Below are positions 1 to 64,000 of a DNA stretch of 64,000 nucleotides, one piece after another. Position numbers and translations under genes: made by a program. This stretch comes from Plumapathes pennacea (Eukaryota; Cnidaria; Anthozoa; Antipatharia; Myriopathidae), in contig OZ038464.1 in the NCBI GenBank assembly GCA_964036295.1, positions 802,001 to 866,000 on the forward strand, read 5' to 3'. The notes under the pieces were generated by a model that worked only from the letters and a program-made list of their open reading frames with translations, was not told the origin of the DNA and made no database searches. How positions within the stretch are numbered: position 1 is the stretch's first letter; every line of letters starts with the position of its first letter.

Positions 1-463
1 GTGTTCCTCGAATTCTTCCCTCTCTTACTGGAATTCTCTTCACTCCATCCTTCATGTACCACTTTTCAAACGTTCCGCTTGATAACGGCTCACCAACGCT
101 CTCGTTCTCTCCTCCAAGACGCAAATGGCCGTCAAACACATCAACACTCACAACATACGGTTTGGTGACGTCTCTCTTCACAAGCCTGATTCCCTTTCTC
201 TGTCCCGGTGACGACTTCATGCTCCACAACAAACCCATCGGTTCAATTCCAGTGTAAGAACCGCCGACAGAAGGCTGAGAAGAAACAGAAACTGTGCCGT
301 GTTCATCAGCAATGTAATGAGCGCTCGACTCGAATCTTTCTCCTTTATCTCCAGTGAGTTTCGCATGCAAAGTGACTTTCTGTTTTGCTAAGAGACCCGT
401 AACACAGACGCGTACAGTCTGATCGGTCAGGGACACAAATGGACAAACTCTGATCAACGCCAT
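1..463 (-). CDS. Acyl-CoA thioesterase/BAAT-family gene, exon 1 (partial at window edge)
   Basis: The minus strand reads from an ATG at 463 through about 154 codons of the N-terminal acyl-CoA thioester hydrolase/BAAT domain and leaves the window before the splice donor. It carries the shared landmarks HYIADEHGTVSVSSQPSVGG, PMGLLWSM and [15 protein letters not shown]. There is no presequence: the domain starts within about 10 residues of the Met, as in the genes at 1801-6049 and 9628-11361. The upstream flank (464-550) resembles that of the gene starting at 11361, with shared TGTAAGCGAAATA and CTTCATGTAAGCCAT motifs, so the two probably share a promoter type. The catalytic exon would lie left of the window. 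The family hydrolyses acyl-CoA to free fatty acid and CoA, or conjugates acyl groups to amino acids. Confidence 0.85.
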   Translation of the reverse strand, partial: MALIRVCPFVSLTDQTVRVCVTGLLAKQKVTLHAKLTGDKGERFESSAHYIADEHGTVSVSSQPSVGGSYTGIEPMGLLWSMKSSPGQRKGIRLVKRDVTKPYVVSVDVFDGHLRLGGENESVGEPLSSGTFEKWYMKDGVKRIPVREGRIRGT

Positions 464-667
464 GATCAAAGTACGATCATTATACACGTCATGTAAGCGA
501 AATACTCTGCTTGCACACTTCATGTAAGCCATAACATTTAAAGGCGTGACACGCTACAGTCAACAAGTCGCGTCAGTTGCAGTAGTTTTTTTCAATGGAA
601 TTTGTTCGATTCAAGTCGCAATCACGAATCATCAATCTCTCGTTGTAATTTCAGAGCCATTGGTAGT

Positions 668-1505
668 GATAGATAGATAGAAAGATAGATAACCTTTATT
701 TATACACGAAAGACATAAAAGCGTAATTAACTGAAAATATAGCAATAAAAGCCTTATTTAGGCAGACGGTCGGCATCACCGTGAGGTGCTTTTCAGCGGA
801 GCTCTGCATACAGTAATATCAAAACAAAACTAACTAATTAACTAAGTTACAAAAATTGACTACTAGTTATATTTAAAAAACTAACTTATTTACAATAAAG
901 TAACCAATAAAAATTACGAATAAAAAAGCTAAGATTCAGGCTCATTTCAGGCTCAAAACCTATTAAACTACACTATTAATTACTATTAAACAAATACCTA
1001 TATTACTTTGTAAATAAGCCTAAATGTAGATATATAGATAAAATTATCTACATCGAATGTGAACTCTTCCAACACGTTTACTGATTTCAGCAAGTCCTTG
1101 GTTGTTGTGTTTACCAGGTCTTTGTTCGTCGCAGCAGTCATCGAGTTCCACAAAAGCGCTCCTTTATATCCGATTGAGTCCCGCTTATACATCGTGTTAA
1201 AATGGGGCGCCAATGAAGAGTCAGATGCCCTCATTAAGTATCTAAGATTACGTCTATTTAATATTAGGCTGGCGAGGATATCTGGCAACCTCCTATTAAA
1301 TGCCTTATGCATAAGCTTAACTACAGCTACCTTATAATGATAAAACAAAGGAGAGGTTCACTTAGCAAATTTGAGTACCTCTGCGGAGTGCATGTCCTCA
1401 AGAAGATTGAAAATAGTCCTGGCTGTTCTACACGTACTCTCCCTAAAAAAACGTAGAATATCTATGTTACAACTTCCGCCCCACATAACTAAACCATAAC
1501 CAACT
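668..1505 (-). mobile_element. 5'-truncated CR1/L2-like LINE, 3' end of reverse transcriptase ORF
   Basis: On the minus strand, 1500-998 encodes a degraded C-terminus of a non-LTR reverse transcriptase. Recognisable pieces are YGLVMWGG, RTARTIFNLLEDM, FYHYKVAVVKLMHKAFN and KRDSIGYKGALLWNSM, the usual CR1/L2-type ending. An in-frame stop before the FYHYK segment shows it is dead. The 3' end runs into a GATA-type microsatellite near 668-695, as expected for a LINE tail. It lies between the exon 1 of one thioesterase gene and the 3' end of the next. A 31-bp piece matching 1267-1297 recurs at a deletion junction near 14404. Confidence 0.75.
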
Positions 1506-1800
1506 AGTGGTCATTGTTTATGGGTGGAATCGACAAATCGGGGAAGTTGAAATTGTTTGTGCCCCCTCTCAAAAGTAGGGGAAACTTTTTGTACCGTACA
1601 CCTCACTCCTAAGTATCAGTGAGTGAACAATCAATTCTCACTACATGTACCTTTCATACTGATTATGAGATTGTATTATGAAATCAGAGTCAAACTTCTC
1701 CTTACATTGATGACAAAAAGGCAGCTGATCACTTGTTAGAGTTCAAGCTGGTCAGACTGTCAATTCTCATAATACTACACTACTCACACAAAAGTCCTGT

Positions 1801-4800
1801 CTACCGTATTAAAGAATAATGGCTTGTTAGATTCTCTGATAATTGATTACTGAAAAACTGAAGAATCTTGAGCCAAGAATCCTCCTGGGCATCTGCATGG
1901 GCCTTTGCTTCACCACCCCAGGCAAAGTAAGTGTACTGCGTCGACCCTAATTTCATGAATGACACAGCACAATGAGGAGTGTACGGTGGTTCAATGAGGT
2001 GCCCCGCCCCTGGGTACCCCTGGACAGTGCAGAGATGTCCCTTGCCATGCTTCTGCATCCTTTCAGCCATCTCGTTTACCAGCACTTCTGAAGCAGTGTT
2101 ATGGTCATCATCTCCATATACAAACAACACTGGACACTGGAGTTTCTCCACTGGAATGAGCAACGGAGAGTCGTCTCCCAAAGCTTTCACTCTTTCAATG
2201 AAGAATTTCCTCAAGATCACGGCACCATCCTTGCTTTGTTTATTAATGAAATCCAGGAAGTCAGGGGAGGTGTAGCGATGTTCCCCTTTTATCCCAAATG
2301 GAATGAAAAGAAAATTTAGTGGTGAGACTGATACAACAGCTTTGATGAGATCTGGTCTGCGAATGGCTAGCAGCAATGCATACTGGGATCCAACAGACAC
2401 ACTCATCACTGCAACACCATCAAATGAGATTTCTGATTGGCTCATCATCCATTCGGCAGCTTCTTCAAAATACTTCATCTCGACATCTTTGGAATCCCTT
2501 GGCAGATCGTCATAATTAAAGTAGGCTAAGGACAATGTCGCAAATCCGTGTGATGCCAGCAAGGATGCTTTCATCTCGACCAATCCTCCCACTGTACCAA
2601 ACCAGTCAATAACACCTAAGAGAAAACAAAAGAATTTGTTGAGTGAGACCATTTTCATATTGCAGTAATGCTAAAATCACCATGCAAGTACTGCAGCTTT
2701 TGCACACAAGAGAATGGGAAGCGAAAGATAGATATATTTTATTAATAAAATTTATAAAAACCGGCTTTATTCAAATGTCAATGTATTCAGCTTTTTATAA
2801 ACTAATTGGGGACACTGTAAAACATTTGCTGGCGAAAGTGACTAAATTACTAGTTATTAATGTATACAACACAAAAAAGGAAGACTAACTAAACCTTATT
2901 TGTCTGCAAAATGCTGCCTTAAAAATAAAACTGTGTCGGAAATTGTTAAATTATCGAATGATAACAAATATGAAAATTTTTTGCTATCGGATAGCACTAT
3001 GACGATACTCGGTCATGTGTCAAGATTACACCAATCAAATACAAGAAGGAATATATTTGACCTGTGGGACCCGTAAAATACGGTGATCAGATATCTTAAT
3101 TTTTTCTTATTCTTTTCTGTTTCACCCGGCATCTGAAATTCTTTTTCTGAACTCAAACAGAATTCTCAGCTTCAGTAATCGCGTCTTCGACCTGAAAGAA
3201 AAGCAACGGTCGAGAGGATTTCTGGCTGGCTTGTGCCGGCGATTCAGTTCGAATTGATATCAGAAATGAGGGGCCTGTACGTCGTGATATTTATGACTAA
3301 CACATTCCAATAGTTAAGATCTGAAGGAAGAGAAGGTGCTGGCACACTTGCCGTTGCTAATTTCCTAAAACAGGATATTCAATTAATAATAAGATCACTT
3401 AGATTTCCTGAGAAAGGCCTCAGTGTTAAACACCAGTAAACAACAACGTAAAATTTTGATTAAACATCTCTTCTAACTCTTCCAATTGTCAACAAAAGAA
3501 CTCCAACTCACTGATTTATTTGCTTCCAAAACTACGGGAAGATATTCCAGTTTCAACCTATAACACTTTTATTAATTTGAACTGAATCTCCGGCACAAGC
3601 AAACCAGAAACCCTCTCGACCGTTGCACTGCCGGTCAACCAAGCCGAGAACGCGACTTACACTGAAAGCATTCATCAAATTAACTTTGAGTGGGAGTGTG
3701 CCCCGGGCAATCTCTATGCTAATTGCAAACGTCTTTCGTGTATTTCAACTGTCGCCATATATTTTGTGGTTTGACGCCCCGGGACTGTAATGAAGGCCAA
3801 GTAGGATTATATTATGACCTTTTTGCCGATTTTTGAAGCTATTTCCGAGTGCCTTCGTGCAAGAGAACCTTTGGCGTTCCGTTTATATTTCAGAGCTTGT
3901 GAGATGCTGTGTTTATACGCGAGAAACAGTTTCCGCAGTAAACAATTCACCGCGGTAAGGACTCGGTCGCACTGGGAAGTTCAGTCGATAATAACTCAGC
4001 ATCGAGAGCAATTTACGACGGCTTCTTCAATGTTTGGTAGCAACTTACAGACATATCTTTCTGGTGACAAGCGCTGCTTGCACTTCAAATGATGGAAATG
4101 TCGATATTAATGTCGTTAAAGTTACGAGTGCGACTGGATCCTAAATTGGTATTTAACCAAATTGGCATTTATTAAGGTAAATTTTTTATTGTTCTGAACC
4201 ACACTTACCAAGGTTTTGTAAATTGTTTACACGCTCGGTACTTTTACTGCAGTAGAGTAAATTCTTTCACCGAGGTAAATGTGTCTCGTAAATTTAATGA
4301 ATTTCCACTGGTTTGCCGTTGTGTGGACTCTTATTTACCACGATTTACGTCATCGCATGGCGTCTAAATGTTGTGGACTCGCGAGGCGCTTAGTCGAACT
4401 AGTTCTGGTAAAATGCGGTGCAAACCCTTCTATACATCCGAGACTGTCTTGCATGCCAAAAAAGCGCATATTAGAACCATCATTCAATTAAAGCACAGTC
4501 GATCTTCGACTTTGTGGCGTAGCGAACAAGCTTTAAAAAGAAGACTGTTTCATCTTTGTTTTTTGTTTTTGAATTCTCTTTTTTCGGGTCAAGAATCAGC
4601 ACACGTTGATTGGTTCGCATTATCAAGGGATTTTCGACCCTGTATCCAATATTTTGACGCGGTGCAATGAAGGTCAAACAAACAGGGGCACCGATGACGT
4701 TTGTGAAAAACAAAGGAAGAAACGAACTTGACGCAAGCTGACGTCAAATCGACGCACGCATGCTGGTATGTTGAGTTAAAAATAGGGAAAAAAAAAGCCC

Positions 4801-6049
4801 AAAATATCCTTTTCCGGTGAATGTTTACAAGTTTATACAGTGTGCAAATTATCAGATGTTTCAATTTTTGGTTTGCATGTGACGTCATGAAAAAGGCATC
4901 TCAGATCAGCTTCATTTCGTGTTCCGAGTGATTGGCCACCATGCATGGTGGCCGCATACAAACTTTTATCAAATCTCCAAAAAACAAATTGCCGTTGCTT
5001 CGCCAAAATGAAGTCTAGACAATCCAAAATTCAGGCATGCTCTTTTCAGTTCTCGAGTCAAAAAGGTACAATAAAGAAACCCGTGAAAACCGCATTCCAC
5101 GGGGCCTTCGATAATTGATTTCTCTCAATTATTACAAAACACTTTTCGTGAATTTCTGTTTGACCGAAATTAGTAGAGAAGGGGCAAGAAAAAGAAAGAG
5201 AGCTCTTGGATCCGCCATGTGCAAAAATGACTCGGCTATAATATCGGCTATAATATCCGCGTCTCTATTCATTGTACTGACGCAACAAGCGCACTGGCCA
5301 CGGTCCTGTCTTGTTTTAACAGCAGCCCTGATTGCTTCATACTTCAGACTACATGCACAGACTGCGTCCCCAACGCAAACATTTTTTTTAGCGGCAGGAC
5401 GGCTGGTGACATTGCGCTTTACACAACTAAGGTTTGCAAAAGATTATGTAATCATCTAGCGGAAAATAAAGAAAAATCCCTGATCCCATTAACCCACCTT
5501 CAGGGCGAAGGGCGATTATCGTATTTCTAGTTATTAACATTGATTAAACAAACCTGGAAAAGGTCCGTCTCCCGGTGGAAGAAACAGTGTTCCTCGAATC
5601 CTTCCCTCTCTTACTGGAATTCTCTTCACTCCATCCTTCATGTACCACTTTTCAAACGTTCCGCTTGATAACGGATCACCAACGCTCTCGTTCTCTCCTC
5701 CAAGACGCAAATGACCGTCAAACACATCAACACTCACAACGCACGGTTTAGTGACGTCTTTCTTCAAGAGCCTGATTCCTTTCTTCTGTCCCGGTGACGA
5801 CTTCATGCTCCACAACAAACCCATTGGTTCAATTCCAGTGTAAGAGCCGCCGACAGAAGGCTGAGAAGAAACAGAAACCGTGCCGTGTTCATCAGCAATG
5901 TAGTGAGAGCTCGACTCGAATCTTTCTCCTTTATCTCCAGTGAGTTTTGCGTTTAATGTGACTTTCTGTCTTGCTAAGAGACCCGCAACACATACGCGTA
6001 CAGTCTGATCGATCAGGGACACAAATGGACAAACTTTGATCAACGCCAT
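1801..6049 (-). CDS. Acyl-CoA thioesterase/BAAT family, array copy 1 (two exons, 436 aa)
   Basis: Exon 1 is 6049-5554 and exon 2 is 2615-1801. The donor follows the Gly codon of GDGPFPG in phase 1; the acceptor CTTAG precedes GTGTTATTGACTGG. The joined frame is 437 codons. The N-terminal domain spans about 1-165 and the alpha/beta-hydrolase (BAAT C-terminal) domain about 166-425. The nucleophile is Ser239 in MSVSVGSQ, the acid lies in YGDDD at about 334, and the His is 371 in GAGHLIEPPYTP. A Ser nucleophile, rather than the Cys of BAAT, argues for a thioesterase. The start is the ATG at 6049, with no presequence, so cytosolic by default. The C-terminus runs past the S-H-L end of its sisters and finishes SHYSLIR. 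The elbow is S-V-S-V-G, off the usual G-x-S-x-G. The 2.9-kb intron holds old repeats. Confidence 0.88.
3198..3640. repeat. Inverted-repeat element inside the copy 1 intron
   Basis: About 3198-3260 (GGTCGAGAGGATTTCTGGCT and on through CCGGCGATTCAGTTCGAATT) is repeated inverted near 3570-3630 (TTGAACTGAATCTCCGGCAC through CTCTCGACCGTTGCA). A related single arm occurs at 7215-7275. This looks like the arms of a non-autonomous DNA transposon. No coding capacity was seen. Confidence 0.5.
4275..4400 (+). repeat. Fragment of the TTTACCACG-type palindromic MITE
   Basis: The stretch carries the block AATTTCCACTGGTTTGCCGT, GTGTGGACTCTTATTTACCA and GATTTACGTCATC. The same block is found in fuller form at 7430-7795, 48455-48800 and 52045-52310. 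Only one arm is preserved here, ending near GTGGACTCGCGAGGCGC. Confidence 0.6.
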
Positions 6050-6059
6050 GATCACAACA

Positions 6060-6200
6060 GTCTTTACACAGGGCGCAGGGGAGTTCGCTTCCTTTATGTA
6101 AAACTCTTTATAAAATAATTATGATACTAAGCGCGCTCTGATTGGTTAGAAAACCATTTTATAAATATGTACAAAGTGGACTGTTGGCGAATCCGGAAAT
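6060..6200 (-). promoter_or_regulatory. Candidate promoter/5' flank of array copy 1
   Basis: The sequence just upstream of the ATG at 6049 is homologous to that upstream of the relic copy (14690-14830). Both have GATCACAACA, a TTTACACAG block, AAAACTCTTTATAAAATAA and GCGCGCTCTGATTGGTTAGA followed by CCATTTTATAAATATGTACA. The inverted CCAAT box (ATTGG) and the TATAAA-like words are plausible core elements. The same module also occurs alone at 13378-13530, so it may instead be a repeat duplicated with the gene. Confidence 0.4.
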
Positions 6201-6302
6201 AGAAAGACTGTGAATAGCAGTCGGCTATTATATATATATATATAAGGTCTGTGTTCCGATTTTCCCGTGGTATAGTGCTTGATACATAAAAGTAGAGCTT
6301 TG

Positions 6303-6520
6303 TATATAAGGGAAAAAACCAAAGAGACTACGCTTTCATCCCTACAAGCCTGTTTCATGATGAACTCACTCTTCAGAGGATTTAATAGAAAGAATGCTCT
6401 CGACCATCACATGTGATGGTCGAGAGCATTCTTTCTATTAAATCCTCTGAAGAGTGAGTTCATCACGAAACAGGCTTGTAGGGATGAAAGCGTAGTCTCT
6501 TTGGTTTTTTCCCTTATATA
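6303..6520. repeat. Zero-spacer palindrome, two 109-bp arms with one mismatch
   Basis: Bases 6303-6411 are the reverse complement of 6412-6520 with a single mismatch (6357 against 6466) and no loop. The centre is CCATCACATGTGATGG. The palindrome is AT-rich at both outer ends (TATATA). The arms carry no obvious gene. Confidence 0.95.
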
Positions 6521-6844
6521 TATATATATACTATGACTATTAACTATGACTATTAACCCAGATTCACGTACACTTAGCTCCATTTATTCTACCGTACTAT
6601 TTGTTCTCTTTTCATTACTTATTGATCGGTAGAGTGAGCATATAATTGAACACAGTGACGTTTACACACGTCAATGTACTAATTCAGCTTAATTACCAAA
6701 TCATTATACACCGTATTGTTACGTAATCTAATTTAAGAAACACTTGTAATCAGTTTACCTTGAGAACGGCGCGTAGCCGAAACATGTTGGTAAAAAACTG
6801 ATTGATTTTGTGTTTTTACTGGGTCCACGCGCCTTTCACCCTTG

Positions 6845-6847
<3 letters not shown>

Positions 6848-6926
<79 letters not shown>

Positions 6927-7090
6927 TCGTTTCAAAAAAGGTTGATCCTCAAAAAATAGCGAAATAGGCAAATTACACGACCGAAAGGGATTTTGTGAAA
7001 TAGACGAAATGATATGAATCTTCTCTATATAATAATACGCTTAGCAGCCGCTGACCGCGGCTCATGTGTGTGTGTGTGTGTGTGTGTGTG
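6848..7090. repeat. (TA)n and (TG)n microsatellites
   Basis: An uninterrupted TA run occupies about 6848-6923. A TG run occupies about 7064-7090. The TA run is followed by a CAGTCGTTTCAAAAAAGGTTG motif resembling one end of the TIR element at 60905-61165. Confidence 0.9.
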
Positions 7091-7429
7091 TAACAAATTG
7101 ATATAATTTCGATTGGTGACGTAACAAATTAAACCGGTAATTAGATAATGCGTGGTTTCAATTTCTGACGCAACAGTAATGCTCGCGTACGATCGTTAGT
7201 CATAATTACCATACCATCAATTCGAACTGAATCGCCGGGAAAAGCAAGCCAGAAATCTTCTCGACCGTAGCCTTTCCGAGGACGCGAATACTGAAGGTGA
7301 GAATCCCGTTTGACTTTAGAAAAAGAATTTTAGCTGTCAGGTGTCTGGATGGCCGCATGTTTGAAAAACGGGGAGATTTTGATGTCGACTGATCGGTGGT
7401 TCGACCAGTCGAGTACGGTCGAGTGGTAT

Positions 7430-7795
7430 TTTTACCACAACACACTAGTTTCTCGCTCTCTGATTGGTCGATTTACCGTGGTAAATAAGAGTCCAGACAA
7501 CGATGCTGACGCCAACTGACGCCAGCTGACGCCAGCATGTCACGTTTTGCAGCAAAATACAACGAAACTTTCCTGTATATTTCTAAATGTTGTGGTAAAA
7601 AACTAATTTCCAATGGTTTGCCGTGGTGTGGACTCTTATTTACCACGATTTACTTCATCACATGGTCAAAATTAGTTGCGGACTCACTCGGCGAAGCGCC
7701 TCGTGAGTCCACAACATTTTGACCATGTGATGACGTAAACCGTGGTAAATAAGAGTCCACACCACGGCAAACCAGTGGAAATTTATTAAACATGC
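7430..7795. repeat. Palindromic MITE, TTTACCACG family
   Basis: The unit has an internal inverted repeat. TTGCCGTGGTGTGGACTCTT-ATTTACCACG at about 7619-7650 is mirrored at about 7738-7770, around a centre near CTCACTCGGCGAAGCGCC. The left part (ACACTAGTTTCTCGCTCTCT, GATTGGTCGATTTACC) recurs at 48465 and, inverted, at 52250. Four copies in the window show an abundant non-autonomous family. Confidence 0.75.
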
Positions 7796-8204
7796 ACTAC
7801 AGAAATTTCTACTTTGACGCGGTAAACTGCGTTCGAGATGCTTGAAATGGAATTCAAAACGGAAAAGAAAGACAGAAAAAATATTAGGAAAAAAGAAATC
7901 TGTCCCGCTAGTATATATCGAAGCTTCGCGAGTGAGTAAAATATTGTTTTTACCACGAGAAAATAAAGTCCATATCTTCAAGCCGCCGTGTAATTTTCTT
8001 TTTATTATATTAGACACGAGTGTTTTACGAGAAATTGCACAAACAACCGTGCAAAAGCGGGAAATGATGCCAACGATATCCTCACTAGTGAGGATATGGA
8101 ACACACGCCACTCGGGTCCCGGATGTAGTTTCGCATGGATTTTACGCACGGTATATTTTCCAGTAAAACACTCGTGTCCATAAAATAAATATATATATAC
8201 CAAT

Positions 8205-9300
8205 TACCAATTACCACTCCCGATTTTTCACTATCGATTTTCACTCTCGATTACCACTCCCGATTTTCTCTCGTGATTACCACTCCCGATTTTCGCTCGT
8301 GATTACCATTCTGGAATACCACTCCCAGTAATAATCATGATTGATAATCGGGAGTAGTAATCGGGATTGGTAGAGCTGTTTTCGGCGGATGACTGTCGAA
8401 AGTAACCGTGTGATTGCTTTGGTTTTGCGTTTGCTACGCTTTCGGATTGGTCCACACAAGTTTGTCAGCATTCTCAACCAATCAGGAACAAAACAAAAAC
8501 AAAAACCAAAACACTTCTCACGCCAAGCGATGGCGTGTACTCGCATTGCTGATTGAAAAGTAAAACCAAACGCAAGACCAAACGCAAATCACTTTGGCTT
8601 CCAATTGGCTGAACTGTTTTCTCTTAGTCTCTGTGATTGGCCTGTGTGATTACTTTGGTTTTGGTTTTCGACAGTCATCCGAAAATGGCTCTAACAGGGA
8701 ATGGTTATCGGGAGTGGTAATCTGGACTGGTATTTGGGAGTGGTAATTGGAAGTGATAATCGGGAGTGGTAAATCGGGAGTAATAATCGAGAGTGGTAAT
8801 CGGGAGTGGTATTTGGGAGTGGTAATCAGGAGTGGTAATTGAGAGTGGTAATTGGGAGTGGTAATCGAGAGTGGTATTTGGGAGTGGCAGTAGGGAGTGA
8901 TAACATGGGGTGGTAATCGAGAGTGGTACTTGGGAGAGGTAATAGGGAGTGGCAGTCAGGAGTGGTAATCTCGAGTGGTAATATTGGGGGTGGTAATCAA
9001 GAATGAAAATCGAGTGGTAATTGAGTGGTAATCAGGAGTGGTAACTGGGAGTGGTAATCAGGAGTGAAAACTGGGAGTGGTAATCGAGAGTGAAAATATG
9101 GAGTGGTAATTGGGAGTGATAACAGGGAGTGATAATCGGGAGTGATAATCGGGAGTGGTGATTGGGAGTGGTAATCAGGAGAGGCAATCGGGAATGATAA
9201 TCGGGAGTGGTAATCAGGAGTGGTAATCGGAAGTGGTAATTGGTAGTGCTTGGGAGTGGTAATCGAGAGTGAAAATCAGGAGTGGTAATCTAATCATCAA
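8205..9300. repeat. Inverted minisatellite (GGGAGTGGTAATC)n interrupted by a MITE
   Basis: Units of about 13-14 bp read CCACTCCCGATTA from 8205 to about 8335. The orientation then flips, and they read GGGAGTGGTAATCG from about 8342 and again from 8695 to 9300, with many variants. The flip sits at CCAGTAATAATC. A MITE (8371-8694) is inserted just after the flip. The second locus (13815-14275) has the same architecture and the same lead-in TATATATACCAATTACCAAT. Confidence 0.85.
8371..8694. mobile_element. TIR-bounded MITE, GTTTTCGGATGACTGTCGAAA family
   Basis: The termini are GAGCTGTTTTCGGCGGATGA (left) and, inverted, TTTTCGACAGTCATCCGAAA followed by ATGGCTC (right). The internal sequence has stretches such as GGTTTTGCGTTTGCTACGC and ATTGGCCTGTGTGATTACTT. 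A full second copy in the opposite orientation lies at 15124-15441, and decayed copies at 49130-49262 and 62480-62620. No ORF. Confidence 0.8.
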
Positions 9301-9627
9301 TTTTCAGAACTATTAGGGAGTGGTCATAGTTCATAGGTGGGATTGGCAAATAGGGGAAGTTGAAACTGTTTGTGCCCCCTTTCAAGAATAGAGGAAACCA
9401 TTTATTTTGTGCAACACACCTTGCCCCCAAGTATCAGTGAGTGAACAATCAATTCTCACTACACCCTTTCATACTGATTATGAGATTGTATTACAAAATC
9501 AGAGTCAAACTTCTCCTTGCATGATGAGAAAATGGCAGCTGATCTTTTGTTAGGGTTCAAGCTGATCAGACTGTCAGTTCTCCCAACAGTGCTCACAAAA
9601 AAAACAAAAAACACTGTCTATACCATA

Positions 9628-11361
9628 TTACAAATGCCTTGTTAGATTCTTTGATAACTGATTACTGAAAAACTTTAGAATTTTGAGCCAAGAATCCTCC
9701 TGGGCATCTGCATGGGCCTTTGGTTCACCACCCCAAGCAAAGTAAGTGTATTGTGACCCTAATTTCATGAATGAGAAGGGACAATGAGGAGTGTATGGTG
9801 GCTCAATGAGGTGCCCCGCCCCTGGGTATCCCAGGACAGTGCAGAGATGTCCCTTGCCATGCTTCTGCATCCTTTCAGCCATCTTTTTTACCATCACTTC
9901 AGAACCAGTATTAAGGTCATCATCTCCATATATAAACAACACCGGACACTGGAGTTTCTCTACAGGAATGAGCGATGGAGAGTCATCTCCTAAAGCTTTC
10001 ACTCCTTCAATAAAGAATTTCCTAAACATCACAGCACCATTTCCATCCTTCCTTTGTTGGATATTACTTAAATCCGGAAAATCAGGAGGGGTGTAGCACT
10101 GTTCCCCTTTTATCCACATTGGTCTGGTAAAAAAACTTATTGGTGAGATAGATACAACAGCTTTGATGAGATCTGGTCTGCGAATGGCTAGCAGCAATGC
10201 ACGCTGGGACCCCCCAGACACACTCATCACTGCAACACCATCAGATGAGATTTCTGATTGGCTCATCATCCATTCGGCAGCTTCTTCAAAATACTCACTC
10301 TCAATACTTTTGGAATCCTTTGGCAGATCCTCATAATTAAAGTAGGCTAAGGACAATGCTGCAAATCCGTGTGATGCCAGCAAGGATGCTTTTATCTCGA
10401 CCAATCCTCCCACTGTACCAAACCAGTCAATAACACCTAAAGATAAAACAAAAGAATTTGTTGAGTGAGACCATTTTCATATTGCAGTAATGCCAGCATC
10501 ACCATGCAAGTGCTGTAACGCTCTCACACGAGAGAATGGGAAAAGATAGACTAACTAAACCTTTTTATTAGTCTTTAAAAAGAAAGCTGTGTCACATATT
10601 GTTAAATTATCAAATAATAACAAATATGACAATTTTTGATAGCATATATGAAGATATTTGGTCATGTGTCATGAGTACACCAATCAAGCACAAGAGGAAA
10701 TATATTTCATAGGTCACAAATTGATGCAACTTAATCAGGAGCCCACAACTTTTACAATGTCTTGCTGGTGAACTCTAGCCAATACTGTATCTCCCCCCCC
10801 GCCCCCTCCCCACCCACCCACACACAAAGGACTTTAATATTAACATTGATTACACCGACCTGGAAAAGGTCCGTCTCCCGGTGGAAGAAACAGTGTTCCT
10901 CGAATCCTTCCCTCTCTCACTGGAATTCTCTTCACTCCATCCCTCATGTACCACTTCTCAAACGTCCCGCTTGATAACGGATCACCAACGCCCTCGTTCT
11001 CTCCTCCAAGATCACGCAAATGACCGTCAAACACATCAACACTCACAACGTACGGTTTAGTTACGTCTCTTTTCAAGAGCCTGATCCCTTTTTTCTGTCC
11101 CGGTGACGACTTCATGCTCCACAACAAACCCATCGGTTCAATTCCAGTGTAGGAACCGCCGACGGAAGGCTGAGAAGAAACAGAAACCGTGCCGCGTTCA
11201 TCAGAAATGTAATGAGCGCTGGACTCGAATCTTTCTCCTTTATCTCCAGTGAGTTTCGCATTTAATGTGACTTTCTGTTTTGCTAAAAGACCCGTAACAC
11301 AGACGCGTACAGTCTGATCGATCAGGGACGTGTCACAAGGACGAACTCTGATGAACGCCAT
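9628..11361 (-). CDS. Acyl-CoA thioesterase/BAAT family, array copy 2 (two exons, 436 aa)
   Basis: Exon 1 is 11361-10860 and exon 2 is 10436-9628; the joined frame is 437 codons in the same phase-1 arrangement. Exon 1 carries two extra codons relative to copy 1, one of them Asp in HLRDLGGENEG. The nucleophile elbow is MSVSGGSQ, the acid is in YGDDD, and the His is in GAGHLIEPPYTP. There is no presequence; the ATG at 11361 was chosen by alignment with its sisters although the frame stays open to 11430. The C-terminus is LTRHL, a weaker PTS1-like end than the S-H-L of copy 4. A TIR transposon begins only about 105 bp upstream of the start and may have displaced the original upstream sequence. 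The intron is 423 bp. Confidence 0.88.
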
Positions 11362-11466
11362 TATCACACTGCTGTTCCTATATACATTATGTAAGCGAAA
11401 TATTGTCATTGCATACTTCATGTAAGCCATAGTCTAACATTTAAATGCGGCTCGAGTGCCTCATAA

Positions 11467-12370
11467 TGTACCGATCAATTAGAAACTCGCACATCCCCCC
11501 CCCCCCCCCCCCCCCCCGGGCATACCCCGGACATTTGACCGCCTCCCTTGCCCGGGGAGGGGGGGATTTGACCAACCGCTCTCGCCCGGGGTGGGGCATT
11601 TGACCACAACCACGGAGGGGTGGGGAATTTGAACTCGTTCCCTCAATTTCACCCCGCTTTACGCGAAAGTGTTTTAGCTGTGCGTACGGTGTGTGCTAAC
11701 TGTTTATTTTGTTTAAATTGAGAGGCATATCAGGGAATGTTCCAAGCACAACGTTCATTTATCGACGATCAATCTCCGATGTTGAGCCATTACGATTTAA
11801 ACAACTCGCAATAAAGCGTTGCTTCGCTCAAGGTATGGTTTGAAACCTTATCATTGGATATTGAATAAGTGCATTTTGTTAGCCGTACGGTTTAAAGAAA
11901 AATGTCAACGACTTCAATACCCTCGGCGTGTCGGAACACGACTCGTGGCATTTCTTGTCAACAATTCTGTGTCAATTCCCTTCGACTTTTTTCCCTTTGC
12001 CCAGTATATAAATAGTTTATAAATCTGCTTCAGTCTTGCAAATCACTCCTTTGTACTTCCTCAGATACAGTGTAATTCGCTTAAAGAAACCATTTTAGCC
12101 AACGTACTCACCGTTATCGAGCTCGTACGCGCGCGACTTTCACAAAAACAAGTCAAAGTGTTAGACGTGTATCTGTTTTTCAGCTTTTTTTTGCCCCAGG
12201 GGTGGGGGATTTGACCACTAAATTCAGCCTTAAACCGGGGCATTTGAACAGTCATTTTGGCCCGAGGGTGGGGAATTTGACCATCAGAAAATCAAAAAGG
12301 TTCAAATGCCCGGAGGGTTGCCCGGGGGGGGGGGGGGGGGGGATGTGCGAGTTTCGAATTGATCGGTACA
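11467..12370. mobile_element. Non-autonomous TIR transposon with terminal C/G runs (PIF/Harbinger-like?)
   Basis: The element begins TGTACCGATCAATTAGAAAC and ends with its inverse (GTTTCGAATTGATCGGTACA read on plus). The TIRs are about 28 bp with one mismatch and are continued by C/G homopolymers of about 20 or more. It is flanked by TAA on both sides (11464-11466 and 12371-12373), consistent with the 3-bp TWA target duplications of PIF/Harbinger elements. The interior repeats words like GGGGCATTTGACC and GGGGAATTTGACC in both orientations. No transposase is present. Confidence 0.75.
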
Positions 12371-12917
12371 TAATATCAAGTACTATTCACCTCCCGGCGG
12401 CTTCCGGTAAAACAAAATGGCGCGAAAACCCAATTTTTGGCCACTCTCGTCGGAAATAAAATAGCTATTTGGAAGTTGGCTATTAAACTTGTGTGGTATA
12501 TGCTAAAACAATTATTCACCTCCACTTCGGCGAATAAATTGTTAAATATTTTTTCTTCTTCCATATATGGGGTAGGAATCATGTACGAATCCTGTAGGAT
12601 TCCTACCGCGCGTCATATTCCTGCGCAACTCGTCTGGTTACTCAGCTTTCCGTCTGATCGACAATGATGGCAACTGCATCTGACGTAAGTTTCGCATGAT
12701 TAGGCTTCTGTTTTTCACATTTCCATGAGTTGGCGTTGCACGGCTCCCTGTATTTCCTCCCCATTAAAGGCTCAGAACGTGTCAGACTCTCTTTGTTAGC
12801 CACGAAGGTCTGATTGCGTGATTTCTCCCGTTGGATGAAAATACTCCTCACAACCGTGAGGTTATTTAAACTCGTTGTACTGATAGCGACCTTGAATTCT
12901 TTCTTTTACTGTTATTG

Positions 12918-13323
12918 GCCGTTTTTATACTACAGACGACTAATTCGTCCAGACGCATTAGTCGTCTGACTGTTAAGTTCGACTGGTATAAAAACGAGTC
13001 GGAGAACTCACTCCATGCACGCTGCTTTTTTGCCGAGAATATTCTTCCCTCGTGCCGCCATCTTGAAACTGTCAAATATCTCGATTTGATACTGAAACAT
13101 ACGCTTCTGGTCTCCAGTTAAGTTCGACTCGTTTTTATGCTAGACGCATTTTTCGTCTGAGACGAATTAGACGTCTGCTAAGTGCGTCTTTCAGTCGCAC
13201 TTAACAGACGCATAAGAATTTAAGTGCGTCTGCCCTGTTTTCCGTTTTTATATTAGACGAATTAGTCGTCCGAGACGACTAATGCGTCTGAGACGAGTTA
13301 GTCGTCTGTAGTATAAAAACGGC
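12918..13323. mobile_element. Foldback element rich in AGACGACTAA words
   Basis: The termini are CCGTTTTTATACTACAGACG-ACTAA on the left and the inverse at 13290-13323, with one nearby mismatch. The inside is packed with inverted and direct copies of GACGAATTAGTCGTC-type words and GTTAAGTTCGACT. No ORF is credible. Confidence 0.7.
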
Positions 13324-13377
13324 AATTCTTAATTGTTAGTTTTTTCTGAGAAGATTTTAGTATGATGACCCATAGTT

Positions 13378-13530
13378 ATAAAATAACTATGATACTAAGC
13401 GCGCTCTGATTGGTTAGAAAACCATTTTATAAATATGTACAAAGTGGAGATGGCGAATCCTGAAATAAAAAGACTGCGAATCGCCCCCTACTTTAAAGAT
13501 TCATGTGCAGAAACCGCAGTCGGCTATTAG
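13378..13530. repeat. Solo copy of the thioesterase 5'-flank module
   Basis: ATAAAATAACTATGATACTA, GCGCGCTCTGATTGGTTAGA and CCATTTTATAAATATGTACA here match 6110-6180 and 14745-14820, but no thioesterase exon follows. The remainder shares GCAGTCGGCTATTA with 6215-6230. It may be a repeat family, or the remains of another array unit. Confidence 0.6.
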
Positions 13531-13814
13531 AGCAAATAGCGAAGCCGTGTGCAAATCTGTGCAAATATAAACGTGAAGAAAAGATGTCTGAATATTGCAT
13601 AAAAGTGATCGGAAACCGTGAGACAGAAAGGCAACAATTACCACAGGGGTTCCAACACGCGGCAGTCAACCATGTACGACACGCATATTTAATCACAGGC
13701 GGCCGCTAATAGTTCGCGAGCGCAACACTATGGCGGTTATAAGAGAATGTATGGGGATTTCACTCGATCGGACAACAAGAATGTTTACTAATAAAAAAAG
13801 ACTTATATATATAC

Positions 13815-14275
13815 CAATTACCAATTACCAATTACCACTCCCGATTTTCACTCCCGATTGCCACTCCCGATTATCACTCTCAATTTTCACTCTCGATTAC
13901 CACTCCCGATTTTCGCTCGTGATTACCATTCTGGAATCCCAGTAATAATCCTGAGTGATAATCGGGAGTGGTAATCGGGAGTAGTAATCGTATCGGGATT
14001 GGTAACAGGGAGTGGTAATCTGGACTGGGTATTTGGGAGTGGTAATCGGAAGTGGTAATTGGGAGTAGTAATCGAGAGTGGTATTTGGGAGTGGCAATAG
14101 GGAGTGATAACAGGGAGTGGTAATCGGGAGTGGTATTTGGGAGAGGTAATAGGGAATGGCAATCGGGAGTGGTAATCGAGAATGAAAATCGGGAGTGGTA
14201 ACAGGAGGTTGAAACAGGGAGTGGTAATCAGGAGTGGTAATCTAGAGTGGTAATAGAGAGTGAAAATTGTGAGTT
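13815..14275. repeat. Second inverted (GGGAGTGGTAATC)n minisatellite
   Basis: The architecture is the same as at 8205-9300: CCACTCCCGATT units first, a flip at CCCAGTAATAATCC, then GGGAGTGGTAATCG units to about 14275. It stops directly at the 3' remains of a thioesterase copy. The two minisatellites were therefore probably duplicated together with the neighbouring gene units. Confidence 0.85.
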
Positions 14276-14281
14276 AAGAAA

Positions 14282-14687
14282 ATGTCAGCTGATCTTTTGT
14301 TAGGGTTCAAGCTGGTCAGACTGTCAATCCTCCTAACAGTGGTCCCAAAAGCCCCCTGCCTATACAATAATATCACAAATGGCTTGTTAGATTCTTTCAT
14401 AATGGCTGGCGAGGATATCTGGCAACCTCCTATTTCATGCTTCACAGCAAACCCATCGGTTCAATTCCAGTGTAAGAGCCGCCGACAGAAGGCTGAGAAG
14501 AAACAGAAACAGTGCCGTGTTCATCAGCAATGTAGTGAGCGCTCGACTCGAATCTTTCTCCTTGATCTCCAGTGAGTTTCGCATTTAATGTGACTCTCTG
14601 TTTTGCTAAGAGACACGCAACACTTACGCGTACAGTCTGATCGATCAAGGACACAAATGGACTAACTCTGATCATGCAACGCCATGA
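14282..14687 (-). pseudogene. Thioesterase array relic, internally deleted (copy 3)
   Basis: 14282-14400 matches the 3' end and downstream flank of copies 2 and 4, including an S-H-L-stop equivalent. 14436-14687 is the 5' half of exon 1. Everything between (the hydrolase exon, the intron and the end of exon 1) is gone. At the junction lies a 31-bp stretch (about 14404-14434) identical to part of the LINE at 1267-1297. The normal ATG is shifted out of frame by a 4-bp insertion (ATGC) near 14673, and the Trp of MGLLW is a TGA stop. No function is expected. Confidence 0.9.
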
Positions 14688-14689
14688 TC

Positions 14690-14850
14690 ACAACACTTTA
14701 CACAGCGCGTGTGTAGAGGCGCTCTCTTACCAGTATGTAAAACTCTTTATAAAATAACTATGATAAATGAGCGCGCTCTGATTGGTTAGAAAACCATTTT
14801 ATAAATATGTACAAAGACATGGAAATGACGAATCCTGAAACAGAAAGACT
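14690..14850 (-). promoter_or_regulatory. 5' flank of the relic copy
   Basis: This is homologous to the region upstream of copy 1: a TTTACACAG block, AAAACTCTTTATAAAATAAC and GCGCGCTCTGATTGGTTAGA. It is preserved although the gene behind it is broken. From about 14850 to 15120 only anonymous sequence is seen. Confidence 0.4.
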
Positions 14851-15123
14851 ATGTCAAATAGTACAGAGAAGACAGAGATGGTCCAGGTGTCACTTACAAT
14901 ATAAGCCAATTAAGAAATGGCATAGCCAAATTACAAACGGTTTAACTTTTCTTCATGAAATAGAACAGCTTATAAACGAATGTTCTGGCCTAACATTAAG
15001 CCAGGGGCGGATCTAGGATTTTGAAAGAGGGGGTGGCTGTGGGCCGAGTATTGGCATTTACGCATGGTAAACACAATTTGATTACTGCAATATAAATTAT
15101 AGGTATGTGTTAAGTATAGATTA

Positions 15124-15441
15124 TAGAGCCGTTTTTGGATGACTGTCGAAAACCAAAACCAAAGTAATCACACAGGCCAATCACAGAGACTGAGAGAAAA
15201 CAGTTCAGCCAATTGGAAGCCAAAATAATTCGCGTTTGGTCTTGCGTTTGGTTTTACTTTCCAATCAGCAGTGCGAGTACACGCCATCGCTTGCGTGAGA
15301 AGTGTTTGGTTTTGGTTTTGGTTTTGTCTCTGATTGGCTGAGCATGCTGACAAACTCGTGTGGACCAATCCGAAGGCGAAGCAAACGCAAAACCAAAGCA
15401 ATCACACAATTACTTTCGACAGTCATCCGAAAACCGCTCTA
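15124..15441. mobile_element. TIR-bounded MITE, full copy
   Basis: The ends are GAGCCGTTTTTGGATGACTG-TCGAAA (left) and its inverse TTTCGACAGTCATCCGAAAA-CCGCTCT (right). The interior matches 8371-8694 in reverse orientation, including AACAGTTCAGCCAATTGGAA and CAATCAGCAGTGCGAGTACA. No coding capacity. 15442-15850 shows nothing recognisable. Confidence 0.85.
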
Positions 15442-15849
15442 TGTGCATGGGAAAACGATGTTAAACAATGACACTAGTGTATCAGAAAACTTTAGAATTT
15501 CTCTTAACGACAAAGTCAATATGGTCTAAAACAAGAAAGAAACGTAGTTGGCTCACACTGCCTTAGTTAGGTGACATCATCCTTTTGGTGTGCAGTGCCA
15601 TAAATTTCTCGCAAACTTGCTTTCTGTTGATGGAAATTGTGTGTACATGCTTGACGATGACAGCCAAATCTGATAGTCATCCGGTGGTCATTGTGCTGCG
15701 GAGCAAAGTATGAACCAATAACATAGTTCTTTAGTTAATAAAACAATATCGTCCACAGTAAGTGGCGTCTGTTGTTGTGGCTTCCCCTGCCTAGTATGTA
15801 TTATCACCCCTTCCCCCCCCCTTTTTTTTTTATTTCTTATCTTTATTCT

Positions 15850-17520
15850 ATATTCCCCCCGCGAACTTTATCCCCCCCAGATAAAATCCACCAGCGGATT
15901 TTATCCCCCCGGATAGAATCCGCTAGCGGATTTCATCCCCTCTCGCGGATTTTATGCCCGCGGATTTTATACCCCCGTCATTGCTCTCGATCGCGGGAAA
16001 GCACCCAACGAAGATATTTCTCAAAGTACGTTAGTTTGCACAAATGTATGGTTACTTGTCCAAAATATAGTTTATTTTCTGCTTTTTTTACGTTTCTGGC
16101 AAACACAGAGGTGTTCCACACTCCCAGGAAGGTAATTCAGAATATCCGTTTCCCAGCAGAGCGGTCCGCCAGAAAATCTCCCAGCCAGCAACTTGATAGT
16201 GTACCACTTTGTCAGAAAATGTCAGCATTTCAAACAAAAATGTAGCCTCGATTGCAGTCTTGCTTGTTCCCATGCCTCCAGCGAGACTGAAAACGGCTAT
16301 CTCTCTCCCAGCAGTCCGATTTATTTTATTTTTTCCCAGCCAGCAAAAAAGCAGATGGATCTCATGCCAGCCAGGACAGGTTGCAGTGCGGAACCCATAT
16401 TTTGTGGAACAGCTCCGATGGGTGCTCCTCAATATTTCTAAGTCCAATGTTCGGGATCCAGCTAAGGATGGTCGGGATCCTGCTAAGAACGGCGACAGAA
16501 TTTTTCTAATATAAACATTTTCTGGGTCCGCTCTGCTGGGAAACGGATATTCTGAATTGCCTTCCTGGGAGTGTGGAACACCTCTGTGTTTGCCAGCAAC
16601 GTAAAAAAAGCAGAGAATAAACTATATTTTGGACAAGTAACCATACATTTGTGCAAACTAACGTACTTTGAGAAATGTCTTCCTTGGGTGCTCTCGAATA
16701 TTTAAGGTCCTGGAGGGTTTTTAGTGCACCAAATCCAACAGCCAATGGCGATGACTAGGTAGATATCAAACTTGTAATGTATATTACAGCAACAGCAGCG
16801 TAAAATTTGTTTATAGTAGAAAAATTCTGTCGTCGTTCTTAGCAGGATCCCGACCATCCTTAGTTAGATCCCAAACATTGGACTTAGAAATATTTAAGGT
16901 TCTGGAGGGTTTTTAGTGGGATTAGTGCACTAAATCCAACAGCCAATGGCGATGACTAGGTAGATATCAAACTTGTAATGTATATTACAGCAACAGCAGC
17001 GTACAATTTGTTTATATTAGAAAAATTTTGTCGCCGTTCTTAACAGGATCCCGACCATCCTTAGCTGGATCCCGAACATTGGACTTAGAAATATTTAAGA
17101 AAACCTTTAATTAGGCGACTTCGATTCATTCCTGTGAGAGCTTTCGAAGACGATGTGTGTGTGGCCGACGTGGCCGACCAGCCACGACCCCGACCGAAGG
17201 TTAAAGGGAATGGCGTACGGCTATGCCTATTGTTAAAAAACAATCTTTGTTTCAAGTCTCTAATGTGCTTTGCATCCAACTACATGATAAATTTCAAGAC
17301 ACGGCTTCTAAGACCTTTGAACGCTTCGCTGTCGAGTATGAGTTGTGGGGGGGGGGGGGGGGGGGGGGGGGGGGAGGGGGGGGCGGGTTCAAATCCGCGA
17401 GAGGGGGATAGAATCCGCTAGCGGATATTATCCACGGGGGACTGAATCCGCTAGCGGATTCTAACCGGGGGGATAAAATTTGGGGGGGGGGATAAAATCC
17501 GCTAGGACACCGGATGTAGT
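15850..17520. repeat. Nested foldback element with internal 200-bp tandem duplication
   Basis: The outer arms (15850-15985 and 17390-17510) are mutually inverted and built of TTTATCCCCCC and the palindrome AATCCGCTAGCGGATT. The inner arms (about 16005-16172 and 16505-16720) are long inverted repeats, for example GTACGTTAGTTTGCACAAAT against its inverse at 16645. Between 16697 and 17099 a unit of about 200 bp (TGGAGGGTTTTTAGTG through GACTTAGAAATATTTAAG) occurs twice in tandem. A G-run of about 35 bp lies at 17346-17380. A single-arm relative is at 58088-58560. ORFs here are repeat artefacts. Confidence 0.8.
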
Positions 17521-17842
17521 TTCGTATAGATTTTACGCACGGCATATTTTCCAGTAAAACACTCATGTCTATATAATAAGACACGTTGTGTTCCATACTT
17601 AAGAAATATAAAATGCTTGCCGTGTTTACATAGCCTGATGCAAACACGAGAGGGAGTTTGGAAGAATGAGAAAGTTTGTGAAAACCCGAGCCACCGCGGC
17701 GAGGGTTTACACAAACTTTCTCATTCTTCCAAACTCACTCAAGTCACGTCTGATCTCTTGCTAGGGTTCAAGCTGGTCAGACTGTCAGTTCTCCCAACAG
17801 TGCTCACAAAAAAACAAAACAAAAAACCCTGTCCATACCATA

Positions 17843-20299
17843 TTACAAATGGCTTGTTAGATTCTTTGATAACTTATTACTGAAAAACTTTAGAATTTTG
17901 TGCCAAGAATCCTCCTGGGCATCTGCATGGGCCTTCGGTTCACCACCCCAGGCAATATAATCGAAATGTTGCCCTAAATGCATGACTGAGAAGGCACAAT
18001 GAGGAGTGTACGGTGGCTCAATGAGGTGTCCCTCCCCTGGGTACCCCAGGACAGTGCAGAGATGTCCCTTGCCATGCTTCTGCATCCTTTCAACCATCTT
18101 TTTTACCATCACTTCTGATGCAGAATCCTGATCATCATCTCCATATATAAACAACACTGGGCACTGGAGTTTCTCCACAGGAATGAGCGATGTAGAGTCA
18201 TCATCTAAAGCTTTCACTCCTTCAATGAATAATTTCCTAAAGATCACAGCACCATCATTACTTCGCTGGATATTATTTACATCCAGGAAATCAGTGGAGG
18301 TGTAGCGCTGTTCCTCTTTCATCCAAATTGGATCCAGAAAAAAATTTAATGGTGAGATTGATACCACAGCTTTGACGAGATCTGGTCTGTGAATGGCTAG
18401 CATCAATGCACGCTGTGAACCTCCAGATAGACTCATCACTGCAACACCATCACATGAGATTTCTAATTGGCTCATCATCCATTCGGCAGCTTCTTCAAAA
18501 TACTCACTCTCAACACTTTTGGAATCCTTTGGCAGATCGTCATAATTAAAGTAGGCTAAGGACAATGCCGCAAATCCGTGTGATGCCAGCAAGGATGCTT
18601 TCATCTCGATCAATCCTCCCATGGTACCAAACCAGTCAATAACACCTACAGTAACAGAAAACAATAATATTTTGCTGATTAAGACCATTTCAATTTTCAT
18701 ATTGCACTACAACACTGTTAATATCACCATAACCAACAACTACAACAACTTCCACTACCATTATGTACAATGCTACCTCAACAACACCTGGCTACTTCTC
18801 TACTACCACAATACTATCAACATTACTACCACCGTGCAACTACAACTATGTACTAACTATCATGGATGGGTCCAGACCTATGGAATCCAATCAGATTTCA
18901 AAAACATAGCTCTTTAATTGTTTTCCAAAAATTACGTTCCTGAACCCTAGTCAGATTTTTTTCAGGATTTACCCCTGACTAACTGCTGCCCTACTACTGC
19001 TGCTACAAGAATTGTTACTAATTTGCTGGTCAGCAGTCTATCCCCTCAGCTGAGCACACCCCAAGGGCTTCTGGGGCACGTTTTTGCACCTGCATTGCTT
19101 GGCTTTTGTTTAATCATTGTGGAACAATTTTGCATGCTCATTGCCCCACTTGGTCTGTAATATTCTCCTGCACCATTTTGAGGCCCATTGGTGTCTTCTT
19201 GTAGTTGTCACTTGTTTTGCCTTGACCTTGGAACAGCTTGTGATTGCATCCATGGCTTTGTTTGTGGTTGGTTGTACTGGCTGCTTGCTCGCCTGCAGCA
19301 AACCGTGTGCTTCACATTGCTTCAATCTGAACGCCGTCCAGATGGCATGCAGTATCTTCTACGTTTGTGCTCGCTCACTTCTGGCTGACAAGCATTGCAG
19401 GTTTTTCCACTTTAAGATAGGTTTATTTTGCTATTCGCCCATGTTCCCTGTGATGGCTATGTGTAGCTACTGTGTCTTCTAGCCCTGTGTCGCTCAGGGC
19501 CTTGTGTTGCTTGAGTTCCTGGCATGCTTGTTTGAGACTTGGTGCTGGTTGCTCCTGGTCTTTGTGCTTCCTCAGTTCCAGGTTCCACCCTTTCCTGCTT
19601 ACACATTCTCTACTTGCCTTCCACTGCTATTTCTGCCTAGCAGTGCATACCATACTGTACACAATTTCCTCACCAGGACTCTTTGCTGCGTAACCCTCCA
19701 CAATGAAGTACTAACAATATTATTTTCTCCTTCCTCCCACTTTTCTCCTCTAAATTTTTTACGGCTGGCACATGCCGGGTACCTTAACATTGATTACACA
19801 AACCTGGAAAAGGTCCGTCTCCCGGTGGAAGAAACAGAGTTCCTCGAATCCTTCCCTCTCTCACTGGAATTCTCTTCACTCCATCCTTCATGTACCACTT
19901 CTCAAACGTCCCGCTTGATAACGGCTCACCAACGCTCTCGTTCTTTCCTCCAAGACGCAAATGACCGTCAAACACATCAACACTCACAACGTACGGTTTA
20001 GTGACGTCTCTCTTCAAGAGTCTGATTCCTTTTTTCTGTCCCGGTGACGACTTCATACTCCACAACAAACCCATCGGTTCAATTCCAGTGTAAGAACCGC
20101 CAACAGAAGGCTGAGAAGAAACAGAAACCGTGCCGTGTTCATCAGCAATGTAGTGAGCGCTCGACTCAAATCTTTCTCCTTTATCTCCAACCAGTTTTGC
20201 ACGCAAAGTGATTTGTTGTGTTACTGACAGCCCCTTCACTAAGATATCGACTTTTTCGTCGATCAGAGAAACGCGTGGTTTCACTCTGATGTCGGCCAT
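17843..20299 (-). CDS. Acyl-CoA thioesterase/BAAT family, array copy 4 (two exons, 432 aa)
   Basis: Exon 1 is 20299-19804 and exon 2 is 18645-17843; 433 codons in frame. The start MADIRVKPRVSLIDEKVDI has no presequence, but residues 10-45 resemble the mitochondrial class (SLIDEKVDI) more than copies 1 and 2 (SLIDQTVRV), so exon 1 looks mosaic. The nucleophile elbow is MSLSGGSQ, the acid is in YGDDDQ, and the His is in GEGHLIEPPYTP. The protein ends KNLTSHL; S-H-L fits the loose PTS1 consensus, so peroxisomal import is possible. The intron (18646-19803) holds an ACAACTAC-rich tract near 18720-18860 and otherwise nothing recognised. Confidence 0.88.
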
Positions 20300-20578
20300 C
20301 TTTTCCGGTTACGTAACGTTCGTCCGAGTAGGCCTGGGCAGGGTCTGCCTGAAAAGTTAAAGAGAGGGGTGGGGAAGGGAAGAAGGGGATTCCTTTTGTT
20401 TTGACAAACTGGCGACTGGAGTTGAACCGCAAAAGGTTTTATTATTAAACAGCAGTTCTCTAGAGAGTCACCTAAAACCTCCCTTCAGTTTTATTCACTC
20501 TCCTAAGCTCATTATAAATTCTCCTAACTTGAGACACTAAAGGATAAAATCAAAGTTGATCACTTTGTAAACTATCAA

Positions 20579-22195
20579 TCATGTCAAGTTTTTCCCGAGG
20601 AACTGCAACACTCTTAGCCAAAAGTCTTCCTCAGCCTTTGCATGACTCTTCATTTCGCCACCAAAAACTAAGCATCTTTTCCAGCCGCTATGGTATCCAA
20701 TGTAGTGGCACGGCTGATAAGGGACTTGTATGATGTGACCTGCCCCATCATATGAAATCACAGTGCAAAGAGACCCCTTCCCATTTTTTGCCATTCGCTT
20801 ATAAAGACAGCCAGCCATGAAGGCTGCCTCGAGGGCCTGGTCATCTTTCCCACACCCAATTAGAACTGGACAGTTTATATTTTCTACTGGAATGTACTCA
20901 GGGGAAGATGAATGGATGTCTAATTTGAACTCGGGAGGAACACGATCCCACATGACAAGGTCTTGATTTGATGTTTCCCAAACTCTGTTTTCATCATCAA
21001 CTTCTTTAATTAGTTTTCCTTTCACTTTGACAGGGCACACGACAATCAGATTTGGTGGTGAAATAGCCACAACTCCCCGGATCAAGTTACTAGTGTGAGC
21101 AGCTAACAACAAGGCCAGTTCAGCTCCCTTGGAAATACCGACAACTCCAATGCCTGCCGAGTTGATTTTGGGGTGACACCCAAGAAACGACGCAGCCTCT
21201 TCGAAATAATCCAAATCCAGGGGGGTCATTGGTGGTGGTAGATCATCAAAGTCCCAATATGCAAGTGCCAGGGATGCAAAGCCACGTGACGCAAGCAAGG
21301 ATGACCACCAGTCCCACGGACGTCCAGCACTGCCAACAATCTTCATAACACCTGATAAAAATTATTTCGTTTAAAGTTTTTCAAGAAAAACAATATTATT
21401 TTGTGGCGCTATAAGATAATGTCTAAACTGATCAAGGAGTGAAGACGTTTATGCATAAGACAACTTCATTATTCCAACATGTGTGGAACAGGAAATGCAT
21501 GGTAACCAAATATGAAGAGTGCAATAAAAGTGGGAATTTCGCTTTGTCTGTTGATGGTGGAAGAAGAGCATTTTGTAGTTGTGCAGAGAAGTACCCGAGG
21601 TGCTGAAACATTAGTGGCTGGATTTACCTGGAAAAGGTCCGTCTCCCGGTGGAAGAAACAGTGTTCCTCGAACCCTTCCCTCTCTCACTGGAATTCTCTT
21701 CACTCCATCCTTCATGTACCACTTCTCAAACGTCCCGCTTGATAACGGCTCACCAACGCTCTCGTTCTCTCTTCCAAGACGCAAATGACCGCCAAACACA
21801 TCAACACTCACAACGTACGGTTTGGTGACGTCTCTTTTAAAAAGCCTGATCCCTTTCTTCTGTCCTGGTGAAGGTTCCATGCTCCACAACAAGCCCATCG
21901 GTTCAATTCCAGTGTAAGAACCGCCGACAGAAGGCTGAGAAGAAACAGAAACCGTGCCGTGTTCATCAGCAATGTAGTGAGCGCTGGATTCGAATCTTTC
22001 TCCTTTATCTCCAGTGATTTTTGCCTGTAACGAAATGTCCTTCCGAGGTGGGAGTCCGTGTACTTGAATGTCCACTTTCTCGTCAATCAGCGAGGTCGAG
22101 GGATCCACTTTGAGACAAACTTTCCACTGAGACAGCTGAGCTACTGCAATGAGTGATTTTTTAATCCTACGCAATTGTCTTGTAACGGTGAGCAT
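20579..22195 (-). CDS. Acyl-CoA thioesterase/BAAT family, array copy 5 (two exons, 446 aa), mitochondrial-type
   Basis: Exon 1 is 22195-21628 and exon 2 is 21351-20579; 447 codons. The N-terminus MLTVTRQLRRIKKSLIAVAQ is Arg/Lys-rich with no acidic residue before Asp31, which is typical of a mitochondrial presequence. The hydrolase exon is the most divergent in the array: it begins GVMKIVGSAGRPWDWW, and the elbow is the canonical VGISKGAE with Ser263. The acid is in CGKDDQ and the His in GAGHIIQVPYQP, where the others have IEPPYTP. The C-terminus is LGKNLT, with no PTS1. Despite that divergence, the second part of exon 1 is nearly identical to all other copies. The intron is 276 bp. Confidence 0.88.
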
Positions 22196-22199
22196 TTCT

Positions 22200-23280
22200 C
22201 CAGACTTACCAAATAAAAATGCGACCCTCCACTCCGCCCGTGGTCAACAATAGATCCCAGGCCTTCTGCACCAAAATCAGCAGGGGGGGGGGGGGGTGGG
22301 GGTTGGGGGTGGGGTTGGGGGAGGCGGGAGTGGGGGGAGGGGCTGGGGGAGGTGTGGGTTAATTTATGATCTACTGTTGTTCAGGTTTCATGTGATGTCA
22401 TGAAGGCTATGCTACAATGTAGTCTGAATCCAGGATTGATTAAAAACCAAGAATACAGAGGTAATATAATAAACAAATTATTTTATCTATGGAGAACCAT
22501 GGGCAAAAAGTGACAGAGAGGAAGGGGGAGAAGAGGTTTTTTTCCTACCTCCCCTTTTCTCTCCATTATGTTTTGCCCACCACCCCTCGGCTTGCCCCCA
22601 AAATAGATCATTTTAAACCAAGCAGAAGTGACACCAGACATTGTAATAAGTATGTTTACCTGATCTGGTCAAAATTTAAGTGTAAATTGTTGAATGTAAA
22701 ATGAAGATGTGAAAATATATTTTTTCTATAAAATACTGCATAGTCATGTGAAGTGTCACAAATTCAACACTCCTCCAAGTAACTAGTCCGCTCGCAACCA
22801 TTTTTGTGGTCGCAACACCTTGTGCCTCTCCCGACCACAAAAGCTGCTGCAAGCAGACTATCAAGTAAAATATTTTTTGCAATTCTGAAAATATAGGAAC
22901 TCTTGATAATTTTTACTGATCAAAGTTAATACTCTGAATATAAACCCTATCAACACATGTTCCATATAAACATGCAGCTATACAAAAAATTTATTTGAAG
23001 TCAACAATGGAATAATGATATCATTTTATTACCACAATAGTCGGTCAACTAAAATTAAAATAGTAGCCATGCATACAGCATCTTGGAAGGTCAATTTATT
23101 GTTCAAAACATGATTAGAGTTATCCTGGACTTCTGAAGGTTAAAATGTTTTTGTTAGCTTTACTATTAGTGTTAGTTTAATGAGTTTTATGTCACACACA
23201 CATGGCAATCATCTCCGAAGACATTCTGAAAAAGGCGTTCTGAAGATTTCCGAAGTTCCAGTTTGCACACTCTAGTTTGT
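22200..23280. other. Intergenic stretch without recognisable gene
   Basis: A G-rich tract of G-runs and GGGGTGGG words lies at 22283-22355. The rest is AT-rich single-copy-looking DNA. No splice-bounded exon could be supported. Confidence 0.5.
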
Positions 23281-23282
23281 AC

Positions 23283-23570
23283 TGACTTGGTGGCCGAGCG
23301 GTTTGGGGGTGGTGGACCTGAATCTGTAATGAAGCTCCAAGCCAGGAGTTCGTGGGTTCAATTCCCATGGCCAGCAGTAGTAAGGTTTTTCATCCGAGGA
23401 GGCAACTCCAACGGTTTTTCCCTTCCGAACCTGTCTTCTTTCTACAGGTATTCCACCGGTCGGACATTTGAAACATGAGCCTCTGGCTTGGGAGAAATGG
23501 GCAACCACTCCCTAATGCTTCGACTTTAAATAAACAATATTTTTATATTTATTTATTTAAACAAAGCCTC
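23283..23570 (+). mobile_element. tRNA-derived SINE
   Basis: The head resembles a class II tRNA (Leu/Ser type): TGGTGGCCGAGCGG supplies the A box and GGGTTCAATTCCCATGGCCA the B box and acceptor side. A non-tRNA body follows (GTAAGGTTTTTCATCCGAGG and on), ending in an AT-rich TTTATATTTATTTATTTAAA tail. The anticodon arm is not tRNA-like, so a functional tRNA is unlikely. It sits between the 3' end of copy 6 and the 5' end of copy 5. Confidence 0.7.
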
Positions 23571-23629
23571 TCCACTAGTAACTTTTCCCTCAAAAAATTG
23601 GAGAATTTTAGGAATTAAAGTACTGTCAT

Positions 23630-25410
23630 TTACATCGAAAGATGTTTTCTCAAGAACTTTAGACTCTTATTCCAGGAGTCCTCTTGGGCCACGGAATGAG
23701 CTTTGGGTTCCCCACCCCAAGCTACAGTGACACCCAAGACTGTGTGATAAGATGTGCGGCAGAGTGGAGTATAGGGGGGTTCAATAACATGCCCTGCATT
23801 GGGATACCCTAAAACTGTGCACAGTGATCCCTTGCCATGATTTTCCATGCGGCGTGTAATGTGTGCAACCTCATAAGGAGCATTAGCTGAAAGGTCATCA
23901 GATCCATAAATCAAATATAATGGACAGTTGATCAGCTCTACTGGAAGTACAGCTGGTGAGTCGTCATCCACGTAAAAACATTCTCTGCTGAAGAAGTCAT
24001 CGTCCTTCGTTTTTTCTACTTTGCTGGCATTAATTGGCACATACTCCAAAGACCTGCCTTGGTGTCGGAACGGAGAAATGAGCCGCGAATGAAATGGAGA
24101 CACTGCAACCACAGCTTTTATTATATCCCCCCAGTATCCTGCCAATGTAAAGGCAAATTCTGAGCCTTTAGAAAATCCAAGCAAGCCAATCCCTTGGGAT
24201 GACACACAAGGCATATCAAGGAGCAGCCTGGCAGCTTCTTCAAAGTACTCCACCTCAACTTCCTCCATTGATTTTGGGAGATCTTGGTAAGCAAAATATG
24301 CAAGTGACAGGGCAGCAAAGCCACGAGAAGCAAGCAGGGCTCCTTTAGCTTCATTTAATCCACCAGCACTTCCTGAAAACTCCATAACACCTGCGAAGGA
24401 GTACACAATCATTTAAAGTAGTTTGAGCTGTAGGGAGCTATAGTTTATGACTTTCAGTGACTTACAATATTATGAAATTATCTTTTGATGAGATCAATCA
24501 TAAGGTTATTAGATATGCATTACCACAGAAACATAATTTTGTCACACAATCTCACATTTGATGCAGAGTGGGTACATACTTCCCAGGCTCTTTTCCTACC
24601 CCACAGAGCCTGGGAACGAGGATGAACTGCATTTTCAGTGATGCACCGATGGCGTTACGGGTAACAGTAGGGTAGGGTAGGGGGTAGGGTGGAACAGCTG
24701 GAATAAATATTATTAATCACAGCTGCATTCATTGCTTCTTCATGTAGCAACATGCAAGTTAGAACCTGTGCTTATACAGCTGAACCACAGACTAACAATA
24801 AATATATACAAAATACTGCAACAAGCACTTTTATCATCTAACCTGGAAAAGGTCCGTCTCCCGGAGGAAGAAACAGTGTCCCTCGAATCCTTCCCTCTCT
24901 CACTGGAATTCTCTTCACTCCATCCTTCAAGTACCACTTTTCAAACGTCCCGCTTGATAACGGCTCACCAACGCTCTCGTTCTCTCCTCCGAGACGCAAA
25001 TGACCGTCAAACACATCAACACTCATAACGTACGGTTTGGTGACGTCTCTCTTCACAAGCCTGGTTCCTCTCTTTTGTCCTGGCGAAGGTTCCATGCTCC
25101 ACAACAAACCCATCGGTTCAATTCCAGTGTAAGAACCGCCGACAGAAGGCTGAGAAGAAACAGAAACCGTGCCGTGTTCATCAGCAATGTAGTGAGCGCT
25201 CGACTCAAAGGCTTCCTTCGAATCTCCAGTGAGTTTTGCCTGTAACGTTATGTCTTTCCGAGGTGGGAGTCCGTGTACTTGAATGTCCACTTTCTCGTCA
25301 ATCAGCGAGGTTGAGGGATCCACTTTGAGACGAACTTTCCATTGAGACAGCTGTACTGCAGCGATTGGTGGTCTTTTAATCCTGAACACTCGTCTTGTCA
25401 AAGTCAGCAT
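23630..25410 (-). CDS. Acyl-CoA thioesterase/BAAT family, array copy 6 (two exons, 442 aa), mitochondrial-type
   Basis: Exon 1 is 25410-24843 and exon 2 is 24390-23630; 443 codons. The start MLTLTRRVFRIKRPPIAAVQ is a presequence-like basic segment, first acidic residue at about 31, closely matching copy 5. The frame is open upstream to 25488, but the aligned Met at 25410 was chosen. The hydrolase exon has the elbow LGFSKGSE, the acid in YGSDD and the His in NAGHVIEPPYTP. It ends RKHLSM, with no PTS1. The exon 1 tract from GDSKEAFESSAHY to the donor is almost identical to the other copies. The intron is 452 bp. Confidence 0.88.
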
Positions 25411-26118
25411 TTTTCCAGGCAACCTGATATTTGAGAAACATGTATGGTCGTTTCTTTGCGTGATCTTCGATGCAAAACACGTCCACACGCGAAGAGGCCT
25501 GCAGACGAGGCTGTTCGACTCCAGGACTTTCGGGGCAGTTTCATTAGTTTCCAGGTCTTCTCATGTCTCAACAGTGTTGACGCATGACAGTTGGAACGTT
25601 CGTACAACCTCAGACCTGCAACGTCAGGCATCTACAATGTCAGACCTACAACCTCAGGCATCTGGTGGATTGGGTCCAAATACAACCTCAAGCTCGTGCC
25701 TTTCAGCCACTCATATCCCCGCACAATTCTGTAAAAACCTCATGCCTTGGGAGCAAAAAATGTTGGCAGGTATAGACAAATGTTGTAATCTTTACTGACT
25801 GGATGATGGTACAGAAATGGAGGAAGATACAATTTTAGATTTGGGGGACACATCGATTTGGGGCGAGAAGTCATCTTCTTTATCTCTCAGGAAGGCGAGA
25901 GATGGATGTAAGTTAACTTTCTTAGACATCCAGTAGCTGGGTCAGCAGATCAGTTTCTAAAACCTGTAACATGAGTCATGTTACAATAAACAGCATTTGT
26001 TTTAACACTAGACTCTCATGCACGCTGAGGAGGGGGGGAGGGGGGGGGGTAATTTTTTAATAATTCAAATTGCAGGGGGTGGAAATTTCAACCTTAAGAT
26101 TATTTAGAAAACCACCCC

Positions 26119-26149
<31 letters not shown>

Positions 26150-26844
26150 ACACACACACACTGGACGTAATAAACACTCGGTCCCTAAGCACGTACTCCA
26201 GTGAGTGAAGGAGGACACATCTGGCTACCAGGTTATTAATTTCTGTGTTTAATAATGGCATCTGCATGTCTAATGTGAATCAGTTTGTCTGACAGACAAG
26301 CACAAGTTTTCGGAGTTCCTAAACTAACAAGATAGACTTACTTTTACCATCACAAACCTAAAAAATATCCTCAATTTAAAAGTAATCCCTTTCCACTGCT
26401 CCTATCTAAAAATATCTTTCAAATGGCCACTAAAACACTTTCAATTTGATAATCCATAATTTATTCCACACAATTTTACTTAAACACAATAGGATTTAAA
26501 GGATTGCCACTTGTGGGGTCGCGGAGAAGAATAAAAGTTTAGGCAATGTTAACTAACTTTAAAACTTGGTAACTATTAACTAACTAACTGTTAAACTGTA
26601 TTACTTGACAGACTATGAAATTAGAATTAAGTACTTACTAGCTATTATATATGATATAAGATCATACCTATCTAAAAGATCAGTGTTAATATTGGTATCT
26701 TAGATAAATTAGTTAACTGTTACGTAGTATAAAAATAGCATGTATGTATATATTCCTTACCCTAAAATATATTAAAAATATAAATCTTCATGGCAAATGG
26801 TTTGAACCCAGGATTGTGAACAGTAGGTTGGTTGTGATCATCTG

Positions 26845-27218
26845 GGTTTGAGTAGTCTCCAGAAGGACTGTTGTTGGTGACTGACATTTCAACTGGAAAG
26901 CTGGTACACAAACTTAGAACAGAAATCAATCAACAGATGCCAACAATTACCTGCCCTTACAAATGACTGATAGATGACATCAAACGCAACTGAACGAACA
27001 ATAGACAAATCAGCAGAACATCCACTGACCAATAATGAAACACAACCAAGACAACTTGACCAACCATAAGCCGACAAATACGGACCAATCACTTCAACAA
27101 CCAGAGACATAAATACCGCCATCTGATGAATACTTTCACTTGACTCTGAAGATGACCTCCACTCAGGGAGTCGAAACATCAGTCACCAACAACAGTCTTT
27201 CTGGAGACTACTCTAACC
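26845..27218. mobile_element. TIR-bounded non-autonomous element (copy in unit A)
   Basis: Left end GGTTTGAGTAGTCTCCAGAA-GGACTGTTGTTGGTGACTGA is mirrored at 27170-27218. The duplicate at about 45299-45694 keeps a longer TIR that includes GGTTGTGATCATC. The middle holds a 77-96-codon minus-strand frame in both copies, but it resembles no known protein, so it is treated as non-coding. Confidence 0.65.
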
Positions 27219-27254
27219 TGGAGTACTATAAATCTTCATATTGGCCTAAAACAT

Positions 27255-28868
27255 TCACAAATGACTCTTGACATATTTTGATGAGAGATGTTTTCTCAAG
27301 AACTCAAGACTTCTGTGCCAGGAGTCCTCTTGGGCCACAGCATGAGCTTTTGGTTCTCCTCCATGCACCATAGTAACACCAAAAACTTTATGATATGATG
27401 TGTGGCAGAGAGGGGTATAGGGGGGTTCAATTAAATGCCCTGCATTTGGATACCCTGAAACTGTACACAGTGATCCCTTCCCGTGATCATCCATGCGAAG
27501 CTGAATCCGCTCAACCTCGTAAGGAGCATCAGCCACAAGGTCACCTGACCCATAAACCAAATAAACTGGGCAGTTTATCTGCTCAACTGGAATGACAGCA
27601 GGGGAGTCTGCATCTGTGAAGAGACAATCCTTGATGCACACATCACCACTTTCTGTTTGCTTTATTTTGCTGGGATCAAAAGTCACAAACTCCAAAGGGT
27701 TTCCTCTGTGGAGTAAGGGAGAAATATACAAAGCGTGACCTGGCGAGACTGCAACCACAGCCTTTATGATGTCACCACGGTGTGCTGCTAAGGTCAAGGC
27801 AATCTCTGAACCCTTTGAAATGGCAAACAGTCCTATTCTATGTTGAGAAACACAAGGGTTTTGAAGAAGAATCCTGGCAGCTTCCTCAAAATACTCCAGT
27901 TCAACTTGATCCAGCGTTTTTGGAAGATCTTCATAAGCAAAGAATGCCAGCGATAGAACAGCGAAACCGTGAGAAGCCAGCAATGCTGCTTTGAATTCAT
28001 ACAGTCCACCAGCACTTCCCAGGAATTCCATGACACCTGATAGGAAATAATTAAAGCAACAATGACAATTTTTAATTGTAAAGTATTTAATAAAGATTTA
28101 AAAGCTGGACTTGAGGAGATGGGGGAGGCAGGGACTTCCATGTAAGAGTGGGTGTGGTACCCAACGCCACTGTGGTGACTCTGGTTCACACAAGCTTTCG
28201 AGTTATCCCAATCAGGCAATGTAAACACGGTGCATGTTTCATTTTTCCTAAATCATTTTATTTGCTTATATACCTGGAAAAGGTCCGTCTCCCGGTGGAA
28301 GAAACAGTGTTCCTCGAATCCTTCCCTCTCTCACTGGAATTCTCTTCACTCCATCCTTCATGTACCACTTTTCAAACGTCCCGCTTGATATCGGCTCATC
28401 AACGCTCTCGTTCTCTCTTCCAAGATGCAAATAACCGTCAAACACATCAACACTCACAACGTGCGGTTTGGTGACGTCTCTCTTCAAGAGTCTGATTCCT
28501 CTCTTTTGTCCTGGTGACGGTTCCATGCTCCACAACAAACCCATCGGTTCAGTTCCAGTGTAAGAACCGCCAACAGAAGGCTGAGAAGAAACAGAAACCG
28601 TGCCGTGTTCATCAGCAATGTAGTGAGCGAATGACTCAAAACTTTCACCTTTATCTCCTGTTAACTTCGCATGAAGAGTGAGGCGTTGTTTTGGAGCTAG
28701 TCCGACAACATCTAACTCGATCTTTTCGTCGATTAAGGATACAGCTGGTTTCACAAGTATCTTTGGCTTAGAGCTTGCTGCTACTACACTCTTCGTGAAG
28801 GTAAAGGCTTGCTGTATGCTGTAAATCCTGGAAAGAGAGTTTAACCGAAGTCGACCTCCAACCAACAT
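27255..28868 (-). CDS. Acyl-CoA thioesterase/BAAT family, array copy 7 (two exons, 458 aa), mitochondrial presequence plus C-terminal SHL
   Basis: Exon 1 is 28868-28274 and exon 2 is 28036-27255; 459 codons. The N-terminus MLVGGRLRLNSLSRIYSIQQ and the following ~25 residues are basic and hydroxylated, with no acid before about residue 48, so a mitochondrial presequence is likely. The hydrolase exon has the elbow FAISKGSE (Ala where Gly is usual), the acid in YGSGD and the His in NAGHLIEPPYTP. The protein ends YVKSHL, a PTS1-like tripeptide, so both organelle signals occur in one protein. The intron is 237 bp. The start lies 192 bp from an oppositely oriented ATG at 29061. Confidence 0.88.
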
Positions 28869-29060
28869 GGCGGCGAAAATCAGCGCTAACCCGCAGGGAC
28901 TGGTTCGAGTCTGTCATATCTCCGATCGGGACAACATGGTCTCGAACCTGAGATACGAGATTATTCACAATAATTGTGAATCATGCCAAAGTTATAATAT
29001 ATCGACAATCCTACGTCATGCGCGTGGCACTGGGACTGGGATCGTTTGCATCTTTCAATA
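28869..29060. promoter_or_regulatory. Presumed bidirectional promoter between copy 7 and the 29061 gene
   Basis: Only 192 bp separate two divergent ATGs. The first 58 bp next to copy 7 (28869-28926) is shared with the displaced copy at 47355-47409; the rest is unique. No TATA box is evident. CATGGCGGCG and ATGGCGGATA words resemble YY1-type initiator contexts. Confidence 0.4.
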
Positions 29061-29537
29061 ATGGCGGATAAGGAGGGCAGACACATTAACCCTTTTTACT
29101 TTTCAAACGTCTTGTCACAGGGAGGCCACACAAAACTCACTGTGAGTACAGGCTAAAAGAAGCCCCAAGGAAAGATAATGGGCAAGGCTTTGAATATTTT
29201 TCCAGTACTGTTTCAGGTGCAATGTTTTTATGTGATCTTTTTTCTGTGTAACTGATATTTTATACTGAGTGTTGTGAATTACATTATGCTTGTGTGTAGG
29301 TGGATGTACAATAGGGTAATACATGCACATAAATACATGTGTGCGAAGCAGTTAGTTTGTGTGTTTCTGTATTTCCTATTCACAGCAAAAGTCACTGTAT
29401 ATATTTGTCATAGTGCTTTTGATGTGCCTATTTATGTGTGTATTATATACTTATTTGCATATTTAATATTTTTCTTCAGTTGATGACTCATGGTAATGGC
29501 GACAAAGCCACCTCAATGAGCACAGCTTCAGCTGCAA
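29061..29537 (+). CDS. Two candidate exons of an unrecognised gene
   Basis: Exon 1 (29061-29141) encodes 27 residues starting MADKEGRHINPFYFSNVLSQ and ends at a strong donor (GTGAGT). A candidate second exon (29480-29537), in matching phase 0 after TTTCTTCAG, encodes LMTHGNGDKATSMSTASAA and ends at GTATGT. I could not find a convincing third exon, and I recognise no family. The divergent placement next to copy 7 supports a real transcript start. It could also be a non-coding RNA. Confidence 0.35.
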
Positions 29538-29635
29538 GTATGTCTGTGTGAGATGATGCTCTATATTTTAGTGGAGGGATATTTAAATAGTGGTAGTGAT
29601 GGCAATAAATAACCTTACTTTCTCATTACCTGAAA

Positions 29636-29710
29636 TCCCATATGGTCCAGTGGTTAGGATGCGACGCTATCTTCATGCGTCGAGGCCCAGGTTCAAGTCC
29701 TGGTGTGGGA
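29636..29710 (+). tRNA. tRNA-Glu-like sequence with abnormal anticodon arm (likely pseudogene or SINE head)
   Basis: The acceptor stem (TCCCATA/TGTGGGA), D-arm (GTCCAGTGGTTAGGAT) and T-arm (CAGGTTCAAGTCCTGG) closely follow eukaryotic tRNA-Glu. The anticodon stem CGACG/CGTCG pairs perfectly but encloses 11 bases (CTATCTTCATG) instead of 7. It therefore cannot present a normal anticodon loop. A T run follows, as for Pol III termination. Confidence 0.5.
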
Positions 29711-32620
29711 TTTTTCGTCCTATTCTAAATTCTTCCTCTTCTTCATCTTCTAACAGAGTCAGGAGTTTGCAAAGGAGCAATTATACTAAAAAATTATTAA
29801 TAATTATATTAATATGCAATAAATCACAATAAATTAATATATTGTATGGCCCAGAGAGTAGCCAGAGAGTAGCTTGCATGTTCCATTTCATAAGCAATGA
29901 AAGAGTCCTTTAATATTTTTGAATTTTATTTTGCATTGTTAATGCTCACGGTCTGTCAATTAGGGCACTGAAGAAGCTGGCAGGGCTACTCCAAGTATGT
30001 TTATTAGTATTACAATCATTACTGCAAGTATCATCAGGAATAATAGGGATAAATTTGTTACAGAAAAACAGTTGCCCCCTTTTTGACTTACTTAAAAAAT
30101 CAGCAGATGTACTCCTCAAAGAGTGGCAGACTAGGAAGGCTCCACTCCATCAAAGATGGAATGCACAAGCAGTTTAAACAAAGGCTAGGCAGACTGTCGC
30201 AAAGACCTTTTAATACCATAATGTCCACCCATGCAGTTGCTGACAGCACTTATGACATGTGTAATAGCAACAATGCTTCCATTTGTATATCGGCATAGCC
30301 ACAAGTATTGTGGCCCTTGTGATCAAACTGTTCGTGAGTTAATTTACCATTTCTTGAGTGCAATATAGCTGCTGAATGCTTTTTAGACCTGTTCAACCAG
30401 CGTTCAACGGATGTTGAAAAGTTTGCAGGCTTGTGATTACAATACCGCGCAATACATGTTCACCTTATTCACCAGTTTTCTAACAGTTCACCCTCACAGT
30501 TATTTTAAAACATGTGTGTTGATATGTACATGACTGTGTGGATGTTTGCATGTTGTTGCTATTATGACAGAATTTCAGAGTCCTCTAAGCAATGCATGAA
30601 GCTGCACTGAAAAATTTGCTAAGAGAAACTAGAATTGAAGTTCTGGTGCCCAGATACAATACAATCACCGACATATCGCTGGACAGCGTAGAGATTCTTG
30701 AGGGTGCCTTTCCTTGGCATTATTATCAAGTGGCAGTTTACATTATATTGCTTTAATTATCTATACGAGGTAATATTTATTTTGTACTGTAAGGACTTTT
30801 TTCTTTCCGTTCATTAAAGGTGTTCCTGTTTGTGGTAAACTGATTAATCCTCGAGAAGATTGGCACAATCAAGTGGTGCATCAACTAGCAAAAAGTTGAT
30901 AAACAATGAAATGTCAGGCTTCTTGGTTTTGTGTAGGGAGACTTAATACGGGCTTAAAAGCGAAGATACATCTCATAAACGAGGAGCAGACCGCAATTGG
31001 CACAATAATTGTGGGTTTGATAAAACAATGAAACTTGTTCTGTTACTTTGTCCAAAATACTAAATGAAAGTTTACGCGAATTGTTTCTTTCTTTCCATTT
31101 TTTGCCAGATATTGTTGCGGCAACTAATGGTTCACACAAATCATGCAGGGTGACACTACTTAAACGTCAAGCCCTCGGAAATCTTGAACCTAATAACTTC
31201 AATACAGTTAAATGCTTAATAAATATGCTCATGAAGAACTCGAAGGTGTGATCGCTCTTGCTGTCCTTGGAGCAAGTTCTTGAAGAATTTTGCGTATAAA
31301 AAGGTCACGCCTAGCTTGACGATATTACCCCAACACCCCCTAGTCACATATATATATTTCGGTTGGTCAACCTACTATTTGCAAGAAGCAGTCAAAATAA
31401 TGTTTTCTTCCCTTGGTGATATCAATAGGTTTAAAGCAATAAAATTTGCAAAAGGCACAGTGTTCTGACTGATTTTATGTTTATTATGATAACGCACATA
31501 CACGAACGACCATAAACTGTGTTTGAGAGGGACGGAGAGTAGGAAACCCCTAACATTACATTCAAAAGCATTAAAATCTGCATCACAAGAAATCTCAATA
31601 GAGTTTAGCCCCCCAGCCCCCGTCGGCTTGATGTGATCGGCTATGTCCTCTACCGTTGCGCTTGGAAAAGCTTTGATGATTACTCAATCACAGATAGACA
31701 AACAGACAGATAGAAAGACAGACAGACAGACTAACCCCCACCTTTCAAGCAAAATCTGCTCGAATAATGTCAATAATGCTTTGCAATTTGTGCTAGGTAT
31801 GTATTAACATGTACAAGTAGGAGGCAAGCAGCCCAGGAACAGCGTCTAGCATTTTCTGTTGAGTGGTGCACGGCACACTTTCAACAATTTGTAATAAATC
31901 TATATCAAATGGACCTCCCACTAGCAAAATCTGGGACTGAATGAATTAGTTCTTTATGCTTCCATCAATATCACAGTCCCTCTGAAAATAAAAGGCAAAA
32001 GTGTCAAGACAAATTATCTATACCCTATTTCAGACCCAACTACAAAAATGTATACCCTATTTCAGATATTTTTTTCATGTCCGCAACAACTGATATCTGT
32101 TAAAATCATACCATATCCCAGGCCAAAAAGACAAAATCAATACCCTATTTCAGACCAAAAAGGCAAAATCTATACCCAATTCAGACTAAAACTGCTTGAA
32201 AATGATACCCCTTGGGGCAGCACATACATATATAGCTTATATATATACACATGGGAGTACCCCCCTCCCCCCCCCCCCCCTTTTTTTTTTCTGGGTGCAT
32301 CCCATAGTTTTCTTAAAGTGCTTCCAAAGCTCTCTAGGGCTTTAACTGTTCTCAATAGACTCTTAAAAATGAAGACTTTGCTTTTGATGGATCTCTTTTG
32401 CCAACTGGCCGGAACTGTCTGTTTTTTCCTTTGTACAGTTTACTCTTTTGTTTCAGTTCTTTGTATTCTACCATATGTTACTTCTTTTTGGGCTATTTAA
32501 GGCAATAGCTTTTTTATCAGTCTTCAGTCAGTCAATAAATCAATCAATCAACCTTTTTGTGTATCTGTGAAGTGAACCCAACAAATCTTCAGCAACCAGA
32601 CATCTCATAAGTCTAGAGTC
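29711..32620. other. Intergenic region, no supported gene
   Basis: AT-rich DNA with scattered short frames lacking recognisable domains. Degenerate direct repeats (ATACCCTATTTCAGA type) lie near 32028-32200, a (GACA)n-like patch at 31690-31730 and a C/T homopolymer pair at 32265-32290. The right end may include the 5' LTR of the BEL/Pao element that follows. Confidence 0.4.
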
Positions 32621-32624
32621 GAGT

Positions 32625-35490
32625 CATCAACATTTTTGGTCCTTTGAGCCGGATGGCAGAATTTGGAAATGATTGACTCTAATCAAGAGTTGGAAGGTTC
32701 ACCGAGACCGAGAAAAGATTTAAACATCAAAGCAAATGAGTATGCAACAAGCAAAAGACGTTGTCGGCGGCGCAAGAACAAAAAAGCCCACAGCGAAAGG
32801 CATGGCTTTTCAAGCCCACATTAAATGGCAAAACGGTCAATCTGCCCAAAGGAAAATATCGTGTCAAATGAAGAAAATAGAACTGCTCACTGAAGACTAT
32901 GACAACGTGCACATAGTTCAGAGTGAACTGAAGACTTTGCATGAAGTTCTTGAAGACCTGCAGAAAACACATGTCTTATGTGGTACTCTGACCACAAAGG
33001 AAGAAAAAGTCATTGCAAGGGACTAATAGCAAGAGCACAAGATAATGGGGGTGATTTCATTGACAAAATCGGAAATTGGACTATCTTGGCAAAGCGCCAA
33101 ATAGAGGAACAGCTCAATAACGGTTCAGTTATCTCCAAACTGTCTAACTGTTCCAAGGCTTCTTTAAGAGCTTCATCTGTCTCTATGAGAGCCAGAGAAA
33201 GAGCCAAAGCAGCAGAATTAGTTGCCAGAGCCGCTATGCTAGAGAAAAAACAAGCTGAAAAATGAAACTGTAAGGATTGAACTGCAGGAATGGGTTGGAG
33301 TGGCTCAAGTGGAACAAGAACTGAACTTTAACGATGGGATGAATGAATATCTCTATGAACACAAAGCTACAGTCGCAGCAACCTGCTTCTGCTTTATCAA
33401 AGGCTTTATCTGTCTCTCAACCTATTGAGCTACGGCCCCCAGTGACGAGCGTGATTACAACCAGATTTTCACTGAAAGCAGACAAATTCCCTGTAACCGA
33501 ACTTTTGAAGAACTGTACCCAGAAGGACAACCAAAGAAACTGATAAAGGGGTGTCTTTTCATGGACCCGAAGAAGGGTTACCTGGAAGCAAAACAGCTGC
33601 TGGAAGAAAAGTACGGTGACACATAGAGGATCTCCAATGCTTACCTCAAGAAAGTAAGTGAATGGCCGACCATCAAACTGGGAGATGATGTTTCCCTTAA
33701 TCGGTATTCAACTTTCCTGACCCAATGCCTTAGCCATGATGTCACTCTCTTTCTTTACGATCTTGGACCACCCGCAAAAATCATCAAAGCATGGTGAAGA
33801 AGCTCCCAATGCAGCTGCAGGATCATTGGTGCGGTGAAACCAACAAAATGAGACTCTACCAAGATACCATTCCCAAATTCAGTGATCTTGCCAAGCTCGT
33901 GAAGACAGAAGCGACAACTGCTACTGATCCAGTATTCTCCCACAATGCCCTGGGCTCACTTCCCAATGTAGAGAGAGCCACTGCCACAAGCAAAGGGCTC
34001 CCAACGTACGCTCCCCCAGTTACGTCACAATTTATGCAACCAGTCATTACCACAACAGGTGATGAGAATGAGACTGCAACTCCTTTCTTCCAGTGTAACA
34101 ATGTACACAGAGAAAATGAACATGCATCGAGGAAGCACCGTCATTGAGCAAAATCAGCCTTTTTTGAGCAAATGCAGGCTATGATCTTTGGAGCCAAATC
34201 AAGCCTATGCAGTGCAAGTTCCTGTTTGAAACAAACAGCTCTCGACCACTCTCAAGAGTATGACAAAGTAACGATCCAAACAGTTTTGAGAGACCATTAC
34301 ATGGACAATCTACTCAGGTCTCTCCCATCGGACCAGGAAGCAATCAACCTTGCGTTGAATATGATTGACCTCCTGACAAGGAGTGGCTTTCGCCTCTCTA
34401 AGTTCATGAGCAACAGCCGAGAGGTCCTGGCCAAGCTACCAGTTGCAGATTACGCCCACCAGTCACTGGATTTAGAACTGGACAGCCTTCCTGTCGAGCG
34501 GGCACTAGGTGTGCTTTTGAACGCGGAACTGGATACTCTGGATATCAAGATTGTGCCAAAACTTTTCGCATCAACCATGTGAGGTATCCTGAAACAGACC
34601 TCTTTTATCTTTGACCCACTTTGGCCTAGTGGCGCTGTTTGTGTCAAGGGCCAGATTGATCATACAGGAACTGTGGAGGCGAGAGCACACAATGAATCAG
34701 CCAATAACGGGCCCAGTATCTGACACTTGGGAAACTTGCAAGTCGGAACGGACATGGCAAAGCTATCAATCCCCAGATGCTACAACAAGAGTGAAGGTCG
34801 CATGGTACAGCGCCAATGTCATGTGTTTGCTGATGCGTCTGAAACTGCCTTTAGCGCTGTAGCTTGCCTAAGACTCCAGTCTGAAGACGGCATTCACCAC
34901 TGCTCCTTTGTGCTTGGAAAGGTGAAGCTGGCTCCAATCAAACCTTTGACAGTACTGAGATTAGAGCTGCAAGCCGCGGTCCTGACAGTACGGATTGGCC
35001 AAACCACCCAGAGAGAGCTAGATATTTAGGCTGAGCAGATCACCTACTGGACAGATTTAACTACCGTGCTCTGGTATACCAAGAGTGAGAAAGCCAGATT
35101 TCACACTTTTGTAGTCAACAGGGTTGCTGAATTGAGAGAAGGCTCGGATCCAAACAAGTGGAGGCATGCTCCTGGCTACCTAAACGCTTCTGACGACTGT
35201 TCCAGGGACTTATCTGCACAAGACCTAACACAAGAAAGCCCATGGATCCAAGGACCAAGTTTCCTCTGGCAAGACGAAAGTCACTGGCCAGAACAAAAAA
35301 TCTGCCGACCTCCTGATTACTATGACCCTGAAGTTGAAGTCGAGATGTGGTCCGCTTTCTCTTCCAAAGTAGAAAACACCTTAATGGATCCAGAGAGAAC
35401 CTCCTCGTGAATTAACCTACGTAGAGTGACCGCATGGATCAAGAGATTCACTGCTAAATGCCAGAGAAAGCTGAAAAAGCAAGTGTCTAA
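32625..35490 (+). mobile_element. Decayed BEL/Pao LTR retrotransposon
   Basis: A leader-like TTTTGGTCCTTTGAGCCGGA at 32634 resembles the primer-binding/leader junction of BEL elements. Broken frames follow in order: gag-like helical segments (32736-33265), a DUF1759-like stretch (SNAYLKKVSEWPTIKLGDD, about 33640), reverse transcriptase (34172-34582: MIFGAKSSLCSASSCLKQTA, NLALNMIDLLTRSGFRLSKF, SNSREVLAKLP), and the RNase H-like part (34813-35029: HVFADASETAFSAVACLR, LAPIKPLTVLRLELQAAVLT). Next comes a segment with WRHAPGYLNASDDCSRDLSA (35155-35220). Stops and frame changes throughout show it is dead. The integrase region is not seen; other repeats follow at 35600. No 3' LTR was recognised. Confidence 0.8.
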
Positions 35491-35605
35491 TCTCACTGCA
35501 GATATGAGGTGTCCTTCAAGGAGTTAGCCTCTGTTTTATCACTCATTTCTAAACCAGTAGGGCATGGCACCAGCGACACTCAGAAACGTCTTTGTGAAGT
35601 ACTCA

Positions 35606-35770
35606 ATATTGTCAAGAACATTCCATCATACGTAGCTTCAGAGTATATATACATGAAAACTCCCTGCATTCCAGTTGGTATTCCAGGAATTCACTCTCTG
35701 CATCTAATGTTGTGTCACCTAGCCAAGTCTCTGTGAAGATCAATACATCCAATTGGAGTAGTAGCATTGG
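35606..35770 (-). mobile_element. LINE endonuclease fragment
   Basis: The minus frame contains LDVLIFTETWLGDTTLDAES, the usual start of a LINE apurinic-like endonuclease (DVL..TETWL). The similarity ends abruptly on both sides. It is an isolated, inactive fragment inserted beyond the BEL/Pao remains. Confidence 0.6.
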
Positions 35771-36029
35771 AGCTTGCACAGATTGGATTAGTTCTTGGAA
35801 TGCGTGCAAATAAATGCCCTGTGCCAGGCCAAGTTTGCTGATGCAACCTTCAACAAGTTGCTGCTGTGCACTGAAGGAGCTCTTCTTGTACAGTTTTGCA
35901 ACAGCGTTTTGTTGCAATTCTTACTACGACCCATGTCAACAAAAACAAAGACACGTTCTTACCTTAGTCCAAGAGGTGTAAAGTGATAGTCACACCAGGA
36001 CAACAAGGAGACAGCAGCAGGGTGAGAGG

Positions 36030-36580
36030 CAGTAACACGCCAGGGCGACAACCTAACACGCCAGGGCGACAACCAAACATGCCAGGGCGACAACCTAACA
36101 CGCCAGGGCGACAACCAAACACGCCAGGGCGACAACCAAACACGCCAGGGCGACAACCTAACACGCCAGGGCGACAACCAAACACGCCAGGGCGACAACC
36201 TAACACGCCAGGGCGACAACCAAACACGCCAGGGCGACAACCAAACACGCCAGGGCGACAACCAAACACGCCAGGGCGACAACCTAACACGCCAGGGCGA
36301 CAACCAAACACGCCAGGGCGACAACCTAACACGCCAGGGCGACAACCAAACACGCCAGGGCGACAACCTAACACGCCAGGGCGACAACCTAACACGCCAG
36401 GGCGACAACCTAACACGCCAGGGCGACAACCAAACACGCCAGGGCGACAACCTAACACGCCAGGGCGACAACCTAACAAGCCAGGGCGACAACCTTACAT
36501 GCCAGGGTGACAACCTAACACGCCAGGGCGACAACCAAACACGCCAGGGTGACAACCAAGCACGCCAGGATGACAACCAA
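36030..36580. repeat. 21-bp minisatellite A, about 25 copies
   Basis: The unit is CACGCCAGGGCGACAACCWAA, with alternation of CCT and CCA before AA. Because 21 is divisible by 3 and the unit has few stops, long frames appear on both strands (NTPGRQP on plus, GCRPGVL and LSPWRVR on minus). Edge copies are more degenerate (36560-36700), the usual minisatellite pattern. No start or splice context argues for a protein. Confidence 0.95.
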
Positions 36581-36904
36581 ACTGCCAACTGGACAACCCG
36601 ATACGCCCAGTGTGTATACCTTACAAAGCCAAGGAAGCATCCTACACGGCATCGAAACGCAAAACGCAAAGGCGACAATCAGACACGCCAGGGCGACAAC
36701 CCCCCGCGGCTACCTAACACGCCTTACGACGGCAAGCAGGCACGAAATGGGGGAAGTAGGCACAAGACGAGAGGCGGTCGCAGCTATGCGCCGAGTATCG
36801 AGACGGTAGGCCTGCCACATAATGACAGAAGGCATACCACAGCAAGACGTGCCATTCCTGCCCGCAGCAAGACAGCATAAAGGTTTCGAGAAAACAGCCG
36901 GTGA

Positions 36905-37455
36905 TCAGTGCAAGACGGCAGGAGGTCACTGCAAGACGGAAGGAGGTCGGAGCAAGACGGCAGGTGGTCGGAGCAAGACAGCAGGCGGTCGCAGCAAGAC
37001 TACAAGCGGTCGCAGCAAGACGGCAGGCGGTCGCAGCAAGACGGAAGGCGGTCGCAGCAAGACGGAAGGCGGTCGCAGCAAGACGGAAGGCGGTCGCAGC
37101 AAGACGGCAGGTGGTCGCAGCAAGACGGAAGGCGGTCGCAGCAAGACGGAAGGCGGTCGCAGCAAGACGGAAGGCGGTCGCAGCAAGACGGAAGGCGGTC
37201 GCAGCAAGACGGAAGGTGGTCGCAGCAAGACGGAAGGCGGTCGCAGCAAGACGGAAGGCGGTCGCAGCAAGACGGAAGGCGGTCGCAGCAAGACGGCAGG
37301 CGGTCGCAGCAAGACGGCAGGCGGTCGCAGCAAGACGGAAGGCGGTCGCAGCAAGACGGAAGGCGGTCGCAGCAAGACGGAAGGCGGTCGCAGCAAGACG
37401 GCAGGCGGTCGCAGCAAGACGGAAGGCGGTCGCAGCAAGACGGAAGGTGGTTACA
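36905..37455. repeat. 21-bp minisatellite B, about 25 copies
   Basis: The unit is CAAGACGGAAGGCGGTCGCAG, with A/C variation in GGAAGG/GGCAGG. It is unrelated in sequence to minisatellite A, 330 bp away, yet has the same period and similar copy number. All three plus frames and two minus frames stay open, so the frames are uninformative. Confidence 0.95.
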
Positions 37456-38270
37456 CGAAGGCTCCACAATCTTCTTTACTGCTTCTTGCTTGTTCCTGAC
37501 AAAAGGAGAAACACCCTATTTTATGACAGTGGTCGTGCTAAGAATGCCAACGACATCCCAGTTGCAGAATGGCCTGTACAAGAACTTGAGGAAGAGCTGC
37601 CTCAGTGCACATCAGAAACCTGTTGAAAGTCCTGTCTGGCAACTTGGCCTACAGTAATTGTAACCAAGTTTCTTTTCCTGTAAGCATTGGACACAGCTCA
37701 ACCAATTCACCAAGGAGCAGACTTGGTGTCTGACCTCTAGCACATCTTTGAAATGCACACGATGCTCGCCAAAGCAACCATCCCCATGGCAAGACAACCA
37801 CCCTTTCACTGATGATGCACACCAGTTCGAGACTTGATCCTCTTCCTGACCACCATCATCCTACTTGAGACTACATCCTGGATTAGTAAGCCAACTACAA
37901 AACCTATCAGATTAGAGAGGCCTTTTCTTCATCTTGGAGCATGCCCCAGCTTGCATATTTGAGTCCTGTAACACATGTGCTTTCCTCCAGAACTTCCCAA
38001 CTGCCTTCAACAATCATCCAAGGACCCAGCCGACATCATAGGCATTTATTTTGTTGCAAATTGCATCAGATTGTATCTAGCCATTGCCACAGCACGTTTG
38101 AACCCATAACCAAGGTACCTCTTTCTGTAAGACTTACAGAAACAGGACAGACCCCACTTGAGCAGATCACTTACCAAACGAGCCCCACCCCAACTGCTAA
38201 GCCAGGTGATGAGAGAGGCCAGCCAAAGCTGACGCAGGAGTTCTGAAGTAGAGCTGATAAGCACTGCTGT
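37456..38270. other. Unassigned DNA between minisatellite B and the DIRS-like element
   Basis: No recognisable coding sequence. It may include the 3' end of the DIRS-like element, whose recombinase frame stops at 38271 before the catalytic tyrosine. Confidence 0.4.
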
Positions 38271-39128
38271 CTACCTCCCCAGGGCTTGAATGAGGCGATC
38301 CGGCACTCCACTGCGTGCTGTGACTGTGGCGGCTCCAATGTGAAAGCTATGGCTCGAGAAGTTGCCTGGCAGACCTGCAGCTGCCAGGATTTGGCGAAGC
38401 CAGTTGGTGAGTAAGGTGCGAGTCAGAGGCTGACCGTCCTGCAGCAAGAACAAGGGGCCTGGAGCAATACCTCTGAGAGCTAGATAAGCCAACATGGCCT
38501 GAACAGCGCAAAGAGGAGGTGTACCAAGGCCAATGTGAATAAAGCAGCCAACGCAGAATGGATCAGTCTTGGACGCCTTAATCTTAAGTTGCAAGCAAGA
38601 AGGGTTAGAGTTGGAGTTCACAGCAATATCTGATACCTCAAGGTGAATGGAGGACTGGAAACTGGTGAGGTTGGGGACTGGAACTCTGAGGATCTCAAGA
38701 AGCCAAAGAAGGCGAGAGTGCAGGCAGCCCAGAACATGCAGTGGTCAGGAAGAATCAGATCGAGGGAGTTGGCAACAATCCACATAATGGAGTCAGTCAC
38801 AGGCAAACGTTCGTCGGCAGGAGAGCCTTGTTGACGCTTGATGCTACGAACCACCCTGGAGACGTAGACAGTTGGCTAGAGGATCGTGGAAGCCTTGCTC
38901 GATGTGTAGAGACCGTACAGCAGAAAGGTAGACCTTAATGGAGGAATGTTGGAGGGACTCGGCTAAGGAAGTTGCAAAAAGGCAGAGGGTCCACTCATTG
39001 GCTGGACAAGGAGAGCCACTGGCGTGAAGCCTGCCGGAATGAAGACAGAACTGGTGAAACCTGTCTTGGGCAGACTTATAAGTTTGGCGAGTAGAAGGGG
39101 CCAGACCTTCATAAGAAAATTCCAGCAC
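38271..39128 (-). pseudogene. DIRS tyrosine recombinase remnant
   Basis: The core-binding part (39128-38850) has APSTRQTYKSAQDRFHQFC and SLQHSSIKVYLSAVRSLHIE. The catalytic part continues through FWAACTLAFFGFLRSSEF (38750) into SSHSFHIGAATVTARSGVPD and LIQALGR (38330-38271). The usual HSFRIGAAT motif has His in place of the catalytic Arg, and the frame ends before the Trp and the catalytic Tyr. Two frame changes split it. Inactive. Confidence 0.8.
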
Positions 39129-39135
39129 CGCTGCT

Positions 39136-40484
39136 CTAGTTGGGAGAAGTCAGATCCTTGAGAAGCTGATGCGGAATTGGAACTGGAAACAGGTGTGCCT
39201 CGGGAGCTAAACACCGGAATTCCTGCCAATTAAAACGAGAAAGGGCATCAGCAATAAAGGGCCGCACGCCAGGAATGTGTTGGGCCGTGAAGAAGTTGAA
39301 ACGGGCTGAGGCCATAAGCAGACTACACATTAGATGCATCAGCTGGGGGACCTTGGAAGTCCTAGAGTTGAGGACCGACACGACAGCTGTGTTGTCAAAA
39401 TGGAACAAAATGTTCCTCTTAGCCCACCTTGGGCCCCACAGATGCGCTGCGATAACCACCGGGAAGAGTTCCTTGTAGGCAATAAACCGTGCTGTTGGAT
39501 GGGCAACCATGGACCAGAGAACCATTCTCCACGGAAAAAGGCACCAAAGCCAAGGGATTGCTGTATCAGAAGTGACCTCCAGATCTAAATCTGGGGTCAA
39601 GCCTGGATAGAGCCAGAAGCTGACGCCGTTCCCCAAAGAGACAAATTGAACCCACCACTGGAGGTCAAGGTGGAACTCCCGGTTCAACCAGATAGGATGA
39701 TCAGGTTGCCAGAAGCAGCAGAGCAGGTCAATCATGCGACACAGGAAGGTTCGGCCAGGCCAGACCATTTTGGCGGCGAAATGGAGGCGGCCAATCAAGG
39801 ATTCAAGTTGCCATCTGTCGCACCAACAGCGAGGAACCCACGAGAAGAGTAAATCTTGAAGGGCAAGTAGCTTCTCAGCTGGTAGGCGAGCTATCTGGTT
39901 GACTGAGTCAAGTTCGATGCCCAAAACAACCATACAAGTTGTGGGTCTCACACACTTAGTGGGATGCAGTGGCAGGCCCAGCCGACGACAAACGTTTAAG
40001 GCAGTGTCGAGATTGTGAGCACACTGTAGAGAATTAGGAGGGCCCACACTGATGAAATCATCCAAGTAGTGAAGGAGATCGGACACCGCGTAGTTCACGC
40101 ATAGGATCCATTCCACTAAGTCCGCTACCGAGTTGAAGATGAACAGTGCTGAAGGCCAAACGGGAGCATGACATCGATGTAAAACTGGCCTTTCGATACT
40201 TCATTGGCTAGATAGGCATTGACGACGGCCGGATGTTGAAGGGCAGATGGCTTGTTACGTTTAGAGGAGCTAAGCGGAGAGGTTCCAAGGAAGCCCACCT
40301 TAAACCCATGCCTAAGCCCCTGGATTACAAAGGAAACTCGATCCTGGTCCAGGTGCTCACGCAGCTCCTGGGCAAAGAGGTCAGGGACAAGAGGGCTAAC
40401 TAATTTGACTGGAGGAAGGGGAGGCCACGCTAGAAGGGGAAGTAAAAGTGAATTGGCAACCAGAACACGCATGCAGCAATGCAA
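39136..40484 (-). pseudogene. DIRS reverse transcriptase/RNase H remnant
   Basis: 40484-40125 holds the RT N-terminus (SPLVPDLFAQELREHLDQDR, HPAVVNAYLANEVSKG), then jumps to FYIDVMLPFGLQHCSSSTR, so the middle of the fingers/palm is deleted. After a frame change, 40116-39136 has the active-site LHYLDDFISVGPP, then LVVLGIELDS-like and RNase H-type segments (TARFIAYKELFPVVIAAHLW, FHFDNTAVVSVLNSRTSK, HIPGVRPFIADALSRF). The domain order matches DIRS RTs. Confidence 0.8.
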
Positions 40485-40576
40485 CCAAGCAACTCAAGCA
40501 AAACTTAATGGAACTAAGAAGCAACCAAGGCAACAGCAACAGCAAAACTAGTGACTAGCAAGAAAACAGAAAAGAA

Positions 40577-41677
40577 TTAAAGTCCCTTCTTGGGATGCTT
40601 GGAGAGCTCCTTGGAGTCTGGGCCAGGCAACAAACCATGTTTGGCGTCAGGCACGATGTAAGCCTGAACAAGAACTGCATTTGTGGGTGAAGCGGCAGGA
40701 AGAATAAGGCGCAGAGCAATGACCACGGTTCCATGACCTGCAGACAGCAAGCGACGCGTTGTTACCCCAAGCTTCGCTAAGCTCTGAAGACGGGATACAG
40801 AACAGATCCGGGGCGAGGCACCCGCTGAATGGAAATTGAACAGCTGGACATCCATGCTTGACCAATCCTGCAGCTTCGTGGCGGCGGCATGCTGGCAAAT
40901 GGCGCAATCATAGGCCAACCAAACGCGACCAGCAAATTGCCGGTAAGTACAGAGGATTAGAAGCTTGTAGCTCATTAAATCACACCAGCGATGTTGGAAG
41001 TGAGAAAACAAGGACCAAGGAAATAACTGAGAACGCTTCGGTCCAAGACACAATGCCCTTGATGCGCTGGCATTGTCTCTTGGGAGTGGAGGTGAGAATG
41101 GCATGCCCATCAAATAGCGGTTGAGGCTCGGGTTCAACTTCTGACAAATTCGCTGAGAGAAGGTCTCTGAAATCCATGAATTTGCCCGCCATAGTTTGTG
41201 CCACCAGCTTTGCAGGTACAGGAGAGAAACCAGGACCAACGACAAAGGGTTGTTGAAAAATGGGTGGGGCCAAACTAGGAACGTGAGCAGAGGTAGCCAC
41301 GTGGAACGAGTTTTGGACGAACGAAGACAGAGTTGGACAACACAGCAGTAGGCAGAACATCAAGGGAGAAAGTGTTCCCAATGAGGGCACGGCAACCGAC
41401 CTACCTTGAACAGAAGGGATGGAGGAAGCTTGTAGATTGAGACGATCTGGCTCCATTGGAGAGGCCACCCCACGCCAAACAAGATGGAGCAACAACAGGC
41501 ACATGAACAGGTGCGATCAAACTTGCGATTGGTAGAACAGATGCCGATTGCGACGAGGCCGCAGGTCCAGCGGGTGGCAAATCGGCAGCTAACGCAACAT
41601 GAACTGCAGCCACCAGAGGCGATGAACTCTGGCGAAGGACTAGGATCAGAATGCGGCAGTGAAGAAGGAGCTGTCAC
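40577..41677 (-). pseudogene. DIRS gag-like remnant
   Basis: Three overlapping frames together give a gag-like region. A segment LMSYKLLILCTYRQFAGRVW followed by LAYDCAICQHAAA (about 40980-40880) resembles the capsid-like part. A C/H cluster (CRSWNRGHC, CRFTHKCSSCSGLH; about 40720-40660) resembles the zinc-binding end. The upstream part is Ala/Ser/Pro-rich. The frames are disrupted. Confidence 0.55.
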
Positions 41678-41699
41678 CAGAGAAGATGAAGTCGTGGTA

Positions 41700-43090
41700 G
41701 AGTCGAAGTACTCAATGCCACGGCCAAAGAGTAAGCACTATCAAGACTATTACAAGTTTGACGCAACATTGCAAATGTAGAGCCAAGCAAGAGATCCACA
41801 ACAATCTGCAAGCAAACTGCAAATGCCACAAACCGCACAAAGCCCCAGAATGCCCTGGTGCGGGGAGCAACTGCTGACCAGCAATTGTCTCGAGGTTAAC
41901 TTTGCCTAAATTACATTTAGCCACATTTAAAAGTGCATCAGTTTCCAGTGGCCAAGAACAGTGCTACAAACCAAGTTTCAATAATATATTATCTATAATT
42001 TTGGAGGGAATTTTGTAATTTTGGGAAGACTTCAGAAAAGTGCTCTCTCATAAGAGAGACAGACCCGGATCAACCGCTGTGACAAATTGCACAAGGTTCT
42101 AACAAATGGTCACACCAAAGATCTTCGAATAAGTGCCCCACTCTAATAGATGACCACCCCCTCTTGGCCAAAATTTTAAATAAGTGCCTCCTCCCCTTTA
42201 CAGACTTTGTCGTTTTTGCACTGATGGTAAATTAGCACCATCAAAAATCAAAATCGATGTTTTATGCTTTAAAGTATGTCGCTATTAATAGACCTATATG
42301 AACTGCTTTGTTGCTCATAAGCAAATGATACGCATTGCAAAAGTAAATGACTAGGGAAATTTAATAAGGGCCTCCCCTCAAACAAGCTCGCCATTTGAAT
42401 AAGCATTCCTAACCTAAATTTGCTGAGGCCCAGGATGCTTGTGGTATGACCGAATGATAAAAAATCTAAAACACTTTACTTATCTTTCTTGAGCCATTTT
42501 TCATTTAGAAGTTGTGCCTCAGTAAGAACTGAAAAAAAAATAAAAAAAAGAAGAGTTGCACATAACTTCTGGTGGAAGGCCAGAGGGCACAACTTGCACT
42601 ACACTACATTTTGTGGCAGTACCAATCGAGAATGTTTTAGAAAAACAACAGCAAAAAAGTTGACACCTGAAAAATAAAAACACAGGCAAAGCAATAATTC
42701 TTTGTCAACCAAACTGATTAGACATCATTGTTTTCAGCAGCCAGTATCTGTATTGTTTGCACAACTTATCATTTGGGATTTTTCTGCATAATATCGTAGC
42801 AGACCTGGAAATTTTGGCACTTTGGATTAAATCTATCTAATAAAAAAAGCAAGCTGTTCACACGTATGTGACAGACAGCAAATTAGGTTTTTGCCCAACA
42901 TAGTGCAGCAAACACTAAGTATAAAATATAAAATATAAAATTCAAAAGTGCCTTCCCATTTAAAAACGTTCATGTCCACAAATTAATGTAAAATAAGGTC
43001 TTTGAGAGAATAGGACTCACTGAGAACGTTTAGAACACCTCTTTCAAAAACAAAGTAAATAACATCATACATGACTGTAGAATAACATAT
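41700..43090. other. Intergenic, no supported gene
   Basis: AT-rich DNA. The right part (about 42480-43096) probably serves as the 3' UTR of the minus-strand gene ending at 43097. No domain-bearing frame was seen. Confidence 0.4.
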
Positions 43091-43096
43091 CAGAGC

Positions 43097-44054
43097 TTAC
43101 GGTTTTCTGTTCAATACATTTCTACATTCATCTTCCGCTTGAAGCCATCTCCAGCCAAATAATCCTTGTAAACTTTGAGTCAAGTCCATGTGCCATGCCT
43201 CTTTTCCACTTTCCTGAAAGCTGCGTGGTGTGAAAGCTCTGCGAGAAAAGAGAGAAATGTATTAAATAACCTGGAATGTTTCAAAGACAGGCATAAAGCT
43301 AAGTGTAAGTTCGTTTCATTCATTTGTATGTCGCAAGTTTCAACTTAGTAAGACTCACCAGAAAGCCTGACTTTCGCTCGCTCTGCCATTTTTGGTTTAC
43401 AAATCTCTTCTGGCAAACACATCCATCTTTGTCGGAGTCTTCTCACAAATGGCTTCTGTGCATGATGGAACGAAAGGTGTGAAAAATGCAGTCAAGCCAG
43501 TTTTGGCACACTTGTCAGTTGGATGCATGAACAAAACAGCACATGGGATGCATGAACAAAAAGTGCACGAGGTTGGGTGGGTTTTTTTGGGTTATAAGTA
43601 AACGGCCACTGCCATATAACTAAAAAATAGATATCTAAAAAGTACATGCGCCTACTGCTCTAAAGCAGGGAGGTTACTGAGTAGGCATGAGAGCGAAACT
43701 ATATTCACCTATTTTGCGAAACGTCAAAATGAGCTTTTGTATATTGATTTAGGTCCTCAAGAGACTTGAAATGCTGGACTTCAACCACTTGGCGTCTGTC
43801 ACCAAGCTGTAAAAGGATCTGCAACGCCAGATAAACATTCTGTGTTTTTATTCTGAACATATGCATTCCACATGGCTACTCGAGCAAACAAAATAATAAA
43901 ATATGCACCTATTGCAAGAATGAAAACACAAATATGCAAATAATCACGTTCTTATTGCTGCAGTGCACCAAACTATGACTCGACAGAACACGGATGGTTT
44001 AATTTCAGGCCAATAACTCAAGGATTTTACCTTCTTCATTTCCTCCGTCGCCAT
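43097..44054 (-). CDS. Small three-exon gene, 87-aa unrecognised protein
   Basis: Exons at 44054-44031 (MATEEMKK), 43806-43709 and 43238-43097 join in frame with correct GT-AG sites and phases 0 and 2, giving exactly 88 codons. Exon 2 reads LGDRRQVVEVQHFKSLEDLN then QYTKAHFDVSQN; exon 3 reads RAFTPRSFQESGKEAWHMDL then TQSLQGLFGWRWLQAEDECR and NVLNRKP. It is charged, soluble, Trp-rich at its end, with no signal peptide or membrane segment. I do not recognise the family. A competing short exon near 43358-43412 has a good donor but breaks the frame when included. The exact joins, the continuous frame and the balanced composition support a real gene. Confidence 0.55.
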
Positions 44055-44187
44055 GTTTCATGTTTCATGCTTTGAGACATTCTCGTTCCAATCTCCCAAC
44101 GTACAGTCATCTCCAGGTCCCCGCTGTAAATCTCATCCACGTCCCCGGTAACCGGAGCACTTCTAATGATCAAAAGTCGTTTTTTGC

Positions 44188-44242
44188 CCCGCTAAATCCC
44201 CCCCCCCCCCCATATCCCCGCTATGGGGGGGGGATTTACATT
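44188..44242. repeat. C-run/G-run hairpin
   Basis: TAAATCCCCCCCCC is mirrored by GGGGGGGGGATTTA across CATATCCCCGCTATGG. The arms can form a hairpin or quadruplex-like structure. Similar C/G palindromes occur at 44445-44465. Confidence 0.7.
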
Positions 44243-44799
44243 GACTGGTGCATCACTGATTTGATATTCAGCCGCCATTTTGTCAACCGTACTTTACCGT
44301 AGTGCAGTGACGTAGGATTGTCGATATATGATAATTTTGACATGATTCACAATTATGAATAATCTCTAATCTTAGGTTCGCAATGGATTAGTGGACATGG
44401 AAATTGCATGACACTGTAAGGGACCAATCTGTTATATTATTATGTCCCCCCCCTGGGGGGGGGGGTAAAACTTCGGAATGTGCACTTTTTTTTGGAGGGG
44501 GGTAACTTTTTGATGTTGTTGGTGAAATAAGGGGGTAAATTTTTTATACTATTACAAACTTTTAAGTGCAGACTGTTCATTTGAATTTAGGAGAAAAGTG
44601 AAGAAAAGCATGCAATGGAATGTATTGTAGTGTAGCCTCCCAGGAATTCGTTTCTTTAAGAAATAATAAGGCACCACTTCTCACGCCTGTCTGGCGCTCT
44701 TCAAATACTCATCAAACACCATGACAATGAAGGAAATGCCTTTTCAGGTAGACTAGATTTCAAACTTTTCTGGGGGAGCATTCCCCCAGACCCCTCTAG

Positions 44800-47409
44800 A
44801 AGCTTGTGCATTTCAGCCACTCGTATCCCCGCACCATTCTGTGAAAACCTCATGCCTTGGGAGCAAAAAATGTTGGCAGGTATAGACAAATGTTGTAATC
44901 TTTACCGACTGGATGATGGTACAGAAATGGAGGAAGATACAATTTTAGATTTGGGGGACACATCGATTTGGGGCGAGAAGTCATCTTCTTTATCTCTCAG
45001 GAAGGCGAGAGATGGATGTAAGTTAACTTTCTTAGACATCAAGTAGCTGGGTCAACAGATCAGTTTCTAAAACCTGTAACATGAGTCATGTTATAATAAA
45101 CAACATTTGTTTTAACACTAGACTCTCATGCATGCTGAGAAGGGGAAGGGGGGGGGGGTAATTTTTTAATAATTCAAATTGCAGGGGGTGGAAATTTCAA
45201 CCTTCAGATTATTTAGAAATATATTCCTTCCCCTAAAATATATTAAAAATATAAATCTTCACTGCAAATGGTTTGAAACCAGGATTGTGAACAGTAGGTT
45301 GGTTGTGATCATCTGGGTTTGAGTAGTCTCCAGAAGGACTGTTGTTGGTGACTGACGTTTCAACTGGAAAGCTGGTACACAAACTTAGAACAGAAATCAA
45401 TCAACAGATGCCAACAAGTACCTGCCCTTACAAACGATTGATAGATGACATCAAACGCAACCGAACGAACAATAGACAAATCAACAGAACATCCACTGAC
45501 CAATAACAAAACACAACCAAGACAACTTGACCAACCATAAGCCGACAAATACGGACCAGTCACTTCAACAACCAGAGACATAAATACCGCCATCTGACAA
45601 ATACTTTCACTTGACTCTGAAGATGACCTCCACTCAGGGAGTCGAAACGTCAGTCACCACTGGAGACCACTCTAACCTGGATGATCACAACCAACCTACT
45701 ACAAATCTTCATATTGGCCTAAAACATTCACAAATGACTCTTGACATTTTGATGAGAGATGTTTTCTCAAGAACTCAAGACTTTTGTGCCAGGAGTCCTC
45801 TTGGCCCACAGCATGAGCTTTTGGTTCTCCTCCATGCACCACAGTGACACCAAAAACTTTATGATATGATGTGTGGCAGAGAGGGGTATAGGGGGGTTCA
45901 ATTAGGTGTCCTGCATTTGGATACCCTGTAACTGTACACAGCGATTCCTTCCCGTGCTCCTTCATTCGCTGCTGAATCCGCTCAACCTCGTAAGGAGCAT
46001 CAACCACAAGGTCACCTGACCCATAAACCAAATAAACTGGGCAGTTTATCTGCTCAACTGGAATGACAACAGGCGAGTCTGCATCTGTGAAGAGACAATC
46101 CTTGATGCACACATCACCATTCTCTGTTTGCTTAATTTTGCTGGGATCAAAAGTCACAAACTCCAAAGGGTTTCCTCTGTGCAGTAAGGGAGACAAATAC
46201 CGAGCGTGATCTGGCGAGACTGCAACCACAGCCTTTATGATGTCACCACGGTGTGCTGCTAAGGTCAAGGCAATCTCTGAACCCTTTGAAATGGCGAACA
46301 GTCCTATTCCATGCGGAAAAACATGAGGGTTTTGAAGAAGAATCCCAGCAGCTTCCTCAAAATACTCCAGTTCGACTTGATCCAGCATTTTTGGAAGATC
46401 TTCGTAAGCAAAGAATGCCAGGGATAGAACAGCAAAACCACGAGAAGCCAGCAATGCTGCTTTGAATTCATGCAGTCCACCAGCACTTCCCAGGAATTCC
46501 ATGACACCTGATAGGAAATAATTAAAGCAACGATGATAATTTTTAATTGTAAAGTATTTAAAAAAAGATTTAAAAGCTGGACTTGAGGTGGGGGAGGGAC
46601 TTGCACGTAAGAGTGGGGGTGGTACCTAACCCCACCGTGGGAGCTCTGGTTCACACAAACTTTCAAGTTCTCCCAAACTCCCCCTCATGTTTTTATCACA
46701 CAATGTAAACATGGTGCATGTTTCATTTTTCTTAAATCACTTTATTTGTTCATATACCTGGAAAAGGTCCGTCTCCCGGTGGAAGAAACAGTGTTCCTCG
46801 AATCCTTCCCTCTCTCACTGGAATATTCTCTTCACTCCATCCTTCATGTGCCACTTCTCAAACGTTTCGCTTGATAACGGTTCACCAACGCTCTCGTTCT
46901 CTCTTCCAAGATGCAAATAACCGTCAAACACATCAACACTCACAACGTTCGGTTTGGTGACGTCTCTCTTCACAAGCCTGATTCCTCTCTTTTGTCCTGG
47001 TGACGGTTCCATGCTCCACAACAAACCCATCGGTTCAGTTCCAGTGTAAGAACCGCCAACAGAAGGCTGAGAAGAAACAGAAACTGTGCCGTGTTCATCA
47101 GCAATGTAGTGAGCGAATGACTCAAAGCTTTCACCTTTATCTCCTGTTAACTTCGCATGAAGAGTGAGGCGTTGTTTTGGAGCTAGTCCGACAACATCTA
47201 ACTCGATCTTTTCGTCGATTAAGGATACAGCTGGTTTCACAAGTATCTTTGGCTTAGAACTTGCTGCTACTACACTCTTCGTGAAGGTGAAGGCTTGCTG
47301 TATGCTGTAAATCCTGGAAAGAGAGTTTAACCGAAGTCGACCTCCAACCAACATGGCGGCGAAAATTAGCGCTAACCCGCAGGGACTGGTCCGAGTCTGT
47401 CATATCTCC
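44800..47409. other. Segmental duplication, unit B (contains displaced copy 8)
   Basis: This matches 25690-28926. Both breakpoints can be read: similarity starts near TTTCAGCCACTC (about 44811) and ends after CTGTCATATCTCCG (47409). Unit B lacks about 650 bp present in unit A near 26105-26750. The orientation is the same as unit A and the distance about 19 kb. Confidence 0.85.
45699..47354 (-). pseudogene. Acyl-CoA thioesterase array copy 8, two 2-bp frameshifts
   Basis: Exon 1 would be 47354-46758 and exon 2 46507 to about 45730, colinear and near-identical with copy 7. In exon 1, a 2-bp insertion (GGAATATTCTC against GGAATTCTC, about 46824) turns VKRIPVREG into VKRIFQ-stop. In exon 2, a 2-bp deletion (GACATTTTG against GACATATTTTG, about 45746) replaces the YVKSHL end with 17 unrelated residues, stopping at 45699. 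The hydrolase core itself (AISKGSE, YGSGD, NAGHLIEPPYTP) is intact. It is called a pseudogene because exon 1 cannot be read through; an assembly error or alternative splicing could change that. Confidence 0.8.
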
Positions 47410-47518
47410 GTGGAAATGGAAACTGGGTCCCAGTCAGGCGAGAGCATTGCATTGTGGTCAATCGTTCAAGATGGCGGACGGACGAGGCAAGGTTGAGAGT
47501 TGAAGTAACACAGCTATC
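47355..47518. promoter_or_regulatory. CHCHD1: Shared upstream region between copy 8 and CHCHD1
   Basis: 164 bp separate the divergent ATGs. The first 55 bp comes from the duplication and the rest belongs to the CHCHD1 side. CAAGATGGCGGAC at 47467 is a YY1-like start-site motif typical of housekeeping and mitochondrial genes. Confidence 0.45.
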
Positions 47519-48985
47519 ATGGTTAACTTGAGCTTCGTTCAGCTTGGAAAGAGGCAAAACCTGATTTATGGCATAAAGAGAGCTACGGTTCCAACAAAAT
47601 TACGACCAAATCTGTTGCCGCAAAAGCAAGAGTCTGGGCGTAAGTTCACAACTTTCTGCATTTTAATGGTAACCCTTTCCCCCTGAGAGCTCAAAATACA
47701 AATTTCTCTCAACCATTCAAGAAGAACATGTATGAGTGAGGTAGTGAGAACTGATATTCAAATCAGTTGCAATCTAAAAAAGCTATCAGAAGCCAAGTAC
47801 TCCATCCCTGTATATAATGTTTTGATGACAGACGGAAGGAGATAAAATTGAACTTGATCACTCTCAGGAGTGAAAGTTTAATTCAGCTCACCATGTTTGT
47901 GAAATTCGGTGTTTTCTATTACAGAGTCAGGCTGTACCGAGCAGATGTTTCACCTTCTCGCCTGCTGGAAACGAAATGCCTACGAAGATGCTAAATGTTC
48001 TGAAGAAATCGAGAGTTTCATGAAATGTGCTGCAAAACAGGTGATTACAAAATTGCAGTTTATTAGGACATTATGGCCGTCAGTCATCTTCAATTTGGTA
48101 TCACCATCATCACCTTGTTAAAGTCATCACCATCCTTGTCATAATAAATCACCATCATCACCTTGTTAAAGTCATCACTATCCTTGTCATAATATATCAC
48201 CATCATCACCATCAACAGTTGTCATCAATCACATTGTTTATCCCTTTCACTCCCAAACTCAAAATACAGATTCTCCTGAGTGATATAGTGAGAATTGGTA
48301 TTTAAACCAACTTTTATCTGAACAAGTTATTAAAAGCCAAGTTCTCCTTTCTGTATGATGTATTTCTAGTGAAAAAACTGAAGGAGAAAATTTGTGTTGG
48401 TCACTCTCAATATCAATCATCATCCTCACCACTAGCATTAGGAAAATAACATTTTTACCACAACACACTAGTTTCTCGCTCTCTGATTGGTCGATTAACC
48501 ATGGTAAATAAGAGTCCAGACAACGATGTGACGCCAGCTGACACCAGCGTGTCACGTTTTGCAACAAAATACAGCGAAATTTTCTTGTATATTTCTAAAT
48601 AGTGTGGTAAAAAACAAATTTCCAGTGGTTTGCCGTGGTGTGGACTCTTATTTACCACGATTTACGCCATCACAAGGTCAAAATTTGTTGTGGACTCACT
48701 CGGCGAAGCGCCTCGTGAGTCCACAACATTTTGACCATGTGATGACGTAAATCGTGGTAAATAAGAGTCCACACCACGGCAAACCACTGGAAATTTATTA
48801 AATCTGCAAAAAAATAATGTACCAGTCTTGATGTTAGTTATCCATATCAAAACCCTCTAACAAGATTCTATATATATTTTTAGAAATTGGATGCCTCCAA
48901 ACCAAAAAAAGCTTGGTCTAGAGATGAAGTGAACTCCACACTTAAACATTACACACAGCATCTGAAGAGGCCCAGGAGCTACTGA
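47519..48985 (+). CDS. CHCHD1: CHCHD1 / mitochondrial ribosomal protein mS37 (three exons, 112 aa)
   Basis: Exons 47519-47639, 47925-48040 and 48884-48985 join in phases 1 and 0 to 113 codons including stop. Residues 44, 54, 65 and 75 form a twin CX9C motif (CTEQMFHLLAC, CSEEIESFMKC) of the CHCH fold. The surrounding MFHLLACWKRNAYEDAKC and FMKCAAKQ match the animal CHCHD1 pattern, as does length (about 118 aa in human). CHCHD1 is a small-subunit protein of the mitochondrial ribosome, imported through the Mia40 disulfide relay. The basic N-terminus (about 1-40) fits RNA contact. Intron 2 carries a MITE at 48455-48800. The gene is head-to-head with thioesterase copy 8. Confidence 0.88.
48455..48800. 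repeat. TTTACCACG-family MITE in CHCHD1 intron 2
   Basis: It matches 7430-7795 closely, including CACTAGTTTCTCGCTCTCTG and the hairpin whose arms meet at ACTCACTCGGCGAAGCGCC (48692-48712). No coding capacity. Confidence 0.75.
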
Positions 48986-49569
48986 GATGACAAAACCAAG
49001 AAAGAACACCAGACAATTGGAAGAACACCAAACAGCACAATATGCTTGATGAAAACAGGACTCCAAGATGGACGAATTTTTGGGTGACCCTGACTGGATA
49101 GAAGTATAACTTTATGATGTTACACTGCTGATTGTTTTATTTTGAAGTAAAACCAAACACAAATAACTTTTGCTTCTGATTGGTTGAAAGTGTTTCTTAC
49201 AGCCTCTGATCGGTGCTGTATGTGTTTTGGTTTTCCACAGTCATCCAAAAACCACTCTATTCATTCAACTAGAACACCCTGTAAGACGTACTATCATGTT
49301 TTTCCTAAACTGTAATACATTGCATAAATATGATTACAAATAAATTTTATTTCAAGTATATTATGTAAAAAAAAAGCAAGATCCATTATACACTTTCTTT
49401 TAAAAATTTCAGAACACTTTTTCATCACACCTCAGATTCACACATCATAATAATTCTCACTGCTGCTTCAAATTTAAGATGTTTAAAAATTTTTAAAAAT
49501 AATTTGGCTTATCATAATCAGCCCCACCCCCACCCCCTGACTTATCATAATCTGTTCTCAGCCTTCATG

Positions 49570-57183
<7,614 letters not shown>

Positions 57184-58087
57184 TTCGATAAAAAAAAAAA
57201 AAAGCAGCGCTCAACCGTATAACACGATGGCAATCGCCGGTAAAACAATTTCAAGTCACATGAGTGTGACGTCACAGTGTTGCCCGCCGTTTCCGATTTC
57301 AGTTTTTCCTTGTTTTGTTTTGTTTTGTTTTTGCTCGCGGGGGCCTGGGGCCCAAGCGAGCTTAAAAATGGACATTTTTATTTTTATTTATTTTTTCACA
57401 AGTCGGTAAAAATAAATAACTTGAAAAAAAACTAGACTGCGAGCAGACCCTCCTTTTCCCTAAAAAATCGTAACGGAAAGTAAGGCAAGACAGAGGGCCC
57501 CAGTTTCCGCGCGCCATACTCTTTTGCGTTGTGACTGGGCTAGCCGCAGGGTGACCTAAAAATCACTGTGTAGACATGCTGATTCTTGACATACTTGACT
57601 TGATGTAATTGACATACTGTGCAATTGTACAATGAAGTATGGGCTTGAATGATAAAATTGTGAATTATATGAAGATCTAGCATGAAATCAAGGCATAGTT
57701 TGAACCTCCTTTATTTGAAAAGCGTGAAGTGTTGTTCGATGATTTGCTCTTATTTCTCGCGCCCGTCTGTATGAAATATAAAAAAATGCATATGGACAGC
57801 TTCGTTATAGTCCCAGGAAGGTCTCCTGAAAGTTTCACGTGATTTTGAAATTAGGCCAAAAATTATTATTTTCTGAAAAAAGGGCAAAGGCTATAGATTA
57901 TGCTTTTTTCTCAAAAAATGGCCTATTTTGATTCAAAACTCCTGAAATCTTCCCGGGACTATAAACCGAGACTCTTTGCAAAACATTTGTCCTGCTAGCT
58001 AGTCTTCAGCAGAAAACAACACCTAGTTTGTCAGGCTGAGGTAGAGTACTGATGAATTTTACTGTTTGCGGCCGCGATTAAATGTCC
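57184..58087. other. Upstream region of ETNPPL
   Basis: A GTCACATGAGTGTGACGTCA stretch (57256-57275) holds an E-box and a CRE-like TGACGTCA, 73-92 bp upstream of the ETNPPL start, and is a reasonable promoter element. The remainder shows no gene. An AAAATAATAATTTTTGG-type inverted pair near 57855-57935 is noted. Confidence 0.35.
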
Positions 58088-58560
58088 TGTTTATTAATGT
58101 CAATACATTGCGAGAGCACCCAACCAAGATATTTCTCAAAATACGTTAGTTTGCGCAAATGTATGGTTATTTGTCCAAAATATAGTTTATTTTCTGCTTT
58201 CTTTTTTACGTTGCTGGCAAACACAGAGGTGAGTTCCACACTCCCAGGAAGGCAATTCAGAATATCCGTTTCCCAGCAGAGCGGTCCCGGAAAATCTCCC
58301 AGCCAGCAGCTTGATGGTGTACCACTTTGTCAGAAAATGTCAGCATTTCGAACAAAAATGTAGCCTCGATTGCACGGTGTTGCTTGTTCCCATGCCTCCA
58401 GCGATACTGAAAACGGCTATCTCTCTCCCAGCAGTCCGATTTATTACCTTTTTCCCTAGCCAGCAAAAAAGCAGATAGATCTCATGCCAGCCAGGACAGG
58501 TTGCAGTGCGGAACACATATTTTGTGGAACAGCTCCGATGGGTGCTCCTCACATTGGAAT
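58088..58560. repeat. Single-arm copy of the 15850-17520 foldback family
   Basis: It matches 16000-16440 along its length, for example TTTGTCCAAAATATAGTTTA, AATATCCGTTTCCCAGCAGA and CAGCCAGGACAGGTTGCAGT. The reverse arm is absent. It lies between ETNPPL and the forkhead gene. Confidence 0.8.
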
Positions 58561-58893
58561 CTCTTTGAACCAAGCCGCACGTAAGCGTAGCCTCCTACGC
58601 TCTGAGCTGGTCACACAAAGCACAGGAGGTTAGCGTTTTGGCGGGTGGATTGCATGGTTCTCCTGTGAACCCGAAATAACTAGAGGGTTATTTTCATTCC
58701 CATTCTCAAAGGTTTTGATTTTCCTTCACCGCTGTATAACAACGCCAAATAACTTTTTAAAAAACTGGCAATCTAGAAAGGTATAGGGGCGTGTCTAAAC
58801 AGAATGCGCTGATTGGATAGTCGGTATTCGTCAAAGATTTCGGGATCCTTAAAGATTTTTACATTCCTGTTCATCCATTCAGAGTTGTTGCCG

Positions 58894-60878
58894 ATGGATA
58901 ACATGACTTCGAAACAGTTTCAAGCAGTTTCAGTGATTGTAAGCAGTGCCTCTTTATGCCATCGCGAATCAAGCTTTGGCCCTTCAACACCAAACGGAAG
59001 GTTTTCAGATTTCAGTCACCCTGGGAAAAACCAAAAAAGTAAGCCATTTTGTTGTTGTTATCGATGCCTTTTCACGCCCTTGATACAGGCGTTTGTCATT
59101 CTTTATTCTATATTTGGCAGTTTTACGTCTTGTCCCGTTCCCTTTTCGACTCAGGTAACGTCAATTCGTGAATATCACCGAACCATTATCAATGTAAGCC
59201 ATGACATCAAACTAATTGTTACAGAAAAAAGTGTCCTCATTTTTTCTATAGCCTACTACGATTTTAGTAATCAGTGACGACTTTCTTTTTCGCAAAAAGA
59301 AATTGGACGAGAAGACTTGTATCATTGTACGCAGTATCATTTTTGTTCCTGTCAGGAATTGTTCGGTATTCGTTCTGGTAAATATTTTTTTCTTACAGTA
59401 ACGTCGACGCGGCTTTGCTTGGTTTGACGTCGCCTGAAAAACGTGAGTTTTGCTTTGTGATTTCCGTGCTTTCATGTTAACGTGCAGCGGAATTTTTGGA
59501 TGTATTCAAAGCTCAAGTTTGTATTCTTTGGTTTTGGAGCGGTATTAACGGATATTGCGGAATTTTTCGGCTTCGTCGATGTCTTGAAGATTAAATCTTT
59601 CATATGAATCATAACGAAATCCTGGGTTCTTGGAGTGGTAGCTTTCTCACAACACCAAAAATTCTTCATCTAAAATCATCTTACTATCATGCGATAGTAG
59701 CAGCATTTCCCTTATTTCGCGGAAAGACATTTTGAAACGAGTTTTAGTGCCGAAGACGTTGTCGTCGCGCGGCTTGCTTAAACCTTCGTAATTAGGCGGG
59801 AATGCAACGTCCCCTACCCAGGCCCCTCTCGGTTGCTGACGCCGCCGTCGGCTCTAAAACGTCGGTGCTTAAGTTCCCTAGTTATGCAACAACAGCTACG
59901 TCCTAATTAGTTCGAATAAAGGGCGTGTTCGCGTCTAATTGGTGGCTAATTATTTCACGGCCGCGTCCAGCTTTCACACGCTAAGTCGATCCAAGTTTGC
60001 CCTGGGTACAAGAGGTTTCTCGCTCTCAGAAGCTCTAAGCTGCGTGGCCGCCTAGCTTCCGAGAGCGAGAAACCTCTGGCATCCAGGGTAATCCAAGTTA
60101 GAAGTATGTAACTATTTGTCCACGCCCACGCAGTTTTTCATTGGTGGTTCAATAACTAGTTTGTTTCTCATTGGCCAAGACGTTGATGTGCAATTAAGCA
60201 ATTTACTTTGAGCCGAGCCGATTCGTTTACACTCTGCGACAGCGTAAAGCAATTTTGTGCGACACAAAACGCTTGTACATTCATCAACTAAACGCGCTGA
60301 TTGGATAGTCGGTATTTTACAAAGACTGTCGTCGATCCTAGTGATCTTGACCGAACCGTCTTGTTTATTTGAGGGTATCGCTTGCACGCCTTCGCTTACT
60401 GCAGCCGAATAATGCCATGTACATATGCCAATCTCTAATCCATTCAAAAATAATTCGGTTCTGTCTTATTTTACCCGTCATGTTGTGCGCCATATTTCAT
60501 TTTTAGCGACGTCAGCGAATAGCAGAACGCAGCGATATATTTCAGGATTCGTTGTCAGTTTCAATATCATATATATCAAAGTTAGAACAGAAAATACCCG
60601 CTAATCCAAACGCAACACGGTTTAGACTGCTGATAGCGGCACTAAAACCAGCTTGTTCATTTTTCTTGCTATAGATGACACTCAACCCCAAAGGAGACCG
60701 CTGCCCTTAAACGTCTACCCGAGCCTGCCCCTTACGTTTGCTGAGCAGCCCTGGCCCGTAGCTACGAATACGTCGGAAAAAAAAAATCAAGACGAAGATG
60801 CGAATGATAAGGCGACTAAGATGCCGCATAATGACAGCCATATCACAGTATGTTTATATGTTTATATATATATATATG

Positions 60879-60917
<39 letters not shown>

Positions 60918-61981
60918 TCAATCCCGAAAAGGTTGTCCAGTCTAAATATATAATTAAATATACAAATATATCTGTCACGTGACCACCTAAAACTAAGGTT
61001 TTTTAAACTGGAAACACTCCAAAGGCTCTTGGTTTTACCATTCTAATGACTAACACCCATAAAATTATATAAACATGCTGACTTACTGTATTTCTTATTT
61101 CTTGATAGATATAATTGCCTAAATATATATTTCAACTGGTTTTCGGGAATGACTGTATATATATATAAATATTCACTGCATTCAGGGTTTTCCATTTAAC
61201 AAATCCCGTATTAGTTACGGATAAAAAAAATTGTTGCACGATAAAGTACAGTAGACTAGTGGTTTTGGGCTTGCATATGTACTTGAAATAAAAACCTCTC
61301 AAATTAAAGTCAGAGAAGTAATTGATGGAAACTGCTGAAAAACGATGTTTTCTTTTTCACTAGGGCTGCATCAGAATTAGCAACGTTTTCCAGGGAAAGC
61401 AACGCCCAAGCAGTTGCACCTCGCTGGAAAACTGGGTCCAGTCATGTGACGGGAAAGAAGACGGCGCGTTTAAGAGTGGTTACGTTCAAAATCTTTGGAA
61501 AAAGACCAGTTACTCGGACTTGATCACTATGGCGATCTTGTCAAGCCCGGACAAGCGTTTGAAACTGAACGACATTTACAAGTGGTTTGACAAGAACCTT
61601 CCGTGCTTTCGGAACAAAGCGGCAAGTGGTTGGAAGGTGAGGATGAAAGTTAGGCAATCACAAAGCGAGAAACTAACCTTTCATTGTAAAATAATAAGCG
61701 GCTTAACTCTATTGTAACAGAACACGGTACGACATACCCTCTCCATCAGGACGAAATTCATGCGTTTGCCCGCGTGCCAGAAGCCTGGGCACTGCCAAAC
61801 ATACAACGGATATTGGGCCATCAACCCAGCTGCCATGCGCAAAGACCCCAGATGGCCAGGTGACATCACTAGACGAAAAAGTGCAGTGAAAAACAGTAGC
61901 GCAACACAATCTGGGTCTTTCCAAAAAAGACTCCCTAACCACCGTCCTTTGCGTGCCGAAATCCTTGATGGCCCTATTTAG
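58894..61981 (+). CDS. Divergent FoxO-like forkhead transcription factor (four exons, 283 aa)
   Basis: Exons 58894-59038, 60675-60847, 61364-61636 and 61721-61981 join in phases 1, 0 and 0 to 284 codons. The forkhead domain spans about 150-245: WKKTSYSDLITMAILSSPDK, RLKLNDIYKWFDKNLPCF, ASGWK, then NTVRHTLSIRTKFMRLP and GYWAINP. YSDLIT.AI.SSP.KRL and GWKN resemble FoxO (SYADLITKAIESS, AGWKN), and the intron falls exactly at GWK/N as in vertebrate FOXO genes. Helix 3 keeps the DNA-contacting Asn198, Arg201 and His202, but the near-invariant Asn of RHNLS is Thr203 and the LH after it is IR. The protein is short, lacks a long C-terminal activation region, and no RxRxxS/T AKT site was found in a quick look. 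The first Met could be 27 codons upstream. Confidence 0.72.
60000..60092. repeat. Palindromic MITE inside FoxO-like intron 1
   Basis: AGAGGTTTCTCGCTCTC is mirrored by GAGAGCGAGAAACCTCT about 75 bp away. The ends CCCTGGGTAC and CATCCAGGGTA pair imperfectly. Related to 51165-51270. Confidence 0.75.
60863..61170. mobile_element. (TA)n plus TIR element in FoxO-like intron 2
   Basis: A TA run ends at 60914. ACAGTCAATCCCGAAAAGG then begins an element whose other end is TTTTCGGGAATGACTGTATA (61139-61160). The TIRs are about 19-22 bp and flanked by TA runs, compatible with a Tc1/mariner-type MITE. No ORF. Confidence 0.6.
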
Positions 61982-62469
61982 GCGCGCCGAAAGGTGAAAT
62001 ATGAACTAGCAATCCCATTTGATCCACTTAGTTGACTAAGAGACTGGTTATTGTCTCATCTTTCGTGTTGGGAACCACATTCAACTTTTCTTTTGTTCCT
62101 TTACACATTTCTAGATGTAAACAAAAACATTGACTTGGCTGCGGGCATGAGTTGTGCACTAGGGTTCGAAAATAATGAGTTATTTTTACACTGAACTTTC
62201 AGCTGGCCGTATATGTAATTTTTTGAGTTTAAGAGCTTAGCGACCGAACCTCTTTGCTCATGGTGCTGGCGTCACGGCTTGAGACTGGGCCCGAATTACA
62301 GTAGCCTCGCTTCTAAGTTCTATATTTTTTGCATGATTGATTCGACGAGGGAAAAATATTGTTTTTACTCGACATATTATTTAGTATTTCTGTAGTTTTA
62401 GTTTGGTGTTGCGAATGTACACGCAATACACAAAAGCAAAACAAATTGCACACAAGGAAGTGATGGCGT

Positions 62470-62625
62470 TTCCTCGCAATGCTGATTGGTGTCTTCAAAG
62501 TAAAAGCAGTTGCAAATTACTGGCTTCTGATTGGTTGTAAGCGTTTTTTTTTACGGCTTTTGTGATTGGCGCCGTAATTACTTTGGTTTCGGTTTTTGGA
62601 AAGGCAATAAAAAGCCGCTCAAAAG
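62470..62625. repeat. Decayed MITE fragment (GTTTTCGGATGACTGTCGAAA family)
   Basis: CGCAATGCTGATTGG, CTGGCTTCTGATTGGTTGTA and TAATTACTTTGGTTTCGGTT recall the interior of 15124-15441. A similar piece is at 49130-49262. From 61982 to 63130 no gene is otherwise supported. Confidence 0.45.
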
Positions 62626-63130
62626 AAACTCAAAGTTGTAGAAAAAAATTACAGGAAAATCCTTTGCAGATAGATTGTCTTGCTATTCAGCAGCTTTTCC
62701 CATACAAATCCTTTTAATATTTCTCAAGTTTAAAAGGCGGCCAAATTTGACGTTTTGGTATGGACCAATATATGGCGTGTCTACATACTTTTATGTCCTC
62801 TCCATTTTCTGGCACTCAAAAAACCTGAGGTGACGAATTTTCAGTCACTTGGTTGCTTTGCGACCCCTGGCTTCAAAAAGGCTAGCCTACAAATACGGCC
62901 GCCTCACGTCGGGAATTGCAGGTTACAGCAAAAGGTCTGCTGGAGGTCTTTATTATACACAAACTTGTATTGAAGTATTAACTTCGTAGTGTACACTACT
63001 AAAAACCGTTGCGGCGGCAATTTTCGCATTTGATCTATTGAACCCCTACAGTGATCGCACGTAAACTAAACTATACACCAACTCACTGAAAGCTTTTATT
63101 TGAATAGCCATTTCATTTGATGGTTTAGGT

Positions 63131-63280
63131 GTTAGACGTTTTCAAGATTTATCAAATTCGCGTTTGATAACAACGCGTTTTGTTAGACGTTTTCAAGGCT
63201 GTCAAATTTGCGTTTGGCAGCAACGCGTTTTGTTAGACGTTTTCAAGGCTGTCAAATTCGCGTTTGGCAACGACGCGTTT
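63131..63280. repeat. 50-51-bp tandem repeat, three copies
   Basis: The unit starts GTTAGACGTTTTCAAGGCTG and ends AACGCGTTTT. Each unit contains a CAAATTCGCGTTTG-type inverted core. The first copy is the most diverged. Confidence 0.85.
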
Positions 63281-63504
63281 AATGCTGAATATTTTGTGCG
63301 CAAAATTATGAACACAGGTTCAGAGACATGACGTAATACTGCACGAAATGTACTGACGCTCTTTAATTTAAATAGTATCATCATTTCAGACGGCATTTAA
63401 GGCTCATGAATAGGATTTTCTTCGTTCAAAATTTAAGTCACCTCTCCTTGTGGTCTTTATGAAGTGTCTTGTCTCAGAGTACCCGAGTCCTTTGAGGGGT
63501 TGCT

Positions 63505-63711
63505 CTATAATTGTACAGTCTTGCCCGATTCACTGTCTGTATCACATTCATAATCTTCATGTAGCTTGAAAATAAACGGGTACAGCTTGAGCGGACCCGA
63601 GGTGACGCTTGAAGTCTCTCTGTCGTATTTCTGTAACAATGCCCATATATTTTCTGTGGAAAATTCCGAAAAGGGTCCGGCTGTTAAAAACTTATGAATA
63701 GGCTGACTCAA
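63505..63711 (-). other. Possible terminal exon of an unrecognised minus-strand gene
   Basis: The frame after TTGAGTCAG (about 63703) reads PIHKFLTAGPFSEFSTENIW and ALLQKYDRETSSVTSGPLKL, ending SESGKTVQL. The composition is protein-like and acidic at the end. A stop lies just upstream (63726), so it would need a splice acceptor, and the pyrimidine tract is weak. Any upstream exons would be right of the window. Confidence 0.3.
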
Positions 63712-64000
63712 ATGAGAATCTTGTTACGTTCAGTTGTTTGTTCAACTTACCAACAGTTAAACCCTTTTCGGTTATAAATGAGTGAACACTGAGCAAGTCC
63801 TTTGCAAGTTCCTGAAACGCAATGTAAAACAAATCAAAGAGGGGAACTGCTTACAACGATGTGACGTCACAGTCGCATCACTGCGGCCGCCCTTTTCCCG
63901 TCAATTCTCGGTGCTTGCGAGACACAAGGCGGTAAAACTGCACAGTGGTTCAGATATAGTTATTTACATGATCGCAGAGTCGATAAAATGAACACTTACA

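Follow-up and report, generated by a model that had tools for sequence, protein, structure and literature searches.

Recurrent ectopic gene conversion as the probable source of a homogenised exon-1 tract in an old tandem array of thioesterase genes

The thioesterase array and its copies

Judged from the predicted proteins, the window, i.e. the whole stretch of 64,000 nucleotides analysed here, belongs to an array of type-I acyl-CoA thioesterase genes with two exons each (Table 1), in which exon 1 encodes the N-terminal Bile_Hydr_Trans domain (PF04775) and exon 2 the C-terminal BAAT_C alpha/beta hydrolase domain (PF08840). PF04775 was matched by all three exon-1 proteins tested, with E 6.8e-43 or better, and PF08840 by all four exon-2 proteins tested. 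In type-I ACOT and BAAT enzymes, Asp and His have catalytic roles alongside the nucleophile. All 12 exon-2 proteins possess a Ser in an S-x-G-like motif together with the aligned Asp and His, and thus have the ACOT-type nucleophile and not the Cys of BAAT (PMC6934887).

In the entire genome, PF04775 was found at 14 places, two of which are 23 Mb away, and PF08840 at 12. All 14 PF04775 places contain the exon-1 tract described below (copy 4 only part of it), and at the DNA level there are at least 15 matches to this tract, of which two are 23 Mb distant and one, at 13.5 Mb, is a mere remnant of 114 nt. The copies g0, g1, g2 and d2 come from the rest of the genome and lie outside the window. The intron is kept in all 12 genes that have both exons, and no exon-2 remains were found within 7.9 kb downstream of g0, which is an orphan exon (best E 0.26). 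Positions of ATG codons were inferred from open frames.

Table 1. Exons and tracts of the array copies, in window coordinates unless indicated otherwise
Feature	Position	Strand	Remarks
Copy 1 (g3) exon 1	1..463	-	likely ATG near 463; tract 1-352 inside window
Copy 1 (g3) tract, full	chr C3:801966-802352		cut by window edge; whole in genome
Copy 2 (g4) exon 1	5554..6049	-	tract 5554 to about 5940
Copy 2 (g4) exon 2, BAAT_C hydrolase	1801..2615	-	
Copy 3 (g5) exon 1	10860..11361	-	tract 10860 to about 11250
Copy 3 (g5) exon 2	9628..10436	-	
Copy 4 truncated exon-1 fragment	14434..14759	-	about 137-150 nt of tract; exon 2 not found
Copy 5 (g7) exon 1	19804..20299	-	tract 19804 to about 20191; leader unlike copies 1-3
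Copy 5 (g7) exon 2	17843..18645	-	nearest to g2-g5, dS 0.16-0.22
Copy 6 (g8) exon 1	21628..22195	-	exon end 21628
Copy 6 (g8) exon 2	20579..21351	-	vs copy 7: dS 2.1 (saturated), 40% amino-acid identity
Copy 7 (g9) exon 1	24843..25410	-	tract 24843 to about 25230; likely ATG 25410
Copy 7 (g9) exon 2	23630..24390	-	related to copies 8, 9 (dS 0.92-0.99)
Copy 8 (g10) exon 1	28274..28868	-	tract 28274 to about 28660
Copy 8 (g10) exon 2	27255..28036	-	
Copy 9 (g11) exon 1	46758..47354	-	recent duplicate of copy 8; 2-nt frameshift within tract
Copy 9 (g11) exon 2	45699..46507	-	

Extent and edges of the tract

The tract starts at about TGDKGERFESSAHY and occupies the final ~390 nt of exon 1, up to the donor (...PFP-G|GT). 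By the NG86 method, its median dS among 12 exon-1 copies (66 pairs; eight window copies, i.e. without copy 4, plus g0, g1, g2 and d2) is 0.186 (0.067-0.355), as compared to 2.30 in the 27 codons preceding it and 2.14 in exon 2 (pS 0.71), where values above 2 are to be taken as saturated because NG86 is unreliable above a dS of about 1. Third positions are invariant in 0.60 of the tract columns but in only 0.03 of the exon-2 columns (10 genes), and the identity of the tract copies to copy 5 is about 88-96%. An initial annotation of this DNA had described the last ~380 bp of exon 1 as nearly the same in all nine copies, silent sites included, and had expected a dS near 0. The tract is indeed present in all of them and its dS differs from that of the saturated surroundings, so that divergence is not uniform, but a median of 0.19 is low and not near 0, copy 4 retains only a part, and copy 9 has a frameshift.

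The first ~50 codons and the hydrolase exon had been said to differ widely, and for the 5' part this is correct between clades only: the leaders, i.e. the 5' part of exon 1, are diverged across clades and similar inside them, with copies 1-3 alike, copies 6 and 7 alike, and copies 8 and 9 identical across the 27 codons. Some leaders resemble mitochondrial presequences.

The 5' edge of the tract is graded, and the 3' edge is abrupt. Comparison of 10 array genes (g0, d1, d2 and copy 4 left out) in 33 pairs from different clades shows identity climbing toward the donor in 15-nt bins, from 0.77 over 0.91, 0.94, 0.96 and 0.98 to 1.00 in the bin that adjoins it; beyond the first 15 nt of the intron it is 0.24, which equals random identity. 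The drop at the donor that had been noticed for copies 5, 6 and 7 thus holds across clades, but copies 2, 3 and 5 have about 20 nt past the donor in common. Introns of different exon-2 clades gave no BLAST match at E 1e-4. GC3 is not raised (0.42-0.47 in the tract vs 0.38-0.46 in exon 2), and fourfold GC is mostly lower in the tract. GC-biased conversion, a frequent but not required mark of gene conversion, therefore has no sign in GC3.

Conversion and its alternatives

A GENECONV-type test, as had been recommended in the annotation, was carried out on third positions with our own script (400 permutations, not the published program) and included 10 genes, leaving out g0 (for lack of an exon 2), g11 (whose tract is cut short by the frameshift), d1 (indels) and copy 4. 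At a global p<0.05, 28 of 45 pairs, which are not independent of one another, were significant; 26 of the 28 fragments begin in exon 1 and two within exon 2, and 13 of the 26 terminate at most 5 codons from the donor. Trees of the same genes are in conflict. In AU tests with the tract data, both the exon-2 tree (p=0.025) and the leader tree (p=0.001) are rejected; with the exon-2 data, the tract tree (p=6e-40) and the leader tree fail, and with the leader data so do the other two trees (p about 0.005). In the stricter SH test, however, the exon-2 tree is just retained with the tract data (p=0.050).

As silent divergence in this island is low at any age of a pair, as the leader, tract and exon-2 trees conflict, and as the island ends at the donor, it is very probable that recurrent ectopic gene conversion between copies overwrites the ~390 nt at the 3' end of exon 1, which stand out as an island of homology within an old tandem family. 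Mechanistically, strand exchange would begin inside the island, and the heteroduplex may extend to the wall of the unrelated intron. We propose that the 3' edge is abrupt because the heteroduplex stops at this wall, and that the 5' edge is graded because the heteroduplex would fade there into coding sequence that is homologous yet too diverged. Conversion has not erased ancestry, as divergence in the tract still rises with that in exon 2, with a Spearman coefficient of 0.71 for the 45 array pairs and of 0.54 for all 55 pairs.

What alternatives exist for recurrent conversion? Without any exchange, the silent sites of the tract could in principle be constrained as nucleic acid, by splicing signals, RNA structure or an overlapping function. 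The increase of cross-clade identity toward the donor would agree with this, and the tract is indeed uneven in its silent variation (P=0.003), which is low beside the donor, where the last 10 codons contain one silent variant vs five expected (P=0.035). However, the rate that fits the old pairs, about 0.1 of that of exon 2, predicts 0.8-2.0 silent tract differences in young array pairs under constraint alone, and 7-16 are seen in 11 of 11 pairs (11 genes, without g0, d1 and copy 4), with P from 3e-11 to 2e-4 when an exon-2 dS of 2.0 is taken as stand-in for saturated pairs. The young pairs thus rule out silent-site constraint as the sole cause, and the conflict of the tract trees with the exon-2 and leader trees is not predicted by it either, which makes an explanation without exchange very unlikely. 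As silent variation is uneven and low by the donor, some silent constraint probably adds to conversion.

It is less far-fetched, but still unlikely, that a single exon-1 version spread through the family in one past episode and then diverged in the ordinary way. The inner branches of the tract tree are short and poorly supported, and silent divergence varies among 34 old array pairs by just as much as binomial noise (0.039 vs 0.039), which alone would be compatible with such an episode. Nevertheless, one burst followed by independent mutation yields too few shared variants and is rejected on these grounds: in star simulations with 12 copies (without d1 and copy 4), run under three rate models, none of the 300 runs of each model reached the observed 46 informative sites (means 29-34) or the observed 141 shared minority alleles (44-82), with the limitation that some of the shared variants simply reflect common descent, as in g10/g11. 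Several separate replacements would moreover still be needed, each of them itself a conversion.

The copy d2, which left the array, permits a relative dating. At third positions with the same amino acid, its tract differs from those of 11 array copies by 0.161 on average, which is about its difference from g1 in exon 2 (35/208=0.168), but the array copies differ among each other by only 0.106 (54 pairs; g10/g11 left out). In exon 2, d2 has 23 unique changes and g1 has 48, so that d2 is not the faster evolver. The array copies are thus mutually closer than they are to d2, and homogenisation in the array therefore continued after the exit of d2, which argues against one episode. What counts against this dating is that, in a ranking on mean tract distance, d1 comes first and d2 only fourth of 13. 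Signs of mosaicism inside the tract are weak. PHI was non-significant there (p 0.16 and 0.28; 11 copies, without g11, d1 and copy 4), and a neighbour-compatibility test gave p 0.001 with the 12 copies and 0.015 after thinning, but 0.077 when thinned without g11 and 0.45 on third positions. A Mantel test of incompatibility against distance found no relation in the tract (r between -0.02 and 0.04).

Conversion could also be templated by spliced cDNA, with edges exactly at exon ends. This would explain the abrupt edge at the donor as well as the extent of the homology of g0 to clade-A copies, which begins 2 nt ahead of the likely ATG of g0 and ends at the donor. A cDNA template is nonetheless disfavoured because homogenisation does not extend to the start of exon 2, where third-position identity between exon-2 clades is 0.39, like in the remaining exon 2. 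As the intron is, in addition, retained in all two-exon genes, we regard this route as highly improbable. Finally, all copies might be recent duplicates with an exon 2 that evolves fast under diversifying selection. Within clades, duplication is in fact recent (copies 8/9, g2/g3), but between clades the silent sites of exon 2 are saturated and the introns are without a match, and this idea is therefore rejected as having next to no probability.

Related gene families and re-paired exons

Mammalian type-I ACOT genes form a gene cluster. The proteins encoded there have the same two domains, and in comparisons with the protein chains of ACOT2 (3hlk) and ACOT4 (3k2i) the exon-1 match stops and the exon-2 match starts at the same GPFPG residue. 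In the available text of a paper on the history of BAAT/ACOT, the term "gene conversion" occurs 0 times (PMC6934887), and a homogenisation of the N-domain core in mammalian ACOT/BAAT was not seen in the portions of the literature examined. No literature was found that combines acyl-CoA thioesterase, coral and gene conversion.

The process itself is already known from the clustered protocadherin genes, of which those of fugu undergo regional gene conversion (PMC1852091), and the thioesterase array is a further case. In both tandem families, one sub-region of a coding exon is homogenised including silent sites and has a discrete boundary, and another sub-region is diverged. In contrast to the protocadherins, which according to that account reach an identity of >99% and have a raised GC3, the tract copies are less similar and GC3 is unraised, and specific to the array is a 3' boundary that coincides with a splice donor beside unrelated introns. 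Mosaic concerted evolution, with some exons concerted, others diverged and GENECONV support, has also been described for the mammalian gene pairs BMP8A/B, DDX19A/B and TUBG1/2, but their converted stretches include introns, in pairs that were chosen so (PMC2720389). In the thioesterase array, about a dozen copies are involved, and between clades the introns do not take part. The coral fluorescent-protein genes are likewise a multigene family with suspected homogenisation, for which the authors call the evidence for one gene unclear (PMC4657232); in case of the thioesterases, tract, edges and rival explanations have been tested here.

According to a coral genome survey, which reasons from mutations (mostly intronic) in linked copies, corals undergo gene conversion only very rarely (PMC10236652). 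If the host is a coral, as assumed in the annotation, the array would be a clear counter-example to this view. Such a criterion can fail because conversion may be exon-limited while the adjoining intron is unrelated. Trees based on whole coding sequences of such families blend several histories.

By all appearances of the aligned copies, leaders are joined to other catalytic exons across the tract. Copies 6 and 7 have all coding exon 1 in common, in a 579-nt block of 90.7% identity that runs from 8 nt before the likely ATG through the donor, yet their exon 2 sequences are unrelated. Upstream, g1 and g2 share 91% identity over 1,357 nt, a stretch that includes the leader, yet their exon-2 dS is 1.22, and g2 thus combines g1-like upstream DNA with a g3-like exon 2. 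The island has thus probably served as a joint for re-pairing 5' leaders with 3' catalytic exons, as in g2 and copies 6 and 7, and such re-pairing would be a testable route by which an enzyme family could change compartment with its core unchanged. More tentatively, the homogenised core might let the array swap leaders against diverged catalytic exons and so reshuffle targeting and substrate specificity, and exon-limited conversion might be common in coral tandem arrays but go unnoticed, as criteria based on whole genes or introns do not catch it.

While ectopic conversion as postulated in the annotation is supported by dS, fragments and tree conflict, its confinement to one exon applies between clades only: besides the shared coding exon 1 of copies 6 and 7 and the re-joined leaders, a separate sign of recombination is seen in exon 2 of the young clade g2-g7 (PHI p 0.006). 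The recently duplicated g10 and g11 differ at 4/262 positions in the 5' flank vs 77/1170 in intron plus exon 2 (p=5e-4).

Family inventory and features of the array

The array consists of tandem two-exon genes, in which exon 1 matches Bile_Hydr_Trans (PF04775) and exon 2 matches BAAT_C (PF08840), and ACOT2 and ACOT4 are the sole solved proteins with a match to its products. As the Ser nucleophile motif is found in 12 of 12 exon-2 proteins, the array proteins look by their sequence more like thioesterases than like the Cys-type BAAT. The whole genome (290 Mb, 24 contigs), which the initial annotation took to be that of a coral, contains at least 12 exon-2 places, at least 14 exon-1 places by profile search and at least 15 DNA matches to the tract, i.e. 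the last ~390 nt of exon 1 up to the splice donor, all three counts being lower bounds. The tract is present at 14/14 exon-1 places, in case of the exon-1 fragment copy 4 partially.

The array genes are numbered g0-g11 along the chromosome, window copies 1, 2, 3 and 5 being g3, g4, g5 and g7, and copies 6-9 being g8-g11. The array begins with the orphan exon 1 g0, whose homology to the other copies extends from about its ATG to the splice donor. No exon 2 was found in the 7.9 kb downstream, and g0 is a possible donor copy in conversion. Copy 9 (g11) is either a young pseudogene or affected by an assembly error. The leaders, i.e. the coding sequences 5' of the tract, are short in copies 1-3, and those of copies 6, 7, 8 and 9 (g8-g11) resemble what we take to be mitochondrial presequences; the C-termini SHL, RHL or SSL of several copies presumably resemble peroxisomal signals.

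Coordinates of the array, related loci and neighboring elements (C3, contig positions; window, positions from the window start)
Feature	Position	Strand	Remarks
Two-exon genes in the window	window, C3:802001-866000	minus	
Array	0.79-0.85 Mb		
Orphan exon 1 (g0)	C3:791882-792381		open frame, full tract
Distant genes d1, d2	23.66 Mb		
Isolated tract scrap	13.54 Mb (C3:13544802-13544914)		~114 nt, 3' end of the tract plus donor; 10-13 Mb from gene copies
Copy 9	window 46758-47354		2-nt frameshift in tract, exon 2 open
Retroelement	window 38271-41516	minus	tyrosine-recombinase-like end, open frame
Two long 21-nt tandem-repeat arrays	window 35887-37565		open frames in several readings; adjoin retroelement
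Diverged 13-nt tandem repeats, mutually similar	window 8668-9280 and 13927-14307		within array

Divergence of the tract and its edges

The initial annotation had described the tract as nearly alike, silent positions included, and the sequence outside as widely different, and this is indeed the case: among 66 pairs of 12 exon-1 copies, median dS is 0.186 in the tract (range 0.067-0.355; dN 0.046) versus 2.30 in the 27 preceding codons, and exon 2 is saturated (median dS 2.14). Invariant third positions make up 0.60 of the tract columns versus 0.03 of the exon-2 columns (10 genes). The drop in similarity noted there at the splice donor was also found, and the 3' edge forms a wall. When 10 array genes are compared across clades (33 pairs), identity per 15-nt bin rises to the donor as 0.77, 0.91, 0.94, 0.96, 0.98 and 1.00, and the following intron bins have 0.49, 0.24, 0.23 and 0.25. 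The 5' edge is graded, with third-position identities of 0.38, 0.71, 0.55, 0.80 and 1.00 in five-codon steps. Such edges would arise if strand exchange began within the homology island and the heteroduplex extended as far as the heterologous intron before mismatches were repaired, which would leave a wall at the donor and a slope on the 5' side. That spliced cDNA served as conversion template is very improbable, since it would have homogenised the start of exon 2 as well, where third-position identity is just 0.39.

If silent sites simply evolved slowly, pairs with low exon-2 divergence should be nearly without tract differences. Such young array pairs have 7-16 silent tract differences versus 0.8-2.0 expected (11/11 pairs), which rules out slow silent evolution as the sole explanation; the tract is therefore not slow-evolving, and in pairs with much exon-2 divergence (old pairs) it is reset. 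In two of these young pairs the flanks agree: those of g10/g11 are the flanks of a recent duplicate, alignable through the intron and ~475 nt downstream, and so are those of g2/g3 (~907 nt alignable downstream, 90% identity). Silent variation is uneven along the tract (P=0.003), with one silent variant versus five expected in the last 10 codons (P=0.035), and some added splice-related constraint close to the donor is therefore likely.

Probable recurrence of conversion

Could one exon-1 version have spread once in the past, followed by ordinary divergence? The silent divergence of old pairs has a binomial spread, mean tract distance puts d2 only fourth of 13, though d1 first, and recombination inside the tract is weakly evidenced (PHI p 0.16 and 0.28; neighbor compatibility p 0.001 for 12 copies, 0.015 thinned, 0.077 thinned without g11 and 0.45 for third positions). 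Nevertheless, we consider this improbable, and a single spread with independent mutation was rejected because shared variants are too many: 46 informative tract sites and 141 shared minority alleles were observed versus simulated means of 29-34 and values of 44-82, respectively, and under each of three rate models 0/300 simulations reached either observed value. Ordinary ancestry accounts for part of the sharing, e.g. of g10 with g11, and tract and exon-2 divergence are still correlated (Spearman 0.71, 45 array pairs). Gene d2 can be used as a clock. At same-amino-acid codons, the d2 tract differs from 11 array copies by 0.161 on average, and array copies differ among themselves by 0.106 (54 pairs). 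The d2-g1 exon-2 distance (35/208) is near this d2 tract distance, and with d1 as outgroup unique exon-2 changes number 23 in d2 versus 48 in g1, so that d2 evolved more slowly there. Most simply, these values are read as a family already homogenised by the time d2 left, followed by the escape of d2 and by continued conversion within the array.

Re-pairing of leaders and catalytic exons

A GENECONV-type test on third positions only, a form of the check proposed initially, found significant shared fragments in 28/45 pairs of 10 genes; 26 begin in exon 1, 13 of these ending at most 5 codons from the donor, and two lie within exon 2. The proposed confinement to exon 1 does not hold within young groups, as exon 2 of the clade g2, g3, g4, g5, g7 has a recombination signal (PHI p 0.006) and shared fragments (g2/g3, g3/g5), and exchange in this clade is therefore not exon-1-limited.

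Tract data reject the leader tree (AU 0.001), and the exon-2 tree is rejected by AU (p 0.025) and kept by SH (p 0.050); exon-2 data reject the tract and leader trees, and leader data reject the tract and exon-2 trees. The exon-2 groups {g1,d1,d2}, {g2,g3,g4,g5,g7}, {g8} and {g9,g10,g11} do not match the leader groups {g0-g5,d1,d2}, {g7}, {g8,g9} and {g10,g11}. This mismatch means that the genes have exchanged leaders against catalytic exons. For example, the DNA 5' of the tract is 91% identical between g1 and g2 over 1,357 nt, yet their exon-2 dS is 1.22, and g2 has exon 2 in common with g3 (dS 0.11). In case of g8/g9, a 579-nt block (90.7% identity) begins 8 nt ahead of the likely ATG and ends at the donor, and the 2.2 kb compared around each contain a single further match, 45 nt within the saturated exon 2.

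The conversion process itself is already known. In fugu protocadherins the same logic applies, with a discrete conversion boundary inside an exon and with silent sites included, but GC3 is raised there, whereas no GC bias was visible in our tract (PMC1852091). Mammalian gene pairs undergo mosaic concerted evolution, introns included (PMC2720389), a coral genome survey argued from diverged copies and introns that gene conversion is very rare (PMC10236652), and a study of coral fluorescent proteins suspected it (PMC4657232). No literature combining acyl-CoA thioesterase, coral and gene conversion was found. Relative to the literature found, what is new is the location, the clean restriction to an exon and the re-pairing of leaders with catalytic exons.

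Downstream of g8 lies a segment of 437-454 nt, perhaps a repeat element, that recurs with 93-94% identity downstream of both g2 and g3. The retroelement's recombinase-like end matches Phage_integrase with E 2e-4, below Pfam's cut-off, and a 601-nt piece of it is found at 40 places with at least 95% identity among 67 genome candidates. Its open frame contains what we take to be a reverse-transcriptase-like motif, and its anatomy presumably recalls that of “DIRS-like” elements.
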